A DNA stretch of 64,000 nt from Liolophura sinensis (lineage: Eukaryota; Mollusca; Polyplacophora; Chitonida; Chitonidae). Numbering within the stretch: the stretch's first letter is position 1; each line of letters starts with the position of its first letter. The stretch spans positions 15,165,850 to 15,229,849 of the forward strand of contig NC_088304.1 in assembly GCF_032854445.1 (NCBI RefSeq), written 5' to 3'. Position numbers and translations under genes: made by a program. Of the stretch, positions 1-64,000 are shown in pieces. The notes under the pieces were generated by a model, which saw only the letters and a program-made list of their open reading frames with translations, was not told where the DNA came from and did no database searches.

Positions 1-305
1 ACGTGTCCATATGTTTCCTGACAATAGTGTTCGATGGGTGTCTCACATAGCTATCTCTTCTTGTACTTTTTGCAGGCGTTAGTGGGTATTATATGTATAG
101 ATGTTTGTCCACGTGTCCATATGTTTCCTGACAATAGTGTTCGATGGGTGTCTCATATAACTGTCTCTTTTTGTACATTGAGCAGGTGTTAGTGGGTATT
201 ATATGTATAGATGTTTGTCCACGTGTCCATGTTTCCTGACAATAGTGTTCGAAGGGTGTCTCATATAACTGTCTGTTTTTTGTACATCGTGCAGGTGTTA
301 GTTAT
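1..305. repeat. 110 bp tandem repeat, about 2.8 copies, running off the window edge
   Basis: Units starting ACGTGTCCAT lie at 1, 111 and 221. They share CCTGACAATAGTGTTCGA, GGTGTCTCA and GTTAGTGGGTATTATATG. The third unit is slightly shorter and fades after about 305. The array probably continues upstream. Confidence 0.9.
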
Positions 306-1803
306 ATGTATACATTTCATCAACAGATGTCTTCTCTTGTATCACAATGAGTGTTCTTTGGTGTTCAAAACAAATGGTCTTGAAAGGAGAAACATTGCTG
401 ACAGGGTATCACATATAGACGTCTCTGGCTCGCACAAATATAGTGCATGTACACCAAAGGGATCTCCAAACACGTTCCCGTGGTTTTCAAGCATTTGCGT
501 CAAAATCAGTTCTTTACGCTCAGGCGTCAAAATTAGTTCTCTTAGGTTCGCAAATACAGCTTGCACCATTGAGCAGCACGAATAGACTCTTGGCCTGACG
601 GCCGCAGCAATCATGATTCCTGAGGTTTCATGAATATTTGGCATGGGATGGACGGAACTAATACCAGTGGGTTATCAGGCTTCATTTTGGCATTAACTAG
701 ATTATCAGCATATTTATTGTCATATAAATTATCTTTTCGACATTATATTGTAACTCCTCAAGCATTAAATATTCTCTTATCTCCTTTTCATTCGCCATGA
801 TATGGCTGCAGTATTGCCCACGTCGCGTTAACTCACAATCATTCATTGATCATTACATAACTTGTCTCGCCACTGAACTTAAAATTCTTTTAATGTATTT
901 TTTATCGTATAAATTATATTGATCAATCTTCTAAAAGAAATAGATAATATACATATAGGTAGAAAATATTCCCCACTGTCTACACTCTGTCGTTTTTAAT
1001 GGATTATGGGTTGTCACTGGACCAGCACGACTAACCTTCAGTAAACGACGTCATGAATTCGAATCCCGTTCCCGCCACACCTTTGGTTCGTTGATAAGCG
1101 TAACAGTTTCCGATTGGCCTTGTCTTGTTGCTTCATCAATGATCCTGGATTCTATCGAATACAGATGAAACAACCATTTCAGAAATAATAATAGACAGTA
1201 TTTCATCTTTCAAGAAGAGAGCCACAGTTGGGTCTGTTACAAGGTGGATCTCTATCTACGACTGAAGTATTATCCCATGTACTCAAGTACTATTAGATGC
1301 CTCTTTAGAACTGGTTAGACGCCCTGAGCTTTATACGGCTGGTGTGGATGGAGTAACTGGCGTCAGCTGTAATGAATAAAGATTGGCAGAGCTGGGAGAA
1401 ATCTTCTAAACCTAACTGCTGGCCTGCCAGCCAAGACATTGTCGAATCAATCACTGGAATGAGCTTGACGAGCTGAGACAGGACTGTCCGATTGAACTCT
1501 CAATGACATCACGCAAGCATGAGAAAACGGAATGACAGACTTTTCCAAGTGTGAAAAACCCCGTGAACAAACCGATGTATTTTTTTTTTTGTTCACTTGT
1601 GCTGTTTTTGTCTTTATGTTGCCCTTTTTTCAGATGGATGGAGACCTTGCGGTTGTTGTTGCTGGGGGTGGTTCTCTACTTGGTGATCGTGAGGCACATT
1701 TGGAAATGCGCATGCATCACAGTTTGTGACCACACACTGATATCTATAAATATATACTTATATTTTTGTTATATTTTGTCTTATTCTACTAGTTTTTAGT
1801 ATA

Positions 1804-1890
<87 letters not shown>

Positions 1891-2944
1891 TTTTATTGGA
1901 ATAAAATTTGACATACATCTGACTAACCCTCTGAGGTAAAATATCCACCCCACCGGAAACCAAACGCTCGTGACCGCAGATGGAGCGGGGTTATCTGACA
2001 ACTTCCGGTTACACATGTACAATCTGGCCACTGTCCAAAATTAGTTTTCCATTTACTCACATGTTAACATTTGGATAAACAACCCTGTCCCTAAATCTGC
2101 GAGCCCCGAACGTTCCGAACCCAATAAGCCTCCATCGTCCCCTGAGACAATTCCAGTTCCTGATAGTAGCTGACCGGTGAAATTTCCCACAAAACTGACA
2201 AATAGCTGATTGAGCCAAACCCACCCATTTAGAGGTCAGTCAGCTAGGACTTTTCACTACTTTAGGTTAGTGTCCATCCATCTCCAGTTCATGAAAACCA
2301 CACAGATTTATACCCAGCATAAAACCTTATAGAAAGAAACTTTGCCCTTCAAAATGATATCACCCAACAAGCAGGGAAAGCGCAAAAAGCAGCCCAAAGG
2401 AGCAAAAGAAAATACACAGAATGAATCCGAGAGTACGTGTAAACTAGCGGAAAAGTCGCTGGCTCATTTATCCAAAACATCGTCATTTGTATTACAAGGC
2501 GTTGACCAAGAAGCGGTCGCGCTGAAGAGTTGCTAAGATCCTTAATTTAAAAGTTTGGCACCTTGGTAAACTGTGTGTTTAACACTTTATATTTCTCTGA
2601 AAATGTCTACTGGGCTTTGCTTTTCTTGTGCGTGTATTTTGTTTCATCGCGAAGCCGCGAGAAAGTGGCTGATACTTTTTGAAGCCCCATTTAAACAAAA
2701 TCGTTTTGAGCAAGACGAATGATTTTGGATCGTTTTTCCTCCGTGGTATTTCCTGGCTCTTGTGTTTATCTTTACGCTATGCTCCGTCAGTGAAGCACAT
2801 ATGGTCGGCTCATAGTGTGCAGAAATCTGGCCACGCTTTCTTAATACACAAAACCTTAACACTCCCATGTGGGAACAGACTACCTCAAATCAGTGTTTAT
2901 TTTTTCATATACGGTTCCCGCCAGTTGTACATGTATGACTTTAG
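306..2944. other. Gene-free stretch
   Basis: Apart from the TA run, I see only a short Lys-rich open frame at 2342-2536 (MPFKMISPNKQGKRKKQ start, 64 residues) with no recognised homologue and no clear donor. I treat it as unsupported. A degenerate tRNA-like B box (GAATTCGAATCCC) sits near 1055. Confidence 0.5.
1806..1887. repeat. (TA)n microsatellite
   Basis: This is an uninterrupted TA run of about 80 bases. It gives a meaningless Tyr-Ile open frame on the minus strand. Confidence 0.95.
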
Positions 2945-3232
2945 TTAACCCGAGTGAGCGGATTACACTGTCAACTACCTATGGCGAGTAACTGGCGAGC
3001 TGTCCCACCAGGGAGATGTCGTATTGGTGAGAGTCAAGTGGTTATCAGCGAATTTCATGTAAGCTCCACCCAAGGGATATTGCAGATCACTTAATGATAC
3101 CAAGACTTGAACAATAACTGAAGGGACGAAGTCTTGTAAATGTACTATCTTAGGCTGGGATTGAACTCACGTCTCTTGTGACCTATCGGCAGAAAGGCAC
3201 AGCACGCTAACCACTGGGCAACGACCAGTATC
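2945..3232 (-). mobile_element. SINE family D with clear tRNA-like head
   Basis: Read on minus, GGTCGTTGCCCAGTGGTTAG to GAGTTCAATCCCAGCC forms a ~74-base tRNA-like segment with A and B boxes (3155-3232). It is followed by a body with AACCACTTGACTCTCACC. It is not a functional tRNA because the stems are poorly paired. Confidence 0.65.
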
Positions 3233-3334
3233 CATGATACGCTATAAACAGCTCGCTGCTAGACGGCTCTTCCAGCACACTTCCCGCCTTGTGTCACATT
3301 CAACTCTCAGGAAAAAAGATGGGTGTATGTATGC

Positions 3335-3625
3335 TTGGGGTTTAGCGTCGTACTTAACAATTTTTTAGTCATATGACGACGAGGAGTCATAAGGTGTGTG
3401 TATACATACAAAGGCAGGAGGAGTCCATGCCGCCAAAGTGCTGCCACCACTGAAGACACCAGACATGACACTCATGACACACTCATGGCCAATCAGTCAT
3501 GTCTCCTTGCTCTAACCCCTAACTGCGAGGTACCACTTTCAAAGTTTTTGGAATGATCCGACCCGGGTTTGATCCTGGGGTCCCCCCGACTTTTAATGCG
3601 GACGCTCTAACCATTCGGCAGCAGA
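3335..3625 (-). mobile_element. SINE family C
   Basis: Read on minus: a head with GGTTAGAGCGTCCGCATTAA and GGATCAAACC, then a body with GTCATGTCTGGTGTCTTCAG and GACTCCTCGTCGTCATATGA. The 3' block is TTGTTAAGTACGACGCTAAA with a CATACATACA-type tail. Confidence 0.8.
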
Positions 3626-3799
3626 AGCGGTCGAGGGAAAAAAAACGATGGGTATTCCCTGGCTTGTACTTTGAGCAATTTATCTCATCGCTTGAAGTAG
3701 TTCTTAAAACCTTTAACAATTTCATACTGTCTGCATATAGAGGACATCTTTTGCACCGAAAACAGTAACTGTGAATGTAACAATTTCCCATCTCGCTTA

Positions 3800-3823
3800 T
3801 CTGCAGTATTACATTTTATTTTT

Positions 3824-3890
<67 letters not shown>

Positions 3891-4098
3891 TTTGGTGTTT
3901 TACGCCGTACTCAACAATATTTCAGCTTATACGAAGGCGGCCAACATTATGATGGAGGAAACCGGGTAGAGCCCGGGGGAGGCAAGACCATCCGCAGGTT
4001 GCTGACAGACCTTCCCACGTACGGCCAGAGAGGAAGCCAGCATGAGCTGGACTTGAACTCACAGTGACCACATTGGTGAGAGGACTCCTGGAGTATTA
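3800..4098 (-). mobile_element. SINE family A with expanded (TTTA)n tail
   Basis: About 72 bases of TTTA repeats (3822-3893) lead into GGTGTTTTACGCCGTACTCA, the body and part of the tRNA-like head (CTTGAACTCACAGTG). The expanded tail is the microsatellite in this stretch. Confidence 0.93.
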
Positions 4099-4919
4099 TA
4101 TTTGAGATGGTACGCGAACAAATGAAGTATATGACCATTACATTCAAACTTTAGAATTTGATTACCATACATATATATGACTGATGATTTGAGCTACTTA
4201 ATTTTACAAAAATCACTAATACAGGATTCATTCTATAATGTAATGGTAGACACGTTTCACTTTGCACCTCTGTTTTTTTCTTCATTTCGGAATATATAGG
4301 CCTACTGAAGAGAGGTCCGTATGCGTCAGTCCAAACTTTTCGTCGGAGGACAAATAACCAAATTTTAGTGGAAAAAAATGTTCTTAAAAACATTTCCGAA
4401 TATGGGTACGAACCCACATCATTGATCTTGCTCCACAAGGCTGCTCTTTATTCATTGACTAGTACTATACTACGTATCAGATTCACCGCGGCGAGTCGCC
4501 TGTATAAAGCTCACCGACCGCGCCTGTCCACACTCTGGTGCGTTTTGTCCGCACCATTCCACTAAAGCGAGGTCGCCTCTTCGGCAATTGGAGCGATCTG
4601 GAACATTGGTACGCAGTTGACCGGGTCATGGTAAGTCTACTCGGGGATCTAGCCAAATTCACCAGATATCTCACCCAGGAAACTCGCATCGAACATCCCG
4701 TTCCGTGTTTTCCGATATAGAGCTGTGAACAACACGTCGATACCAGCTAGGCTAAGCGAAATCAAGTGGCGTGTTTAGTCTGTACCAGCGAGGCTGTACA
4801 TAGGCAGGCTGTAGTCTATATGAGACTATGACTGGACTGCTGAGGAAGATAACGAGTTCAATTCCTGGTTAAGATGCAAGAAATTTTGAAAGGTGTCATT
4901 AAGACTTTTGAAAACTTTA

Positions 4920-5475
4920 CACTAAGCTCCGCAGTGAGAGCAGAGTGGTGGTTTCATGCCTGATGGCTCCCGCATGGGTGGCTCTGGAGTGAGAGCGGAG
5001 TGGTGGTTTCATGCCTGATGGCTCCCGCATGGGTGGCTCCGCAGCGAGAGGAGAGTGATGGATTATGTTACACTTTCATTGTGTGTTTGCTCCGCAGTGA
5101 GAAGAGAATGGACACTAAGTTACAGTGTCACGCCTGTTGGGTCCGAGTATAGTGGAGAATGCTGATTATATGCTTCATGCGGGATGGACCCGCAGTGAGA
5201 AAAGAGCAACGTTTGTTTGTTACGTTTTATTTGATAATTTTGTCACTGGGAAGATAGCGATGATACCTGCTTGATAGCTCCGCAGTGAGCAGAGAATGTT
5301 GGTTTCACGGCTAAAGCTCCGCAGTGAAACGAGAGTGACGGATTATATGTTACACATTCATACATTATTGTTTCGCTGTGAGAAGAAAGTGATAAACTCT
5401 ATGTTACACTTCCATGCCTGAGGGCTCCGCAGTGAGAAAAGTGATGGACTCGGTGCTACAATTTCATTCCAGATG
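4920..5475. repeat. Degenerate ~55 bp tandem array
   Basis: The theme is GGCTCCGCAGTGAGAGNAGAG followed by TGGTGG or TGATGGA and a TTTCATGCCTGA block. It recurs at 4926, 4981, 5036 and 5089 and then less regularly to about 5475. The first two units are nearly identical and later ones are strongly diverged. Confidence 0.8.
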
Positions 5476-5479
5476 GCTC

Positions 5480-5940
5480 TGGCACATTGATTATACGTGT
5501 GATAACATTCACGTAACATTCTGTCCATTGAACAAGTATCTGTGATATTAGTAACGTTTAAGTAAGATTCTGTCCACTGAATAAGTACCGGTGATATTCG
5601 TAAAGTTCACGTAACATTCTGTCCACTGAATAAGTACCGGTGATATTCGTAACGTTAACGTAACATTCTGTCCACTGAATAAATACCGATGATATTTGTA
5701 ACGTTCATGTAGCAGTCTGTCCACTTAATAAGTACCGGTGATATTCGTAACGTTCACGTAACATTCTGTCCACTGAATAAGTACCGATGATATTCGTTTC
5801 AGTCACGTAACAATTCTGTCTATTGAATTTGTACCGGTGATATTCGTAACGTTCACCTAACATTTTGTCCACTGAATAAGTACCGGTGAAGGTCGTATCA
5901 GTCACGTAACATTTTGTCCATTGAATAAGTACCGGTGCAG
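5480..5940. repeat. 49 bp tandem array, about 9 copies
   Basis: The unit contains GTGATATTCGTAACGTTCAC, GTAACATTCTGTCCACTGAA and TAAGTACCG. CTGTCC at 5521 and 5570 shows the 49 bp period. It abuts the ~55 bp array without unique sequence between them. The short minus-strand open frame inside is not a gene. Confidence 0.9.
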
Positions 5941-6299
5941 GATTTTAAGCAGCAGTGTCTTGTGATCGCTTTCTGGAATATCCATATTGTTGGACTTTGA
6001 TTTAAACAATGAAGTTCAAGGTAAAGTTCTGTATATCATATATATCATATATCTGTTGGTTGTTAGTGAGTTGTTCAGTGTTGTCGTTTAGCTTCGTCCC
6101 ATTTTGGTAGAACGCTGTTAAGGCTTCTTAGTGAGTAAAATTGTACCCCGCCCCCGACGTTTGAAGAAAGTTATGAAGCGGCCCCTTTGAAACTAGATAT
6201 CAAACGTGATATACCGAGGATAAATATCAGAAGCAAGGTTAGATTTATTTATTTATTTATTTATTTCAGTGTTGCTTATCGAAATACGCAATGATTTTA

Positions 6300-6418
6300 T
6301 AGGTTTATTTATTGATTTATTCCATTGGTGTTTTACGCTGCACTCAAGAATATTTCATTTATACATCGGCGGTTAGCATTATGGTGGGAGGAAACCGGGC
6401 AGAGCCCGGGGGGAAATG
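6300..6418 (-). mobile_element. SINE family A fragment (3' part)
   Basis: The tail and GGTGTTTTACGCTGCACTCA, through AAACCGGGCAGAGCCCGG, are present; the head is missing. Confidence 0.85.
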
Positions 6419-6562
6419 TTTTATAGGTGAAGTGCTAGGGGTAAACCACCAACCTGTGGCACCTCACTGATGAATTTTACTACGTCTGAGATGCTGTTAT
6501 GCACCACTATACTGGTGGAAGACAAATGGTCCTTCAACTTACATTAAACTGCACAAACAATA

Positions 6563-6645
6563 GCTTATTGTCACCATGGAGCTATATATAGCTCAATGTT
6601 GTCACCATGGAGCTATATATACCTTCATGTTGTCACCAAGGCCCC
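6563..6645. repeat. Short tandem repeat, three units of GTCACCATGGAGCTATATAT type
   Basis: GTCACCATGGAGCTATATAT occurs twice and a third, diverged unit begins GTCACCAAGG. Units are about 32-36 bp. Confidence 0.6.
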
Positions 6646-7084
6646 ATGAACAGGTTTATGGGAACAGGGAATTTACATGGCTGGAAATGACTTTCCGTTG
6701 GTTCAGATGCTAAATTTCACTACAGTTTAAGCAAAGAATAATCTGCTTTCACCGCGCATTCAAAACGAAAAAAATAATTTTAAAAAGTTTATGGCAGTAT
6801 AGTATAACTATAAAGGTCCAACATACTTTTGTTTACGTATCATCCGCTTTAAGAGTGGTGTCCTTATCACGCCTAATTTTCAGTTCCCATGATACATTCA
6901 GTCCGCTCAAGTTGATAATTTAGAATTATAGGCATATTCCATGAAATGTCTCATTTTTTGCTGAATTTTACAATCAGGACAATCTTCTGAACAGTAGATA
7001 TAGACAAAATGATCCGTGCATTCGGATTACATATGCATGACTGTGTCGAATAAACTACACATGTATAGGTATGGGGGCAATCAC

Positions 7085-7240
7085 CTCTTGACCAATGACA
7101 TTGCGTCCCTCCATCAGCTCTCATGGGTTCTTGACCAGTGAGATCGCGTCCCTCAGTCAGCTCTCGCAGGTTCTTGACCAATGACGTCGCCTCTCCCAAT
7201 CAATCTCCAGCTGGTTTTTGACCAATGAAGTCACGTCTCC
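7085..7240. repeat. 43 bp tandem repeat, about 3.5 copies
   Basis: TTGACCAATGACATTGCGTC, TTGACCAGTGAGATCGCGTC, TTGACCAATGACGTCGCC and TTGACCAATGAAGTCACGTC recur at ~43 bp steps, with CAGCTCTC blocks between. The array ends about 30 bp before palindromic element copy 1. Confidence 0.8.
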
Positions 7241-7270
7241 TGGTACAACTGTGACTGGTTCAACTGTGGC

Positions 7271-7860
7271 TTAAAGGAGAAGAAAACATAAAAATTATGC
7301 CAAAATCAGACGAAAGAGCGTCAAAACTTATTTGCAGATAGGATCTTTAATATTTTTTTTGATTTTTTTTCAAGAGAAAAGGGTATTTGAATATATTTTT
7401 GTATGGTGGGTATTTGGGACCAACTTTTGGTATTTAACGTTGTTGCATAATAATGTTCTAAATAAGGATGTGATGTTTGTCCAATAAACTTACTTGAATG
7501 TAAATTTGTTGTTTACATCGAAACATATGCATTTAACCTAAATGATGATAATATTTATGAACATATTAAAAATATAAATATGATCCAAATTGATGTTTAA
7601 CGCATTTGTTAGCTGAAAAGAACAGATTCTCGTGTAAAAATATTTATTAATCGTGTTACATCCTCATCTATGACATTATTAAATAAAGACTACAAATACC
7701 AAAAGGTGGTCCCAAATACCCACCGTACAAAAATTATTTTCAAGTGTCTTTCTCTCCTTAAGGCAAAATCGGCAAAAATATTGAAGACCACATTTAGGAA
7801 TAACTTTTCGCACTCTTTCATCTGAACTTTATGTCATTTTTATGCTTTCTCCGCCTTTAA
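7271..7860. mobile_element. Palindromic MITE-like element, copy 1
   Basis: The arms start TTAAAGGAGAAGAAAACATAA (left) and TTAAAGGCGGAGAAAGCATAA (right, reversed). They share GTATGGTGGGTATTTGGGACC and the TGGTATTT and GGATGT blocks in opposite orientation. TTAA occurs at both outer ends (7271-7274, 7857-7860) and could be the target duplication, as in piggyBac-type elements, or part of the inverted repeat. There is no coding capacity. Confidence 0.75.
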
Positions 7861-9039
7861 CAGTGGGACGCCTCTGTGTAATTAAACACTCAAAGAAATA
7901 ATAAAAATATTGTCTTTATGTTATACTTGATGGTGCCACTTGGTTAAATTGTTTCATTGATGTTAGTTGTACAACTAAAAGACGTGCATAAGCAGGTCAC
8001 AATTTGTTAGAAGGAACCACAAGGCCGTACCGAACTTTTTCAGTGTAAATATTCTTCTGTTACTATTTGGAATAAGCCGGGTTTGAACTCAAGACTTAAA
8101 ACTATTCCATTACGGTTAAACAGCGAACAGTTAAATTGACTACTTGAAATCACAAGATCGAAAAGGGAATAAATCCGACAGGGGCCCAAGCCTACCTTCA
8201 TAGAGCTCCCGTTAAACGAGAAAAAAAAGCCCACCAATCTAAATCGATATTCGCGAGGCCTCAATCCCATCATTACCATTAACACCCATTCCGCTACAAA
8301 AAACTGTACTACATAAGTGTAAAAAAAAAGAAGTCTAGTTACACGCACAAGGGAAATAGCCATCAGTTTTCATTGGCGTTAGAAAAAAAACGTGTTTATA
8401 ATCAACAAAAAAAAAAGCTTGGAAGAAATGAGGGTGGTTGTAATGATCTAACATTTCTCCTCCAGTCAAGGCGGATGAAATGTTGCGGGGGTATAGTGAC
8501 AGTCTTGTACTTGAAGATTTAACCCAGATTAAAAAAAAAATTGAAATGCACCACAGAATTCCTCAGATTTCTTCTAGATTAACGTCGCTCTCAGCACGAT
8601 GTATTTTACAACGTCATATTACAACAATCTATTCTTGTTGAAGGACGCTCCCAGTGTAAACGCATTTATGATGCTGTGTCAGTCAAATTTCACATCGAAG
8701 ACACCAGCCGTTGGTCCTCACCTGTCACCGCATAACACCCTGTGAAACCCTACTTGGTTTACCCTCTTTCACAAAACACCAAGAGTGTATTTACCAACAT
8801 TGCCTTAATAAAACTGTCATCGACCTATCCCAACTTTGGGGTGAAATGTGAAATCTGGGTGTCTGTCTTTTGGGTCGAACTCTTCATGTGCTCGGTCATC
8901 GGTAGTAGCTTGATCGAAGCAGCATGCATGGAAGGGAGATAACGCCGGGAATTCGGGACTTGTTTCTCTCAAAGCCTGTTCCCCGAGGAAATCTAGGATT
9001 ACTTTGTTGAATAAGGACCAAGAGTGCCCTTTAAAATCT
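7861..9039. other. Gene-free stretch
   Basis: A+T-rich sequence with a few A-runs. No frame resembles a known protein and no repeat family was recognised. Confidence 0.5.
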
Positions 9040-10560
9040 TTGCTATGTTAAAAAAAATGAGTAACTATAAAATGTTGTTCGCGGTTGAATTTAAAGCAAC
9101 AAACAATAAACTGTTGTCTCCAGCTGATTTTAGTGCAATAAACCATTACAATATTGTCCCCACCGTGTTTTACCCTCTAGAATGTAGCGCCGAGTGTATT
9201 ATAGAGCTATACCCGTTATAAAATGACGTTCTCAGTTTGTCATTTATTCATTTATTTGAATGATGCTTAACTGCCACAGCCTACTAGTATATTAAAGCAA
9301 AAACCACTATTGTATACCTTGTCTCCAGCGTATTTACAGTACTCAACTATGTAAAATGTACATGTCCCTGTCCTATTTTAAAGCCAAAAACACTGACATA
9401 TCTCTTAGTGAACAGTATGGCCATCTATTATATAGGGCATAATTCTCTTCCCATTGTGGGCTATAGAGTAGTTCTCTAAGGAATGTTGATGCAAATTTTA
9501 AACCAAATCACTACTGTTTTGCTCTCATTGGGTTTTAAACCAAACCAGTAGACCTATATCCAATTGTTGCCGGTGGGTTTGTATAGAGCAATCCGCTACT
9601 TCATATTCTTGTCGATGGGTTTGTATAGAGCAATCCGCTACTTGATATTGTTGCCGGTGGGTTTGTATAGAGCAATCCGCTACTTGATGTTGTTGCCGGT
9701 GGGTTTGTATAGAGCAATCCGCTTATTGATGTTGTTGTCTGTGGGTTTGTACAGAGCAAGGCGCTACTAGATGTTGTTGCCGGTGGGTTTGTATAGAACA
9801 ATCCGCTTATTGATGTTGCTGTCGGTGGGTTTGTATAGAGCAGTCCTCTACTTGATGTTGTTGCCGGTGGGTTTGTATAGAGCAATCCGCTTATTGATGT
9901 TGCTGTCGGTGGGTTTGTATAGAGCAGTCCTCTACTTGATGTTGTTGCCCGTGGGTTTGCACAGAGCAATCCGCTACTTGGTGTTGTTGCAGGTGGGTTT
10001 GTACAGAGCAATCCGCTACTTGATGTTGTCGTCGGTGGGTTTGTATAGAGTAATTCGCTGCTTGATGTTGTTGCCGGTGGGTTTGTATCGAGCAGTCCGC
10101 TACTTGATGTTGTTGTCTGTGGGTTTGTATAGAGTAATTTGCTGCTTGATGTTGTTGCCGGTGGGTTTGTATAGAGCAGTCTGCTACTTAATGTTGTTGC
10201 CCGTGGGTTTGCACAGAGCAATCCGCTACTTGGTGTTGTTACCGGTGGGTTTGTATCGAGCAATCCGCTACTTGGTGTTGTTGCCCGTTTTTTTGCACAG
10301 AGCAGTCCGCTACTTGGTGTTGTTGCCCGTGGGTTTGTACAGAGCAATCCGCTACTTGGTGTTATTGCCAGGGGATTTTAACGCAAAATAGTTTTATCCC
10401 CAGTACATTTGGAGCAAACCACTGTAAAACGTTCCTCTCAGTGGATTTTGTAGCAACCCATTATGAAACACTTATCCTATGGGATTGCACATTAATTCAC
10501 ACTAACAGGTTCTCCACTATCTCTCCCGCGTGGTTCTTTAGAGAACCTTCGCAACATCGT
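9040..10560. repeat. Diverged flanks of the 42 bp array
   Basis: Either side of the clear array, weaker copies of the same theme recur (TTTTAAACCAAATCACTACTG, GTGGATTTTGTAGCAACCCA, TTGTCCCCACCGTGTTTTA), suggesting an older and larger array whose centre was re-amplified. The limits are approximate. Confidence 0.45.
9563..10385. repeat. 42 bp minisatellite, about 19 copies
   Basis: The unit is built on GTGGGTTTGTATAGAGCAAT followed by CCGCTACTTGATGTTGTTGCCG. Since 42 is divisible by 3, long frames stay open on both strands (TNPPATTSSSGLLY-type repeats on minus, VGLYRAIRYLMLLP-type on plus). No promoter, splice pattern or conserved start supports coding. Units differ by scattered substitutions. 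Confidence 0.9.
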
Positions 10561-13500
10561 TTTCACTTTACGCCAGAAACTAAAATGGTTGTGTAATAAG
10601 CTGTTTTAGGAACCAATTTCTGACAGCGGTTGCCTCTTGAATTTGATCCCATGACCTCGGGTTCGTAGCAACCTGCCAATATGTTGACGCTAGTGCGCTT
10701 GATTGACATTTTCCGTGTCGCTGAAATTGCAGTCCCTAACATAATAATACCGAATGACCCATACCCTTGTTGGATTCGAACGCACGACCGAAGCTTAAAA
10801 TCAATTTTCGCCCGCACACTTGATGTCAGTATACTGATGTTTGTTTCACTTCCGGGGGCCACGTGCTCTGAACCTACACTGCACAAAGACTTACACTCAT
10901 AACATAAATATCAAAAACAGCATAATTCCACTGGGAATAAAATCCATCCCCACTGAATCTGACAGCTCCGAAACTATAGGGCCTAAATGTGAACACAGTG
11001 GCTCCTTTCGCGGCGCCATGTACCTTCTGGCTCCTTTAACAGTGGATTTAGGTCGGTTCCCAAACCGACCGCTAAATCTGTTCGGTAATAGTAATAGGAA
11101 TGATCAGTCCATGTCTCTCAGGTAGGTTATAAATAAATCCTCAGACAGCCCTATCGATTTTTGTCTAAACGCCGAAACCGTCCTTCTTGTTCACAGTGCC
11201 GCTTTAGTTCCAGCGAGACACGCTTAAAACCCCGCTCCCTCACATATAACTGTTTTGCATGTCGAGATGTATTTCGGTACTTAGCAGAACTCCATCATCT
11301 TTAAAGCGTGTTTTTCACGAGGTATTTATGGAAAATTTCCGCCAGGATGCGATCAGAAATGAGGACCGGGAAGTCTCAAATCCAGGAGGCCTGCTCAGGC
11401 GCACTGCCAAGGTATACGTGCGGCACGCGAACCGGCAAGAAAACGGATTATTGATGTAACCACTAGCCTTCCACTGTGTTTACAATGTACCGTCTTGAGC
11501 GATACGGCGGTCTAAGGGAGATAACCGTACGCTCCGCGAGATTTCTCTCCTCGTTTTCAGTGCGGCACAGTGAGAATACCTCCTTTTATAACATTGTAAC
11601 ATTAATACATTGGACGTCATGCATGACATATGTAAATAAAGTCATCCGGTTTAAAGGTACGTTTAATGTGGCATAAATTAACTCGTAAGATTTATCTAGC
11701 CTGGGCCGAACTATAGGCCTACACAAAATATCCACGCCATTCGTATACCTGATGTCTCCGTTATTTTGTAGTCAGGGGCGTAGGAAGCAATTTCAAAGTT
11801 TTTGAGGGGGGGGGGGGGGGGGGGGGGGCAAGTGTCCCAACAAAAAAGGCGAGGGTCCATGGGCCGCCAAGGCCCCGGAAGTTCTAAAGGAACTATATCG
11901 CCTTAGAGACGATATGCCGTCTCTGTCGTATGTGCCAACTGAGGTGTTATTGACTATTTAAGCCTGCCTGAAAAAATTGAAATAGACGTTCAGTTCAATT
12001 GTTGACGCTTTTGTCTGGAGAACCACGGGTCAACAAAGAACACTGTAACAATTTATCCAGAATTCAACATTAAATTTATGTATGTCGGAGAAAGGTTGGT
12101 GTAGATTGACTAATACAAGCATTTAACTCGTATAGAGGAGAATCGGTGGAAAGAAACATCCATGTTTTTACTGGGCTTATGTGGTAAACTTGCCGGAGTA
12201 TTCGCGCTGGCTTGCTTTCGATTGAAATAAATGTCATTCACATGTATACATACACTTTTTCATCAGGCCTTTGGCTCAGAAAAAAAAAGGCGTGCGTTTG
12301 ATTTAGGGGAATTTAGGTCGGTCCCCAAACCAGTAACGCGCCAAAGTCGGTGGTTACAACGGTTACTTACCTTTCCTTCACCGATGAATCTTGCAAAGTG
12401 AAGTGATCTTGGAATGACGATATAGCATAATGAAATAAATAACTCAACACCGATGAATGCATATATTGTACAAATATATTAATTATTCTGCTTTTGGGGA
12501 TGAATAGAACCGTAACGTCATCGCATTGAAACACAGTCACTAAATTAGAAAAAAAAGATTGTGTTTGGAGACAAATGAGTCCACATTTTTGTCAAACTGT
12601 AGATGATTTGCCCAACCTGGAGAGAATGGTATATATTAATATATGCCACTTCAATATGTGTACTGAAAGTTAAAACAAGCAAACCTACATGAACCTATGT
12701 AGTTTTGGTACATTATCAGTTTGGAAAAACAGGTAAATATATCTTCGTGACACTATATCATGTGATCTGGAAAAGCAAAATCTTAGAGAAATAATCAAAA
12801 TTCACAACCTTACAACAATTGCAGGCGTGGTTACATGGATGCAGAAAATACAAAACCGACGTTGCAGAAAAATTATTTTAAAAAGACCATTATTTCAGTA
12901 CACGTGACATGAACATTTGTACTTCAAAAACCGCCTACGCTAAGTAACTCTCATAAAAAGGAAGGAAAACAATAAACTGAACTATGTGTCAAACTCCATG
13001 AAAAATGTTCAGGTGGCTGGATTTATTTTAAAGTGGAACTCGACGAAGTTTGTCAAGCGGCTCCATTTCAATCGACTGACGAGTCCCATCTAAGAGAGCT
13101 AACTCATAAACATATATAAATATGTAGGCCGACGGACGAAAACAAAAAGAAATGTAGGCCCTATATTATCAATGTGCACTGGGAAAATTGCAGTTTATCA
13201 TGTTTAGTTTACCGAGAAAATATATTTGCAGTAGTGCAATGGAAATTTAAAAATGCCCAAAATGGTTTCTCTCTCACGCAAGCCGAGTAATAAATAAAAA
13301 AAACAAGATACATTTATCCTTAAAACTCATGTTGGTGATGACGGCGCGTCAACCAAAATGTGTTCAAATGCCAACAAGGCAAAGTGGAGTGTAATTCGTG
13401 GTTCCTGGCAAGGAGCAGAAGGTGATAAATAACATGGAGCCAAATGGGCAAAATGCTGATAGATTATTAAATTTCAAGGTGTTTCAGGACATCCTGATTA

Positions 13501-13786
13501 CTTTTCGAGGAAAAAACTTACCTACAAGCTATATTTTTTCTTTATTTTGATACTAAAATCTTTGTCATTGGGTGTCTCACCTGGGTTAAATTCACCTTTA
13601 TCCACCCCAATACTTTAATCACGTGACCAAGGAGTCTGCTGATGACTGGCTTAGAGCAGCTATGACGTCACTGCAAAACTATGATTTGTGTTACAGATTC
13701 CCAATGACAGCAGGTAAGATTGGAGTGAATTTCTTGTTCAATTTGTGTGTGCGTTTGAAGGTTTTAAACACTGATTTCAATTCATG
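10561..13786. other. Gene-free stretch
   Basis: It contains tRNA-like SINE head remnants around 10640-10810 and the G-run at 11806. Otherwise only diverged non-coding sequence; short open frames at 10563-11676 look random. Confidence 0.45.
11806..11828. repeat. G homopolymer, 23 bases, inside a repeat-like context
   Basis: An unbroken G-run follows CAGGGGCGTAGGAAGCAATT. CAGGGGCG-type ends followed by G-rich tracts are common in non-autonomous DNA transposons, but I found no matching inverted end nearby. Confidence 0.6.
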
Positions 13787-14220
13787 CTTTCACGGCATCG
13801 TCTCCGCTCTTGCATTTTGAGGAGGTGTCGTATCGGTCACACACGTGCTACGCATGGGTATTTGTTGAAAGGAGAAGATGCTCCTCATTGTTTTGCTTGT
13901 GATCAACGGTTCATAGTCAAGCACATATTGCTTGACTGTGGCGACTTTGCTCCTGCGCGAGATTCCTTTTATCACGTGAGCTCTCTTGCAGAACTTTTCA
14001 GTTCTGTAGAAAGTGATACTATTTTTGATTTTCTCTCTACCATTGGTATGGCAGGAAAGCTGTGATTTTAAACTACCGTCTGTGTTTGTTATGTGACTTC
14101 TGATGTCCTTTTTTGACTGACTAGTAAATGACTTATCCGTCGTAGATCTTGACGTTTTATTGTCGTGATAAAACTGAAATATTGTTGAAAGCGACGATAA
14201 AACTTTCACTCACTCACTCA
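13787..14220 (+). mobile_element. 3' fragment of a non-LTR retrotransposon (LINE) with (ACTC)n tail
   Basis: The frame 13784-14065 reads RIGHTRATHGYLLKGEDAPHC, then CDQRFIVKHILLDC, then FDFLSTIGMAGKL and a stop. This is the familiar C-terminus of a Jockey/CR1/I-type LINE ORF2 (IGHT block and a CCHC-like Cys-His cluster). About 150 bases of 3' UTR follow, ending GCGACGATAAAACTTTCACTCACTCACTCA. Nothing of the RT domain lies upstream, so the copy is 5'-truncated, as is usual for LINEs. Confidence 0.8.
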
Positions 14221-14559
14221 CCCTTAACTCATGTCATTAAAGAGTTGTGTTGTGGAATGGGTTGTGCATCTGTAGTCTGGACATGGCTTAAAAAGACGAC
14301 GTATAATACAACCTAGACGGAAACCGATAAGGTTCGGGTTACGTAAGCGGAAACAGCTGCGTCCTCGGGTTATAGAAATAACTCGCGCCTGATTGGTTAA
14401 AACGGATCGCATTCGCTTGTCTCAATGTGCGCTAACTTGCTTACTTTAAACTGCGATATCTTGGTTGTACAACATAACAGAAAAAAGTTATGCTTTGTAA
14501 ACTTCCTGTGGGATACTATATTGATGCATATACATTTGGTCTAGCCTTGTCTTTTCTTG

Positions 14560-14765
14560 GGCTCAGTTGGTTAGCGCGCTAGTGCAGCGTTCAGCTCATG
14601 CTGGCTTCCTCTCTGGCCGTACGTGGGAAGGTTTGTCATCAACCTGCGGATGGTCGGGGGTTTCCGCCGGGCTGTGCCCGGTTTCCTCCCACCATAATGC
14701 TGGCCGCCGTTGTGTAAGTGAAATATTCTTGAGTATGGCGTAAAATACCAATCAAAAAAATAACT
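14560..14765 (+). mobile_element. SINE family A with internal deletion in the head
   Basis: The A box region (GGGCTCAGTTGGTTAGCGCG) is present. The B box is deleted, and the rest runs to GGCGTAAAATACCAATCA plus an A-rich tail. Confidence 0.88.
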
Positions 14766-14878
14766 AACTGACAATACCTTTGTTTAAAACCTTTGTGTAA
14801 AAGCATGTGAAGATTCGCGTACATGCCAAGAATATGCTGGAAAACATTCGTTCTTCAGTTCGTGAAGATTTCAAATAT

Positions 14879-14884
14879 TTTATT
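14879..14884 (-). terminator. Likely polyadenylation signal of the SDS-like gene
   Basis: An AATAAA hexamer on the minus strand lies about 130 bases past the stop codon at 15011, with no closer canonical hexamer seen. This is positional inference only. Confidence 0.5.
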
Positions 14885-15010
14885 CATACATCATACAAAT
14901 TCATATAATAGCACTGGTCATCAATACACCGGCATTTTGCTTTGCAATATTCACAAGGCTCCTGTGCTCTTTTAATGCATGTGTCAAAAATTTCGGCTGT
15001 ACAATTTGAG

Positions 15011-18000
15011 TTACAAACAGAAGTCTTTCTTCCACTTCTGTAGCAGTTCCCCGCTGACCGATGACCCTCCGCACACGATGACCAGCGCTGACTTGACCTC
15101 TCCCAACCTGCCCTCCCCCTGCAGTTTGGGGATAACGTTACTGTAAATGGCTGCCAATGCTGCGCCACACGCAGGTTCTACCATCATTCGGTGATCGTCT
15201 GCAACGAAGAAAACATGCCACAATAATCACTAACTCCGCCAGGTGATTGTTTTTGCAGGTGTCTGTGTGTCTGTCAGTAACTTTAAGGGAAACGTTATGT
15301 AGAAATATGGATGAACGACTGGACAATTCTTGTCTATCGATAGACAGAACAGAGAGAAGATTTGCTCTCTCGCATGCAGTGTCTTCTATTACTTTAATAG
15401 GTTGCGTGCGTTCACATTTACTAGCCCTTTCTTACGACCAGGTCCAGTTGCCACTAATATTCATATTCGACGAGTTTTACGTGATGACAAAGTCTCTGTA
15501 AAAAGGACAAGGCCAACGATTTTGGACTGGATTTCAGTCGTTTCTAGATCCTTTTTATAAAAAAGGGTTATGTGAAACCCAAAAGATCGTCGGTAACAGC
15601 TTCAGTTCAAATGGCAGCCTAAGTTGACAGGACATTTAAATTCGTGTTGACAACAGGTACCCCCCCCCCCCCCACACACACAAAAAGCTTACTTCATAAC
15701 GGCTAAAAATACAAATATCCCCAATTATTCAAAATGGGTAAATCCCCAAATTCTGTTCATCATCCCCACCAAGCTTCGTAAAGAAAACTGTTGGAATATC
15801 TGACCCAAACATAAAACATTAGCCTACCCAACAAAATTGAATAGCACTGGCTAAGATAAAATGGCAAAGTCAAAAACCTGATAATTTGAATAAAAATACA
15901 AACTAATTATTTAAAATTATTTATTTCATGAAGTCTTCAAAGCATGCCCATCGTCCCTACCAAGTCTCAGCAAGATGGTATAAAAACTGTGGCAACAGCT
16001 GACCCAACAAAAACATTACCCTGGCCTACTATAGTACTTGCGTGGATAAAATGGTTAAGTCCAAAACCTGATAATTTGAATAAAAATGCAAACATTCCTA
16101 ATTTATAATTAAAATAAGTAATTGTCCAAATCATGTTCATCATTCCCACCAAGTTTCATAAAGGTGATGTGAAGACTGTGTGACTCAATACCTCGCCTTA
16201 TTTTTGTAACGGCGAGATTATAAGATCCGTGGCCACTTAAATCAGTCTTAATATATTAACATTGAGGCGCGGTCACAACTGAGGCGCGGACAAAATACGA
16301 TGATTTTGAATTTCAACCAGTGCTCGCCGCGCCTTGATTACATTAGGTCTACTACCGAAGTGGTGTTCAGTCATTCAATTACTCAGTCTGCATTCTAGAG
16401 GCAGGAGTTCAGAAATTCAGTTTCTGCATTGCGTTTGCCATGTTATTATGGCCAGGCAGTGAAATATTGTCGAACAAGGGGAGCTAACTCCTTGCGCCAT
16501 TTTAGCTTTGCTGTGAAACGGGTGACGCTCTTCACGCGATTGTCTAAATTTAAACAATAAAAAAAAATACTAGATAGGTGTTTTACGCCGTACTCGAGAA
16601 TATTTCACTTATGTACGACGGCAGCAAGTATTATGATAGGATGAAGCCGGGCAGAGCCCGGAGGAAATCCTCGACCATCCGCAGGTTACGGAGAAAGCCA
16701 GCATGAGCTGTACTCACAGCGATCGCATTTGTGAGGGGCTCCTGGGTCAATGAGCTGCGCTAACCACCAGTCCACGGAGGCCCCCGTAGTGCAGCGCATA
16801 GTGTCTTTCAAAAATTGTGAATCTATGTTTCGCAAAAGACGTATACGTATACCAGCCGTCAATCAAAATGGGCGTTGAAGGTCACTAATCGCAAGACCAA
16901 TTCCAAAACAAGTTTTAACACAAGTCACCAAGGATCTAAGAAAGTATATGTAGTGCGAAATGAGGACGGAACCATGGACTGAGAAAGAATCAACTGTTTT
17001 CAATGATGTTGGAAACATGCAAGGTAGGCGAATAGGTGAAATCAGTATTTAAATCGCATACCATGCTAGTATATAAGTTGTCAATAATAAAAAATGTATT
17101 TCAGTTGTGCTTTGAGTGCAGCTATTCATATATAAAGCGATCTAATTCAACACGATGCATATACCGCCCCTATCCCCGGGTTAGTTTTGGCAGTAATAAC
17201 TTGTGACATTGATTGAAATCGTCACATAACACAGAGGATGTAACAAATGCTATGACATATGTACACTCCATGTGCAGGACCTACTGGTATATAGCTGTCC
17301 ATGCAGGAAAATAACGTAAAATGTCAACCAGACAGGAAACCGTTTTGATCTTCGTACAAAACAGGAAGGGCGAACGAAATTGTCATCCTAATGTTATAGG
17401 ACAGGAAAATGCCAATTTTTGTATCACTAGCCATAACAATACCTGCGAATCTCAGACATGCGCTGATAGCATCCCGGTCCTCTACAACTTCCGAGATGAG
17501 GGGTCGTTCCTGGGAATACTGAAGACTCCTCTCACACGGTGTCTTGGCGGCCAGACAGAGTGCCACACTAAAACAGAAACTGAGAGTTAACCAAGTGCCA
17601 AAATCTCCAATGCAGAGACAGAAATGAAGCAGTTACTCCCAAATACAGAGACCGCAATGGGGCAGTTATGCCACAATCTTCCACCTTTCCTTCCGGCTCG
17701 ACTCCGCATAGGAGCATTTATTCCACTCCGAGAGACCGTAATTGGTGGCTGCCATTCAAGAGAGCTTTCTAGTTCTCTTAAGACGAAAGCAGTGCCGGCC
17801 GTATGGTAACTTAAAGGAAAGCGATATTTCACTGGTGACCCGCTATCAAAGAGAAGACACTATCAGGATGTTACACGTACCATAAATGATGAAGTTAAGC
17901 GCGACATTAAACACCAAGCAAACATACGAACACAAAACAACCAACCAACCTTGTAATGGTGGAAAGGGTGACTAGGTGCCCTGCCTTGACGCTCTGGTTA

Positions 18001-21000
18001 AAACTGTCTACACCGATCGTTTCCATACAGAGTAAGGGTACCTCGCCCCACCCCACCTCGTTCATCCCCTGGGCCACCCCACACAACAAACCACCACCCC
18101 CACGGACAGAATGACCACATCCGGCCGTCGTGAGAGCTGCTCTGCTGATTCCTTTATCATACTTGTATGACCTTCCCTATAAATGGAAAAAAGAATTTCT
18201 CTAATTAGATCTTTATTACTTAATTTATTGCTGTTTTACGCGGTACTCAAGAATATTTCACTAAGATGACCCTGTTCAGCATTACGTTGGAAGGTAATCG
18301 TGCTGATCCCGGGGGACCCAATTTTTACAGTAATGATTGCGGATTTGATTTTTCCGTGTTGTGAGAATTTGATGAAGCGATCGTGCATTATTCTTTTAAT
18401 GGCCACCCCGAGCGCCCATAAGTGCTTTACTTTCAAAACTACTAACTCCTTACCAGTATGGTCGTGGTGTTTAAATGCATCCCGATGTGTTTAAAAGCTT
18501 TTTCAGCCAGATGGGTAGAAGCGCCGCCTCCCACCAACATACTCACATCGTATATCAAAGCAGGAATTCCCCGCCAAAAAAAATAGAAAAACTGACGAAA
18601 TTTAGTCCACATATCAATGTATTGTAGAACAGATCTCTCCATGTAGGAACTACACCTCTACAGTGCTTCAGCAGGCTTCACCACAAAGCCCTGAATTCTG
18701 TGCAACAATGTGAAGTATAGTCTTCAAAGCTAATACCAATTTCCACAATAACGTTCAGCACAAACAACCAAAGAAGTCAGAAAGTATATAAAAAGAGATT
18801 AGGACGGCTTCCTCAAAGGGAGCATGCCAACAGTTTTTGCTGATGATGGTAGACAAAGAGAAATCTTCTAGGCAAAATGAATTAAATCAAAGCCTGTACC
18901 ATGCTAGTGTATAATCACCCTCATGTATCTTAGTTGCGCTCTGACTGCAACTGTTTATCAATCCAACATGGCGATTGCATGTGTACTATATTGAATAGAA
19001 ACACATCTAGGAACGTTAGCGTGTCATTAGACACCGCATTCAATGTGAGGAAATATGATTAGTGTTAAGACGAATATTGAACACAATACAAAGGTCTTAC
19101 CATACGTCTTTGTTGTCAAATGGATGGACATATACAAAACCTACAAAGAAAGGAAATAATTAAAAACTCACAGGTAAGCTCGCTGTTTGTCAAAACCTAA
19201 CAGCTTACAACGTTTAAACTCTGCACTATACTTTTTCGCCAGCAGCTTGCGTGCCTTGAAAACATAGGAACGGAATATTGGCTTTTCAATAAGGATGTGT
19301 CGCGTGAAGCTCTGGTTTCAGAGAAAGTAGACATGCGCGTGTATGTAAGGTTCTTTGAGGATTAAGATACTAACATACGCGGGCTATCAATTACCTGGTT
19401 GCTCGCAGAGTTTGAGTGCATACGAGTTGGCTTCGTCCCACACTTCTCCATGGATTTCAACTTCAGCACCCTGTGATATGAACAGGTAAAGAGAGGTGTC
19501 ACAAGTATATGAACCCTATAGTTTCAAAAACAACGTTGTTCATTGATGATACAGGTGTAGATGTCAAAAGATGTCAAAATCAAATTTAAATACGACCAAG
19601 CATGTCGTTTTTATGAGACGAAAATTTCAACAAACAATTCAAGCCATATAACCCAATTGAAATGTACAAAAAAGTATACCTTTAGAACCGTGCGTCCGTT
19701 CGTTCACTGAAAAAAACGTCAGTTGACGTGGATTTTAAAACTTTATGAATTCAACACACAATAACACATACATGAAGGTTACACACGATTTAGGAGAAAT
19801 ACAAATCTGATAAACTTACATAATAAGTCCGAAGCTTGTCCGCTACAAAATTCGGGGTACTTTTAGGAAGTACGATTCGTGCGGGTATCTTCAGCGCCTG
19901 CGCAGAATATGCCGCTGCTAGACCAGCATTTCCGCCGGAAGCACATACTATCGTCTTGCAACCTCTTTCTTTTGCCTGTGGTGAAACGGAAATAGAAATT
20001 CATTTCTTCACACATAGTTCAATTTAATTTACCCATGAATGGTTTCTCCGCTTTTTCTCCACCCATAGAGATGACCATCATAGTAGAAATACTTTTGATT
20101 TTGGCGTAAAAAAAAACAACTGAATACGTGTAATACATTCAAGGAAATTTTAATATGGTAGGTTTTTCGCACACTTTGACGCAGCTCTACAGATCAAAGA
20201 CCCAACTGATGTTCTACAGGATAACACCGTATTACAATAGAAACGAGACACATGAGAAGAGAAAACAGAACAGGGAAGCCCACCAAAATAAGATCAATCA
20301 TATACCTTGGAACGTCAACGGAAACTTCTCCAAGAAGACGATTGTAGTTCTGTGTATTTTAGGGTGTAAAGTCTTTTTTTGCTGCCAGCCTGCCGTTTTT
20401 GGTGTACAGGTGCATGCTTGGTATCAAAATGATGGAAATTGTCTAAGCTTTGGGCAGGTATGAGTTTTAATGGTGAAAGTTTGAAATTCTGGGCGAGAGG
20501 ACACAAGGAGACAGATGGTGATGAGGCTGCGAGTGACGTCCCCTTGGCGTTGCTAGGCACCCCTCCCAGCTGCCGGCATGGAAAGGTCCAGATTTTGACG
20601 GTCAATCTATGTCAAGATTTTTACAGCTTCTTTCTCACAGGCTGGGCCAGGTATGCACCACAGCTTATTGGCCTCGGAATGTTTGGGACTGAGCTACAGC
20701 GCTACACGTTAACATTGTCGCTTATGGAAAACTAATGGGGGTCTGTGGCCAAATGCGCTGTGCTGTCTAACCGTCAGTATGTGAGGCGGAGGAACAGTTT
20801 GAAATAAAGCACGAATCTCGCAGGTCACCACCAGGCGAAAGGAATCATGGGAGACAATCTTAAACTAATCAGCTAATCTATCCGTGAATTACGATAGTTG
20901 AACTCAGATTTTAGACGTTTCCCCACTTGGGGCTCATAGTCTTCACTCTGTTTGTTGGTGTTGTGTTGTGAACTTCCGTAAAGTTCCGTAATATTCCGTA

Positions 21001-22167
21001 AATGGACTATCTTTTTGACGACATGCAACCATAGATGTAATATGCAGTTTTGTGTGAATTAACAGCACAATGTAGGAAGAAAGGGTTCTGTTTAACAGCA
21101 ACAACACAGAATTCTCTGCTGTAAATGAGTACCACATCTTTCCTTTACAAGCGCAGTGTAGGCCGCTTCGGTGGCCTAATAGTCAGAGCGTCCGCCTCGA
21201 GGTCGGGACGTCCGCTTCGGGGGCGTTAGATCCAGGGTCAATCCTGTCTCGGGTCACACCTAAGTCCTTAAAAGAGGAAGTTATAACTTCCTCGCTCGGC
21301 GTTCAGCATTAAGAGGATAGTGTAACGACTGGTTGACCCGTATCAGTATAAAATGGCTCGGGTGGGGCCACTTACTTGCTTTCAGTGAAGCAGTACCAGA
21401 TAAAAGAGCAGTGGAAACTCGTCCTGCAACAAGGAGGCACATTATATACACTCTAAGTATTCCTTCGTCATCATATGACTGAAAAATTGTTAAATACGAC
21501 ATTAAACGCCAAACACTGACTCACTCACTCACTCGAAGTCGGGAGGCCGGCAAAATGATAGGATCTCAACTCCGGATCGGATCATAGCAAAGATTTTAAA
21601 AATGGTACTTGTTTCTACCTCACTTGTACTGAGAGGTTAGAGCAAGAAAAGTCAGTATAATGTGACTGGGTGGGGTTTCTTGTCTTGTGTCTTCCGCACG
21701 ATACATCAGTAGCGGAAGCACTCTGGCAGCATGGGTTCGCTCTGCCACAACACAGTAGGCTTATATGTACACACATCTATTGACTCTTCGTCTTCATATA
21801 TCTGACAGATTAAGTTAAGTGCGACGTAAAACCTCACACATACATACAACAAGACGTCATGTACACAGACACTGTGACGCATTACAGAAAAGAGCAAAAG
21901 TGTGCATTGCTTGGTTCGACTTCATCGTTTTCGGTAAATTAGACCAATCTTTTCCTTTACTGTTAAAGTGGGTTTTGTTGATTACAGCCTCACCTTTTTA
22001 CACTGATGACTTATCCCCCTGCACTTGAAGGACCCCGGGGGTTGAAGATTTTCCAGTTTGAGGAAGACATCAAATCCCGTGAGAAGTTTCATCGGCCTAC
22101 TATCTATGACTGGCGTCACCAAATAGAGCGGCGGGCTTGTTCCCGAGTTGTCTGTACGGGAATTCAT
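15011..22167 (-). CDS. SDS: L-serine dehydratase / threonine deaminase (SDS-like), 7 coding exons, one frameshift
   Basis: This is a PLP-dependent deaminase that would convert L-serine (and threonine) to pyruvate (2-oxobutyrate) plus ammonia in the cytosol. Coding exons in transcript order: 21994-22167, 19820-19975, 19395-19470, 19101-19140, 17950-18176, 17443-17567, 15011-15198. All have GT-AG borders and compatible phases. With one base restored the product would be about 328 residues, the length of human SDS. The Schiff-base lysine is in PPGSFKCRG (about residue 48). ASGGNAGLAAAYSA, HPFDNKDVWEGH, VEPACGAALAA and the C-terminal VIVCGGSSVS follow in family order. The ATG at 22167 lies just inside an exon whose acceptor is at 22169-22170, so a 5' UTR exon must lie upstream; I could not find it. 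Odd: exon 5 is one base short in a run of five Gs at the tetraglycine loop (expected SVGGGGLLCG), shifting frame. SDSL is the alternative family name. Confident in family, less so in intactness. Confidence 0.9.
15660..15673. repeat. C homopolymer in SDS intron 6
   Basis: There are fourteen Cs, then a short CA run. Confidence 0.8.
15690..16190. repeat. ~190 bp tandem repeat, about 2.5 copies, in SDS intron 6
   Basis: CCACCAAG-type motifs at about 15766, 15956 and 16145, each preceded by a CATCATCCC-like block and followed by an A-rich CCTGATAATTTGAATAAAAA stretch, show a 190 bp period. Units are diverged. Confidence 0.75.
16570..16795 (-). mobile_element. SINE family A, near full length, in SDS intron 6
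   Basis: The tail side lies at left (GGTGTTTTACGCCGTACTCG) and a head with GAGGCCCCC at right. It has the same orientation as the host gene. Confidence 0.88.
16880..17300 (+). repeat. Intronic repeat copy 1 (SDS intron 6)
   Basis: AAGTATATGTAGTGCGAAAT, ACCATGCTAGTATATAAGTT and CAGTTGTGCTTTGAGTGCAG match, in the same order, a segment at 18720-19010. The end (GATTGAAATCGTCACATAAC, GTAACAAATGCTATG) matches 62095-62170. Confidence 0.55.
17585..17930 (+). mobile_element. Probable SINE related to family C, in SDS intron 5
   Basis: The end GTTAAGCGCGACATTAAACA / CCAAGCAAACATAC matches the family B/C 3' block with a CATAC-type tail. The body is diverged and the start is uncertain. It ends about 20 bases downstream of the SDS exon 5 donor. 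Confidence 0.5.
18071..18095 (-). other. SDS: One-base frameshift in the PLP phosphate-binding loop of the SDS-like gene
   Basis: Exon 5 reads in one frame through WEGHTSMIKESAEQLS and VVILSVG. It then continues in the +1-shifted frame as GGGLLCGVAQGMNEVGWGE. The switch falls in a five-G run (five Cs on the given strand, about 18087-18091) where six are needed for SVGGGGLLCG. Both flanking exon phases demand 228 bases, but the exon has 227. A homopolymer base-calling error is the simplest reading; a recent null allele is the alternative. Confidence 0.75.
18220..18332 (-). mobile_element. SINE family A 3' fragment, diverged
   Basis: CTGTTTTACGCGGTACTCAA and AGAATATTTCACT, followed by a diverged body, lie 44 bases upstream of SDS exon 5. 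Confidence 0.75.
18720..19010 (+). repeat. Intronic repeat copy 2 (SDS intron 4)
   Basis: AAGTATATAAAAAGAGATTA, ACCATGCTAGTGTATAATCA and AGTTGCGCTCTGACTGCAAC match copy 1 in order and orientation. Confidence 0.5.
21160..21537 (+). mobile_element. SINE family B, full length, (ACTC)n tail
   Basis: It has a tRNA-like head (GCTTCGGTGGCCTAATAGTC, GATCCAGGGTCAATCC) and the body GTTCAGCATTAAGAGGATAG, TGGTTGACCCGTATCAGTAT and CCTGCAACAAGGAGGCACAT. The 3' block GAAAAATTGTTAAATACGAC / ATTAAACGCC is followed by an ACTC tail. It lies in SDS intron 1. Confidence 0.92.
21700..21855 (+). mobile_element. Probable SINE 3' fragment, family C type
   Basis: GACTCTTCGTCTTCATATAT and GTTAAGTGCGACGTAAAACC with a CATACATAC tail. 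Confidence 0.5.
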
Positions 22168-22224
22168 CCTACAAATAATCAGGAATATCAAGATTTCTGC
22201 CCACTTCCTTCAATAATATTTAGG

Positions 22225-22455
22225 AGGAATTTATTTATTCATTTACTGGTGTTTCACTTACACGACAGCGGCCAGCACTACAGTGGGATTAAACCATGCA
22301 GAGCTCGGGGAAACCCCAAAACCACCGGCAGGTTACAGCAGACTTCCCCACATATCACAGGCGAGGAAACCAGCAAGAGTTGAGCTTGAACTCACAGTGA
22401 CCGCATTGATGAGAGGCTCCTGCGTCATCGTGCTGTGCTAGCATTCTAATTATAC
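22225..22455 (-). mobile_element. SINE family A, diverged
   Basis: A TTTATTTATTCATTTACTGG tail side is followed by GGCCAGCACTACAGTGGGA and a head with GAGCTTGAACTCACAGTGAC. The tail lies about 55 bases upstream of the first SDS coding exon. Confidence 0.8.
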
Positions 22456-24789
22456 CCGGCAACGGGTGTCCCCAATACAGGAGAACGGTTACTTCGACAC
22501 TGTCGATAACTTCTTGGATCAATATTTCGACACTTTGTTCACAACATACTCTTCCAATATGCTACTAATAAAATACGACAACAATCTAACATTCCTCATA
22601 TGTGCAAATATAATCAGTGAATCCACTCACTCTCCAGATCAATGCTTGTCTATAAACTTACCCCTTTATCTATGAAATTGCTGCCTTTTGTGGATTTCCG
22701 CGTGTTTCCGGTCTAGCACGTTCAGGCACTCAAATAAACAGCGATATTTTCCGTCGAGATTTCTACGGAGAAAAAGGAATGATATTCCAGAACCAAATTG
22801 CATTTTTCAAAGAAAGATGTATGTGATTTAGACAAAGGCTATAACAAAGATATTCTCTAAAAAAGAATGATCAGTGCAAATCCAGCCAAGTTTTCACATA
22901 GCTGAAATATTTATTTATTCATTTATTTGATTGGTGTTTTACGCCGTACTCAAGAATATTTTACTTATACGACGGCGGTCAGCATTATAGTGGGAAGAAA
23001 CAGGGAAGACATATCACAATAGAACGATTATCCAGATTAAATCAGATAAACACAGAGGGGTTCTATGCAGGAGGTATATTTAGGAGGTATATTTAAATTA
23101 CTAATATTTATTTAAGTTACAAGATTTTCCGGCGTTGTTTACAAAGCCCCGTTTTGATGCTGTAAAAAGTCTGAAAATTCGCACTTTCATGCGGTTCAGC
23201 ACTGTGGAGTTTAGTCAGTTCATCGTCATAAATGGTCGGCATCGGTGTTAATTCTTCTCTTGCTCTCTTCTGCATACATATTTTCACTTCATCAAACTGT
23301 CGACTAAATGCACTGGAGTCATGTTTGTGCTCTTGTTGGCTGACATATGAAAGAATGTTGTCTGTTGTACATCAACTTGCACGACATCCGGCAATTGATC
23401 ATTTCCGTGCTATCCAGTTTTCTTTCTTTCGTGTGACCCGGTATTTGTAACCGCCATACATAACAGCCTGTCTGCCTCTCCGTGTTGGAACAAACTCAAG
23501 TCGTGTCTGTGAAGCTGCCATTTTTGGAGTGACCATGTTGATAGTTAGCTACCTTTATATAGCAAGAGTGAGAGATTTTTGGTCAGTAAATTAAAGTGTT
23601 AACAGAATTGTACCCATGCTAAGTTGCTTGATTTACACCACCCGTGAACAAACCTTTCACTACATGTATGTTGACCCTACATTGTGGGTTAACTGAAGCA
23701 TTGCCATTGGGTGCCAGGAGCCACCGAAATAACAGAGTTGGCAAAAGTGGCATTTTTGAGATGTTAAAGTCGGCGAAAGGGAAATTGTTGAGAGGTTCCT
23801 GGGTCATTACGCTGCCCCTCCCCATAGCCTAAATAATAACCTTACATAAACTATAAGCCATTTTCTGTGCAGTGTTCCCATTCAAAAGCGGTAACAAAGT
23901 TTATAATATTTATTATGTGGGTTGCATTATAACTTCTTAAAATTTTAGAACCACTTTAACACTATAGTACTAGTCTGATATTTACTGAAAGGCAATAATT
24001 TGAGGTATTCTTGCTAAACAAAAAAAAAATTAATTCAATTAGCGAATAGCCTGTGCAGTTTTTGCCAAACTTCTCCGGTATAGCCTTTTAAAAGAGTGTT
24101 CATTTCTTTCACTGGTTAAGTTACATTTTATTATAAATAGGATCTTTGTTCCAAAAGATTCCTTGCCATGCCTTTTCCTGAAAGTAATAAACGTCTGAAT
24201 TCTGAATGGAATGATACATATGGTGATGCTGATTTAATACACTTACGTTTGATTCGATACATTTTCACCTTTGCAATAGCAGACCTGTAGGCCGACGCGA
24301 TGTTACCAGTGACTGGCCTAGCACACATAATGTGGGGGCCAACAACAAATAGTGCCCTCTCTGATTTTACTTCCACATAGATTGTGTTTTAACCCTGTTT
24401 TGTTTTTAGCTTAGTAAGTACAACACTGTATGCTACCAGCATAATGAATAGAGGCCAAGACACCACATCTGTTCGATACATAATGACCCAGCTTATTGCT
24501 AAGAACCCAAGTAGCCTAACGTGAAAGAAAGTAGTGGTTAGCTACGGAAATTGGGTCATGTGTAATTCTGTAATGGACAACTGAGAACCCCATAAGTGTG
24601 TGTATATTATCCCAATTGCAAAAAAACCGTACCGGTAGCCTAATAGTTACTAAAATGTAACACCTTTTAATCTATGCAAATTATGAGAACTAATATGAAC
24701 ATCCCTAACTTGACCTAGCAGCAGTCTGATCGATCAAGATGCCCGTGCTCAAGGTTTATAGACACCTTGTAGAATATCACTAGCATCAT
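22456..24789. other. Gene-free stretch upstream of SDS
   Basis: Only a SINE fragment was recognised. The missing SDS 5' UTR exon may be here, but I could not locate it. Confidence 0.4.
22910..23012 (-). mobile_element. SINE family A 3' fragment
   Basis: The tail plus GGTGTTTTACGCCGTACTCA to AGCATTATAGTGGGA only. Confidence 0.85.
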
Positions 24790-25010
24790 AGTTTAGCACG
24801 AAGGGGATAGTGTAACTACTGGTTGACCCGTATCAGTATAATGGCTCAGGCCTTCGGTAAGGCGTCTTAGTGAAGCAGCACTAGATAAAAGAGCGGTGGA
24901 AATCCGCCCTGCAACAAGGAGGCACATGACAAGCACTCTTGAGGATTCCTTCGTCAGATGACCGAAAAACTGTTAAATACGACATTAAACCCCAAGCACT
25001 CACTCACACA
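24790..25010 (+). mobile_element. SINE family B, head missing
   Basis: GGGGATAGTGTAACTACTGG, CTAGATAAAAGAGCGGTGGA and a CACTCACTCAC tail. Confidence 0.9.
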
Positions 25011-25517
25011 TGTCTTCTTAGGTCTTTTATGTAGGTCTTTTTTAAGCTGGTATGCCGTGAAGGGCCTATAAATCTTCACTTTCTTGGCAAATGAGGAGGA
25101 GTGGGTGTCGCCTACAGGTACATCACAGCAACATAGATGGCGCTGTACCGGCGCTGAAATATCCAGGGTGTTCATAATTACCCGTGGTTCCACGTACATT
25201 ACCCCTACTTAATGTATTCATTAGTAAGACAGTTGAGAAGGCATACAGTTTTACATCTCGTCTGTCAGTCCGTGATTCTAGTCACGAAACAGTTGTTAGG
25301 GCTATATAGCTTATTCAGAAGCTATATGGTTTCTGATGTAGACTTGAAAGACCTACATATAGCCCTAAAATAGGTAAAACCTACGTAAATTGTGTATGTC
25401 TTACAGTATTGTAGGTGAATGTATAGGCCTACAGACACTAGCTTAAATGTTTACGTACAGTGCATAGGCGTGCTTTATGAAAGCAGGTAAAACATGTACG
25501 TGTAAATATACGTATCC

Positions 25518-25548
<31 letters not shown>

Positions 25549-25549
25549 T
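25518..25549. repeat. (TA)n(TG)n microsatellite
   Basis: A short TA block is followed directly by a TG block. Confidence 0.8.
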
Positions 25550-26069
25550 TGTGTTCTCTTGATAGGCACACGGCCTGTGTAAATCATGCAACAGTCCAGG
25601 AGTCTCGATAACTGGGCACCCAGTCGCACCCTGTCACAGATGCCGGCTTGTACACGTGTAGGTCTGCACATGTTATTAAGCGCAATTAAGTGAACCGTTC
25701 AGAATTTAATGAATTTCAACCTGTCTGTACAAGCCTAATCAACTTACCTGCTATTACATGTCAAATCAGCTACACCTTTGCCTTAACCGTCGTCGGCGCA
25801 TTGGGCATAGACTAGAAGTCACGCTGAGCTTGACCTAGTTATGTACCGGCTGTAGTAGTAAATAGGTCGGACTGTCCATATGCAGTTTAACACAAAATTT
25901 GACCAATTTCTGTTGTTTTCGAGAATCTAGTGCATGCACATAAAAAAAAAAAAAAAAAAACTGCAAAAACATAACAAATGAAAATAAATTGCGGACTTGC
26001 ATGCATTGAAGTCTTTCATGCGCAGTTAAATACGTGTAATTTCAGAAGCAGAAGGGATGTTTTAAGACG

Positions 26070-26260
26070 TTTAACCATGCAAAAGAACCTACATGAAAGT
26101 AACTATTAGTCAGTAGGGCTATTTCAGACATTTAACCATTGATCAGTAGGGCAATTTCACACGTTTAACCATCATAATCAGAAGCGCTGTTTCATACGTT
26201 TAACCTGGGACTATTATGTACCGTATATAATAGTCCCAGGTTTAACCATTAATCATCACT
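26070..26260. repeat. Degenerate ~50 bp repeat with TTTAACCAT motif
   Basis: CGTTTAACCATGCA, CATTTAACCATTGATCAG, CGTTTAACCATCATAATCAG and GTTTAACCATTAATCA recur at roughly 50 bp steps, with GTAGGGCTATTTCA-type blocks between. Confidence 0.5.
26202..26242. repeat. Perfect 16 bp inverted repeat (hairpin)
   Basis: AACCTGGGACTATTAT at 26202-26217 pairs perfectly with ATAATAGTCCCAGGTT at 26227-26242, around the 9-base loop GTACCGTAT. It sits inside the TTTAACCAT repeat cluster. Confidence 0.9.
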
Positions 26261-26429
26261 TGGGCCTAAATTGAAGACAACAATTTGCGGCAAATTTCTC
26301 CATACATGATACACGTTTTTACCTGCAGAGTAAAATCAGGGTGCCTTCCTTATTGATGGACAGCAAAGTGATTGTCAATAAACTTCATGTAAGACCACCT
26401 GACCTAAAAAGCCATAATGTGATAAGCGT

Positions 26430-26925
26430 GATGAATATGAAGCTGGAGAAAACATACAAATTACATGAAATTCAGATGGAACTGTTTGCTGTAAATGTAG
26501 TTTTCCATTTTTTTTTTTTAAAGAGAAAACGACACTTGAAAGCATTTTCTGTATGGTGGGTATTTGGGACCACCTTTACATATATATATAGTCTTCGGGT
26601 AATAATGCTACAAATGAAGATGTAACACTTGTTTTATAAATATATTTGTACCAGAATTTGGTCTTTCCAGCTCAAAAATGTTTTCAACTTGGATTTTAGT
26701 TGTATATGTAATGCATATGTTTGGATGTAAAAGACGATATATAATAAACTACAAAGAGGTGGTCCCACATACCTGCCATATCAAAAATATTTTCAAATAC
26801 ACTTTTCTCCTGAAGGAATAAATCGAAAAAAAAAAAAAAAAAGAATTGAAGACAATGTTTACATTTTCACACTCTTTCATCTGATTTTGGCATCATTATT
26901 ATGTTGTTTTTTCTGGGAATTCAAA
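26430..26925. mobile_element. Palindromic MITE-like element, copy 2
   Basis: This shares with copy 1 the GTATGGTGGGTATTTGGGACC block and its inverted partner (GGTGGTCCCACATACCTGCC), the AGATGAAAGAGTGTGAAAA motif and the central GCATATGTTT. It is more diverged, with a TA run and an A-rich tract inside. Ends are approximate. The open frame at 26341-26625 is a by-product. Confidence 0.65.
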
Positions 26926-26963
26926 GACATACCACACACATACAAGGGTTTATTCCATGAATG

Positions 26964-26966
<3 letters not shown>

Positions 26967-27004
<38 letters not shown>
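26967..27004. repeat. (TA)n microsatellite
   Basis: This is a continuous TA run of nearly 40 bases. Confidence 0.9.
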
Positions 27005-27007
<3 letters not shown>

Positions 27008-28248
27008 GATACGTCTATGTACATGTACATAAATGAGTTAAATCAATAAAACATACACAAAACATATTCATAAATATCTCAACATAACCAGATAAAGGCG
27101 TATTTCAGCAAACAAATAACTTTGTATGCCTGAGATCTGTGCTTCACATGCAACTGTATGGACATACCATGTGTCATATTGACTTTAATTTAGCATGGAT
27201 ATATATAAAACAATAGAACAAATAACAGCAAATATATGTACGTATGTTAAAATAGTCTTTGAATAATTACAAATGTAAATGTCACTGGATAACAACAATT
27301 AATACCAGTAGGGTATTTATTCATTTATTAATGATATCTACCAGATTTTGTATATCCTATTTTTACATTTGCAAGGGATGTACAAAATGTGTGTTTCGAA
27401 AGTTTCTTGGACTGATCTCGTAAACTTTGAGTTAATCAAGTCAATCATCTATCAGGAGTTTGACAAGAATTTTTATAACTAAAGTCCTATTTTACAAACA
27501 CCACCATAACGGTATAAATAACAACTCCTTCTTGTTATGCGATACAAATTTTCATAAAAAATATAATGCAATCAAAGTGTTACAAAGCACAGTTTTTACC
27601 TCTTATGATATTAATATCATTAATGATTAAATCTCAGATCATACACCAAATAACCATTTACAACATGAGCAATTTGGCAAGTATGTTACAAGACATGATT
27701 TTGGCTTCAGTATTTCTCATATACTACAATAACGTGAATATCTCGTCTTGTCTAAAACAGTAAATATACACTCCTGTTACAATGTATTACACTGTGATCT
27801 TTAATCCACTTTACTTGTAATTCAACTATATATCAGCTAAGAGAAAATTATCTATTAAAGCAAAAAAACAAAAATAGCAATAACTCTCCAGTAGAACATT
27901 GCTGTTGAGAAACACTTCCTTATTATTAACAGGAAAATAAGGAATGTATAGCACTATGTAAATAAAATAAAACTTCATAAAACAAAACCAAAAATGAAAT
28001 GAATAATTGGGGTTCAACACTGCATGGGCAGTATTTCAATCACAGCATCATGGTGACCCAACAAATAAAAATGACCTTCAAAAAATTCCCCAACATTCAT
28101 AAATATATTTGAGAGGATTGTCTCACACCATGATTGGGTTCATAAAAACAAATTACACTACACAATTGAAAAACGTGAATAAGATGTGCAAACCTGTCTA
28201 TCAGCTGATACACGTTGTATCACACAGGCTTTTGCAAACCTACATTGG
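27005..28248. other. Gene-free A+T-rich stretch
   Basis: No coding frame or repeat family recognised between the TA run and the full-length SINE. Confidence 0.45.
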
Positions 28249-28260
28249 CAATGAAAAACC

Positions 28261-28545
28261 GGGGCCTCCGTGGCTCAGTCGGTTAAAGCGCTAGCGCAGC
28301 GTAATGACCCAGGAGTCTCTCACCAATGCAGTCGCTGTGAGTTTAAGTCCAGCTCATGCTGGCTTCCTCTCCGGCCGTACGTGAGAAGGTCTGTCAGCAA
28401 CCTGCGGACGGTCGTGGGTTTCCCCCGGGCTGTGCCCGGTTTCCACCCACCATAATGCTGGCCGCCGTCGTATAAGTGAAATATTCTTGAGTACAGCGTA
28501 AAACAGTAAAAAAAAAAAAAAAAAACAAAAAAAAAAAAAAAAAAT
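28261..28545 (+). mobile_element. SINE family A, full length, with target-site duplication
   Basis: The tRNA-derived head has an A box (TGGCTCAGTCGG) and a B box (GAGTTTAAGTCC). It is followed by the body CCGTACGTGAGAAGGTCTGT, CAACCTGCGGACGGTCGTGG and CCACCATAATGCTGGCCGCC. The 3' block TAAGTGAAATATTCTTGAGT / ACAGCGTAAAA precedes a long A-rich tail. The 12 bp duplication CAATGAAAAACC flanks it at 28249-28260 and 28546-28557. This is the reference copy for family A here. Confidence 0.95.
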
Positions 28546-28694
28546 CAATGAAAAACCTACTGTACACACAACAGTGAACACCATGTGGTAACGCCCTTCT
28601 CTGCATGCGATGCAATGTTGCTATCACCAATTATTTCAGTCAAATCAAGCTGGCATGACATGGACAGTGTCCTTCTAACAGACCTTATCTCAAC

Positions 28695-28952
28695 ATGGAA
28701 CGGGAACCCTTGTGGATGAGGGGATTAGCCTGCCACTGCGGCCCAATGACCCAGGAGCCTCCCACCAATGTGGTCTCTGTGAGTTCAAGTCCAGCTTATG
28801 CTGCTTTGGAAGGTCTGCAGCAACCTGCGGATGTCATGGGTTTCCCCCCGTGCTTTACAGGGTTTCCTCTGACTATATCGTTGATCGTCGTCGTACAAGT
28901 GAAATATTTTTTAGTATGGCGTAACACATCAACTTAATTAATAAATAAATAA
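28695..28952 (+). mobile_element. SINE family A, diverged
   Basis: TGACCCAGGAGCCTCCCACC, GAGTTCAAGTCCAGCTTATG, CAACCTGCGGATG and an AGTATGGCGTAACACATC tail with ATAAATAAATAAA. Confidence 0.85.
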
Positions 28953-29643
28953 ACACAGACATAGTGTAATTGTCCTAAGAAATTCCCCAAAAGAAGGGCA
29001 TGTTTAAGACGTAAATATTAAAGGGTCATAAAATATTACTTTTGCTTCTGAAACATTTTCCCAATAGAATGTCATCCCACCTCTAAAACAAACCTCAAGA
29101 CACTGTTCTAAGATAAACAGCTATTTGCTTGTCAGTTTTCATATATTAAATTTTCTTTCTCAATAAAAGATATAACAATTACAGACACAACTTGACACAA
29201 TATAAAACCAAATAGCTCTTTTGAGTGGTACAGAAAGGGTCTTATGTAGGAGATGCAAAAGCACATGGTGTTTTTACCTCTGAGATTGGCTGGCCATGTT
29301 CCCAGCTTAGCTTTCCCATTAACCGCAGGTTAGTAGATGGAAGAGTACAGGTCTGTATTTCTGAAAGCTAAGCTGGGAAGAATGGAACAGACCTCAGATC
29401 ATCGAGCTTTATACCTTATGGCGTCCCATTGAAGACTGTTGTAGCAGCCTAAGATTTAGCTCATCTGTAGTAATTTACCACAGAGATGAACTTAAAATGT
29501 ACAATATTTCTGAATTGTATGTGACTACCATGGGTTACAATATTTTCAGTACCATAGACAGAACCAGTCAGTTAATTATATTTGTCCTGCAGCCAGAAGA
29601 TCCAGATCAAGTGCACTCAAAACAGCTATCTGGCTTATGTCTA

Positions 29644-32600
29644 TTAACTCCCGTGTGCTTTCCCTATGGACACCAGAGACACCTGTCTTAAGGCCATCCT
29701 TTTACAGAGGACCTTATATGCCCCCTTCACCATGAGCACCAGCCAGTACAGCTGAGGTAGGAGAAGCAGAGAACAACCAACATTACATCTGATGGGGATA
29801 CTCCCAGGCACGTCCCAGAATCCAATATTGGCATAGTTGCTGTATGACCAGAAGAGGAAAGGAAAGACAAGAATACGACTGACGAAGAAGACGATGACCA
29901 TCAGCAGACCGGCGATGATGGTGTAGATTTGTTCTGTCACCTTGAGCTGAAAGTAGAGAAGACAGAATCCGTATTATATAATCTTCTTATTTTTCATACA
30001 CTTTATGGCTTTGTTCCAGTATAAAATAGTAGAAATGGGTTACAATCTTTCCCAGTGGTATAGCAGAGAGAGTAACCTTAGGACAGTTATGAAGAGTGTT
30101 GTAGTTGGAAAATGCTCACACCCTTTACCAGACTGAGAGAAATTAGGCGACTTGTAAATTTACTTGTCATGTTAGTTAGGGTTTCACTCTAACTGTTCAC
30201 CTAAATACTTAAAAAGTGACAACTCCCCACCCACCCCAAGGGTTAATTTATTTATTTATTTGACAGGTGTTCATGCCGTACTCAAGAATATTTCACTTAT
30301 ACGACGGTGGCCAGCATTATAGTGGGAGGAAACCGGGCAGAGCCCGCGGGGAACCCACGACCACCTGCAGATTGCTGCAAGACCTTCCCACCTACATCCG
30401 GAGAGAAAGCCAGCATGAGCTGGACTTGAATTCACAGTGACTGCATTGGTGAGAGGCTCCTGGGTCAACACGCTGAACTAGCATGCTAACCAACTGAGCC
30501 ACGGAGATATTGATGCAGTGATATTGATTGTAACATAATAAATGTCACTGGTCTAGTATTACTCAAAATGCTGTTGTCATCAGATTTAACATACAAACAC
30601 ATTACAACAATACAAAGGGATCAGGCCTTGGGGGCGCTTAGTCCACCAGCACAATCCCGGTTTACACAGGAATTATTATATAAAAGACAACAGCACAGAG
30701 AGTAATATATCAGAGCCGTGACCACAATGTGATGGCATATGGTCACCTATGTTACTTGTGAAAACTGGCCTCTTGTCAATTTACGTCAATTAGGAATTCA
30801 TTCTAACTGTTCTCGTGAATGCTTAAACAGTAGCAATTTACACACCCCCTAGCACCACGGTTTAATCAGGATTAGCATATTTCACCTAAAGTTTGGTATG
30901 TAAAAAGGCATTTTCAGAATCTCAAGAAGACATTCAAATGATACTTTTGATATCAAATCTTAAGTCTATCTGATAAGAAATGAATAAAATTTTTGTTAAG
31001 GTGGATGAATCCATTAGAATCAAGTAAATGTTTCAGTTGAAAAGCACTAAACTTAAAGTGAAATGCAGTAGGTTAAAAAAGCCTTAACTCCACATGTGGA
31101 ATATTCAGCTGGCCCCCATGTACATGTATGAAAAGACAACTTGGTGTCTTCCTGTAATTGTTGATATACATGCACATGGTTGTGGCTAGGGTGGTTGCCC
31201 AGAATGCTGGAACGAAAACGGGCCCAAAAATTGCAGTCTAACACACCTGCCAAATGAGTACTTTATGCAAAATAGAGATGTCAACTGCATATATAAGATT
31301 GTATATACAGAGAATTTTTTCACGCCACCGCAACACTGCTGTCGAAGAGCAACGTCTTATCATTCAGCAGGGTCATTCCAACCACAGGGAGGATAAGTTG
31401 GTACCGCATACAGTTTAAATGTATGAAAACAAACTTAATTGTTTGAGATACAACACATGTACTTCTGTAATACTTCTAGCAGTGGCTGGAATTCATTCAT
31501 CAAACCTCAAAGTTTGTTAAAAACCCTCATCCCATTAAGTATACATTTAGTGACTATTCGGTGAATGTATCTCATTCCGAAACAGACTCACACAATAATA
31601 TTCAAAGCAACTCACTGAAAGCCCACAATACCTCAAGCCACATCCATTCCTTTTCTACACAGATTTATTGCTAATATACATAATGTGAATAAATCACACA
31701 AACGAGCTTACCTGAACCAATAATGTAAACAATGCTATGAATGGTATGGTGATCTCAATCATGTAAAATACTCCGATGAAATAGTCTCCTTGATCTTTCC
31801 TCAAGAACTGTAACACAAATCAACATGATCAAAAAATGGACATTTTATTTTAATAGATGTTTAGGAATATAAAAATCATAAAAATATTACTTTTGATGCT
31901 GAAACTTACATTTTCCAGTAGACTACCATCCTACCTTTCAAATAAACCACAAAAGAACTAAGATCAGGGTAACTTTTTGAATCCAGCAAAAGGAGTAACT
32001 GGATGAAATTTTGGGTCAAAAATATTCAGGTTCATTGACTGATTAATTGACTGATGGTTGTTTTAAGTTATACTTAAGATGGCAGTCAGTTTTTGGGAAT
32101 GAGGAAACCAGAGGGGGCTGAGTTAACCCACTGACCTCGGACAGGTATAACATGACCTATATGCTTGCAAGGTGAAAGGCAAGTGGTCTTCAACACCCAT
32201 GGCTGTACCAACAACCCTACAATCATCGTTGACCAGGTATTATCCACTGTTAACATTGAGAGTTGGGTATGAACAAATTCTGTGTCGGGGCCTCCGTGGC
32301 TCAGTTGGTTAGGGCGCTAGCACAGCATAATGACCCAGGAGTCTCTCACCAATGCGGTCGCTGTGAGTTCAAGTCCAGCTCAGGCTGGCTTCCTCTCCGG
32401 CCGTATGTGGGAAGGTCTGGCAGCAACCTGTCATGGTCGTGGGTTTTCCCCCGGGCTGTGCCCAGTTTCCACCCACCATAATGCTGTCCGCCGTCTTATA
32501 AGTGAGTATGGCGTAAAACACCAATCAAATAAATAAATAAATAAATAAATAAATAAATTCTGTGTCCAAGGTGGAGATTGAACTTTAACATTGTGTATCT

Positions 32601-34500
32601 TGTTGATCATCATAGTTATTCACTTATTATAGATAGACGAAACTGATGGAAGAAGCTGGGGAAAAAACCAATGCTACTTACAATGAACATGTTTGTAATT
32701 ATTAGAAATAGGTAAATTGAAAATATGACAACTTACTAGAATGATTGGGAAGAAGACCATAGGCATAATGACATGGTGGACCATCATCACCACATTCCGA
32801 CTAAGGTAATGTCTGATTGAAACCCAGGTGGACTTCTCGGCAAGATATGGGTGAAACAGCAGATGAGTCTGGTACATTGCCCATATGTCATAATAGAAGT
32901 ATGGCAAGGCAAACCACGCATATGTGTTTGAGAGCCAGTGGCTGTAAACAAGAGAATGAAGTCATTTACTACAGATGTGCATAAACACGATGAATTCACA
33001 ATGTAAATGAAATGTTCTTTTAGCCAGAATTAAAGGCTAATAAACATAATGACATAAATACAGCATATATCATTACTATTGTTTTTTGATTCTGTTAAAT
33101 TATTTTCTTTAATGTCGCTTAATAATGATCTAGATGATATCTACACCCTTTTTTTTAGATAAACAATCATCTGGTACAAAACAGAATGAAGAATGAAAAT
33201 CAAGATTCAGGTAGCTTTATTTTGAGTTGGGTTTATATATGTGTGGGTGCGTGTTAAGTTTTTTACACCATAATTAACATTTTTTCACTTATATGACAAC
33301 GCGCTGTCTTTAGGTGTGTGTGTGTATATACTATGTCTTCTTATGCCACCTAAGTGATACCGGCACTGAAGTACACCAGACATGACACCCCACCCTGTCA
33401 CATTCACTGACATCGGGCCAGTCAGTCCTGTTTCCTTGCTCTTAACTCTCACTTTTCAGCGATAAGAGAGGCAACAACAAGTACCATATGATTTGTAAAG
33501 TACATGTATTTGGTATGACCCAACCTTGATTTGATCTTGCATCTCCTCCTGGCTTTGATTCATTTATTTATTTATTTGATTGGTGTTTTACGCCGTACTC
33601 AAAAATATTTCACTTATATGACGGGGGCCAGCATTATGGTGAGAGGAAACTGGGCAGAGCCCGGGGGAAACCCACGACCATCCGCAGGTTGCTGACAGAC
33701 TTTCCCACATATGGCCAAAGAGGAAACCAGCATGAGCTGGACTTGAACTCACAGCGACTGCATTGGTCTCCTGGCTTTGAGACAGATGCTCTAACCATTA
33801 CACCACCAAAGCAGTCAAGTTGCGTGTATACAATTATAATAAGCTTTTATTCTCACATGTAAAATGGCTTTTGTAACATTACAATGATGGTACTAAAGTG
33901 TGGGTTGGCTGTATTACTCGTATCCTACCTATCTGTCATGATATCTGGGCAAGAGGACATAATGATGAAGCCTGCACAGGTGGAGGTTAGAGCTTGCAGA
34001 CTTGATACACATCTGCAATCAAAATTATGGAGATATGTATTTATGTAAAAATTATAATAAAAAACATTATGAATTTTCATAATCAACACTGATAGAAAAT
34101 TGTTGTGAATATGCTACATCAGTCGTCCATGTACATTGAACACTTTGAAGCCTCATAGTTGTGCCTCCTTCTATTCTACGTCCATGAGTCAACTAACAGA
34201 TGGTCAAATATTGACAACTTTCGTAAAATACAACCTTCCCATGCCCACCCCAAACAAAAAACATTAGACAAATCACTGTGACAAATACAAAACCACATGT
34301 GACTTGTTAGACTATTAAGGATCCGGTTTTCGTTACAATAACACAACATATCATTAACACTGTAGTACTTACTTTACAGAGATGTTGCTCACATGAACAT
34401 CTGATAACGTAGAATATCGTTTCCGAAGAGAAGCTCTCAGGAAAAGAAAACACGACGGGAAGAAAACACAGCCTACTATAAAAACAACAGCAACCGCCAT
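29644..34500 (-). CDS. TLCD3: TLC-domain protein of the TLCD3 (FAM57) family, 5 coding exons
   Basis: A multi-pass ER or plasma-membrane protein with a TRAM-LAG1-CLN8 domain. Vertebrate TLCD3B has been linked to ceramide synthesis and TLCD3A to membrane lipid composition. Exons in transcript order: 34373-34500 (to 34590 if an upstream ATG is used), 33929-34012, 32737-32941, 31712-31807, 29644-29946, with matching phases. Landmarks match human TLCD3A/B: CVSSLQAL, RHWLSNTYAWFALPYFYYDI, RNVVMMVHHVIMP (paired His of the TLC core), QGDYFIGVFYMIEITIPF, SRILVFPFLFWSY and NVGCSLLLLPQLYW. I prefer the internal ATG at 34500 because MAVAVVFIVGCVFFPS aligns with the vertebrate N-terminus. This gives about 271 residues, against 257 and 274 in human. 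The open frame extends upstream to an ATG at 34590 (301 residues), but that segment overlaps promoter motifs. The gene is divergent from SGF29. I cannot say whether it is orthologous to A, B or both. Confidence 0.9.
30243..30515 (-). mobile_element. SINE family A, near full length, in TLCD3 intron 4? (downstream half of gene)
   Basis: The tail side is at 30243 and a complete tRNA-like head ends near 30510 (CTAACCAACTGAGCCACGGA). It lies in the intron between TLCD3-like exons 4 and 5, in the same orientation as the gene. Confidence 0.9.
32287..32554 (+). mobile_element. SINE family A, near full length, with target-site duplication
   Basis: It has head, body and an (AAAT)n tail. The 12 bp duplication AAATTCTGTGTC lies at 32275-32286 and 32555-32566. 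It lies in intron 3 of the TLCD3-like gene, antisense to it, with a small deletion in the AAGTGAAATATTCTTGAG block. Confidence 0.95.
33230..33815 (-). mobile_element. SINE family C interrupted by a family A copy
   Basis: Read on minus: a tRNA-like head (AATGGTTAGAGCATCTGTC), the body with GGGGTGTCATGTCTGGTGTA and CATATAAGTG, and a degenerate GTTAA.. tail. It corresponds to the copy at 3335-3625. Confidence 0.7.
33559..33767 (-). mobile_element. SINE family A, 5'-truncated, nested in an older SINE
   Basis: The tail (ATAAATAA on minus) is at the left end. The copy stops inside the tRNA-like head before the A box. It is flanked by the 13 bp duplication CTCCTGGCTTTGA at 33546-33558 and 33768-33780. 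The interrupted sequence is a tRNA-like SINE of family C (33230-33815). Confidence 0.93.
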
Positions 34501-34680
34501 CAATGATGCGACTGCTAAGGTGCTCCATACCAACCAATGAAAATACCTGTAACATTCTACCTCAGCCAATGAGATTAAGAATTTCTCCATTTAGGCGGTT
34601 TGACCACTTCCGGTTTATGTTTGATGCGGAAGGGAGCGTGGAAAGAGTGTCAGTGAAAAGAAACTGTCATTTATCGGGTA
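34500..34680. promoter_or_regulatory. Compact bidirectional promoter between TLCD3-like and SGF29
   Basis: The proposed TLCD3-like ATG (34500, minus) and a putative SGF29 5' UTR exon ending at 34677 (CGG/GTAAAT donor, plus) are under 200 bp apart. Between them are two CCAAT boxes at 34534-34538 and 34566-34570, spaced 32 bp, as is common for NF-Y, and an ETS-type ACTTCCGG at 34606-34613. No TATA box is apparent. CCAAT pairs plus ETS sites are typical of housekeeping bidirectional promoters. The transcription start sites are inferred. Confidence 0.6.
34614..34677 (+). other. SGF29: Putative SGF29 5' UTR exon
   Basis: The first coding exon has a polypyrimidine tract and AG at 35145-35162, so an untranslated exon is required upstream. 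A GTAAAT donor at 34678 after ATCGG, just downstream of the ETS-like site, is the best candidate. The 5' end is not visible. Confidence 0.4.
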
Positions 34681-35177
34681 AATATTTTTTTTTAACAAAG
34701 TGATAAATGGAATCCATCGTTTGGTTGTTTGCATTCAACGTGTATCGAGATCGGAATTCGACTGATGATAGTGAGAAGACAAATGATGCCTTTTCGCTTT
34801 TGCTTTTACGTTTTAGTTTTTTAAAATTTGTTGTTGTCTCTGGAGCAGTGTTGACGTCCTTCTTGAAATTAATCATTTTATCCTTCTATTTAATTCAATT
34901 TTCTTTGATTATCAAAAGCTCATAAGTCCGGACGATTGTGCTCAAAGAATTTTATAGATTTTGACGGTCAAATTTTGATGTGCTTGCCTTCGGACGTTTG
35001 TTTTTGAAAAGGCTATTGAGTAAAGTGAATAATAAGATAATTGAGGAAAGGCTAGATTTAGCAGCTCCCCACATTTTGTTGAACATGCTGTGTTAATACC
35101 GTTTGACAGATTTATGGTATTATGCAAATGTGTATGATAATTCACATTTTTTTTTTTGTCAGGATTTAAAAGCTGTG

Positions 35178-38100
35178 ATGGCGTCTGGCTCATCCAGCAC
35201 TGCAGCTGCTGAGGCTCGCATCAAAGAGCTACTGAAGGAACTCTACCATTTGATACATGAAGTTCAGGTAAACTCAGTGATGGAATAGGTTAAAGTGTGG
35301 TACACATGGCACCTTGAACCATAGCACACTTCTAAGGCTAGCTGGGGGGCCTCTGTTGCCGAGGGGCTTATCAGGCGCGAGGACGCAGGAACCTCTCACG
35401 AATGCAGTCATTCTGAGTTAAGTCCAGGTCTTGCTGGCTCCCTCTCCAACCCTGTGGGTTCCCCTGGGCTCTAGCTGGTTTCCACCCATCATAGTGCAGG
35501 CCTCCATCATATAAATGAAGTATTCTTGAGTACACTGTAAAACAAAAAAGAAATAAATAAATCTGAGGCAAGCCTTAACAGTCTAGCCCTGTGACCTCGC
35601 TATGCTTTAACCTGGCGGTAGCAGAGATCCTAGTGAAGGCTTGTATTAACATGCTCTGAGTGTTCCCACATTGACTTGTATTCTTAGTAAAACCCACATA
35701 CTAATATTGTTTGGTCGTTTGCCTACCTTGTTAGAAAGATAAACATCAACACTTTGGGTCAACTTTTTCTGCCTTGGCAATGTTTGGCCAGTCCAGTCCA
35801 AGCCACTTAACCACCTTAGTCACAATGAATACTCTACTCACATAAGCATTTGAACCATTTAAACAATGGAGAGCACATGCAATGACTACTTTGCACATGG
35901 AAGCGACGACTTTTAAAGGGAGTAATAAAGTTTGGAGCTTACGGCTTTGGCACCCTCACCAGGACTGAAACGTTCCTTTATTGTTTAGCGTCTCCTGGTA
36001 CGGAAATTAAATACCCTATCTTTGAGGTTGATTATGAGGCTAATTTTAAACAATGGCCATCTGTGTTACACGTGGTCTAGGAGATTCAACTTTGCCTGGC
36101 GGTAGCAGGAATGTAAAGTGAGTGTTGTTGGGAGCATGACATTATGGTAGTGTTTTTGGTGCTTTTGAGGTCTTTGCTGCTTTGTGCATTTTTCATGTAT
36201 TTAAATGTACATACATTTTGTGTGCAATTGTTTCCTGATTGCAGGATGAACGAGCGAGAGGAGAACATAACTTGACAAACATCACGAAGACACATGAGCG
36301 GATGCAGGCCGAACAAAGAAGTGAGTTCTTGTTAGCTTTGTTCACAGTCATTGTGGTTATGGTTTAAAGGTTGACATCATCTCAAAGTAGGTTGACATGA
36401 ATAAACTTTGCTTTTGTGAATATCAAAGCATTGGCATTATTAACACCACTGACAACTTATGTTTTCTTCAAATTTATTTAATGTAGGTTCTAGGCAACAG
36501 TAAAAAGCAAATAATGCACAGTGAAAGTTGAATGTGGTAAATGTAAAAGTGACAGATGGAAATTTCGGTCAACTTAGTTATCAGTTCCTCATTTTCATGG
36601 GCACAGTATTTATTGAGTTCAAACTTAATTGTCCACCTGTGCATATTTTGACAATGAGAATTTTTGCGTGGGCAAAAGTTAGGCGATGTTTTTTAGCTAC
36701 AGGCCTACCCAGCCTTATACATGTATATAGAGTGACCTAGTCGACGTTGTTACATTAGATCGTGTCTTGATACGTATAAATGCACTTTGTTCTCATCCTG
36801 CTGAGTTTAGATTCAAAACAAAATATTTCTCTTTTTTTGGATTTTCAAGGGGCCTGTGTGCAAAATGCCAAAAGTGATATCTAACTGTGAAGGAAATCCT
36901 GATTCTGCATCTTTCTTATAAACAATAAATGAGATTTCTAACACCCTAAGCCTTTCTTTTATGCTCCATGTTTAGTGGACAATTTATTTTTGATGGCCAT
37001 TTTCAGGTATTGAGGAGATTATATCGACAATTTATTCCAGAATGTACATCAGAAATTATCTTTTAATGAGCATTGAGGATAATAATTACGGGTAATGTCT
37101 GACCTAGGCCACTTGTCAGTGACTTTTTTAATACAGCCAAACAAACAAATTAATAGGTAACAATGCTTAGTTCCTGTGTCATATTTAGGCTTTCTGTATG
37201 TTTTCTAAAAAATCTGGTACAGTTTTAGTTTATTGAGGAGGTAAATGTTATCCGACTTGTTCTTGGATAATTTCTGAGTTTTATACATGTATGTCATAAC
37301 ACATACAATATCATTTTGTGCTTGCATTTGACCATATTGTAGATAGTTGGTCTGAACCAGTGGAAGATGACACTTCAACTGCATTATAGGCTTAATACTG
37401 GAAGAGCATGCACTGTTGATATCTATCAACTCCCCATTGCTGTTTATGTACTAAGAGTCTAGCGTTTACAGGCCTATGTTTGTGTTCAGGAAATCTTTTC
37501 ACGTTTTTTACCTTAACATGCCCATTGGATAAATGTGTTTTTTATTTTTATTTTTTTTTCTGTGTTGCCTTGACAACCTAGCCGATTTGCTTGCTTGTTT
37601 GTTTGTTTGTCTCATTGGGTAAGTGAAATTGAGTGTGACTAATGACATTGAAGAAGACATCTAAACATACTACATGTACAAGTGAAATATTCTTGAGCAT
37701 GGTATAAAACACCAGTCAAATAAATAAATAAATACATGTACAAATGTGTTGTATTTATTTTTTTTTTTTATGTGTTGCAGTCTCCCCATACTACAAGAAC
37801 AAGTTAAGAGGCCTGTACACAACAGCTATGCAAGACGCCGAAGCAGAGGCTGAGTAAGTTTATAGTAGGCCCACAGTTGGTCAGGATTAACAAATTAATA
37901 ATGTAGCTATTATTATTTGACACATTATTTCTGTCATGTATTGTACAAATTTATCTGTGCAAGTTACTGTGTATGCAGGCCTACTGATGTTAGGTACATG
38001 TAGAATGTATGAGTATGTTGTGAAGTCAAGGCCTGGTTGGTGTCAGGAGGCCATCTTCATGTTTTGTGCGGGCCCGATATGCGACGTCAATAATGTATAC

Positions 38101-41100
38101 AAATAGGACGCAAGACAAACTGATGGTCTTGTCATTGCAAAGTGAAAATGTCACACCCATCATGTATGCTTTGTGATACAACATTGCTGACTCTGTGACA
38201 CTGCAGAATATAGGGTCTTGTGGAAGAAAATTGGAAATTTAACAGGATATGGGTGGATCTGTGGCCTTGTGGCCTTGTGGTTGGCATGCTAGAACAGCAC
38301 AATGACCTCACCAATGTGATCTGTATGAGTTCAAGTCCAGCTCATACCGTCTTCCTCCCCACTCTTACGTGGGAGCCAGCAACCTTTGGATGGACATGAG
38401 TTTTCCTTCGGCTCTGCAGGTTTCTTCCCAGCATAATGCGGACCAAGAGTGTAAGAGTTAAAAATTCTTTAGTAAGGCATAAAACACCAATCAGATAAAT
38501 AAATAAATCTGTTAGCTCTCGTTTGCATCTGTTTCATCAGAGCTTCTCAGACTGCTTAGATTTCGCTCTCACTTTCAAAGGGTGATGTGATGAAATCTCT
38601 GTGTGCATTTGTGCCCTTACATAATCACTTTAGATAAAATGTGAGAATTGTGTTAGTGTTTGACAAAATACATTTCCGTGTGTGTGCTCACAGAGAATTG
38701 TGTCAGTGTTTGACAAAATACATGTCCATGTGTGTGCTCACAGAGAATTGTGTTAGTGTTTGACAAAATACATGTCCATGTGTTTGTGCTCACAGAGAAT
38801 TGTGTCAGTGTTTGACAAAATACATGTCCATGTGTGTGCTCACAGAGAATTGTGTCAGTGTTTGACAAAATACATGTCCATGTATGTGCTCCCAGAGAAT
38901 TGTGTCAGTGTTTGACAAAATACATGTCCATGTGTGTGTTCACACAGAACTGTGTTACTGTTTGACCAAATACATGTCCATGTGTGTGCCCACAGAGAAT
39001 TGCATCAGTGTTTGACAAAATACATGTCCATATGTGTACTCACAGAGAATTGTCTTAGTGTTTGATAAAATACATGTCCATGTGTGTGCTCACAGAGAAT
39101 TGTGTTAGTGTTTGACAAAATACATGTCCATGTGTGTGCTCACAGAGAATTGTGTTAGTGTTTGACAAAATACATGTCCATATGTGTGCTCACAGAGAAT
39201 TGTGTTAGTGTTTGACAAAATACATGTCCATGTGTGTGCTCACAGAGAATTGTGTCAGTGTTTGACAAAATACATGTCCATGTGTGTGCTCACAGAGAAT
39301 TGTGTTACTGTTTGACAAAATACATGTCCATGTGTGTGCCCACAGAGAATTGTGTTAGTGTTTGACAAAATACATGTCCATGTGTGTGCTCACAGAGAAT
39401 TGTGTTAGTATTTGACAAAATACCTGTCCATGTGTGTGCTCACAGAGAATTGTGTTAGTGTTTGACAAAATACATGTCCATGTGTGTGCTCACAGAGAAT
39501 TGTGTCAGTGTTTGACAAAATACATGTCCATGTGTGTGCTCACAGAGAATTGTGTTAGTGTTTGACAAAATACATGTCCATGTGTGTGCTCACAGAGAAT
39601 TGTGTTAGTATTTGACAAAATACATGTCCATGTGTGTGTGCTCACAGAGAATTGTGTTACTGTTTGACAAAATACATGTCCATATGTGTACTCACAGAGA
39701 ATTGTCTTAGTGTTTGACAAAATACATGTCCATGTGTGTGTGCTCACAGAGAATTGTGTTAGTGTTTGACAAAATACATGTCCGTGTGTGTGCTCACAGA
39801 GCATTGTCAGTGTTTGACAAAATACATGTCCATGTGTGTGCTCCCAGAGAATTGTGTTAGTGTTTGACAAAATACATGTCCATGTATGTGCTCCCAGAGA
39901 ATTGTGTCAGTGTTTGACAAAATACATGTCCGTGTGTGTGTGCTCACAGAGAATTGTGTTAGTGTTTGACAAAATACATGTCCATGTGTTTGTGCTCACA
40001 GAGAATTGTGTCAGTGTTTGACAAAATACATGTCCATGTGTGTGCTCACAGAGAATTGTGTTAGTGTTTGACAAAATACATGTCCATGTGTGTGCTCACA
40101 GAGAATTGTGTTAGTATTTGACAAAATACATGTCCATGTGTGTGTGCTCACAGAGAATTGTGTTACTGTTTGACAAAATACATGTCCATATGTGTACTCA
40201 CAGAGAATTGTGTTAGTGTTTGACAAAATACATGTCCATGTGTGTGTGCTCACAGAGAATTGTGTCAGTGTTTGACAAAATACATGTCCATGTGTGTGCT
40301 CACAGAGAATTATGTTAGTGTTTGACAAAATACATGTCCATGTGTGTGCTCACAGAGAATTATGTTAGTGTTTGACAAAATATATGTCCGTTTGTGTGCT
40401 CACAGAGAATTGTGTTAGTGTTTGACAAATACCTGTCCATGTGTGTGCTCACAGAGAATTGTGTTAGTGTTTGATCAAATACATGTCCATGTGTGTGCCC
40501 ACGGAGAATTGCATCAGTGGTTGACAAAATACATGTCCATATGTGTGCCCAGAGAGAATTATGTCAGTGTTTGACAAAATACATGTCCGTGTGTGTGCTC
40601 ACAGAGAATTGTGTTAGTGTTTGACAAAATACATGTCCATGTGTGTGTGCTCACAGAGAATTGTGTTAGTGTTTGACAAAATACATGTCCATGTGTGTGC
40701 TCCCAGAGCATTGTGTTAGTGTTTGACAAAATACATGTCCATGTGTGTACTCCCAGAGAATTGTGTTAGTGTTTGACAAAATACATGTCCATGTGTGTGT
40801 GCTCACAGAGAATTGTGTTAGTGTTTGACAAAATACATGTCCATGTGTGTGCTCCCAGAGAATTGTGTCAGTGTTTGACAAAATACATGCCCATGTTTGT
40901 GCCCACAGAGAATTGTGTCAGTGTTTGACAAAATACATGTCCATGTGTGTGCTCACAGAGAATTGCATTAGTGTTTGACAAAATACATGTCCGTGTGTGT
41001 GCTCACAGAGAATTGCATTAGTGTTTGACAAAATACATGTCCATGTGTGTGCTCACAGAGAATTGTGTTAGTGTTTGACAAAATACATGTCCATGTGTTT

Positions 41101-42450
41101 GTGCTCACAGAGAATTGTGTCAGTGGTTGACAAAATACATGTCCATGTGTGTGCTCACAGAGAATTGCATCAGTGTTTGACCAAATACATGTCCATGTGT
41201 GTGCTCACAGAGAATTGTGTTAGTGTTTGACAAAATACATGTCCATGTGTGTGCTCACAGAGAATTGTGTTAGTGTTTGACAAAATACATGTCCATGTGT
41301 GTGCTCACAGAGAATTGCATTAGTGTTTGACAAAATACATGTCCATGTGTGTGCTCACAGAGAATTGTGTTAGTGTTTGACAAAATACATGTCCATATGT
41401 GTGCTCACAGAGAATTGTGTTAGTGTTTGACAAAATACATGTCCATGTGTGTGCTCACAGAGAATTGTGTTAGCGTTTGACAAAATACATGTCCGTGTGT
41501 GTGCTCACAGAGAATTGTGTCAGTGTTTGACAAAATACATGTCCATGTGTGTGCTCCCAGAGAATTGTGTCAGTGTTTGACAAAATACATGCCCATGTGT
41601 GTGTGCTCACAGAGAATTGTGTTAGTGTTTGACAAAATACATGCCCATGTGTGTGTGCCCACAGAGAATTGTGTTAGTGTTTGACAAAATACATGTCCAT
41701 ATGTGTGCTCACAGAGAATTGTGTCAGTGTTTGACAAAATACATGCCCATGTGTGTGTGCTCACAGAGAATTGTGCTACTGTTTGACAAAATACATGCCC
41801 ATGTGTGTGTGCTCACAGAGAATTGTGTTAGTGTTTGACAAAATACATGCCCATGTGTGTGTGCTCACAGAGAATTGTGTTAGTGTTTGACAAAATACAT
41901 GTCCATGTGTGTGCTCACAGAGAATTGTGTTAGTGTTTGACAAAATACATGTCCGTGTGTGTGCTCACAGAGAATTGTGTTAGTGTTTGACAAAATACTG
42001 GGAGCATGCAATTTATCATTTCAGGTTATTGAGAAGAGCCTTGGACAAAATTGGAGAAATAAAAGGAATACGTGAGAACAGAAGATTAGGTGAGTTACAC
42101 ATTTTAAACTGAGTGAAAGCAGATTAGGCAAGTTAGACATTGAAGAAGATTAGGTGACTTACATTGGAGAAATGCAGGAGATTAGGTGAGTTTAACTGGA
42201 TGAGAGTGAAAAATTAAATGCCTTAAACTTCACAAAAGAAGAGTACTGAAGATGTTGTGTCTGTTTGATTAAGCATATTTGGACTTTTGGCTGGTATTTA
42301 AACATGGTAATCTGAACCGTTATCAATTTAATTAATGTAATTTGGCGTTGTCTTGTCGGTACACATTGTGTATCAAGAGAAGAATGTGCAGCTTTCTGCA
42401 ACAATTGTCTTCTTCATGTTGAGTGTTGTCTCTTATTCATGTGATTAGAG

Positions 42451-42506
<56 letters not shown>

Positions 42507-45500
42507 CAAATAGTGTATCAAAAGAATGACCATAGAATGCATGTAACTGTGTTTCTCACTGCTACATATGACTCATTACTTCTTAATCCTGTAGCTGATT
42601 CATGTCTCACCAGTAAAGCTGCATTATCAAACCCAGCTCTCGCCGGTTTGACCACAGTTTTCGGCTGAGGGATAGTCGTGCTTAGGTGCTCTTGTTTTGT
42701 TCACCCAGAAACCTAGCAGCTGTTGTATTTTTGTAGTGAGTGTGGTATTAAACATGGTGAACTGAATAAACACATGTAATAATCACAACAGTTGTCGCTA
42801 GGCGTTCAGCATGAAGAGGATAGTGCAAGGAATGGTTGACGTGTATCACTATAATGGCTCGGGTGGGGCGGCTTACTTGCCTTCGGTAAGACGTCTCTGT
42901 GGAGCAGCACTAGATAAAAGAATGGTGGAAATCCATCCTGCAACAAGGAGGTACATTACATGTACTCTAAGGATTCCTTCGCAGTCATATGACTGAAAAA
43001 TTGTTAAGTAAGATGTTAAACCCCAAGCACTCACTCATTCACTCACTCACTCACTCACAACAGTTGTCCATGTGATTTTCAGGAGATTCGGACCGCCCTA
43101 AACAGATATTACGCCGTGGGGTGTTGATGACGATGTTACAACAGAACGCTGTTACACTACCACTGTGGGTGAGCAAGCCTGGAGAAAAGTAAGTCAAACA
43201 GTGCTGCTATGAATAAAGTGAACTTTAGTATCAAAATGCTGTTATGCCTTTGGTTTTGTTGAAGGCAGGTTAGGTTCCCTTCAAGATGGCACAAGTACAT
43301 GTATATGTAGTGTTATGTTTCAATCCAGGAAGTTAGATTTAGTAACCAGTTGTCTCACTGTACAAGTTGGCTAAAAGAAAGCTAAAATATGAAGTAAGGT
43401 TCATCATAAATACTTCATCAGTATGGTCCATAAAGCCCACCTTAGAAGTCAAATGTTTACGTGCCTTTAACTCTTTTTACCAAAATCTAAAAAAAATGAA
43501 TGAAAGTAAATTTATGCATAGTTTTATGTGGCCTACTTTGATTTTTAGAGGTCTTTTCATTTAACTGAAACGTAATCTCATGTCCAAACTTTGATTCTGA
43601 TTTAAGAGACAGAGATTTTATGTAATGTTTTGCCTGATGTGCAAATACATGTACATATATGTTGTTAGAAACAAGAAATTTGGATTCAATTTCATGTCTG
43701 GTCTGTCCTAGGGGTTTAATATTAACAGCCTGTTTACTTCCATCCTACTGTCTCGAGCTCAGCATGACAGGATTTGCCAAGTGCTAAGACAGTATTCTTT
43801 GGCTGGGTGTGGTATCACATCTGATGTCTTTGATATATGCAAATTATTGTGACAGTATGCGATCCGCGATGATGTATTAGCATCGAGTTGTCTGAGCTCA
43901 GGTGTTGTATTAGCCGAGTCCAAAGGGCGAGGCTGATGCTGAAGCCTGACCTTAGAAAACGAGATTTTGACAAAACTTTGCGGAACGTGCACCGTCCTGA
44001 TGGTCTGTTTATCATATATCTCTTTATTCAATGAAATCAACGAGAATGAAAAGTTAAAACATGCTGACGAAGTGCCTGATCACGTCACTAGTTAACCTGC
44101 AAACAAACGTAGCTCTTAATAAACATTAAATTACTCAACAGAAAGTGAATGCAAATATTAAAACTAATTCAAAAATAATCACAAAATTTCTGTTCGATGA
44201 TGCCTAACGAATAACCAGTCTTAAACAATATTATCACTATGCCAAACGGTATGCTGAGAAACAGTGCTGAGGTCACCGTGGAGGTTACTTGGAAATGTCA
44301 CCAAATGGGTGATTCACAGCAACAAAAACAAACAAATCAGATCTCAAACTGGAGCATGACTGAACTAACTTGAATGAAAAATACAATTACTGCGGTTCTC
44401 AACAAAGCTGAAATTTCATCTTGGAAAAAATTTGCAGGATCGCCAGTGGCATTTATTGCTTGTATGGCTGTCATCGTTGCGCATCCCAAATATAGATATA
44501 GGGTTTCCTCCAGTAGAGGGCGCAAACAAGGTAAGGGAGTTCAAAGCAGTCCCTGGATGAGTGCTGACGTATCAGATGGCATGTATCGGATGGCACATAT
44601 CGGATGGCATGTATCGGATGCTGTAGGCAGATAGGTTGATGATAAAGTGTTACATGTCATCATTCATGATGAAAATACAAATAGTTTTTGTAAGGGTAAT
44701 AAACCCTAACCAAACAAACAAGCAGTACATGTGCTGTGGTCACCATTGTATAATTTTGGCGTTTATTTTGATACAGTATGTCTATAAATGTGAGCTTTGT
44801 ATCCTCCCTCCCTTGCAGACCCCCTCAGTTATGTGGTGCAGTGCCAGCTGACAACAATTACGTGGCCAAACAAGGAGACAAGGTGGCTGCTAGGGTCAGG
44901 GGCTCCGATGGTGAGGAGAATTGGATCTTAGCAGAAGTAGTCTCATTTTCATCCTCATCAAACAAATATGAAGTGGATGATATTGATGCTGAGGAAGACA
45001 AAGAGTAAGCATGAAGTCTTTATATACTGTTGTGATTGAAGGAGTGTGTCATGGTTGAGTGCTTAAGAGACTTGTCTTTTGATTGCTAGAACACACAAGG
45101 TGCGAATGCAGTCCCAATCCTGGACAGGGAATTTTTACATTCCTTGCTGTCATTGTTTTGAGAGCCTTGGTAACAAGAAGTGGTTGATGATAGTCATATG
45201 GCAGTTTAACATATTTTAAAGACCACTTGCCTTCCACTAATGCAGTTTGTTCGCCACACAAGGGAAAGTTCAGCAGTTACTTGCCAGAGAGGTTGGTTTT
45301 ATCCAGAACCTCAGTTTCCTCCCTTCATAAAACTGACTGCCATTGTGTAAGTGAAAAATTCTTTAAACAACCTCTATATAAATAAAACAAATCAATAAAT
45401 ACTGGTACTATTTCATTGTAAGCTAAGCAACAGGGAACTTATCAAATATGACAATCTGACTCAGCTGTGAATGCCAAAAAAGTTTATTTTTTTGGATAAT

Positions 45501-47360
45501 TTATTATTTAATCTTGTTTTCAACGTTGTAATGCTACCTTAAACACAATCCAGTAGTTTAGAAATTTTGCACAATGTTTCTTCATATCATAGGCTTTCGT
45601 TATATTGCTTTCCGTGTATTTTCAGACGGCACACACTAAGCAAGAGACGGATAGTTCCTCTGCCCATATGGAAGGCTAATCCAGAAACTGACCCAGAAGC
45701 TCTCTTCCCCAAAGACACTGTATGTGTATCCAGTGGTATTGTTTTCACAGTCCTGTGCACTACACTAATATAATATGCTACTCAGACCTACACATTTTGT
45801 ACTAAAACCAAACTAAACATATTCATTCTATTTTTACTATTATTTTAAAGCATCTAAAATTGTTCTTTCTTTGTGTGATAAGATAAGTACAAAGTCTCCA
45901 GGGCTAGACGTAAATTGATGCATGCAGGAATTTTGTCTCCACTTCAGTGCTTGAGGATACTTTTTACTTAGTCTTTTCATTGATATTGCATATTTAGGAA
46001 ACTGGGATAATTTTCCATGCCATACCTGGTACATGTTCTTTTACTCATTCATTGTATAACTTGTAAATAAGCAATCAAACTGACCTTTAATCTCTTTGGA
46101 GTTGAATTGGTTGCTGTCACATATGTGTTGTCCATTTTGGTGATACAATGTACATATAATCTCAAAGTATAGCTTATGAGAACAGACTTCAGATTTCTTG
46201 ATAGTCTCCGTGTTCCAATAATGTAAATTCATCCTATATTTTTTCAGTTGGTCTTAGCCCTATATCCGCAGACAACATGTTTTTACCGAGCCCTTATTCA
46301 TGAGCCGCCTAAAAGGGTAAGTCTGCACCTGAATGAATTCTTCATGTAAAATAAAAACGCTCCTTGGTTAATTTTAGACATTATCAAACGTGGGTAATTC
46401 AATCTATTATCAATAGCTGCCTGTGTGGAGCAAGGGAGACAACCCAGCATTATGCAGTTAAGCTGTCAACGGTTAACAGCATAGATCACCTCATTCCTAC
46501 ATCTATCCTGTAATAACAACTGTTCAGAAAAACAGTTGTTTTCTGTGGTATCTGTTATGTCAGGTTGTTTGCTAGCTCACAATGTTGTGTCGTCTATTAA
46601 GATATTAAAACCTGTTTATTTCAACGATGAAATTTTTTCTTAAATGTTTCCTCAGCTCCATGATTTTGTCATGTTAAATGGCAGTTCTGAAACAGAGAAC
46701 TTAAGGCTAATTATAGTTCTGAAAAAAAAAATGTAACAGGAAGCTGTTTACTTCTTTAGCAACCAGTGGGTTTGTGAGTGTTAAGAAATGTTTAAAAGTA
46801 AATCAGTATTTTTATTCATGATGTTATTCACCCATGAAGTGCGCCTACTGAAGACTTACTGGTATATACTTGTCAGGAAATATACGACTGGTGGAAAAGG
46901 TTTGGAAATAGGTTTCCGTTTTTGTCCGTTTTCATGAAATCACAAAAATGTGAACAAAAAAAGTTTGTGTTTTAGGATGTGGAATTATTTTTTCTCACAA
47001 TGCTCCGGGCGTACGTGGTAAGGTCTGTCAGCAACCTGCGGATGGTGGGTTTCTGCCCGGTTTCCTCCCACCATAATGCTGGCTGCTGTCGTATAAGTGA
47101 AATATTCTTGAGTACAGCGTAAAACACCAATCAAATAAATAAATAAATCCTTTCAATGCAATCCATGTAAAAAAAATTCATCAGGTGCAGGTTTCTGTGG
47201 AAATGAAAAATTAATGTCTTTCTTTCATCTGGTTTTTCAGCCTCAAGATGACTACTGGGTGTTATTTGAGGATACATCATACCCCGAAGGCTACTCCCCA
47301 CCCCTGACTGTAGCTCAGAGATATGTCATAGCCTGTAAAGAGGACAAGTCCAAGAAATGA
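35178..47360 (+). CDS. SGF29: SAGA-associated factor 29 (SGF29/CCDC101), 9 coding exons
   Basis: This is the tandem-Tudor H3K4me2/3 reader of the SAGA and ATAC acetyltransferase complexes, acting in the nucleus. Exons: 35178-35267, 36245-36320, 37781-37853, 42025-42089, 43083-43188, 44819-45004, 45626-45719, 46248-46316, 47241-47360. All junctions are GT-AG and phases agree, giving 292 residues against 293 in human. The N-terminal helical part contains EHNLTNITKTHERMQ and SPYYKNKLRGLYTTA. The linker contains RRGVLMTMLQQNAVTLPLW. The double Tudor region contains KYEVDDIDAEED (acidic pocket for the H3 N-terminus). It also has LYPQTTCFYRA and LFEDTSYPEGYSPP, which keep the two Tyr and the Phe that form the trimethyl-lysine cage in human. 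Coding starts 15 bases inside an exon whose acceptor is at 35161-35162, so exon 1 is non-coding. Intron 3 holds a large minisatellite. A possible poly(A) signal lies at 48325-48330. Confidence 0.96.
35345..35568 (+). mobile_element. SINE family A, diverged, in SGF29 intron 1 of the coding region
   Basis: GGGGCCTCTGTTGCCGAGGG head, TTAAGTCCAGGTCTTGCTGG, and an AAATGAAGTATTCTTGAGTA tail. Confidence 0.85.
37676..37738 (+). mobile_element. SINE family A tail fragment
   Basis: Only the 3' block AAGTGAAATATTCTTGAGCA plus ATAAATAA is present. It lies just upstream of SGF29 exon 3. Confidence 0.8.
38252..38512 (+). mobile_element. SINE family A, diverged, next to the SGF29 intron 3 array
   Basis: ATGAGTTCAAGTCCAGCTCA, CAGCAACCTTTGGATGG and CATAAAACACCAATCAGATA with an ATAAATAAA tail. 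It ends about 130 bp before the minisatellite. Confidence 0.85.
38641..41998 (+). repeat. SGF29 intron 3 minisatellite, ~50 bp unit, about 66 copies
   Basis: The unit is built on GAGAATTGTGTTAGTGTTTG followed by ACAAAATACATGTCCATG and a TG-rich end with CTCACA. Most units are 50 bp; 52 and 54 bp forms differ by extra TG. The array fills most of the intron between exons 3 and 4. A larger block is repeated: a run of variant units around 39505-39870 recurs 506 bp downstream (for example GTATTTG at 39608 and 40114, each followed by the same TTACTG and CATATGTGTACTC variants). Open frames inside it come from the repeat. Confidence 0.95.
42452..42502. repeat. (TA)n microsatellite in SGF29 intron 4
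   Basis: This is a continuous TA run of about 50 bases. Confidence 0.9.
42800..43063 (+). mobile_element. SINE family B, head missing, in SGF29 intron 4
   Basis: GCGTTCAGCATGAAGAGGAT, CTGCAACAAGGAGGTACATT and a (TCAC)n tail. It ends 18 bases upstream of the exon 5 acceptor AG. Confidence 0.92.
43189..44818. other. SGF29 intron 5, no gene seen
   Basis: Beyond the short 16-18 bp repeat at 44573-44628, nothing was recognised. Confidence 0.45.
44573..44628. repeat. Short tandem repeat in SGF29 intron 5
   Basis: ATCGGATGGCATGT-like units recur four times at ~16-18 bp steps. Confidence 0.6.
45046..45400 (+). mobile_element. SINE-like repeat (family D head, family A-like tail) in SGF29 intron 6
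   Basis: A tRNA-like start (GTTGAGTGCTTAAGAGACTT, GCGAATGCAGTCCCAATCC) and AAAGACCACTTGCCTTCCAC. It ends with CAGTTTCCTCCCTTCATAAA, GTGTAAGTGAAAAATTCTTT and an ATCAATAAAT tail like family A. Confidence 0.6.
46998..47148 (+). mobile_element. SINE family A, 5'-truncated, in SGF29 intron 8
   Basis: The body from GGCGTACGTGGTAAGGTCTG to the ATAAATAAATAA tail; the head is missing. Confidence 0.88.
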
Positions 47361-47836
47361 CACTGCGGAGAATGCTAGTTCTTTGTACCATAATTTTACT
47401 GCTGTGTACATACATTGTAATTTGTGTCACAGAAGCCAGGGTATATGAATAGAACTTCAAATTACAACATTTAGAATTAAGGTGTAGGCTTGCTTCAGCG
47501 TTAAAACACAAGATTTTAAAACTTTTTAATGTCAATGCTGTCCATTGTTCTCTTACTAACATTCGTGGAGGACTGTCAAATCCTTTTCTTTTACATCAGA
47601 AGTTATTGCTCAACTCATATTGAGAAAATCATCTTACTGATAACAGTCCAGTTTAAAACTTCATGTATTTGCCTCTATAGGTTTGAAATATTTGAATCTG
47701 CAAAACAACAGTTTTATGGCAAAGAAGTGTCATTAATACCAGGACTGTTCTGTAGATACATGCATATTGTAGGTTATCATAACTGGCTTTGTGAAAGGAC
47801 CATATTTGGAATATTTCTGATGAACTACCGGAAATA

Positions 47837-48043
47837 GGGTTCACCAGCCCTCTACCAAGGGAAGCAAATCTTGTAACTCAGAAAACAGCAGGGTCTTGAA
47901 AAACAGTACATGTACCCGTGATTTCAAGAGCAGAAGTTATCATAAATAATCATAGCTGGCGTTTTTATGCCAGGACGTAGAGGGCACTGCAGCTTTGAAG
48001 AGTTACAAGATTTGCTTCCCTTACCAGAGGGCTGGTGAACCCC
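47837..48043. mobile_element. Short MITE-like element with ~42 bp terminal inverted repeats
   Basis: The ends are GGGTTCACCAGCCCTCT on the left and its reverse complement on the right. Both continue through AAGGGAAGCAAATCTTGTAA with a small mismatch at ACCA/GGTA. About 120 bp lie between the arms. It sits 477 bases after the SGF29 stop, so it probably lies in the 3' UTR, where it could form a strong hairpin. Confidence 0.8.
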
Positions 48044-48324
48044 AATATATATATACAGTATATATAATCACCATCAAGAGATAAGATAATCTGGAAATAA
48101 CTGTGTACATTTCTGGAAATCATAGGTGCAAAATCATTCACATATCTTCTTCAAATTTCCACCGAGGTTTGCTCATTTACAGCACTTTATCAATTAGAGG
48201 TAGGTACAATAATCAGGACGCTATCGTTGTGTGGCATTCAGCTCTAGATTGTATGAACAGTCCATTAACAAAGCTTTAATGAATGCCTGAACTAAAATAT
48301 GTCTCTCGATATGACATGGTGTAC

Positions 48325-48330
48325 AATAAA
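48325..48330 (+). terminator. Possible SGF29 polyadenylation signal
   Basis: This is an AATAAA hexamer about 965 bases after the SGF29 stop and just before a SINE insertion. If it is used, the 3' UTR contains the 207 bp inverted-repeat element at 47837-48043. Confidence 0.35.
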
Positions 48331-48383
48331 TATTGTATAATGGAAAATGTGTGTTTGTATTTGAACTGATTTTATAAGGTTGA

Positions 48384-48629
48384 GGGGCCTCTGGCTCAGC
48401 TGGTTAGCGCAGCATAATGACCCAGGGGTCTCTCACCAATGCAGTCTCTGTGAGTTCAAGTCCAGCTCATGCTGGCTTCCTCTCCAGCCGTAAGTGGGAA
48501 GGTCTGCCAGCAACCTGCAGATGGTCATGGGTTGCCCCCGAGCTCTACCCGGTTTCCTCCCACCATAATGGTGGCTGGCTGCCGTCACATAAGTGAAATA
48601 TTCTTGAGTACACCAATCAAATAAATAAA
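48384..48629 (+). mobile_element. SINE family A with target-site duplication
   Basis: Head and body are typical. The tail is short because ACGGCGTAAAA is deleted before CACCAATCAAATAAATAAA. The 13 bp duplication TTTATAAGGTTGA flanks it at 48371-48383 and 48630-48642. It lies just downstream of SGF29. Confidence 0.93.
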
Positions 48630-49021
48630 TTTATAAGGTTGATGGAAAAAAATTGTTTGGTCAAGCGTTCTACAAGTTATGTTTTATGGCTCCAAATACA
48701 AGTTCTGGCATGAAAGGCAAACTCACCTGAAGATGGAATTTAGTTAACAACTTTTCTCCACCTGGATAAATGTTTGAACTCTTACATGCAATACAAATGA
48801 ACTCTACAGCAAAATGGTACATGTATTTTAGAACAGATGAATGATAACGAGTTAACAACATCTGCAATATTTCACCCACGTCATGGCGAAGAAGAATTAA
48901 GAAGTTTTTCTGACTAATGGTGAAACAGATTAACCATTTAGAGCTTCATGCCATGAATGCACTATGTCCATTCACCTTACTCGAGAGTTTTTTCCTACCT
49001 GAACAATAGCAGTGTTTTGTT

Positions 49022-49165
49022 TGATTGTTTTTTTATGATTTACTCGAGAATATATCACTTATACGACGGCGGCCAACATTATGGTGGGAGGAATCCGAGC
49101 AGAGCCCGAGAGAAACCCATGACCATCCACAGGTTGCCGGAATAGACCTTCCCACACACGGCTCA
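49022..49165 (-). mobile_element. SINE family A fragment
   Basis: TCGAGAATATATCACTTATA, GACGGCGGCCAACATTATGG and body up to CTTCCCACAC; the head is missing and another repeat follows. Confidence 0.8.
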
Positions 49166-49439
49166 CAATGGCAGTGAATGCAGAGTGTAAACCATTGACC
49201 TTGGGGCAAGGTGCTGATGAACATTTATACCCAGACATGCACACCATACTCAAAGCAGAAAACGAGTGGCCTTCAATGAGAGTATTGACTGCTTAACACC
49301 AATGAATGCGACAAAACTGATAAATTCTATTTTGAAATCCGCTGGCACATTTTAATATGTCTTCCTCCAAATACTATTAGTTTGAAGGAAATTCATTGCA
49401 GGCAAAGCTTCAGTCAAGCAATATGTGAAATGTTCTGCC

Positions 49440-49622
49440 AAATATTTATTTGATTTATTTATTTTATTTAATTTGATGGGGAAACCCATAACCATCTGCA
49501 GGTGGTTGCTGGAAGACTTTCTCACGTATGTCCGGAGAGGAAGCCAGCATGAGCTGGACTTGAACTCATAGCAACCGTATTGGTGAGAAGCTCCTGGGTC
49601 AACTGAACCACGGAGGCCCCAA
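49440..49622 (-). mobile_element. SINE family A with internal deletion
   Basis: The tail and the head-proximal half (GGAGAGGAAGCCAGCATGAG to AACCACGGAGGCCCC) are joined, and the TGAAATATTCTTGAG part is missing. Confidence 0.82.
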
Positions 49623-50004
49623 ATCACATTATTAATGGCTTGTGAGTGTGCCTGGTGCTCAGAAATAAATAGACCCAAGTCATCAATTTGATGAACATTT
49701 AATACTGTAAAAATCAGTACAACAAACAGCAAGAAATATGAAACGGCACTTAATGTCGACGCTGGCACAACACAATCATGAAAAGATTTATGCATCATAT
49801 GTTGATTTAAGCGCTTCTGAATTGGAAGATGAAATGGTTCAGCTGCCAGCAGCCTGCATTTAACAAATTTGCATAAAAATATTTACAACTCATGGGTTTG
49901 GTTCTGGTTCAAATGCGGGAATGAAGTCACTGGTGTGAGGATAGTTCAGAAGGTGTGTTTATACAGGGCATGTAAACTCTTGGGTGTCAGGATGGTGTGA
50001 TGGA

Positions 50005-50238
50005 TTTATTTATTTATTTGATTGGTGTTTTATGCCATACTCAAGAATATCTCACTTATGGTTGGAGGAAACTGGGCAGAGCCCGGGGGAAACCCACAAC
50101 CATCCGCAGGTTGCTGCAAGACCTTCCCACGTACAGCCATAGAGGAAGCAAGCATGACCTGGACTTGAACTCACGGCGACCGCATTGGTGAGAGGATCCT
50201 GGTTCATTACGCTGCGCTAGCGTGCTAACCGACTGAGC
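50005..50238 (-). mobile_element. SINE family A with target-site duplication
   Basis: The tail is at left and the tRNA-like head at right (GCTAACCGACTGAGC). The 12 bp duplication TGGTGTGATGGA lies at 49993-50004 and 50239-50250. A block around GACGGCGGCCAGCATTAT is deleted. Confidence 0.92.
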
Positions 50239-51064
50239 TGGTGTGATGGATCCAACACACCTGACATCCCAACAAACCTTCTTGTGACAACATTACTTTT
50301 CATTCCATTCCCGGTGAAAGCAATTGTGACGTTATGATGTCACAGAAAGATTCAACATTTGTAACCAATGTATGAGAGATCCAGTTAAACTTATTTTCAA
50401 CAATGCTTATGATAGGTCAATTGAATGTTCTTGATTGACAGTTTGGAAAGGTTAATCAGGAAAGGTTAATCATGAAAGGTTAATCGAGAGTCTAGAATCA
50501 CGTCACAAATCATTCATGTTACCTTCAGTAACAGGGCAGCAATACATATACATGTACAGTCCACGAAAACAGGCTGTTGAATATATAATAACGGCTTGGG
50601 CTTTAACACTGATCATGCAGCTACACATAAAAACCACAATCTTTTACAAATCTCGCAATACAAATGACAAGTGTCTCAGACAATCATGCCTATATCTCAT
50701 CACCTTGCAACTGCATTACATTGTAGCTGAGTTTTGGCATAGCCATAAGTCACAAAACCCAGTTCTCAATAGGTTCATGATTATGTTTATCTGGTATATG
50801 GTACTTGTCCCACAGTAATATATGGTTACTGATGCATTACATCAGTTTTAGCGTACATCCTTGTGGAGTGGAAAGTATCACCAAAAAAAAGTAAGTGCTT
50901 CGAAAATGATGGCACTATAGCTGTCCACTCACAAGCCGAAACACGCCCTGAAGGATCCACATGTGGATGGGTTTGTACAACCAAGTGGATTCAGAAACAT
51001 TTCTCCTGAATTCATTTGAGAGGCATCTTTACACAGGATTGTTCTCCACTACACACTACAGCCG

Positions 51065-54000
51065 TCAGTACTCTGGGTCATCCATTTCCTCGTCAGGTGC
51101 ACACTGGTGAATGACAGATGACAGAAGTCAAACGAACACATCAAACGTCATATTATTCATAATAAAAACAACAGAGTTTTATGATGAGCTAAAAGGATTA
51201 TTTAATACATATTATACATATTAAGTCAATCAGGTTAATAGAAAATGGAAGAAACCAAGAAACACAAAATACCTGACAAGAATTTAGAAACAACAAGTTA
51301 TCGGCAATGCATGGATATGAACAAGTGATAAACATCCAATGGCCAGGACTCGAGCAATGCACATTTCTTCAATGAACACTTAATTTATTTACTGAGAGTT
51401 CATAACACATTTAGCAATTTTTCATTTTTACAGTGGTAATCAGGATCAGGCAATCACAAATCCTGACAGAAAAAAACAAAACATTTTTCATAGCCAGGTA
51501 CCTGGCATAAAGGTAAAATCAAGACAGAGGGAAATTTGAATTACCTGACCTGAATACACCTTAGACTGATATTCATAATACCACATTTGCGAATACAAGT
51601 ATCTCATTCAAGCAAAGGTGACCAGTTTCATGTGTGGAGTAAACCACTGGCCTTTGACCATTAACTGACAAACTTTCTCACACCTATATTCTGATATTTG
51701 TGGATGGAAAGTGATCTTATACAAACTTCATGTCAGACCACACCATCATCACCGAGGCTCAGGGAGCTGGCAAAGGAGTCTCAACTCAGCTGGCAGAGGG
51801 TCTCAACAATTTCCTGCATAAAGATTGAGCATGACCCAAGACGCATGTCCAGGGCATGGCTACTGCCCACTGTGCACCCCTACTAAGCCACCATGAGCCT
51901 TAAAGCATACAGGAAAAGGTATGGTACAATAAAATGATTGGTTTTAAGGAAAATCAGGAAAGACATGCCAAAACAATCCAAAAAAAAATTTCCTTTTTTA
52001 TATTTCTTAATAACCCCTCTATCTCATTCATATTTTCCATCAATGCTCAGAAATCTTCAGTCATCGATAAACATACTGGGAAAGTAGAACCTGGGGCTGG
52101 TTTCATGAAGCCCACTTAGCTGTGAGCTCTTAACTATAATGAAAACATATGTTGGAAGAGATAAAAAGTGCACTTAGCTAAGGGAAACTGAACACTCAGT
52201 ACTCTTCATAAAACTGAACCCAGTTTAGTGCCCCCCTATTCAGTTCTTCTGTAACAGCTATCACGGCAGGCTACTTAATTTCCGATGTAAGTGACCAATG
52301 GAACCTTAGTTTAAAGCCATTTTTATGCCCTAAGAAAAAAGGTGTGAAGCTTTTGCTACTTCTATATGTTAGATCACATCATATACTGTGCATTAAGGAA
52401 CAGAAACCATGCATTTCACATATCCTTTAAGAGCCTGTCAAGTAGGGGTCTGTTAAATAAGCAAAAAGATATTGTGATTACATAAAGATCTTTGTCTGAA
52501 CTTACATAATATTCCACAAAGCAGACTTGGCCGTCCTCAGCTTTGATCATGTATTGTAAGGAGAGAAAGCCTCGGTTATCTGTGCGGATAGATATCCGCG
52601 AGGATAATCCCAGGGCTTTCACCGATGGCTTCAATAGGGAGAGTTTGTATCTGAAAAATGGTTTGTGTGCTGTTAGTCAGATTGAAGCCATACCGAAGAA
52701 GTATTCACCTATTTGGACAACAATGGTAGAGGAATTAGAGTGCCGAGAGAAACCTTTAACCTTTAATAACCTCTTTCGGCAAACATTCCATGAGTGACAC
52801 AGGTCATACTGCTTGACAGCAAGTGGTCTCCAGCAAAATGGAAGTAGTGGAATCCAAAAATTCCTTGTCTGAGGATGGGATTGAACTCACATCTTGTATG
52901 ATCTACAAGTGGTAACTGAACGGTAAACACCTTGACCCTGTGGCATGACCCACCAATCTACATCATCAAAAGTTTACAACATATCAGTTAAATAGTGCTG
53001 ATGTAGCCAGCTGCAATCATTCAAAATGTACTTTATCAAAGCTATGATATGGTGAATTATCAGAATAGAAACCAGAATCTGCTGCACAAAACCACCTATT
53101 TGTTTGTACAATCATACCTGCTTATCTGTATTGTTTATCTGTCTGTACCTGTTTGTCTGTACAGTGTTACCTGTTTGCCTGTGCCATGTCACCTTTTGGT
53201 TTGTACAAATCATACCTGTTTGTCTGTACTGTTACCTGCCTGTCTGTATCTGTTTGTCTGTACAGTGTTCCCTGTTTGTATGTACCTGTTTGCCTGTACA
53301 GAGTTACCTGTTTGTCTGTACCTTTTTGCCTGTACAGAGTTACCTGTTTGTCTGTACCTTTTTGCCTGTACAGAGTTACCTGTTTGTCTGTACCTGTTTG
53401 CCTGTATAGTTACCTGTTTGTCTGTACCTTTTTGCCTGTACAGAGTTACCTGTTTGTCTGTACCTGTTTGTCTGTACCTGTTTGCCTGTACAGAGTTACC
53501 TGTATGTCTGAAAAGTGGTACCTGCTTGTCTGTACTTGTTCCTCTGTACAGCTTTCACCAGTTTGTGTGTACAATGTTACCCGTTTGTCTGTAAAGTGCT
53601 ACCCCTTTGTCTGTATTAGTGTTACCAGTTTGTCTGTACAGTGTTACCAGTTTGTCGGTGCTGTATTACCTGTCTTTCTGTGCCATGTTACTTGTTTGTC
53701 TATACAGGGTTACCGGTTTGTCCGTGCTGCATTACCTATTTGTGTGTGCTGTGTTACCTGTTTGTGTGTTCTGTTACCAGTTTGTCTGTGACAAGTTACC
53801 AGTTTGTCAGTACACTGTTACCGATTTGCCTATCCTGTGTTACCATTCTGTCAGTGCCATGTTACCTGTTTGTGTGTGCTGTGTTACCTGTTTGTCTATA
53901 CTGTGTTACTGATTTGTCTGTGCTGTGTTACCAATTTGTCTGTGCTGTGTTGCCTGTTTGTGTTACAGTACTACCTGTTTATTTGTGCTGTGTTACCTGT

Positions 54001-57000
54001 TTGTCTGTGCTGAGTTACCTGTTGGTCTGTTCCATGTTACCTGTTTGTCTGTTCAATGTTACCTGTTTGTCTGTTCAATGTTACCTGTTTGCCTGTGCTG
54101 AGTTACCCGTTTGTCTGTTCTGAGTTACCCGTTTGTCTGTTTAATGTTACCCGTTTGTCTGTTCCATGTTACCTGTTTGTCTGTTCCATGTTACCTGTTT
54201 GTCTCTTCAATGTTACCTGTTTGTCTCTTCAATGTTACCTGTTTGTCTGCAGCTGATCACACTGAAAAGATTCCACCATGTCTGAATCTTTGGAGAAGTC
54301 AGACTGAAAACAACAAAGGGGAGGGGTTATAAACAAACTGTATTTACAGAATTACATGAGGCTAAAAAAAAACATTTAAGAATCTGTGGAACACAATGCA
54401 ATAAACATGAAATATATGAGTATTAACAGACCATATAAACAGTAGGTCTACTTACACCAAAATATAACAATAATGCTGGCCGCTGTCGTATAAGTGAAAT
54501 ATTCCTGAGTACGGCGTAAAACACCAATCAAATAAATAAATAAATAAATAAACCAAAATATACAGCACTGGTCTGAGTCACATCTAGTCACATCCTCTAA
54601 CAACTTCAAGACAAATTTTCTCATGTTTTACCAAATATAAAATTTTGTGAGTTTTATAGTCAATTTGGGCATTGTATTCAACAATGCCACTTTACTATCA
54701 TCATGGCTAATCAATTTACAGGTCAGGAGTTATAGTTAATTGTCTGTGTTGAGCAGATGATGGGTAGTTCTTAAACTGCTGTGTTCAGAGCTTACGACCA
54801 TCAGCCATTGAGATCACTAAGACTTACAGGCAACCGAAAAGGTTTTGTGTTAGAAACTTCTTTATGTAGAGGTACACACACACAAAATGTTGTGATGTCG
54901 ACAGATGCCATATAAAGTGAAAAAACCGTTACAATCGTGTGTTGCCATGGTAACCAAAATCAACTTGTTCTACAAAAAGCTTAAAGGAAGCTACATGGCC
55001 CGGACCATCAAGCAAGACATATGTAATCTGACTTATAAAGGGCCCTAGTTTTACCTGGCTTTTAATTAATTTTTTTAAAATCTTCATTAGCTAGAATTTG
55101 AAAAAAATGTACTTGGCCTACTGACTTACCCTATTTTTGCTGAGAAAAGTTATGCCTCCAATAACATGTTTCTTATGAAAGCCCAAAGTTATATCAGTTA
55201 TATCCAGAAATGTATAAAGAGGAAATGACCCGTACATAAGCACTCCCTGCATATCCAAATGTGGAGAGCCTGAAGTAAGGATGATCTGGTGACATGATGA
55301 TCTCTAGCACATCACTGGTCATGTCAAGCTCACTGAATGCTTCCTTCAGGCACTCGGACTGGAAAACAACAACAGAAAACATTCACCAGAAGATTCATTC
55401 AAACAATCGGGCTGGAAAAACGACGACAGAAAACATCCATCAGAAGATTCATTGAGGCACTCTGACTGGAAAACAACAACAGAAAACATTCATCAGAAGA
55501 TTCATTGAGGCACTCCTACTGGAAACAAAAACAGAAAGCATTCACCAGAAGATTCATTCAGACAATCAGGCTGGAAAAACGACAACAGAAAACATCCATC
55601 AGAAGATTCATTCAGACAATCGGGCTGGAAACAGAAACAGAAAACATTCACCAGTAGATTCATTCAGACAATCAGGCTGGAAAAATGACAACAGAAAACA
55701 TCCATCAGAAGATTCATTCAGACAATCGGGCTGGAAAAATGACAACAGAAAACATTCACCAGAAGATTCATTCAGACAATCGGGCTGGAAAAACGACAAC
55801 AGAAAACATCCACCAGAAGATTCATTGAGGCACTCCGACTGGAAACAGAAACAGAAAACATTCACCAGAAGATTCATTCAGACAATCAGGCTGGAAAAAT
55901 GACAACAGAAAACATTCACCAGAGGATTCATTCAGACAATCGGGCCGGAAAAATGACAACAGAAAACATCCATCAGAAGATTCATTCAGACAATCGGGCT
56001 GGAAAAATGACAACAGAAAACATTCACCAGAAGATTCATTCAGACAATCGCGCTGGAAGCAACAACACAAAAATTTAACCAGAAGATTCTTTCAGGCACG
56101 TGGACTGAAAACAACAACAGAAAAGCTACCTCTCCCGTCGTAAGTGGGAAGGTCTGACAGCAACCTGCAGATGGTCATGGGTTTTCCCTGGGCTCTGGCC
56201 AGTTTCCTCCAAACATAATGCTGGCTGCCGTATTATAAGTGAAATATTCTTGAGTACGGCGTAAACACCAATCAAATAAATAAATAAATAAATAATTAAA
56301 TTAATCCATTACATAGTAATTATAGTAAACAACATATGTCCTGAGCTAATGATTCAGCCAATCCTGTGAGTGCTACAGCTGTAGGTACGAGTCTGCAACC
56401 CCATTGGTCAGATGCAACCGCCTGCGACAACAACAATTGTTATAGTCAACAGAACCAGTGATGGCCCCAAAACCAGCATAATCTCTGCCCCTCAATCATG
56501 AACATCATCAGTTCTCACCTTCATAATAATTTTGTTAATAACGTTTGTGCTACAAAAGTTGAAATCCAGCACTTCGTCTGGTTCCAGCGTCTTGATACTG
56601 CAGTCTGTAAGTACTCCTTCCTCCTCTAAACTGAAACAGAAGACCAACAATAAACACAGTTTCACTCTTTATACATGTACCACTCACATCTCAAGCTTAT
56701 AAATGTTAACAGGAATCTAGCAGAAGTCAGGGTTCGTACACCTCAAAAATTTTCCAGGCTTTTTTCCAGGCCATAAATTCACATTTCCCAGGCTGCTTGG
56801 AATAAATATTATGCACTTTCACAAGCTTGAGGCAATGTGAAGTGACCTTATTTACTTTCAGCCTTTGATATACACTTATATACAGCAGTGCACTGTACAA
56901 TTTTAGAAATGTTGGAAAATAAGTCTCCTCAAGGGAATGTCAGCATAGTATACACACTAGCTCAGGATGGTTCAGTCTCAATTTCATGGCTTTTCCAGGC

Positions 57001-60000
57001 CCATCTATAAACCTCCCAGATTTTCCAGGCTTTTTAAGGCTTGCAAAGGTCACTTCAAATTCCAAGCTTTTCAGAGTTTCAATTTTACACCAGGTGCTGG
57101 ATTTGAACTTGCAACCCCACTGTTCTAGTCCAAAGGCTATAAATAAACTCTCCAAGTTAGCCCCCTCTGAAGTGATGTTTTTAATGATTAAAACTTTTAT
57201 AATTATTTATTTGGTGTTTTATTGCGTATTCAGGAATATTTCGCCTATATGACAAAACACACAAGCATCCGCAGAGACCTTCCCACATACAGCCAGAGAG
57301 GAAGCCAGCATGAGCCAGACAAAGCGTCCACACTGGTGAGAGGCTCCTTGCTCATTGTGCCACACTGGCCACGGAGGCCCCCCTAAATGATTAAGACGTC
57401 AGCAGTGTCTTCAAATCTTACAGTAGTGTTAGCGGACTTCCGTATCCAGCATAGCACATCTTCAGACTGGTGGTTGAACCTGCTGAGGGGTTGGCACCAA
57501 AAATGGTTAAACAGTCCTGGAGAAAGGAAAACAAAATTAATAGTTAGGATTACTGAATGTAAAACTGAATATACCACTAACCTGCTTTAACAAATAAACA
57601 TCACACATGTTTAGGAGAAGTCAATGAATGAATGCTGGTTATTGCTATGAGTATACATCACCAGCACTAAAGCTACGTAAACAATGTGGACTTCATTCAC
57701 TCTGTCTTTTTCTGATCATCCAATTGTGGGCAAAAACTGCACCTTTACAACATAAATTTGCAACCTTTCCATCGAAAACCTGTGACATGAAGGCCCTACT
57801 TGTACTGTCAGGTGTTTGGTTCTGCAGTTCCAAAAAGTGAATCAAAAGCTACCAGAGTTTTTCAAAATTCAAAACTCCAAAATGCAAGCAGAAAGTTATT
57901 TTGTTCACCCACCATTAACACAGTGAGATTGATCTTGAAGGTGACCTGCTCCTCTTTGATGACAAACTCATGGAATATACCTGCCTGGATGAAGGCATTG
58001 GCCTGTACACACTTAGCATCTTCAACGGTCACCTTAAACCCCATAGAGCTGGCAAACACAGTGGCTGTCTGGCAAATAAAATTTGTATACATGTACATAT
58101 ACTACAATCTTGTCAGTGCACTACAGTGAGCAGCTTCTCCAATTCGGGCTGGCACATACCAGAAATCTGGAGAAATGTCCACTGACCTCATGTATCTTAC
58201 AGCTTTTAATAATAATGGCAGCTGTATTAAGCTCAATGCATCGGGTGCATTCAAAATCCGGACTGTATTTGAGGCCATTGGTCAGAAAAAATGCACAACG
58301 AAGCAGATGTGCAGACAATAGCAACAAGCCTTGAGTGGGCGTTCAGAATTAATGCTTCTCGCCTGATTGACTGGGAAAATTGTACTTTCTGTTCTACATC
58401 CATGATGACTACAGAAATCATGTCCAACCTTGGCATTAAGAGTGAGTTAGCGTTTGGGGTTTAACTTTGTTCTTGACAATTTTTCAGCCGTGCGACAACA
58501 AAGGAATCCTTAAATTGCATTTAATGTGCCTCCTTGTTACAGGACGGATTTCCATCGCTCTTTTATCTAGTGCTGCTTCACTAAGACAACTTACCGAAGG
58601 CAGGTAAGCCGCCCTGCCCGAGCAATAATACTGATACGGGTCAACCAGTCTTTGCACTACCCTCTTAACGCTGAACGCCAAAGGAGGAAGTTACAACTTC
58701 CACTTTGAAGGTCAAAGGTGTGACCCAATCCAGGATTGACCCTGGATCTACTGCTCCGAAGCTGACGCTCTACCAACGAAGCTATCGGGGCCAGTAACTT
58801 GGCATTTAAGAATGGATGCGTGGTTTTGTTATATTGATTTCTGTATGTTGTGGTGCACATTTCTAGTACACCCAACTCATCGTGACAGCATAAAGTTATT
58901 TTACTGAGTGAGAAGAAAATACTTCTGTGCATTTCAACAACATTTCGACTCAGGACTGGTAATAAAGGTTCTATTCTATGTAATGCACACCAGAAATGCG
59001 TGTGCAGTTGTTATAAAGTGGGTTTAAAGGCTCTCTCTGTTCCGCAAAGTGTCCTGCAAAAATGAACCCCCTGGACTTTTTAATTCAATGATTAAATGTT
59101 GAGGTAGGTAAATATCAGAAATTGTTGAAAATAGATCTCAACCTTTAACTTAATTGAGCTATAAATATTGAGGTCAAATATATCTCTAGTATCCTTTATA
59201 AGTCAAAACTGATTTGGGGGATACATGCACCTGTGCGCACATAACAAGTCGCTTACAACATTTACTTTATAGTCTGAGACTGCTTTGACATTAGGTTTGG
59301 CAAACTTTTTTGTTCGACCAAGGTTGGCCCCCACCACGGTCAGAACACGCTCCATTTAAAAACCTGATGCAGTTAAACGGCTTTGTCAAAAATGTCGCGG
59401 CTCAGTACAGCCATTCACTTTGGGCATCACCATGGAATCTCGGAACCATGCGGCAGATCGACATTGTGCTTAAGATAAATCGACAGACGAAAACATAAAG
59501 AACATATAGTGTCTGCGAACATAAGGCCATGTAGTCCATCAAGATGGACATAGTGTGCTATTTTAAAATTAAAATTCATACATTCATCATAACAGTGAAT
59601 CTATCGCCGACTCTCAAACAAATCGCCGCACATCTGCACACTCCAACTCGAAGGAGCCGATCTCAATGAGATCCGTGCTCATGGCACCCAAACTTACATG
59701 CACAAGTTCTTTTTCATGCCAGTTTGGATTGAATTAAGTAGGTTGAAGTTGTTCTTGCAGATGGCAATCGAAATATAATAGTTTTCTTGAGGATTTCAAT
59801 ACCAGAAATCAGTAGCATTTCAAACACACAAGTAGGTCACGTGACACTTCAAAATGGCTGTCCTCGGCAAGGCACTTGATACCACTGAAGCTCTACCAGT
59901 CAATGTGACCACCACATAGCAAGTTAATCAGTTTCGTAGGTGAGGATATTAGCAACAGCGTTGTCCTGGATGATAACGATCGTAAGGCCTTGCGCAGTCA

Positions 60001-60917
60001 TGGCTGGGTCCCTTTTATCCTGGTAGGATGAATTGTAAAATTTTAGAAAACAGTTGATCACTAACGTACCTCGCCCGTCCAGCGACTCCTTTACAATACT
60101 TAGGGTCCTAGGGAACCCGATTGTTAAAATGCTGAGATGTCAATCATCCCAAAGGTAAATATCCATCCATACTTATTGAAGTCCCCCTCTCCACTGACTT
60201 TTCATTTATAAAATAGCCGCCATCTACATGGCACACATGCACGGCCAGGCAGATGAATACGCAACGGCTGACTGGCTTCATTTGTGGAGGTCAGGCATAT
60301 CAAAACAATGGCACAATGGCTCTAGTTTGGTTCCCTGATGCACTATTTGTACTATCTAAAATAGATGGGACTCGAACCAGCCTGCACCTGATCGCATAAC
60401 AACAAAAGGACTTCATAACCAGCATAACTGAAGGGAGGGATAATTTTGTATCCAGCCACCAGGCAGCGCATGCGTGCCGTATGAATGGCGGCCATTTCGT
60501 AAATGAAAAGTCAGCGGAAAAGGGGACTTTAATAAATATGGATGGATATTTACCTTTGGGACGATTGATATCTCGGGATTTTCACAGTTAAATGCCCTAG
60601 GACCCTAAGCATTGTAAAGGAGTGGTTGGATGGCCTAGGTACGTTAGTAATTGACTGCTTTCCGACATTTTACAATTCATCCTATCGGGCTAAAGGGAGC
60701 CCACCCATGACTATGCGAGGCCCTACAAACGTTGCCATCCAGGACTAACGTCAGCGGGATCTCAGACTAGCCTTAGGGTAAACGTTATGTTGTTGTTGTA
60801 TCTCACATCTTTGAAGTGGATCGCCTTCAGGATATTGGACACATTTCTGACGTTGTCAATCTTGGCCATGACCAGGTACTGTCCGTCATCGTCCCCCTGC
60901 TGCGTGGAGAGCGACAT
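51065..60917 (-). CDS. RAD1: RAD1, 9-1-1 checkpoint clamp subunit, 8 exons
   Basis: RAD1 is the PCNA-like subunit that joins RAD9 and HUS1 in the 9-1-1 DNA-damage clamp, which activates ATR. Exons in transcript order: 60807-60917, 57913-58068, 57422-57516, 56519-56630, 55236-55358, 54239-54303, 52506-52650, 51065-51103. Phases agree at every junction, giving 281 residues (human 282) with no alignment gaps that I could see. Landmarks: DNVRNVSNILKAIHFKD, FKVTVEDAKCVQANAFIQAG, FKINLTVLM, DFNFCSTNVINKIIMK, EAFSELDMTSDVLEI, PYFRLSTFGYAGSA, KDSDMVESFQC, SIRTDNRGFLSLQYMI, EDGQVCFVEYY. The start at 60917 (MSLSTQQGDDDGQY) aligns with human MPLLTQQIQDEDDQY; an in-frame ATG at 60947 is possible. Odd: intron 4 ends in an array of copies of the exon 5 acceptor, intron 6 begins with an array of copies of the exon 6 donor, and intron 1 contains a long fold-back element. 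Confidence 0.96.
52795..52960 (-). mobile_element. SINE family D fragment in RAD1 intron 6
   Basis: On minus, GAGTTCAATCCCATCCTCAG, TTGGATTCCACTACTTCC and GAGACCACTTGCTGTC. It matches the family D head and body order. Confidence 0.6.
53105..54250 (-). repeat. RAD1 intron 6 minisatellite made of exon 6 donor copies
   Basis: There are thirty or more copies of a ~22 bp unit, read on the minus strand as CAGACAAACAGGTAACATTG and variants, starting within the last bases of exon 6 (CTGCAGACAAACAG/GTAACATTG). Copies near the exon are the most regular. Distal copies (53.1-53.5 kb) mix ~18 and ~36 bp arrangements with GTACAGGC variants. About two thirds keep CAG/GTAAC; others read CGG or CTG before GTAAC. 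The overlapping Cys-rich frames on the given strand are products of the repeat, not genes. Confidence 0.93.
54470..54553 (+). mobile_element. SINE family A 3' fragment in RAD1 intron 5
   Basis: ATAATGCTGGCCGCTGTCGT, then AAGTGAAATATTCCTGAGTA and an (ATAA)n tail. Confidence 0.88.
55359..56106 (-). repeat. RAD1 intron 4 minisatellite made of exon 5 acceptor copies
   Basis: There are fourteen extra copies of a 52-54 bp unit directly upstream of exon 5, read on the minus strand. Each unit holds a T-rich tract, TTTCCAG and exon-like bases such as CCCGATTGTCTGAATGAATC, corresponding to the true junction TTTTCCAG/TCCGAGTGCCTGAAGG. Junction-equivalent positions on the given strand: 55411, 55465, 55518, 55570, 55624, 55676, 55730, 55784, 55838, 55890, 55944 (AG lost), 55998, 56052, 56104. 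In-phase runs of units stay open over 80-90 codons, which gives spurious ORFs. The exon 5 frame meets a TGA in the nearest unit, about 25 bases before the exon. Confidence 0.93.
56128..56300 (+). mobile_element. SINE family A, 5'-truncated, abutting the acceptor array of RAD1
   Basis: It starts in CCGTCGTAAGTGGGAAGGTC and ends in (ATAA)n. It lies directly upstream, in RAD1 sense, of the most distal acceptor copy. Confidence 0.88.
56728..57075. repeat. Interspersed repeat rich in TTTTCCAGGC, RAD1 intron 3
   Basis: CAGGGTTCGTACACCTCAAA and repeated TTTTCCAGGC / CCAGGCCCAT blocks resemble a widespread non-autonomous DNA-transposon type that begins CAGGGTTCGTAC. Limits are approximate and the class assignment is tentative. 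Confidence 0.4.
57200..57385 (-). mobile_element. SINE family A, shortened, ending 37 bp from RAD1 exon 3
   Basis: TTTATTTGGTGTTTTATTGC, GAGAGGAAGCCAGCATGAGC and a head with GGCCACGGAGGCCCCCC. The central body is missing. The head end is at 57385 and the exon 3 donor is at 57421. Confidence 0.82.
58440..58795 (-). mobile_element. SINE family B, full length, in RAD1 intron 1
   Basis: Same body in reverse (GCCTCCTTGTTACAGGACGG, ACTGATACGGGTCAACCAG) and a complete tRNA-like head ending near 58795. The ACTC tail is almost absent. It has the same orientation as RAD1. Confidence 0.9.
59953..60755. mobile_element. Fold-back (long inverted repeat) element in RAD1 intron 1
   Basis: The left arm (about 59953-60245) and right arm (about 60462-60755) are imperfect inverted copies. 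TTGTCCTGGATG, AGGATGAATTGTAAAAT, CTTTACAATACTTAGGGTCC, AAAGGTAAATATCCATCC and GACTTTTCATTTA on the left reappear reversed on the right. The ~215 bp between the arms codes for nothing recognisable. This looks like a non-autonomous DNA transposon (MITE/foldback). Its right edge is only ~50 bp from the exon 1 donor at 60807. I did not see a clear target-site duplication. Confidence 0.8.
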
Positions 60918-61254
60918 TCTAGGCTCGCCCAGGTCAGGGACAGGCATTGCAGAGCAAAGCTCAAAAGACAATACCTCTTTCTTTTCTTTGAATGCTCTCT
61001 CAATATTTCCCGCGACAGTGAAGAGGTTCGTGTAAGGGAGATAATTACCAAACTACCCACCGCCAAGTCCGCTGAATCTGCGTCAGTCAATTTCATTCGA
61101 TTAAGTGTAAAACATTTTGTGAAACCTAGTAGGGTTAGCTGTATAACTTTCAGCTCACTTCGCAATCATAATCGTAATCATCTATGTATATAAACTCATA
61201 CACATCTATGTATTTAAACCGATACAAATGTACTAAATTGCGAAAGATCTACAG

Positions 61255-61385
61255 GACAGATAGGAAAAGTCTGCCAGCAACATCAGCAGATAAGGTTGTG
61301 AGCTTCCCTGGCCATGGGCCACTGTATAAGTGAAATATTCTTTTAGTACTGGAACAGGGTAAACATCAATGAAATAAATGAATAC
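61255..61385 (+). mobile_element. SINE family A remnant
   Basis: AAAGTCTGCCAGCAACATCA, GTATAAGTGAAATATTCTTT and an ATGAAATAAATGAA tail, strongly diverged. Confidence 0.6.
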
Positions 61386-63137
61386 AACTCTTAAAGAAAT
61401 TAATAAAAAGAAATTGTGAGGGTATGCTATATATGTTCTTGTTTTATTTCTGATGTTAAGTCAGAAAAATAGTATGGACTATACCCTAGGACATCAAGCC
61501 TTGACGTCCTACAGTGCTAACATCGCACATGTAGGCCTTTATCTTGTCTTGTACCTGGCAAGTAAATTTCATTTTTTTTTTTGGAGAAATTCTTTGAGGA
61601 CCGTCAGTCTCTCTGTATTTACTATACTCACTGTAAAACGTAAAAAAGTGAAGGCGTTTATTTCATCTGGGAAAAGCAATCAACAGAGTGACTATCTTCC
61701 GAGAATCTCTCAAAAAATGAAATTTTCCTGCCGAGTAACAATTAAGCACTAGACAGTATAGAGGCCTACTTATGCTGAGTCAGCATAGCACAGCTAGCCT
61801 TGATCGTCAAGTAGGCCTATGCAAACCAAGGGACCATTATTAAACGGATCTGAGGACTTAAGTCAAAATTTCAAACACAGCTACCACTAAAATGCTTTGC
61901 TCCAAAAAGTTCAAAATCTGTACAGTGATCCTTTACTGCAGAATAATATATTAACCCCAATTTACCGAATTAGCCTCGATATATTTTAATTCTTTCCTAT
62001 TCCGAGACAGGTTTTTCAAGCACTTACTCTCAACTGGCTTGATAAATATGGGCCAAGGTTTAATGGAAAGGAGATAACCTTGACACACTAGTTTTTGCAC
62101 CAATAACATGTGACGTTGGTTGAAATCGTCACGTAACACACAGTCCCTACTAACAAATGCTACGTGGCGAGATATATATTGCAGGGCATGTAAAATTTTG
62201 TCAGGACAAAATTAACAGTGTACACTGATGTGAACCCCATGGATGCGCAGTAAGGAGAACGCCCCACTGCCAGCACATTAGTTGACCTGTACAGAAATGC
62301 ACACGGTTTTGCTTTTCACTACGAACAGCTGAGAACCAGATCAATAACAAACACGAGGAACATCCGATTCTTTACTTATCCCACGGTCATCATAACAGCG
62401 CGCCATGTAACACACAAAATATCAATCTTACGACAGGCCCTTTTGACCGCCCATCATTTTATTAAACTTTCAACCTAGTCCATAACTGGGTATGAACTTT
62501 ACTGTAAAAAGGAAACGGAACAGTAAACGAGATACCATTCACTCTCTCAAACTCACAATCCCAAAGTATTTTTTAAAACGACACAATGCCTTATATTATA
62601 TTGATATTTTGGGCAAAGAAAAAATAAGAATAAAAAAAATAAAAAAGATTTTCCGGTTTTTAAGTGGGTTAAGGTTTTACCAGTCTGCAGTCGCGTATGT
62701 CTTATGAACTTTAAGGTGAGTCCTGCTATATGTTGTCAGGTGGTTGCTCAGGTGAAATTTACGCGCTGATCAGTCTTTCTCTATCTGAGTTTAGGTATGT
62801 CTGTTTCTTAGTATGTAATGTTTAACTTGTCTAAGCAAGCTTTGTGTGAGGTTGGGGTGATAATGATTTCGCAACAGTTATTTGGGAGACGTGCGCGCTA
62901 CACTATCACCGAGTCACGCGCTCCAACAACGCCTGGACGCACCCGTCACACTAATTCAGACTAATTCAAACAATGCTAGGTCATTCACCTTCATTTTCGG
63001 CACGTACCTGATTCTCAGTGTCTGATGTCAAGGACAGTGACATGAAAATCTGGCGGGTAGACAACCTCACCTAGAGACAGCCTACTGTGAGCTGTGCCGT
63101 CAGTGACAAGTATAGGCAGATAGGTGGCCTAAATTCG
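61386..63137. other. Gene-free stretch upstream of RAD1
   Basis: It contains the repeat copy at 62070-62230 and otherwise unrecognised A+T-rich sequence. The small Lys-rich frame at 62492-62707 looks random. Confidence 0.45.
62070..62230 (+). repeat. Repeat copy related to 17165-17300
   Basis: CAATAACATGTGACGTTGGT, TGAAATCGTCACGTAACACA, ACAAATGCTACGTGG and GCAGGGCATGTAAAAT parallel the copy near 17.2 kb. Confidence 0.5.
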
Positions 63138-63372
63138 AGGCCGCGGTGGTTAGCGTTCTAGCGCGAGCCACACAGTGACCCAGGAGGCTTTCACTGATGT
63201 GATCGCTTTGAGTTCAAGTCCAGCTCATGCTGGTTGCCTCTCTGGCCATACGTGGGAAGGGCTGCCAGCTACCTGTGGGTGCTGGTGGTCGTGGGTTTCC
63301 CCCCAGGCTCTGGCGTATAAGGGAAATATTATTGAGTAAAGCGAGCTCCAAGCAGATAAATAAATAAATATT
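63138..63372 (+). mobile_element. SINE family A, near full length
   Basis: CGAGGCCGCGGTGGTTAGCG head, GAGTTCAAGTCCAGCTCATG, and a GTATAAGGGAAATATTATTG tail ending in ATAAATAAATA. Confidence 0.9.
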
Positions 63373-63391
63373 GTCAGACTGAAAACTCAAA

Positions 63392-63423
63392 TATATATAT
63401 ATGTGTGTGTGTGAGTGTGTGTT

Positions 63424-63456
<33 letters not shown>

Positions 63457-63480
63457 ATATATATATGCGTGTGTGTGTAT
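63392..63480. repeat. Compound (TA)n/(TG)n microsatellite
   Basis: TA and TG blocks alternate just after a SINE tail. The Tyr-Ile/His open frame on the minus strand is a by-product. Confidence 0.85.
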
Positions 63481-64000
63481 ACTTGACAGCCAGACATAGT
63501 GTGCTGCGAACAGGCCGTTATGTTTGACTTGGACTATTTTTTGTTTGATATTTGCAGCAGTAGAAATTGTGAAAACCACCAATCCCATATGATGGAATTT
63601 GAAACTTTTATACATGTATCCATCTAACTTGTTATTGTGTTCAGATGTTTTTGCTTCCACGTGTGATTCTGTCAGTTAATTTCTTATTAAAAAAACTTAA
63701 GTATTAGCATTAAAAGTCATTTTAAGACCTCTATGGACAATGGAGGACAATCCATATTTCAGTGAAATACAATACTGTAGATTGGATAATGTATATGGTT
63801 TGACAAGACTTTACAAAGAAGTCATTTTCACTTGAGGCTGCGGACACAGGGGAAAATCGCTCGTGCAAATCAGCACAAGCAGATGACGAGGTGAAGGATA
63901 ACATGGGAAGGTATAGGGAAATGAACAGCATTGGATGATATTCAGAGAAGAGCAGATGACAGTAGCCAAAACTGTAGTATGTAGAGTATGTAGTTGTGAA
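63481..64000. other. Right edge, no gene seen
   Basis: No supported frame or repeat. Confidence 0.4.

Follow-up and report, generated by a model that had tools for sequence, protein, structure and literature searches.

The window analysed here, a stretch of 64,000 nucleotides of DNA from Liolophura sinensis, carries on its minus strand a RAD1 gene whose coding region (51065..60947) is divided into eight coding exons. In the stitched gene model these are exon 1 (60947-60807), exon 2 (58068-57913), exon 3 (57516-57422), exon 4 (56630-56519), exon 5 (55236..55358, 123 nt), exon 6 (54239..54303, 65 nt), exon 7 (52650-52506) and exon 8 (51103-51065), and AG and GT were found at the borders of all eight. 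The translation is 100% identical to the NCBI cell cycle checkpoint protein RAD1-like (P0001) of Liolophura sinensis, and a query with incorrect last 7 residues matched human RAD1 (3g65_B) at E=2.2e-126. The Pfam Rad1 domain (PF02144, E=1.1e-81), that of the 9-1-1 clamp protein, spans residues 27-266 of the 291 in P0001 and so makes up most of the protein length. The identity to the NCBI protein and the human match confirm the gene call of the initial annotation; similarly, its placement of the exon 5 start at 55358, with the true acceptor being the exon-proximal one, agrees with the NCBI record and with an alignment to human RAD1 that runs ungapped over the exon 5 junction. Introns 4, 5 and 6 measure 1160, 932 and 1588 nt, respectively. 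Intron 5 (54304..55235), between exons 5 and 6, contains no array reported by TRF, and the pair of exons that it separates is flanked by an array of acceptors on one side and an array of donors on the other.

The acceptor array occupies the end of intron 4 and, as cut at each C[AG]G from 56104 to 55359, comprises 14 units (55359..56104, minus strand), four of 52 bp, two of 53 bp and eight of 54 bp. On direct reading, a partial first unit of 20 nt of intron tail, TTTTCTGTTGTTGTTTTCAG, forms its 5' edge (56105..56124, minus strand), which is also the TRF edge. TRF describes the array as 14.7 copies of 54 bp with 85% matches at 55341-56124, so that the first 18 nt of exon 5 are taken as the last partial repeat; the junction itself was fixed by the protein match. 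Fourteen tandem units of 52-54 bp before exon 5, each but one retaining its AG, had been proposed earlier, and both points are borne out: of the 14 acceptors that precede exon 5, all end in AG but the one whose exon side is 55944, which has GG, leaving 13 with AG.

Each unit consists of a diverged exon 5 start of about 30 nt followed by an intron tail of about 21 nt that ends in CAG (once in CGG). Past the first 14 exon bases the units stay exon 5-like to about +29; between +15 and +30 the unit consensus matches exon 5 at 9 of 16 positions (7 to 9 for single units), a level attained by 1.0% of the minus-strand 16-mers of the window. The initial annotation was thus right about a copied junction of intron tail, CAG and exon start, but judging from the sequence the exon portion of the copy probably measures closer to 30 nt than to the 20 nt it had given, and because units resemble exon 5 to about +29 the founding block probably covered roughly positions -21 to +32 relative to the junction. 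Mean pairwise identity among the units is 85%, almost level up to seven units apart and falling further out, and 26 of the 54 columns show no variation. TRF also gives periods of 160 and 214 within the array, which fits the block duplication expected inside it. A protein search with one 89-aa reading frame of the acceptor array returned 297 candidates, none at E<=0.01.

On analysis of the 15 acceptors, counting the true site, the pyrimidine fraction at -22 to -5 was found to be 0.72-0.83 throughout, and AG is present in 14. A branch-point-like CTGAT lies 28-29 nt upstream in five of the 15, the GG site among these, and CTTAC lies 37 nt upstream of the first acceptor only; in this motif scan of all 15 sites the unit of the true acceptor has neither. 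The near-equal quality ascribed earlier to these acceptors therefore holds for the pyrimidine tract but is not evident for the branch point. Four of the 14 decoys (55838, 55784, 55730 and 55676) keep the reading frame with exon 5 and 10 lose it, in keeping with the frame shift that had been claimed for most. The in-frame decoys were said to read as far as a TGA lying about 25 bases short of exon 5; this proved incorrect, as their stop starts 252 nt before the exon. Acceptors 55465 and 55411 enter exon 5 out of frame and meet a stop 10 nt inside, and the remaining 12 decoys meet one before exon 5. A premature stop thus follows from all 14, with the GG site counted, so that alternative acceptor use is predicted from the reading frames usually to inactivate RAD1, as had been expected. 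Each of these stops lies >50 nt ahead of the last junction, a position that would usually expose the transcript to nonsense-mediated decay.

A second array, absent from the initial annotation, lies at the start of intron 6 (53095..54238, minus strand), where about 56 tandem copies of the exon 6 donor follow one another. The exon 6/intron 6 junction reads GCAGACAAACAG/GTAACATTG, the slash marking the splice site, and the 56 decoy units, of 22 bp and later of mixed 14 and 22 bp, repeat GACAAACAG/GTA. The units were located through their exon-like part (-12 to -3) alone, the GT playing no part in the choice, and GT is retained in 52 of the 56. TRF reports 71% matches for this array and lets it reach 11 nt into exon 6, whose end is thereby taken as the first partial repeat; here too the junction was fixed by the protein match. 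The far part (53095-53554), with its mixed 14- and 22-bp units, is given a TRF period of 36 bp, and decoy donors are therefore more closely spaced there. All 56 extensions of exon 6 contain an in-frame stop, because exon 6 ends in the phase AG/G TAA; in each of them the first stop met is this immediate TAA.

Donor strength was taken as the predicted pairing energy with the U1 5' end. The true exon 6 donor scores -8.0, and the other RAD1 donors score -4.4, -9.2, -4.3, -9.6 and -5.1 (exons 1 to 5) and -5.4 (exon 7). Within the array there are 71 GTs; an R/GTR context surrounds 55, at least one of which is off the unit register. By predicted U1 pairing, 21 of these 55 sites equal or beat the true exon 6 donor and 40 equal or beat the working exon 7 donor, while 35 reach the level of the strongest 5% when set against the 455 GTs found elsewhere in the gene region (51800-61052). 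The nine bases of the true donor, CAGGTAACA, recur in 12 of the 55.

These observations are probably to be explained by two minisatellites that arose through tandem duplication across splice junctions, that are kept mostly silent by exon definition, and whose decoys are used only occasionally, with transcripts then passing to nonsense-mediated decay. A short block across each junction would have been duplicated in tandem and then expanded by slippage or unequal exchange. As the whole exon is attached to the outermost copy only, no site other than the last acceptor or the first donor can be the true one, and the decoys have to be intronic; their confinement to the intron would be the geometry that renders growth in that direction tolerable. 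Exon definition would pick the sites nearest one another across the exon and leave the arrays mostly silent, whereas low leakage to the nearest decoys would likely occur and give premature stops cleared by decay, the arrays as a whole being close to selectively neutral. The reverse order, in which an array came first and a splice site was later recruited from a repeat, was rejected: the exon residues are common to human RAD1 and align with it through both junctions, which means that the arrays derive from the junctions. When arrays of the observed lengths were placed at random within the gene, with at most 25 nt of any exon covered, 6.2% and 6.3% of the placements (20,000 trials for each array) had an edge that straddled a junction by 5-25 nt; if the two events are independent their product is about 0.4%, which is a post hoc value. 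Junctions may act as preferred seeds, or exon-anchored arrays may merely survive owing to their constrained edge. Two findings stand against this explanation: by predicted U1 pairing the true donor is no stronger than its decoys, and the columns of the donor core rank with the better conserved ones, a result that strict neutrality would not predict.

Since at both true sites the decoys lie toward the intron, the classical intron-proximity rule would favour the decoys. For human introns longer than about 250 nt, however, a database study (PMC9225289, in the part consulted) reports that, among competing donors, those closest across the exon are preferred, and that for acceptors of long introns the upstream bias is reduced, not reversed. 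The introns flanking exons 5 and 6 (1160, 932 and 1588 nt) exceed this threshold of about 250 nt and the exons are 123 and 65 nt. With long flanking introns and short exons the true sites are expected to win, at exon 6 better than at exon 5, where leakage could exceed what is assumed because the acceptor bias is merely reduced, the rule being one of human genes. The NCBI protein of Liolophura sinensis fits the exon-proximal sites exactly, although stop-bearing isoforms are not expected among proteins.

It is also conceivable, but in our view unlikely, that the arrays are functional, the decoy banks binding U1 and U2AF and setting the share of productive RAD1 mRNA as a poison-splicing rheostat. 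A premature stop from every decoy (14 of 14 acceptors, 56 of 56 donors) would suit such a role, yet these stops are largely expected, GTAA in the phase of exon 6 always being a stop. In a set of 31 donor units at regular spacing, 4 parsimony changes were needed for columns -1 to +3, a value attained by 1.4% of column sets, and columns +1 and +2 alone stand at 3.9%; a 29-unit subset without 53953 (GC) and 53558 (GTGA) gave 0.9% and 4.3%, with three column groups tried. The signal weakens to 8.3% and 6.7%, respectively, when the same test is applied to all 56 units over 15 shared columns, and column -2, which is also expected to pair with U1, is the most variable. Columns -12, -6 and -4 are conserved as well, though they are not splice signals; anchoring the units on -12 to -3 flatters those columns and therefore works against the donor-core signal. 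The comparison of units would thus offer a weak signal of constraint on the donor core, GT included, that is suggestive at most. Concealment of the decoys by RNA structure was rejected as a prediction, as both arrays are less stable than their shuffles, and that neither array is predicted to bury its sites speaks for the rheostat. The acceptor array (811 nt, 39 of them from exon 5) has z +4.1, with 20 of 20 shuffles folding at least equally, and the donor array (901 nt, of which 62 belong to exon 6 and 839 to the exon-proximal part of the array) has z +1.4, with 19 of 20. The fuller proposal, that matched decoy banks (13 AG acceptors and about 52 GT donors) with a selected donor core tune checkpoint-clamp output through fail-safe mis-splicing, appears quite improbable.

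A comparably low probability is given to the arrays being a burden, such that the decoys are often used, RAD1 output is lowered, and the arrays do mild harm and are young or polymorphic. Many decoy donors do match the true one, 12 of them with identical nine bases, the acceptor copies are on average 85% alike, and a review, as far as its consulted part goes, associates longer ABCA7 arrays with reduced expression and more frequent skipping of the exon that follows. The divergence of the donor array (71% matches), on the other hand, indicates that its presence has probably long been tolerated; RAD1 as annotated is an intact protein, and retention of one ABCA7 unit is reported as unaffected in the part of PMC5954066 consulted. 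Assembly errors commonly fall in tandem repeats, so that collapsed or expanded repeats must also be considered; we hold an artefact to be very improbable. The likely source assembly, according to the excerpts of PMC11068029, was built from PacBio HiFi reads with a mean length of 8,347 bp at 14x, and reads of this mean length should span either array; moreover, the units differ among themselves, which copying errors would not produce. That chiton genome paper uses the name L. japonica in the text seen, and a correction reopens the naming, presumably to L. sinensis. Duplication across the junctions with exon definition thus remains the reading that we prefer.

Splice-site minisatellites as a kind are known for donors in human genes, whereas an acceptor array, and a pair of arrays flanking neighbouring exons, may be new, as judged from the matches listed from the open-licence literature. 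The RAD1 arrays belong to this kind in that they straddle a junction and repeat the splice signal (AG in 13 of 14 units, GT in 52 of 56). The donor minisatellite of human IFI6, with a 12-bp unit in about 26 copies, is one such case, and a paper of 1995 (Turri) concerns it. In the accessible part of PMC4526556, IFI6 (6-16, G1P3) resembles RAD1 in having a minisatellite that supplies multiple splice donors, two downstream units being used; that use is described there as yielding different isoforms, whereas the 56 decoys of RAD1 all give a stop. Similarly, the human ABCA7 intron 18 VNTR is, in the sections of PMC5954066 consulted, a 25-bp minisatellite that starts at the exon 18 donor and whose unit opens with GT; the next donor copy is sometimes used, with out-of-frame retention of 25 nt. 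As in RAD1, the minisatellite begins at a genuine donor and each unit repeats the donor GT, but judged on the same sections ABCA7 has a single array, on the donor side only, which is highly polymorphic and disease-linked, whereas the RAD1 units copy exon sequence too and are accompanied by an acceptor array. NAGNAG tandem acceptors likewise involve neighbouring acceptor AGs in competition, but from the excerpted PMC3250501 they are two AGs three bases apart, while in RAD1 whole junctions recur every 52-54 bp and every one has a tract of its own. Splice signals are also copied when introns are gained by tandem genomic duplication (PMC4974935, PMC3443670, in the parts consulted); there the duplication is held to create a new intron, whereas in RAD1 the end of an existing intron is multiplied. 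DDX3Y/MSY2 was considered as a precedent for the acceptor array and rejected, being a promoter minisatellite according to the text consulted. Among the matches listed from open-licence full text, no acceptor minisatellite and no gene with both acceptor and donor arrays was found. The earlier statement that no array made of a splice acceptor had been described in RAD1 may accordingly be right, but the general kind is known for donors, as in IFI6 and ABCA7.

To our knowledge, the choice between duplicated, equal splice sites has been studied mostly through built minigenes and pairwise database comparisons. RAD1 offers a natural contest in which the true acceptor competes with 13 copies that keep AG and the true donor with about 52 that keep GT; with decoys at known spacing and each error flagged by a stop, it is a natural test of splice-site finding, and could show how fast the exon-centric preference declines with distance. 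The locus suggests that splice junctions are able to seed minisatellites, which is possible because intron-ward duplication is tolerated, and arrays seeded in this manner may occur more often than one would gather from the human examples.

The flanks of seven other minisatellites in the window were read as well, as bare sequence, and showed no recognisable copied junction; TRF lists 37 rows for the window, most of the remaining ones being simple or short repeats, repeats of two copies, or rows that overlap. One minisatellite, of 50-bp units in about 67 copies (38643-41998), ends about 27 bp before a probable plus-strand exon (CAG/GTTATTGAGAAG...), which perhaps belongs to SGF29, a match to the SGF29 Tudor domain being found at 44772-45005; by eye, its unit holds no copy of the adjoining acceptor. 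A 49-bp minisatellite of about 9 copies (5503-5937) is followed at once by CAG and what may be an exon, with ATGAAGTTCAAG/GTAAAG. Another, at 9564-10369, has about 19 copies of a 42-bp unit, a length divisible by three, and long open frames on both strands (206 aa plus, 258 aa minus). Probable exons of a pyridoxal-phosphate enzyme lie on the minus strand at 19793-22209, where PALP was matched in two frames at 42.5 and 31.4 bits (cut-off 35), and a minus-strand frame at 29647-29973 matches the TLC (TRAM_LAG1_CLN8) domain. Finally, a dispersed, SINE-like element ending in (AAAT)n has many copies in the window, seen as similar translated pieces, and one of these, at 56130-56310, lies just upstream of the intron 4 acceptor array.
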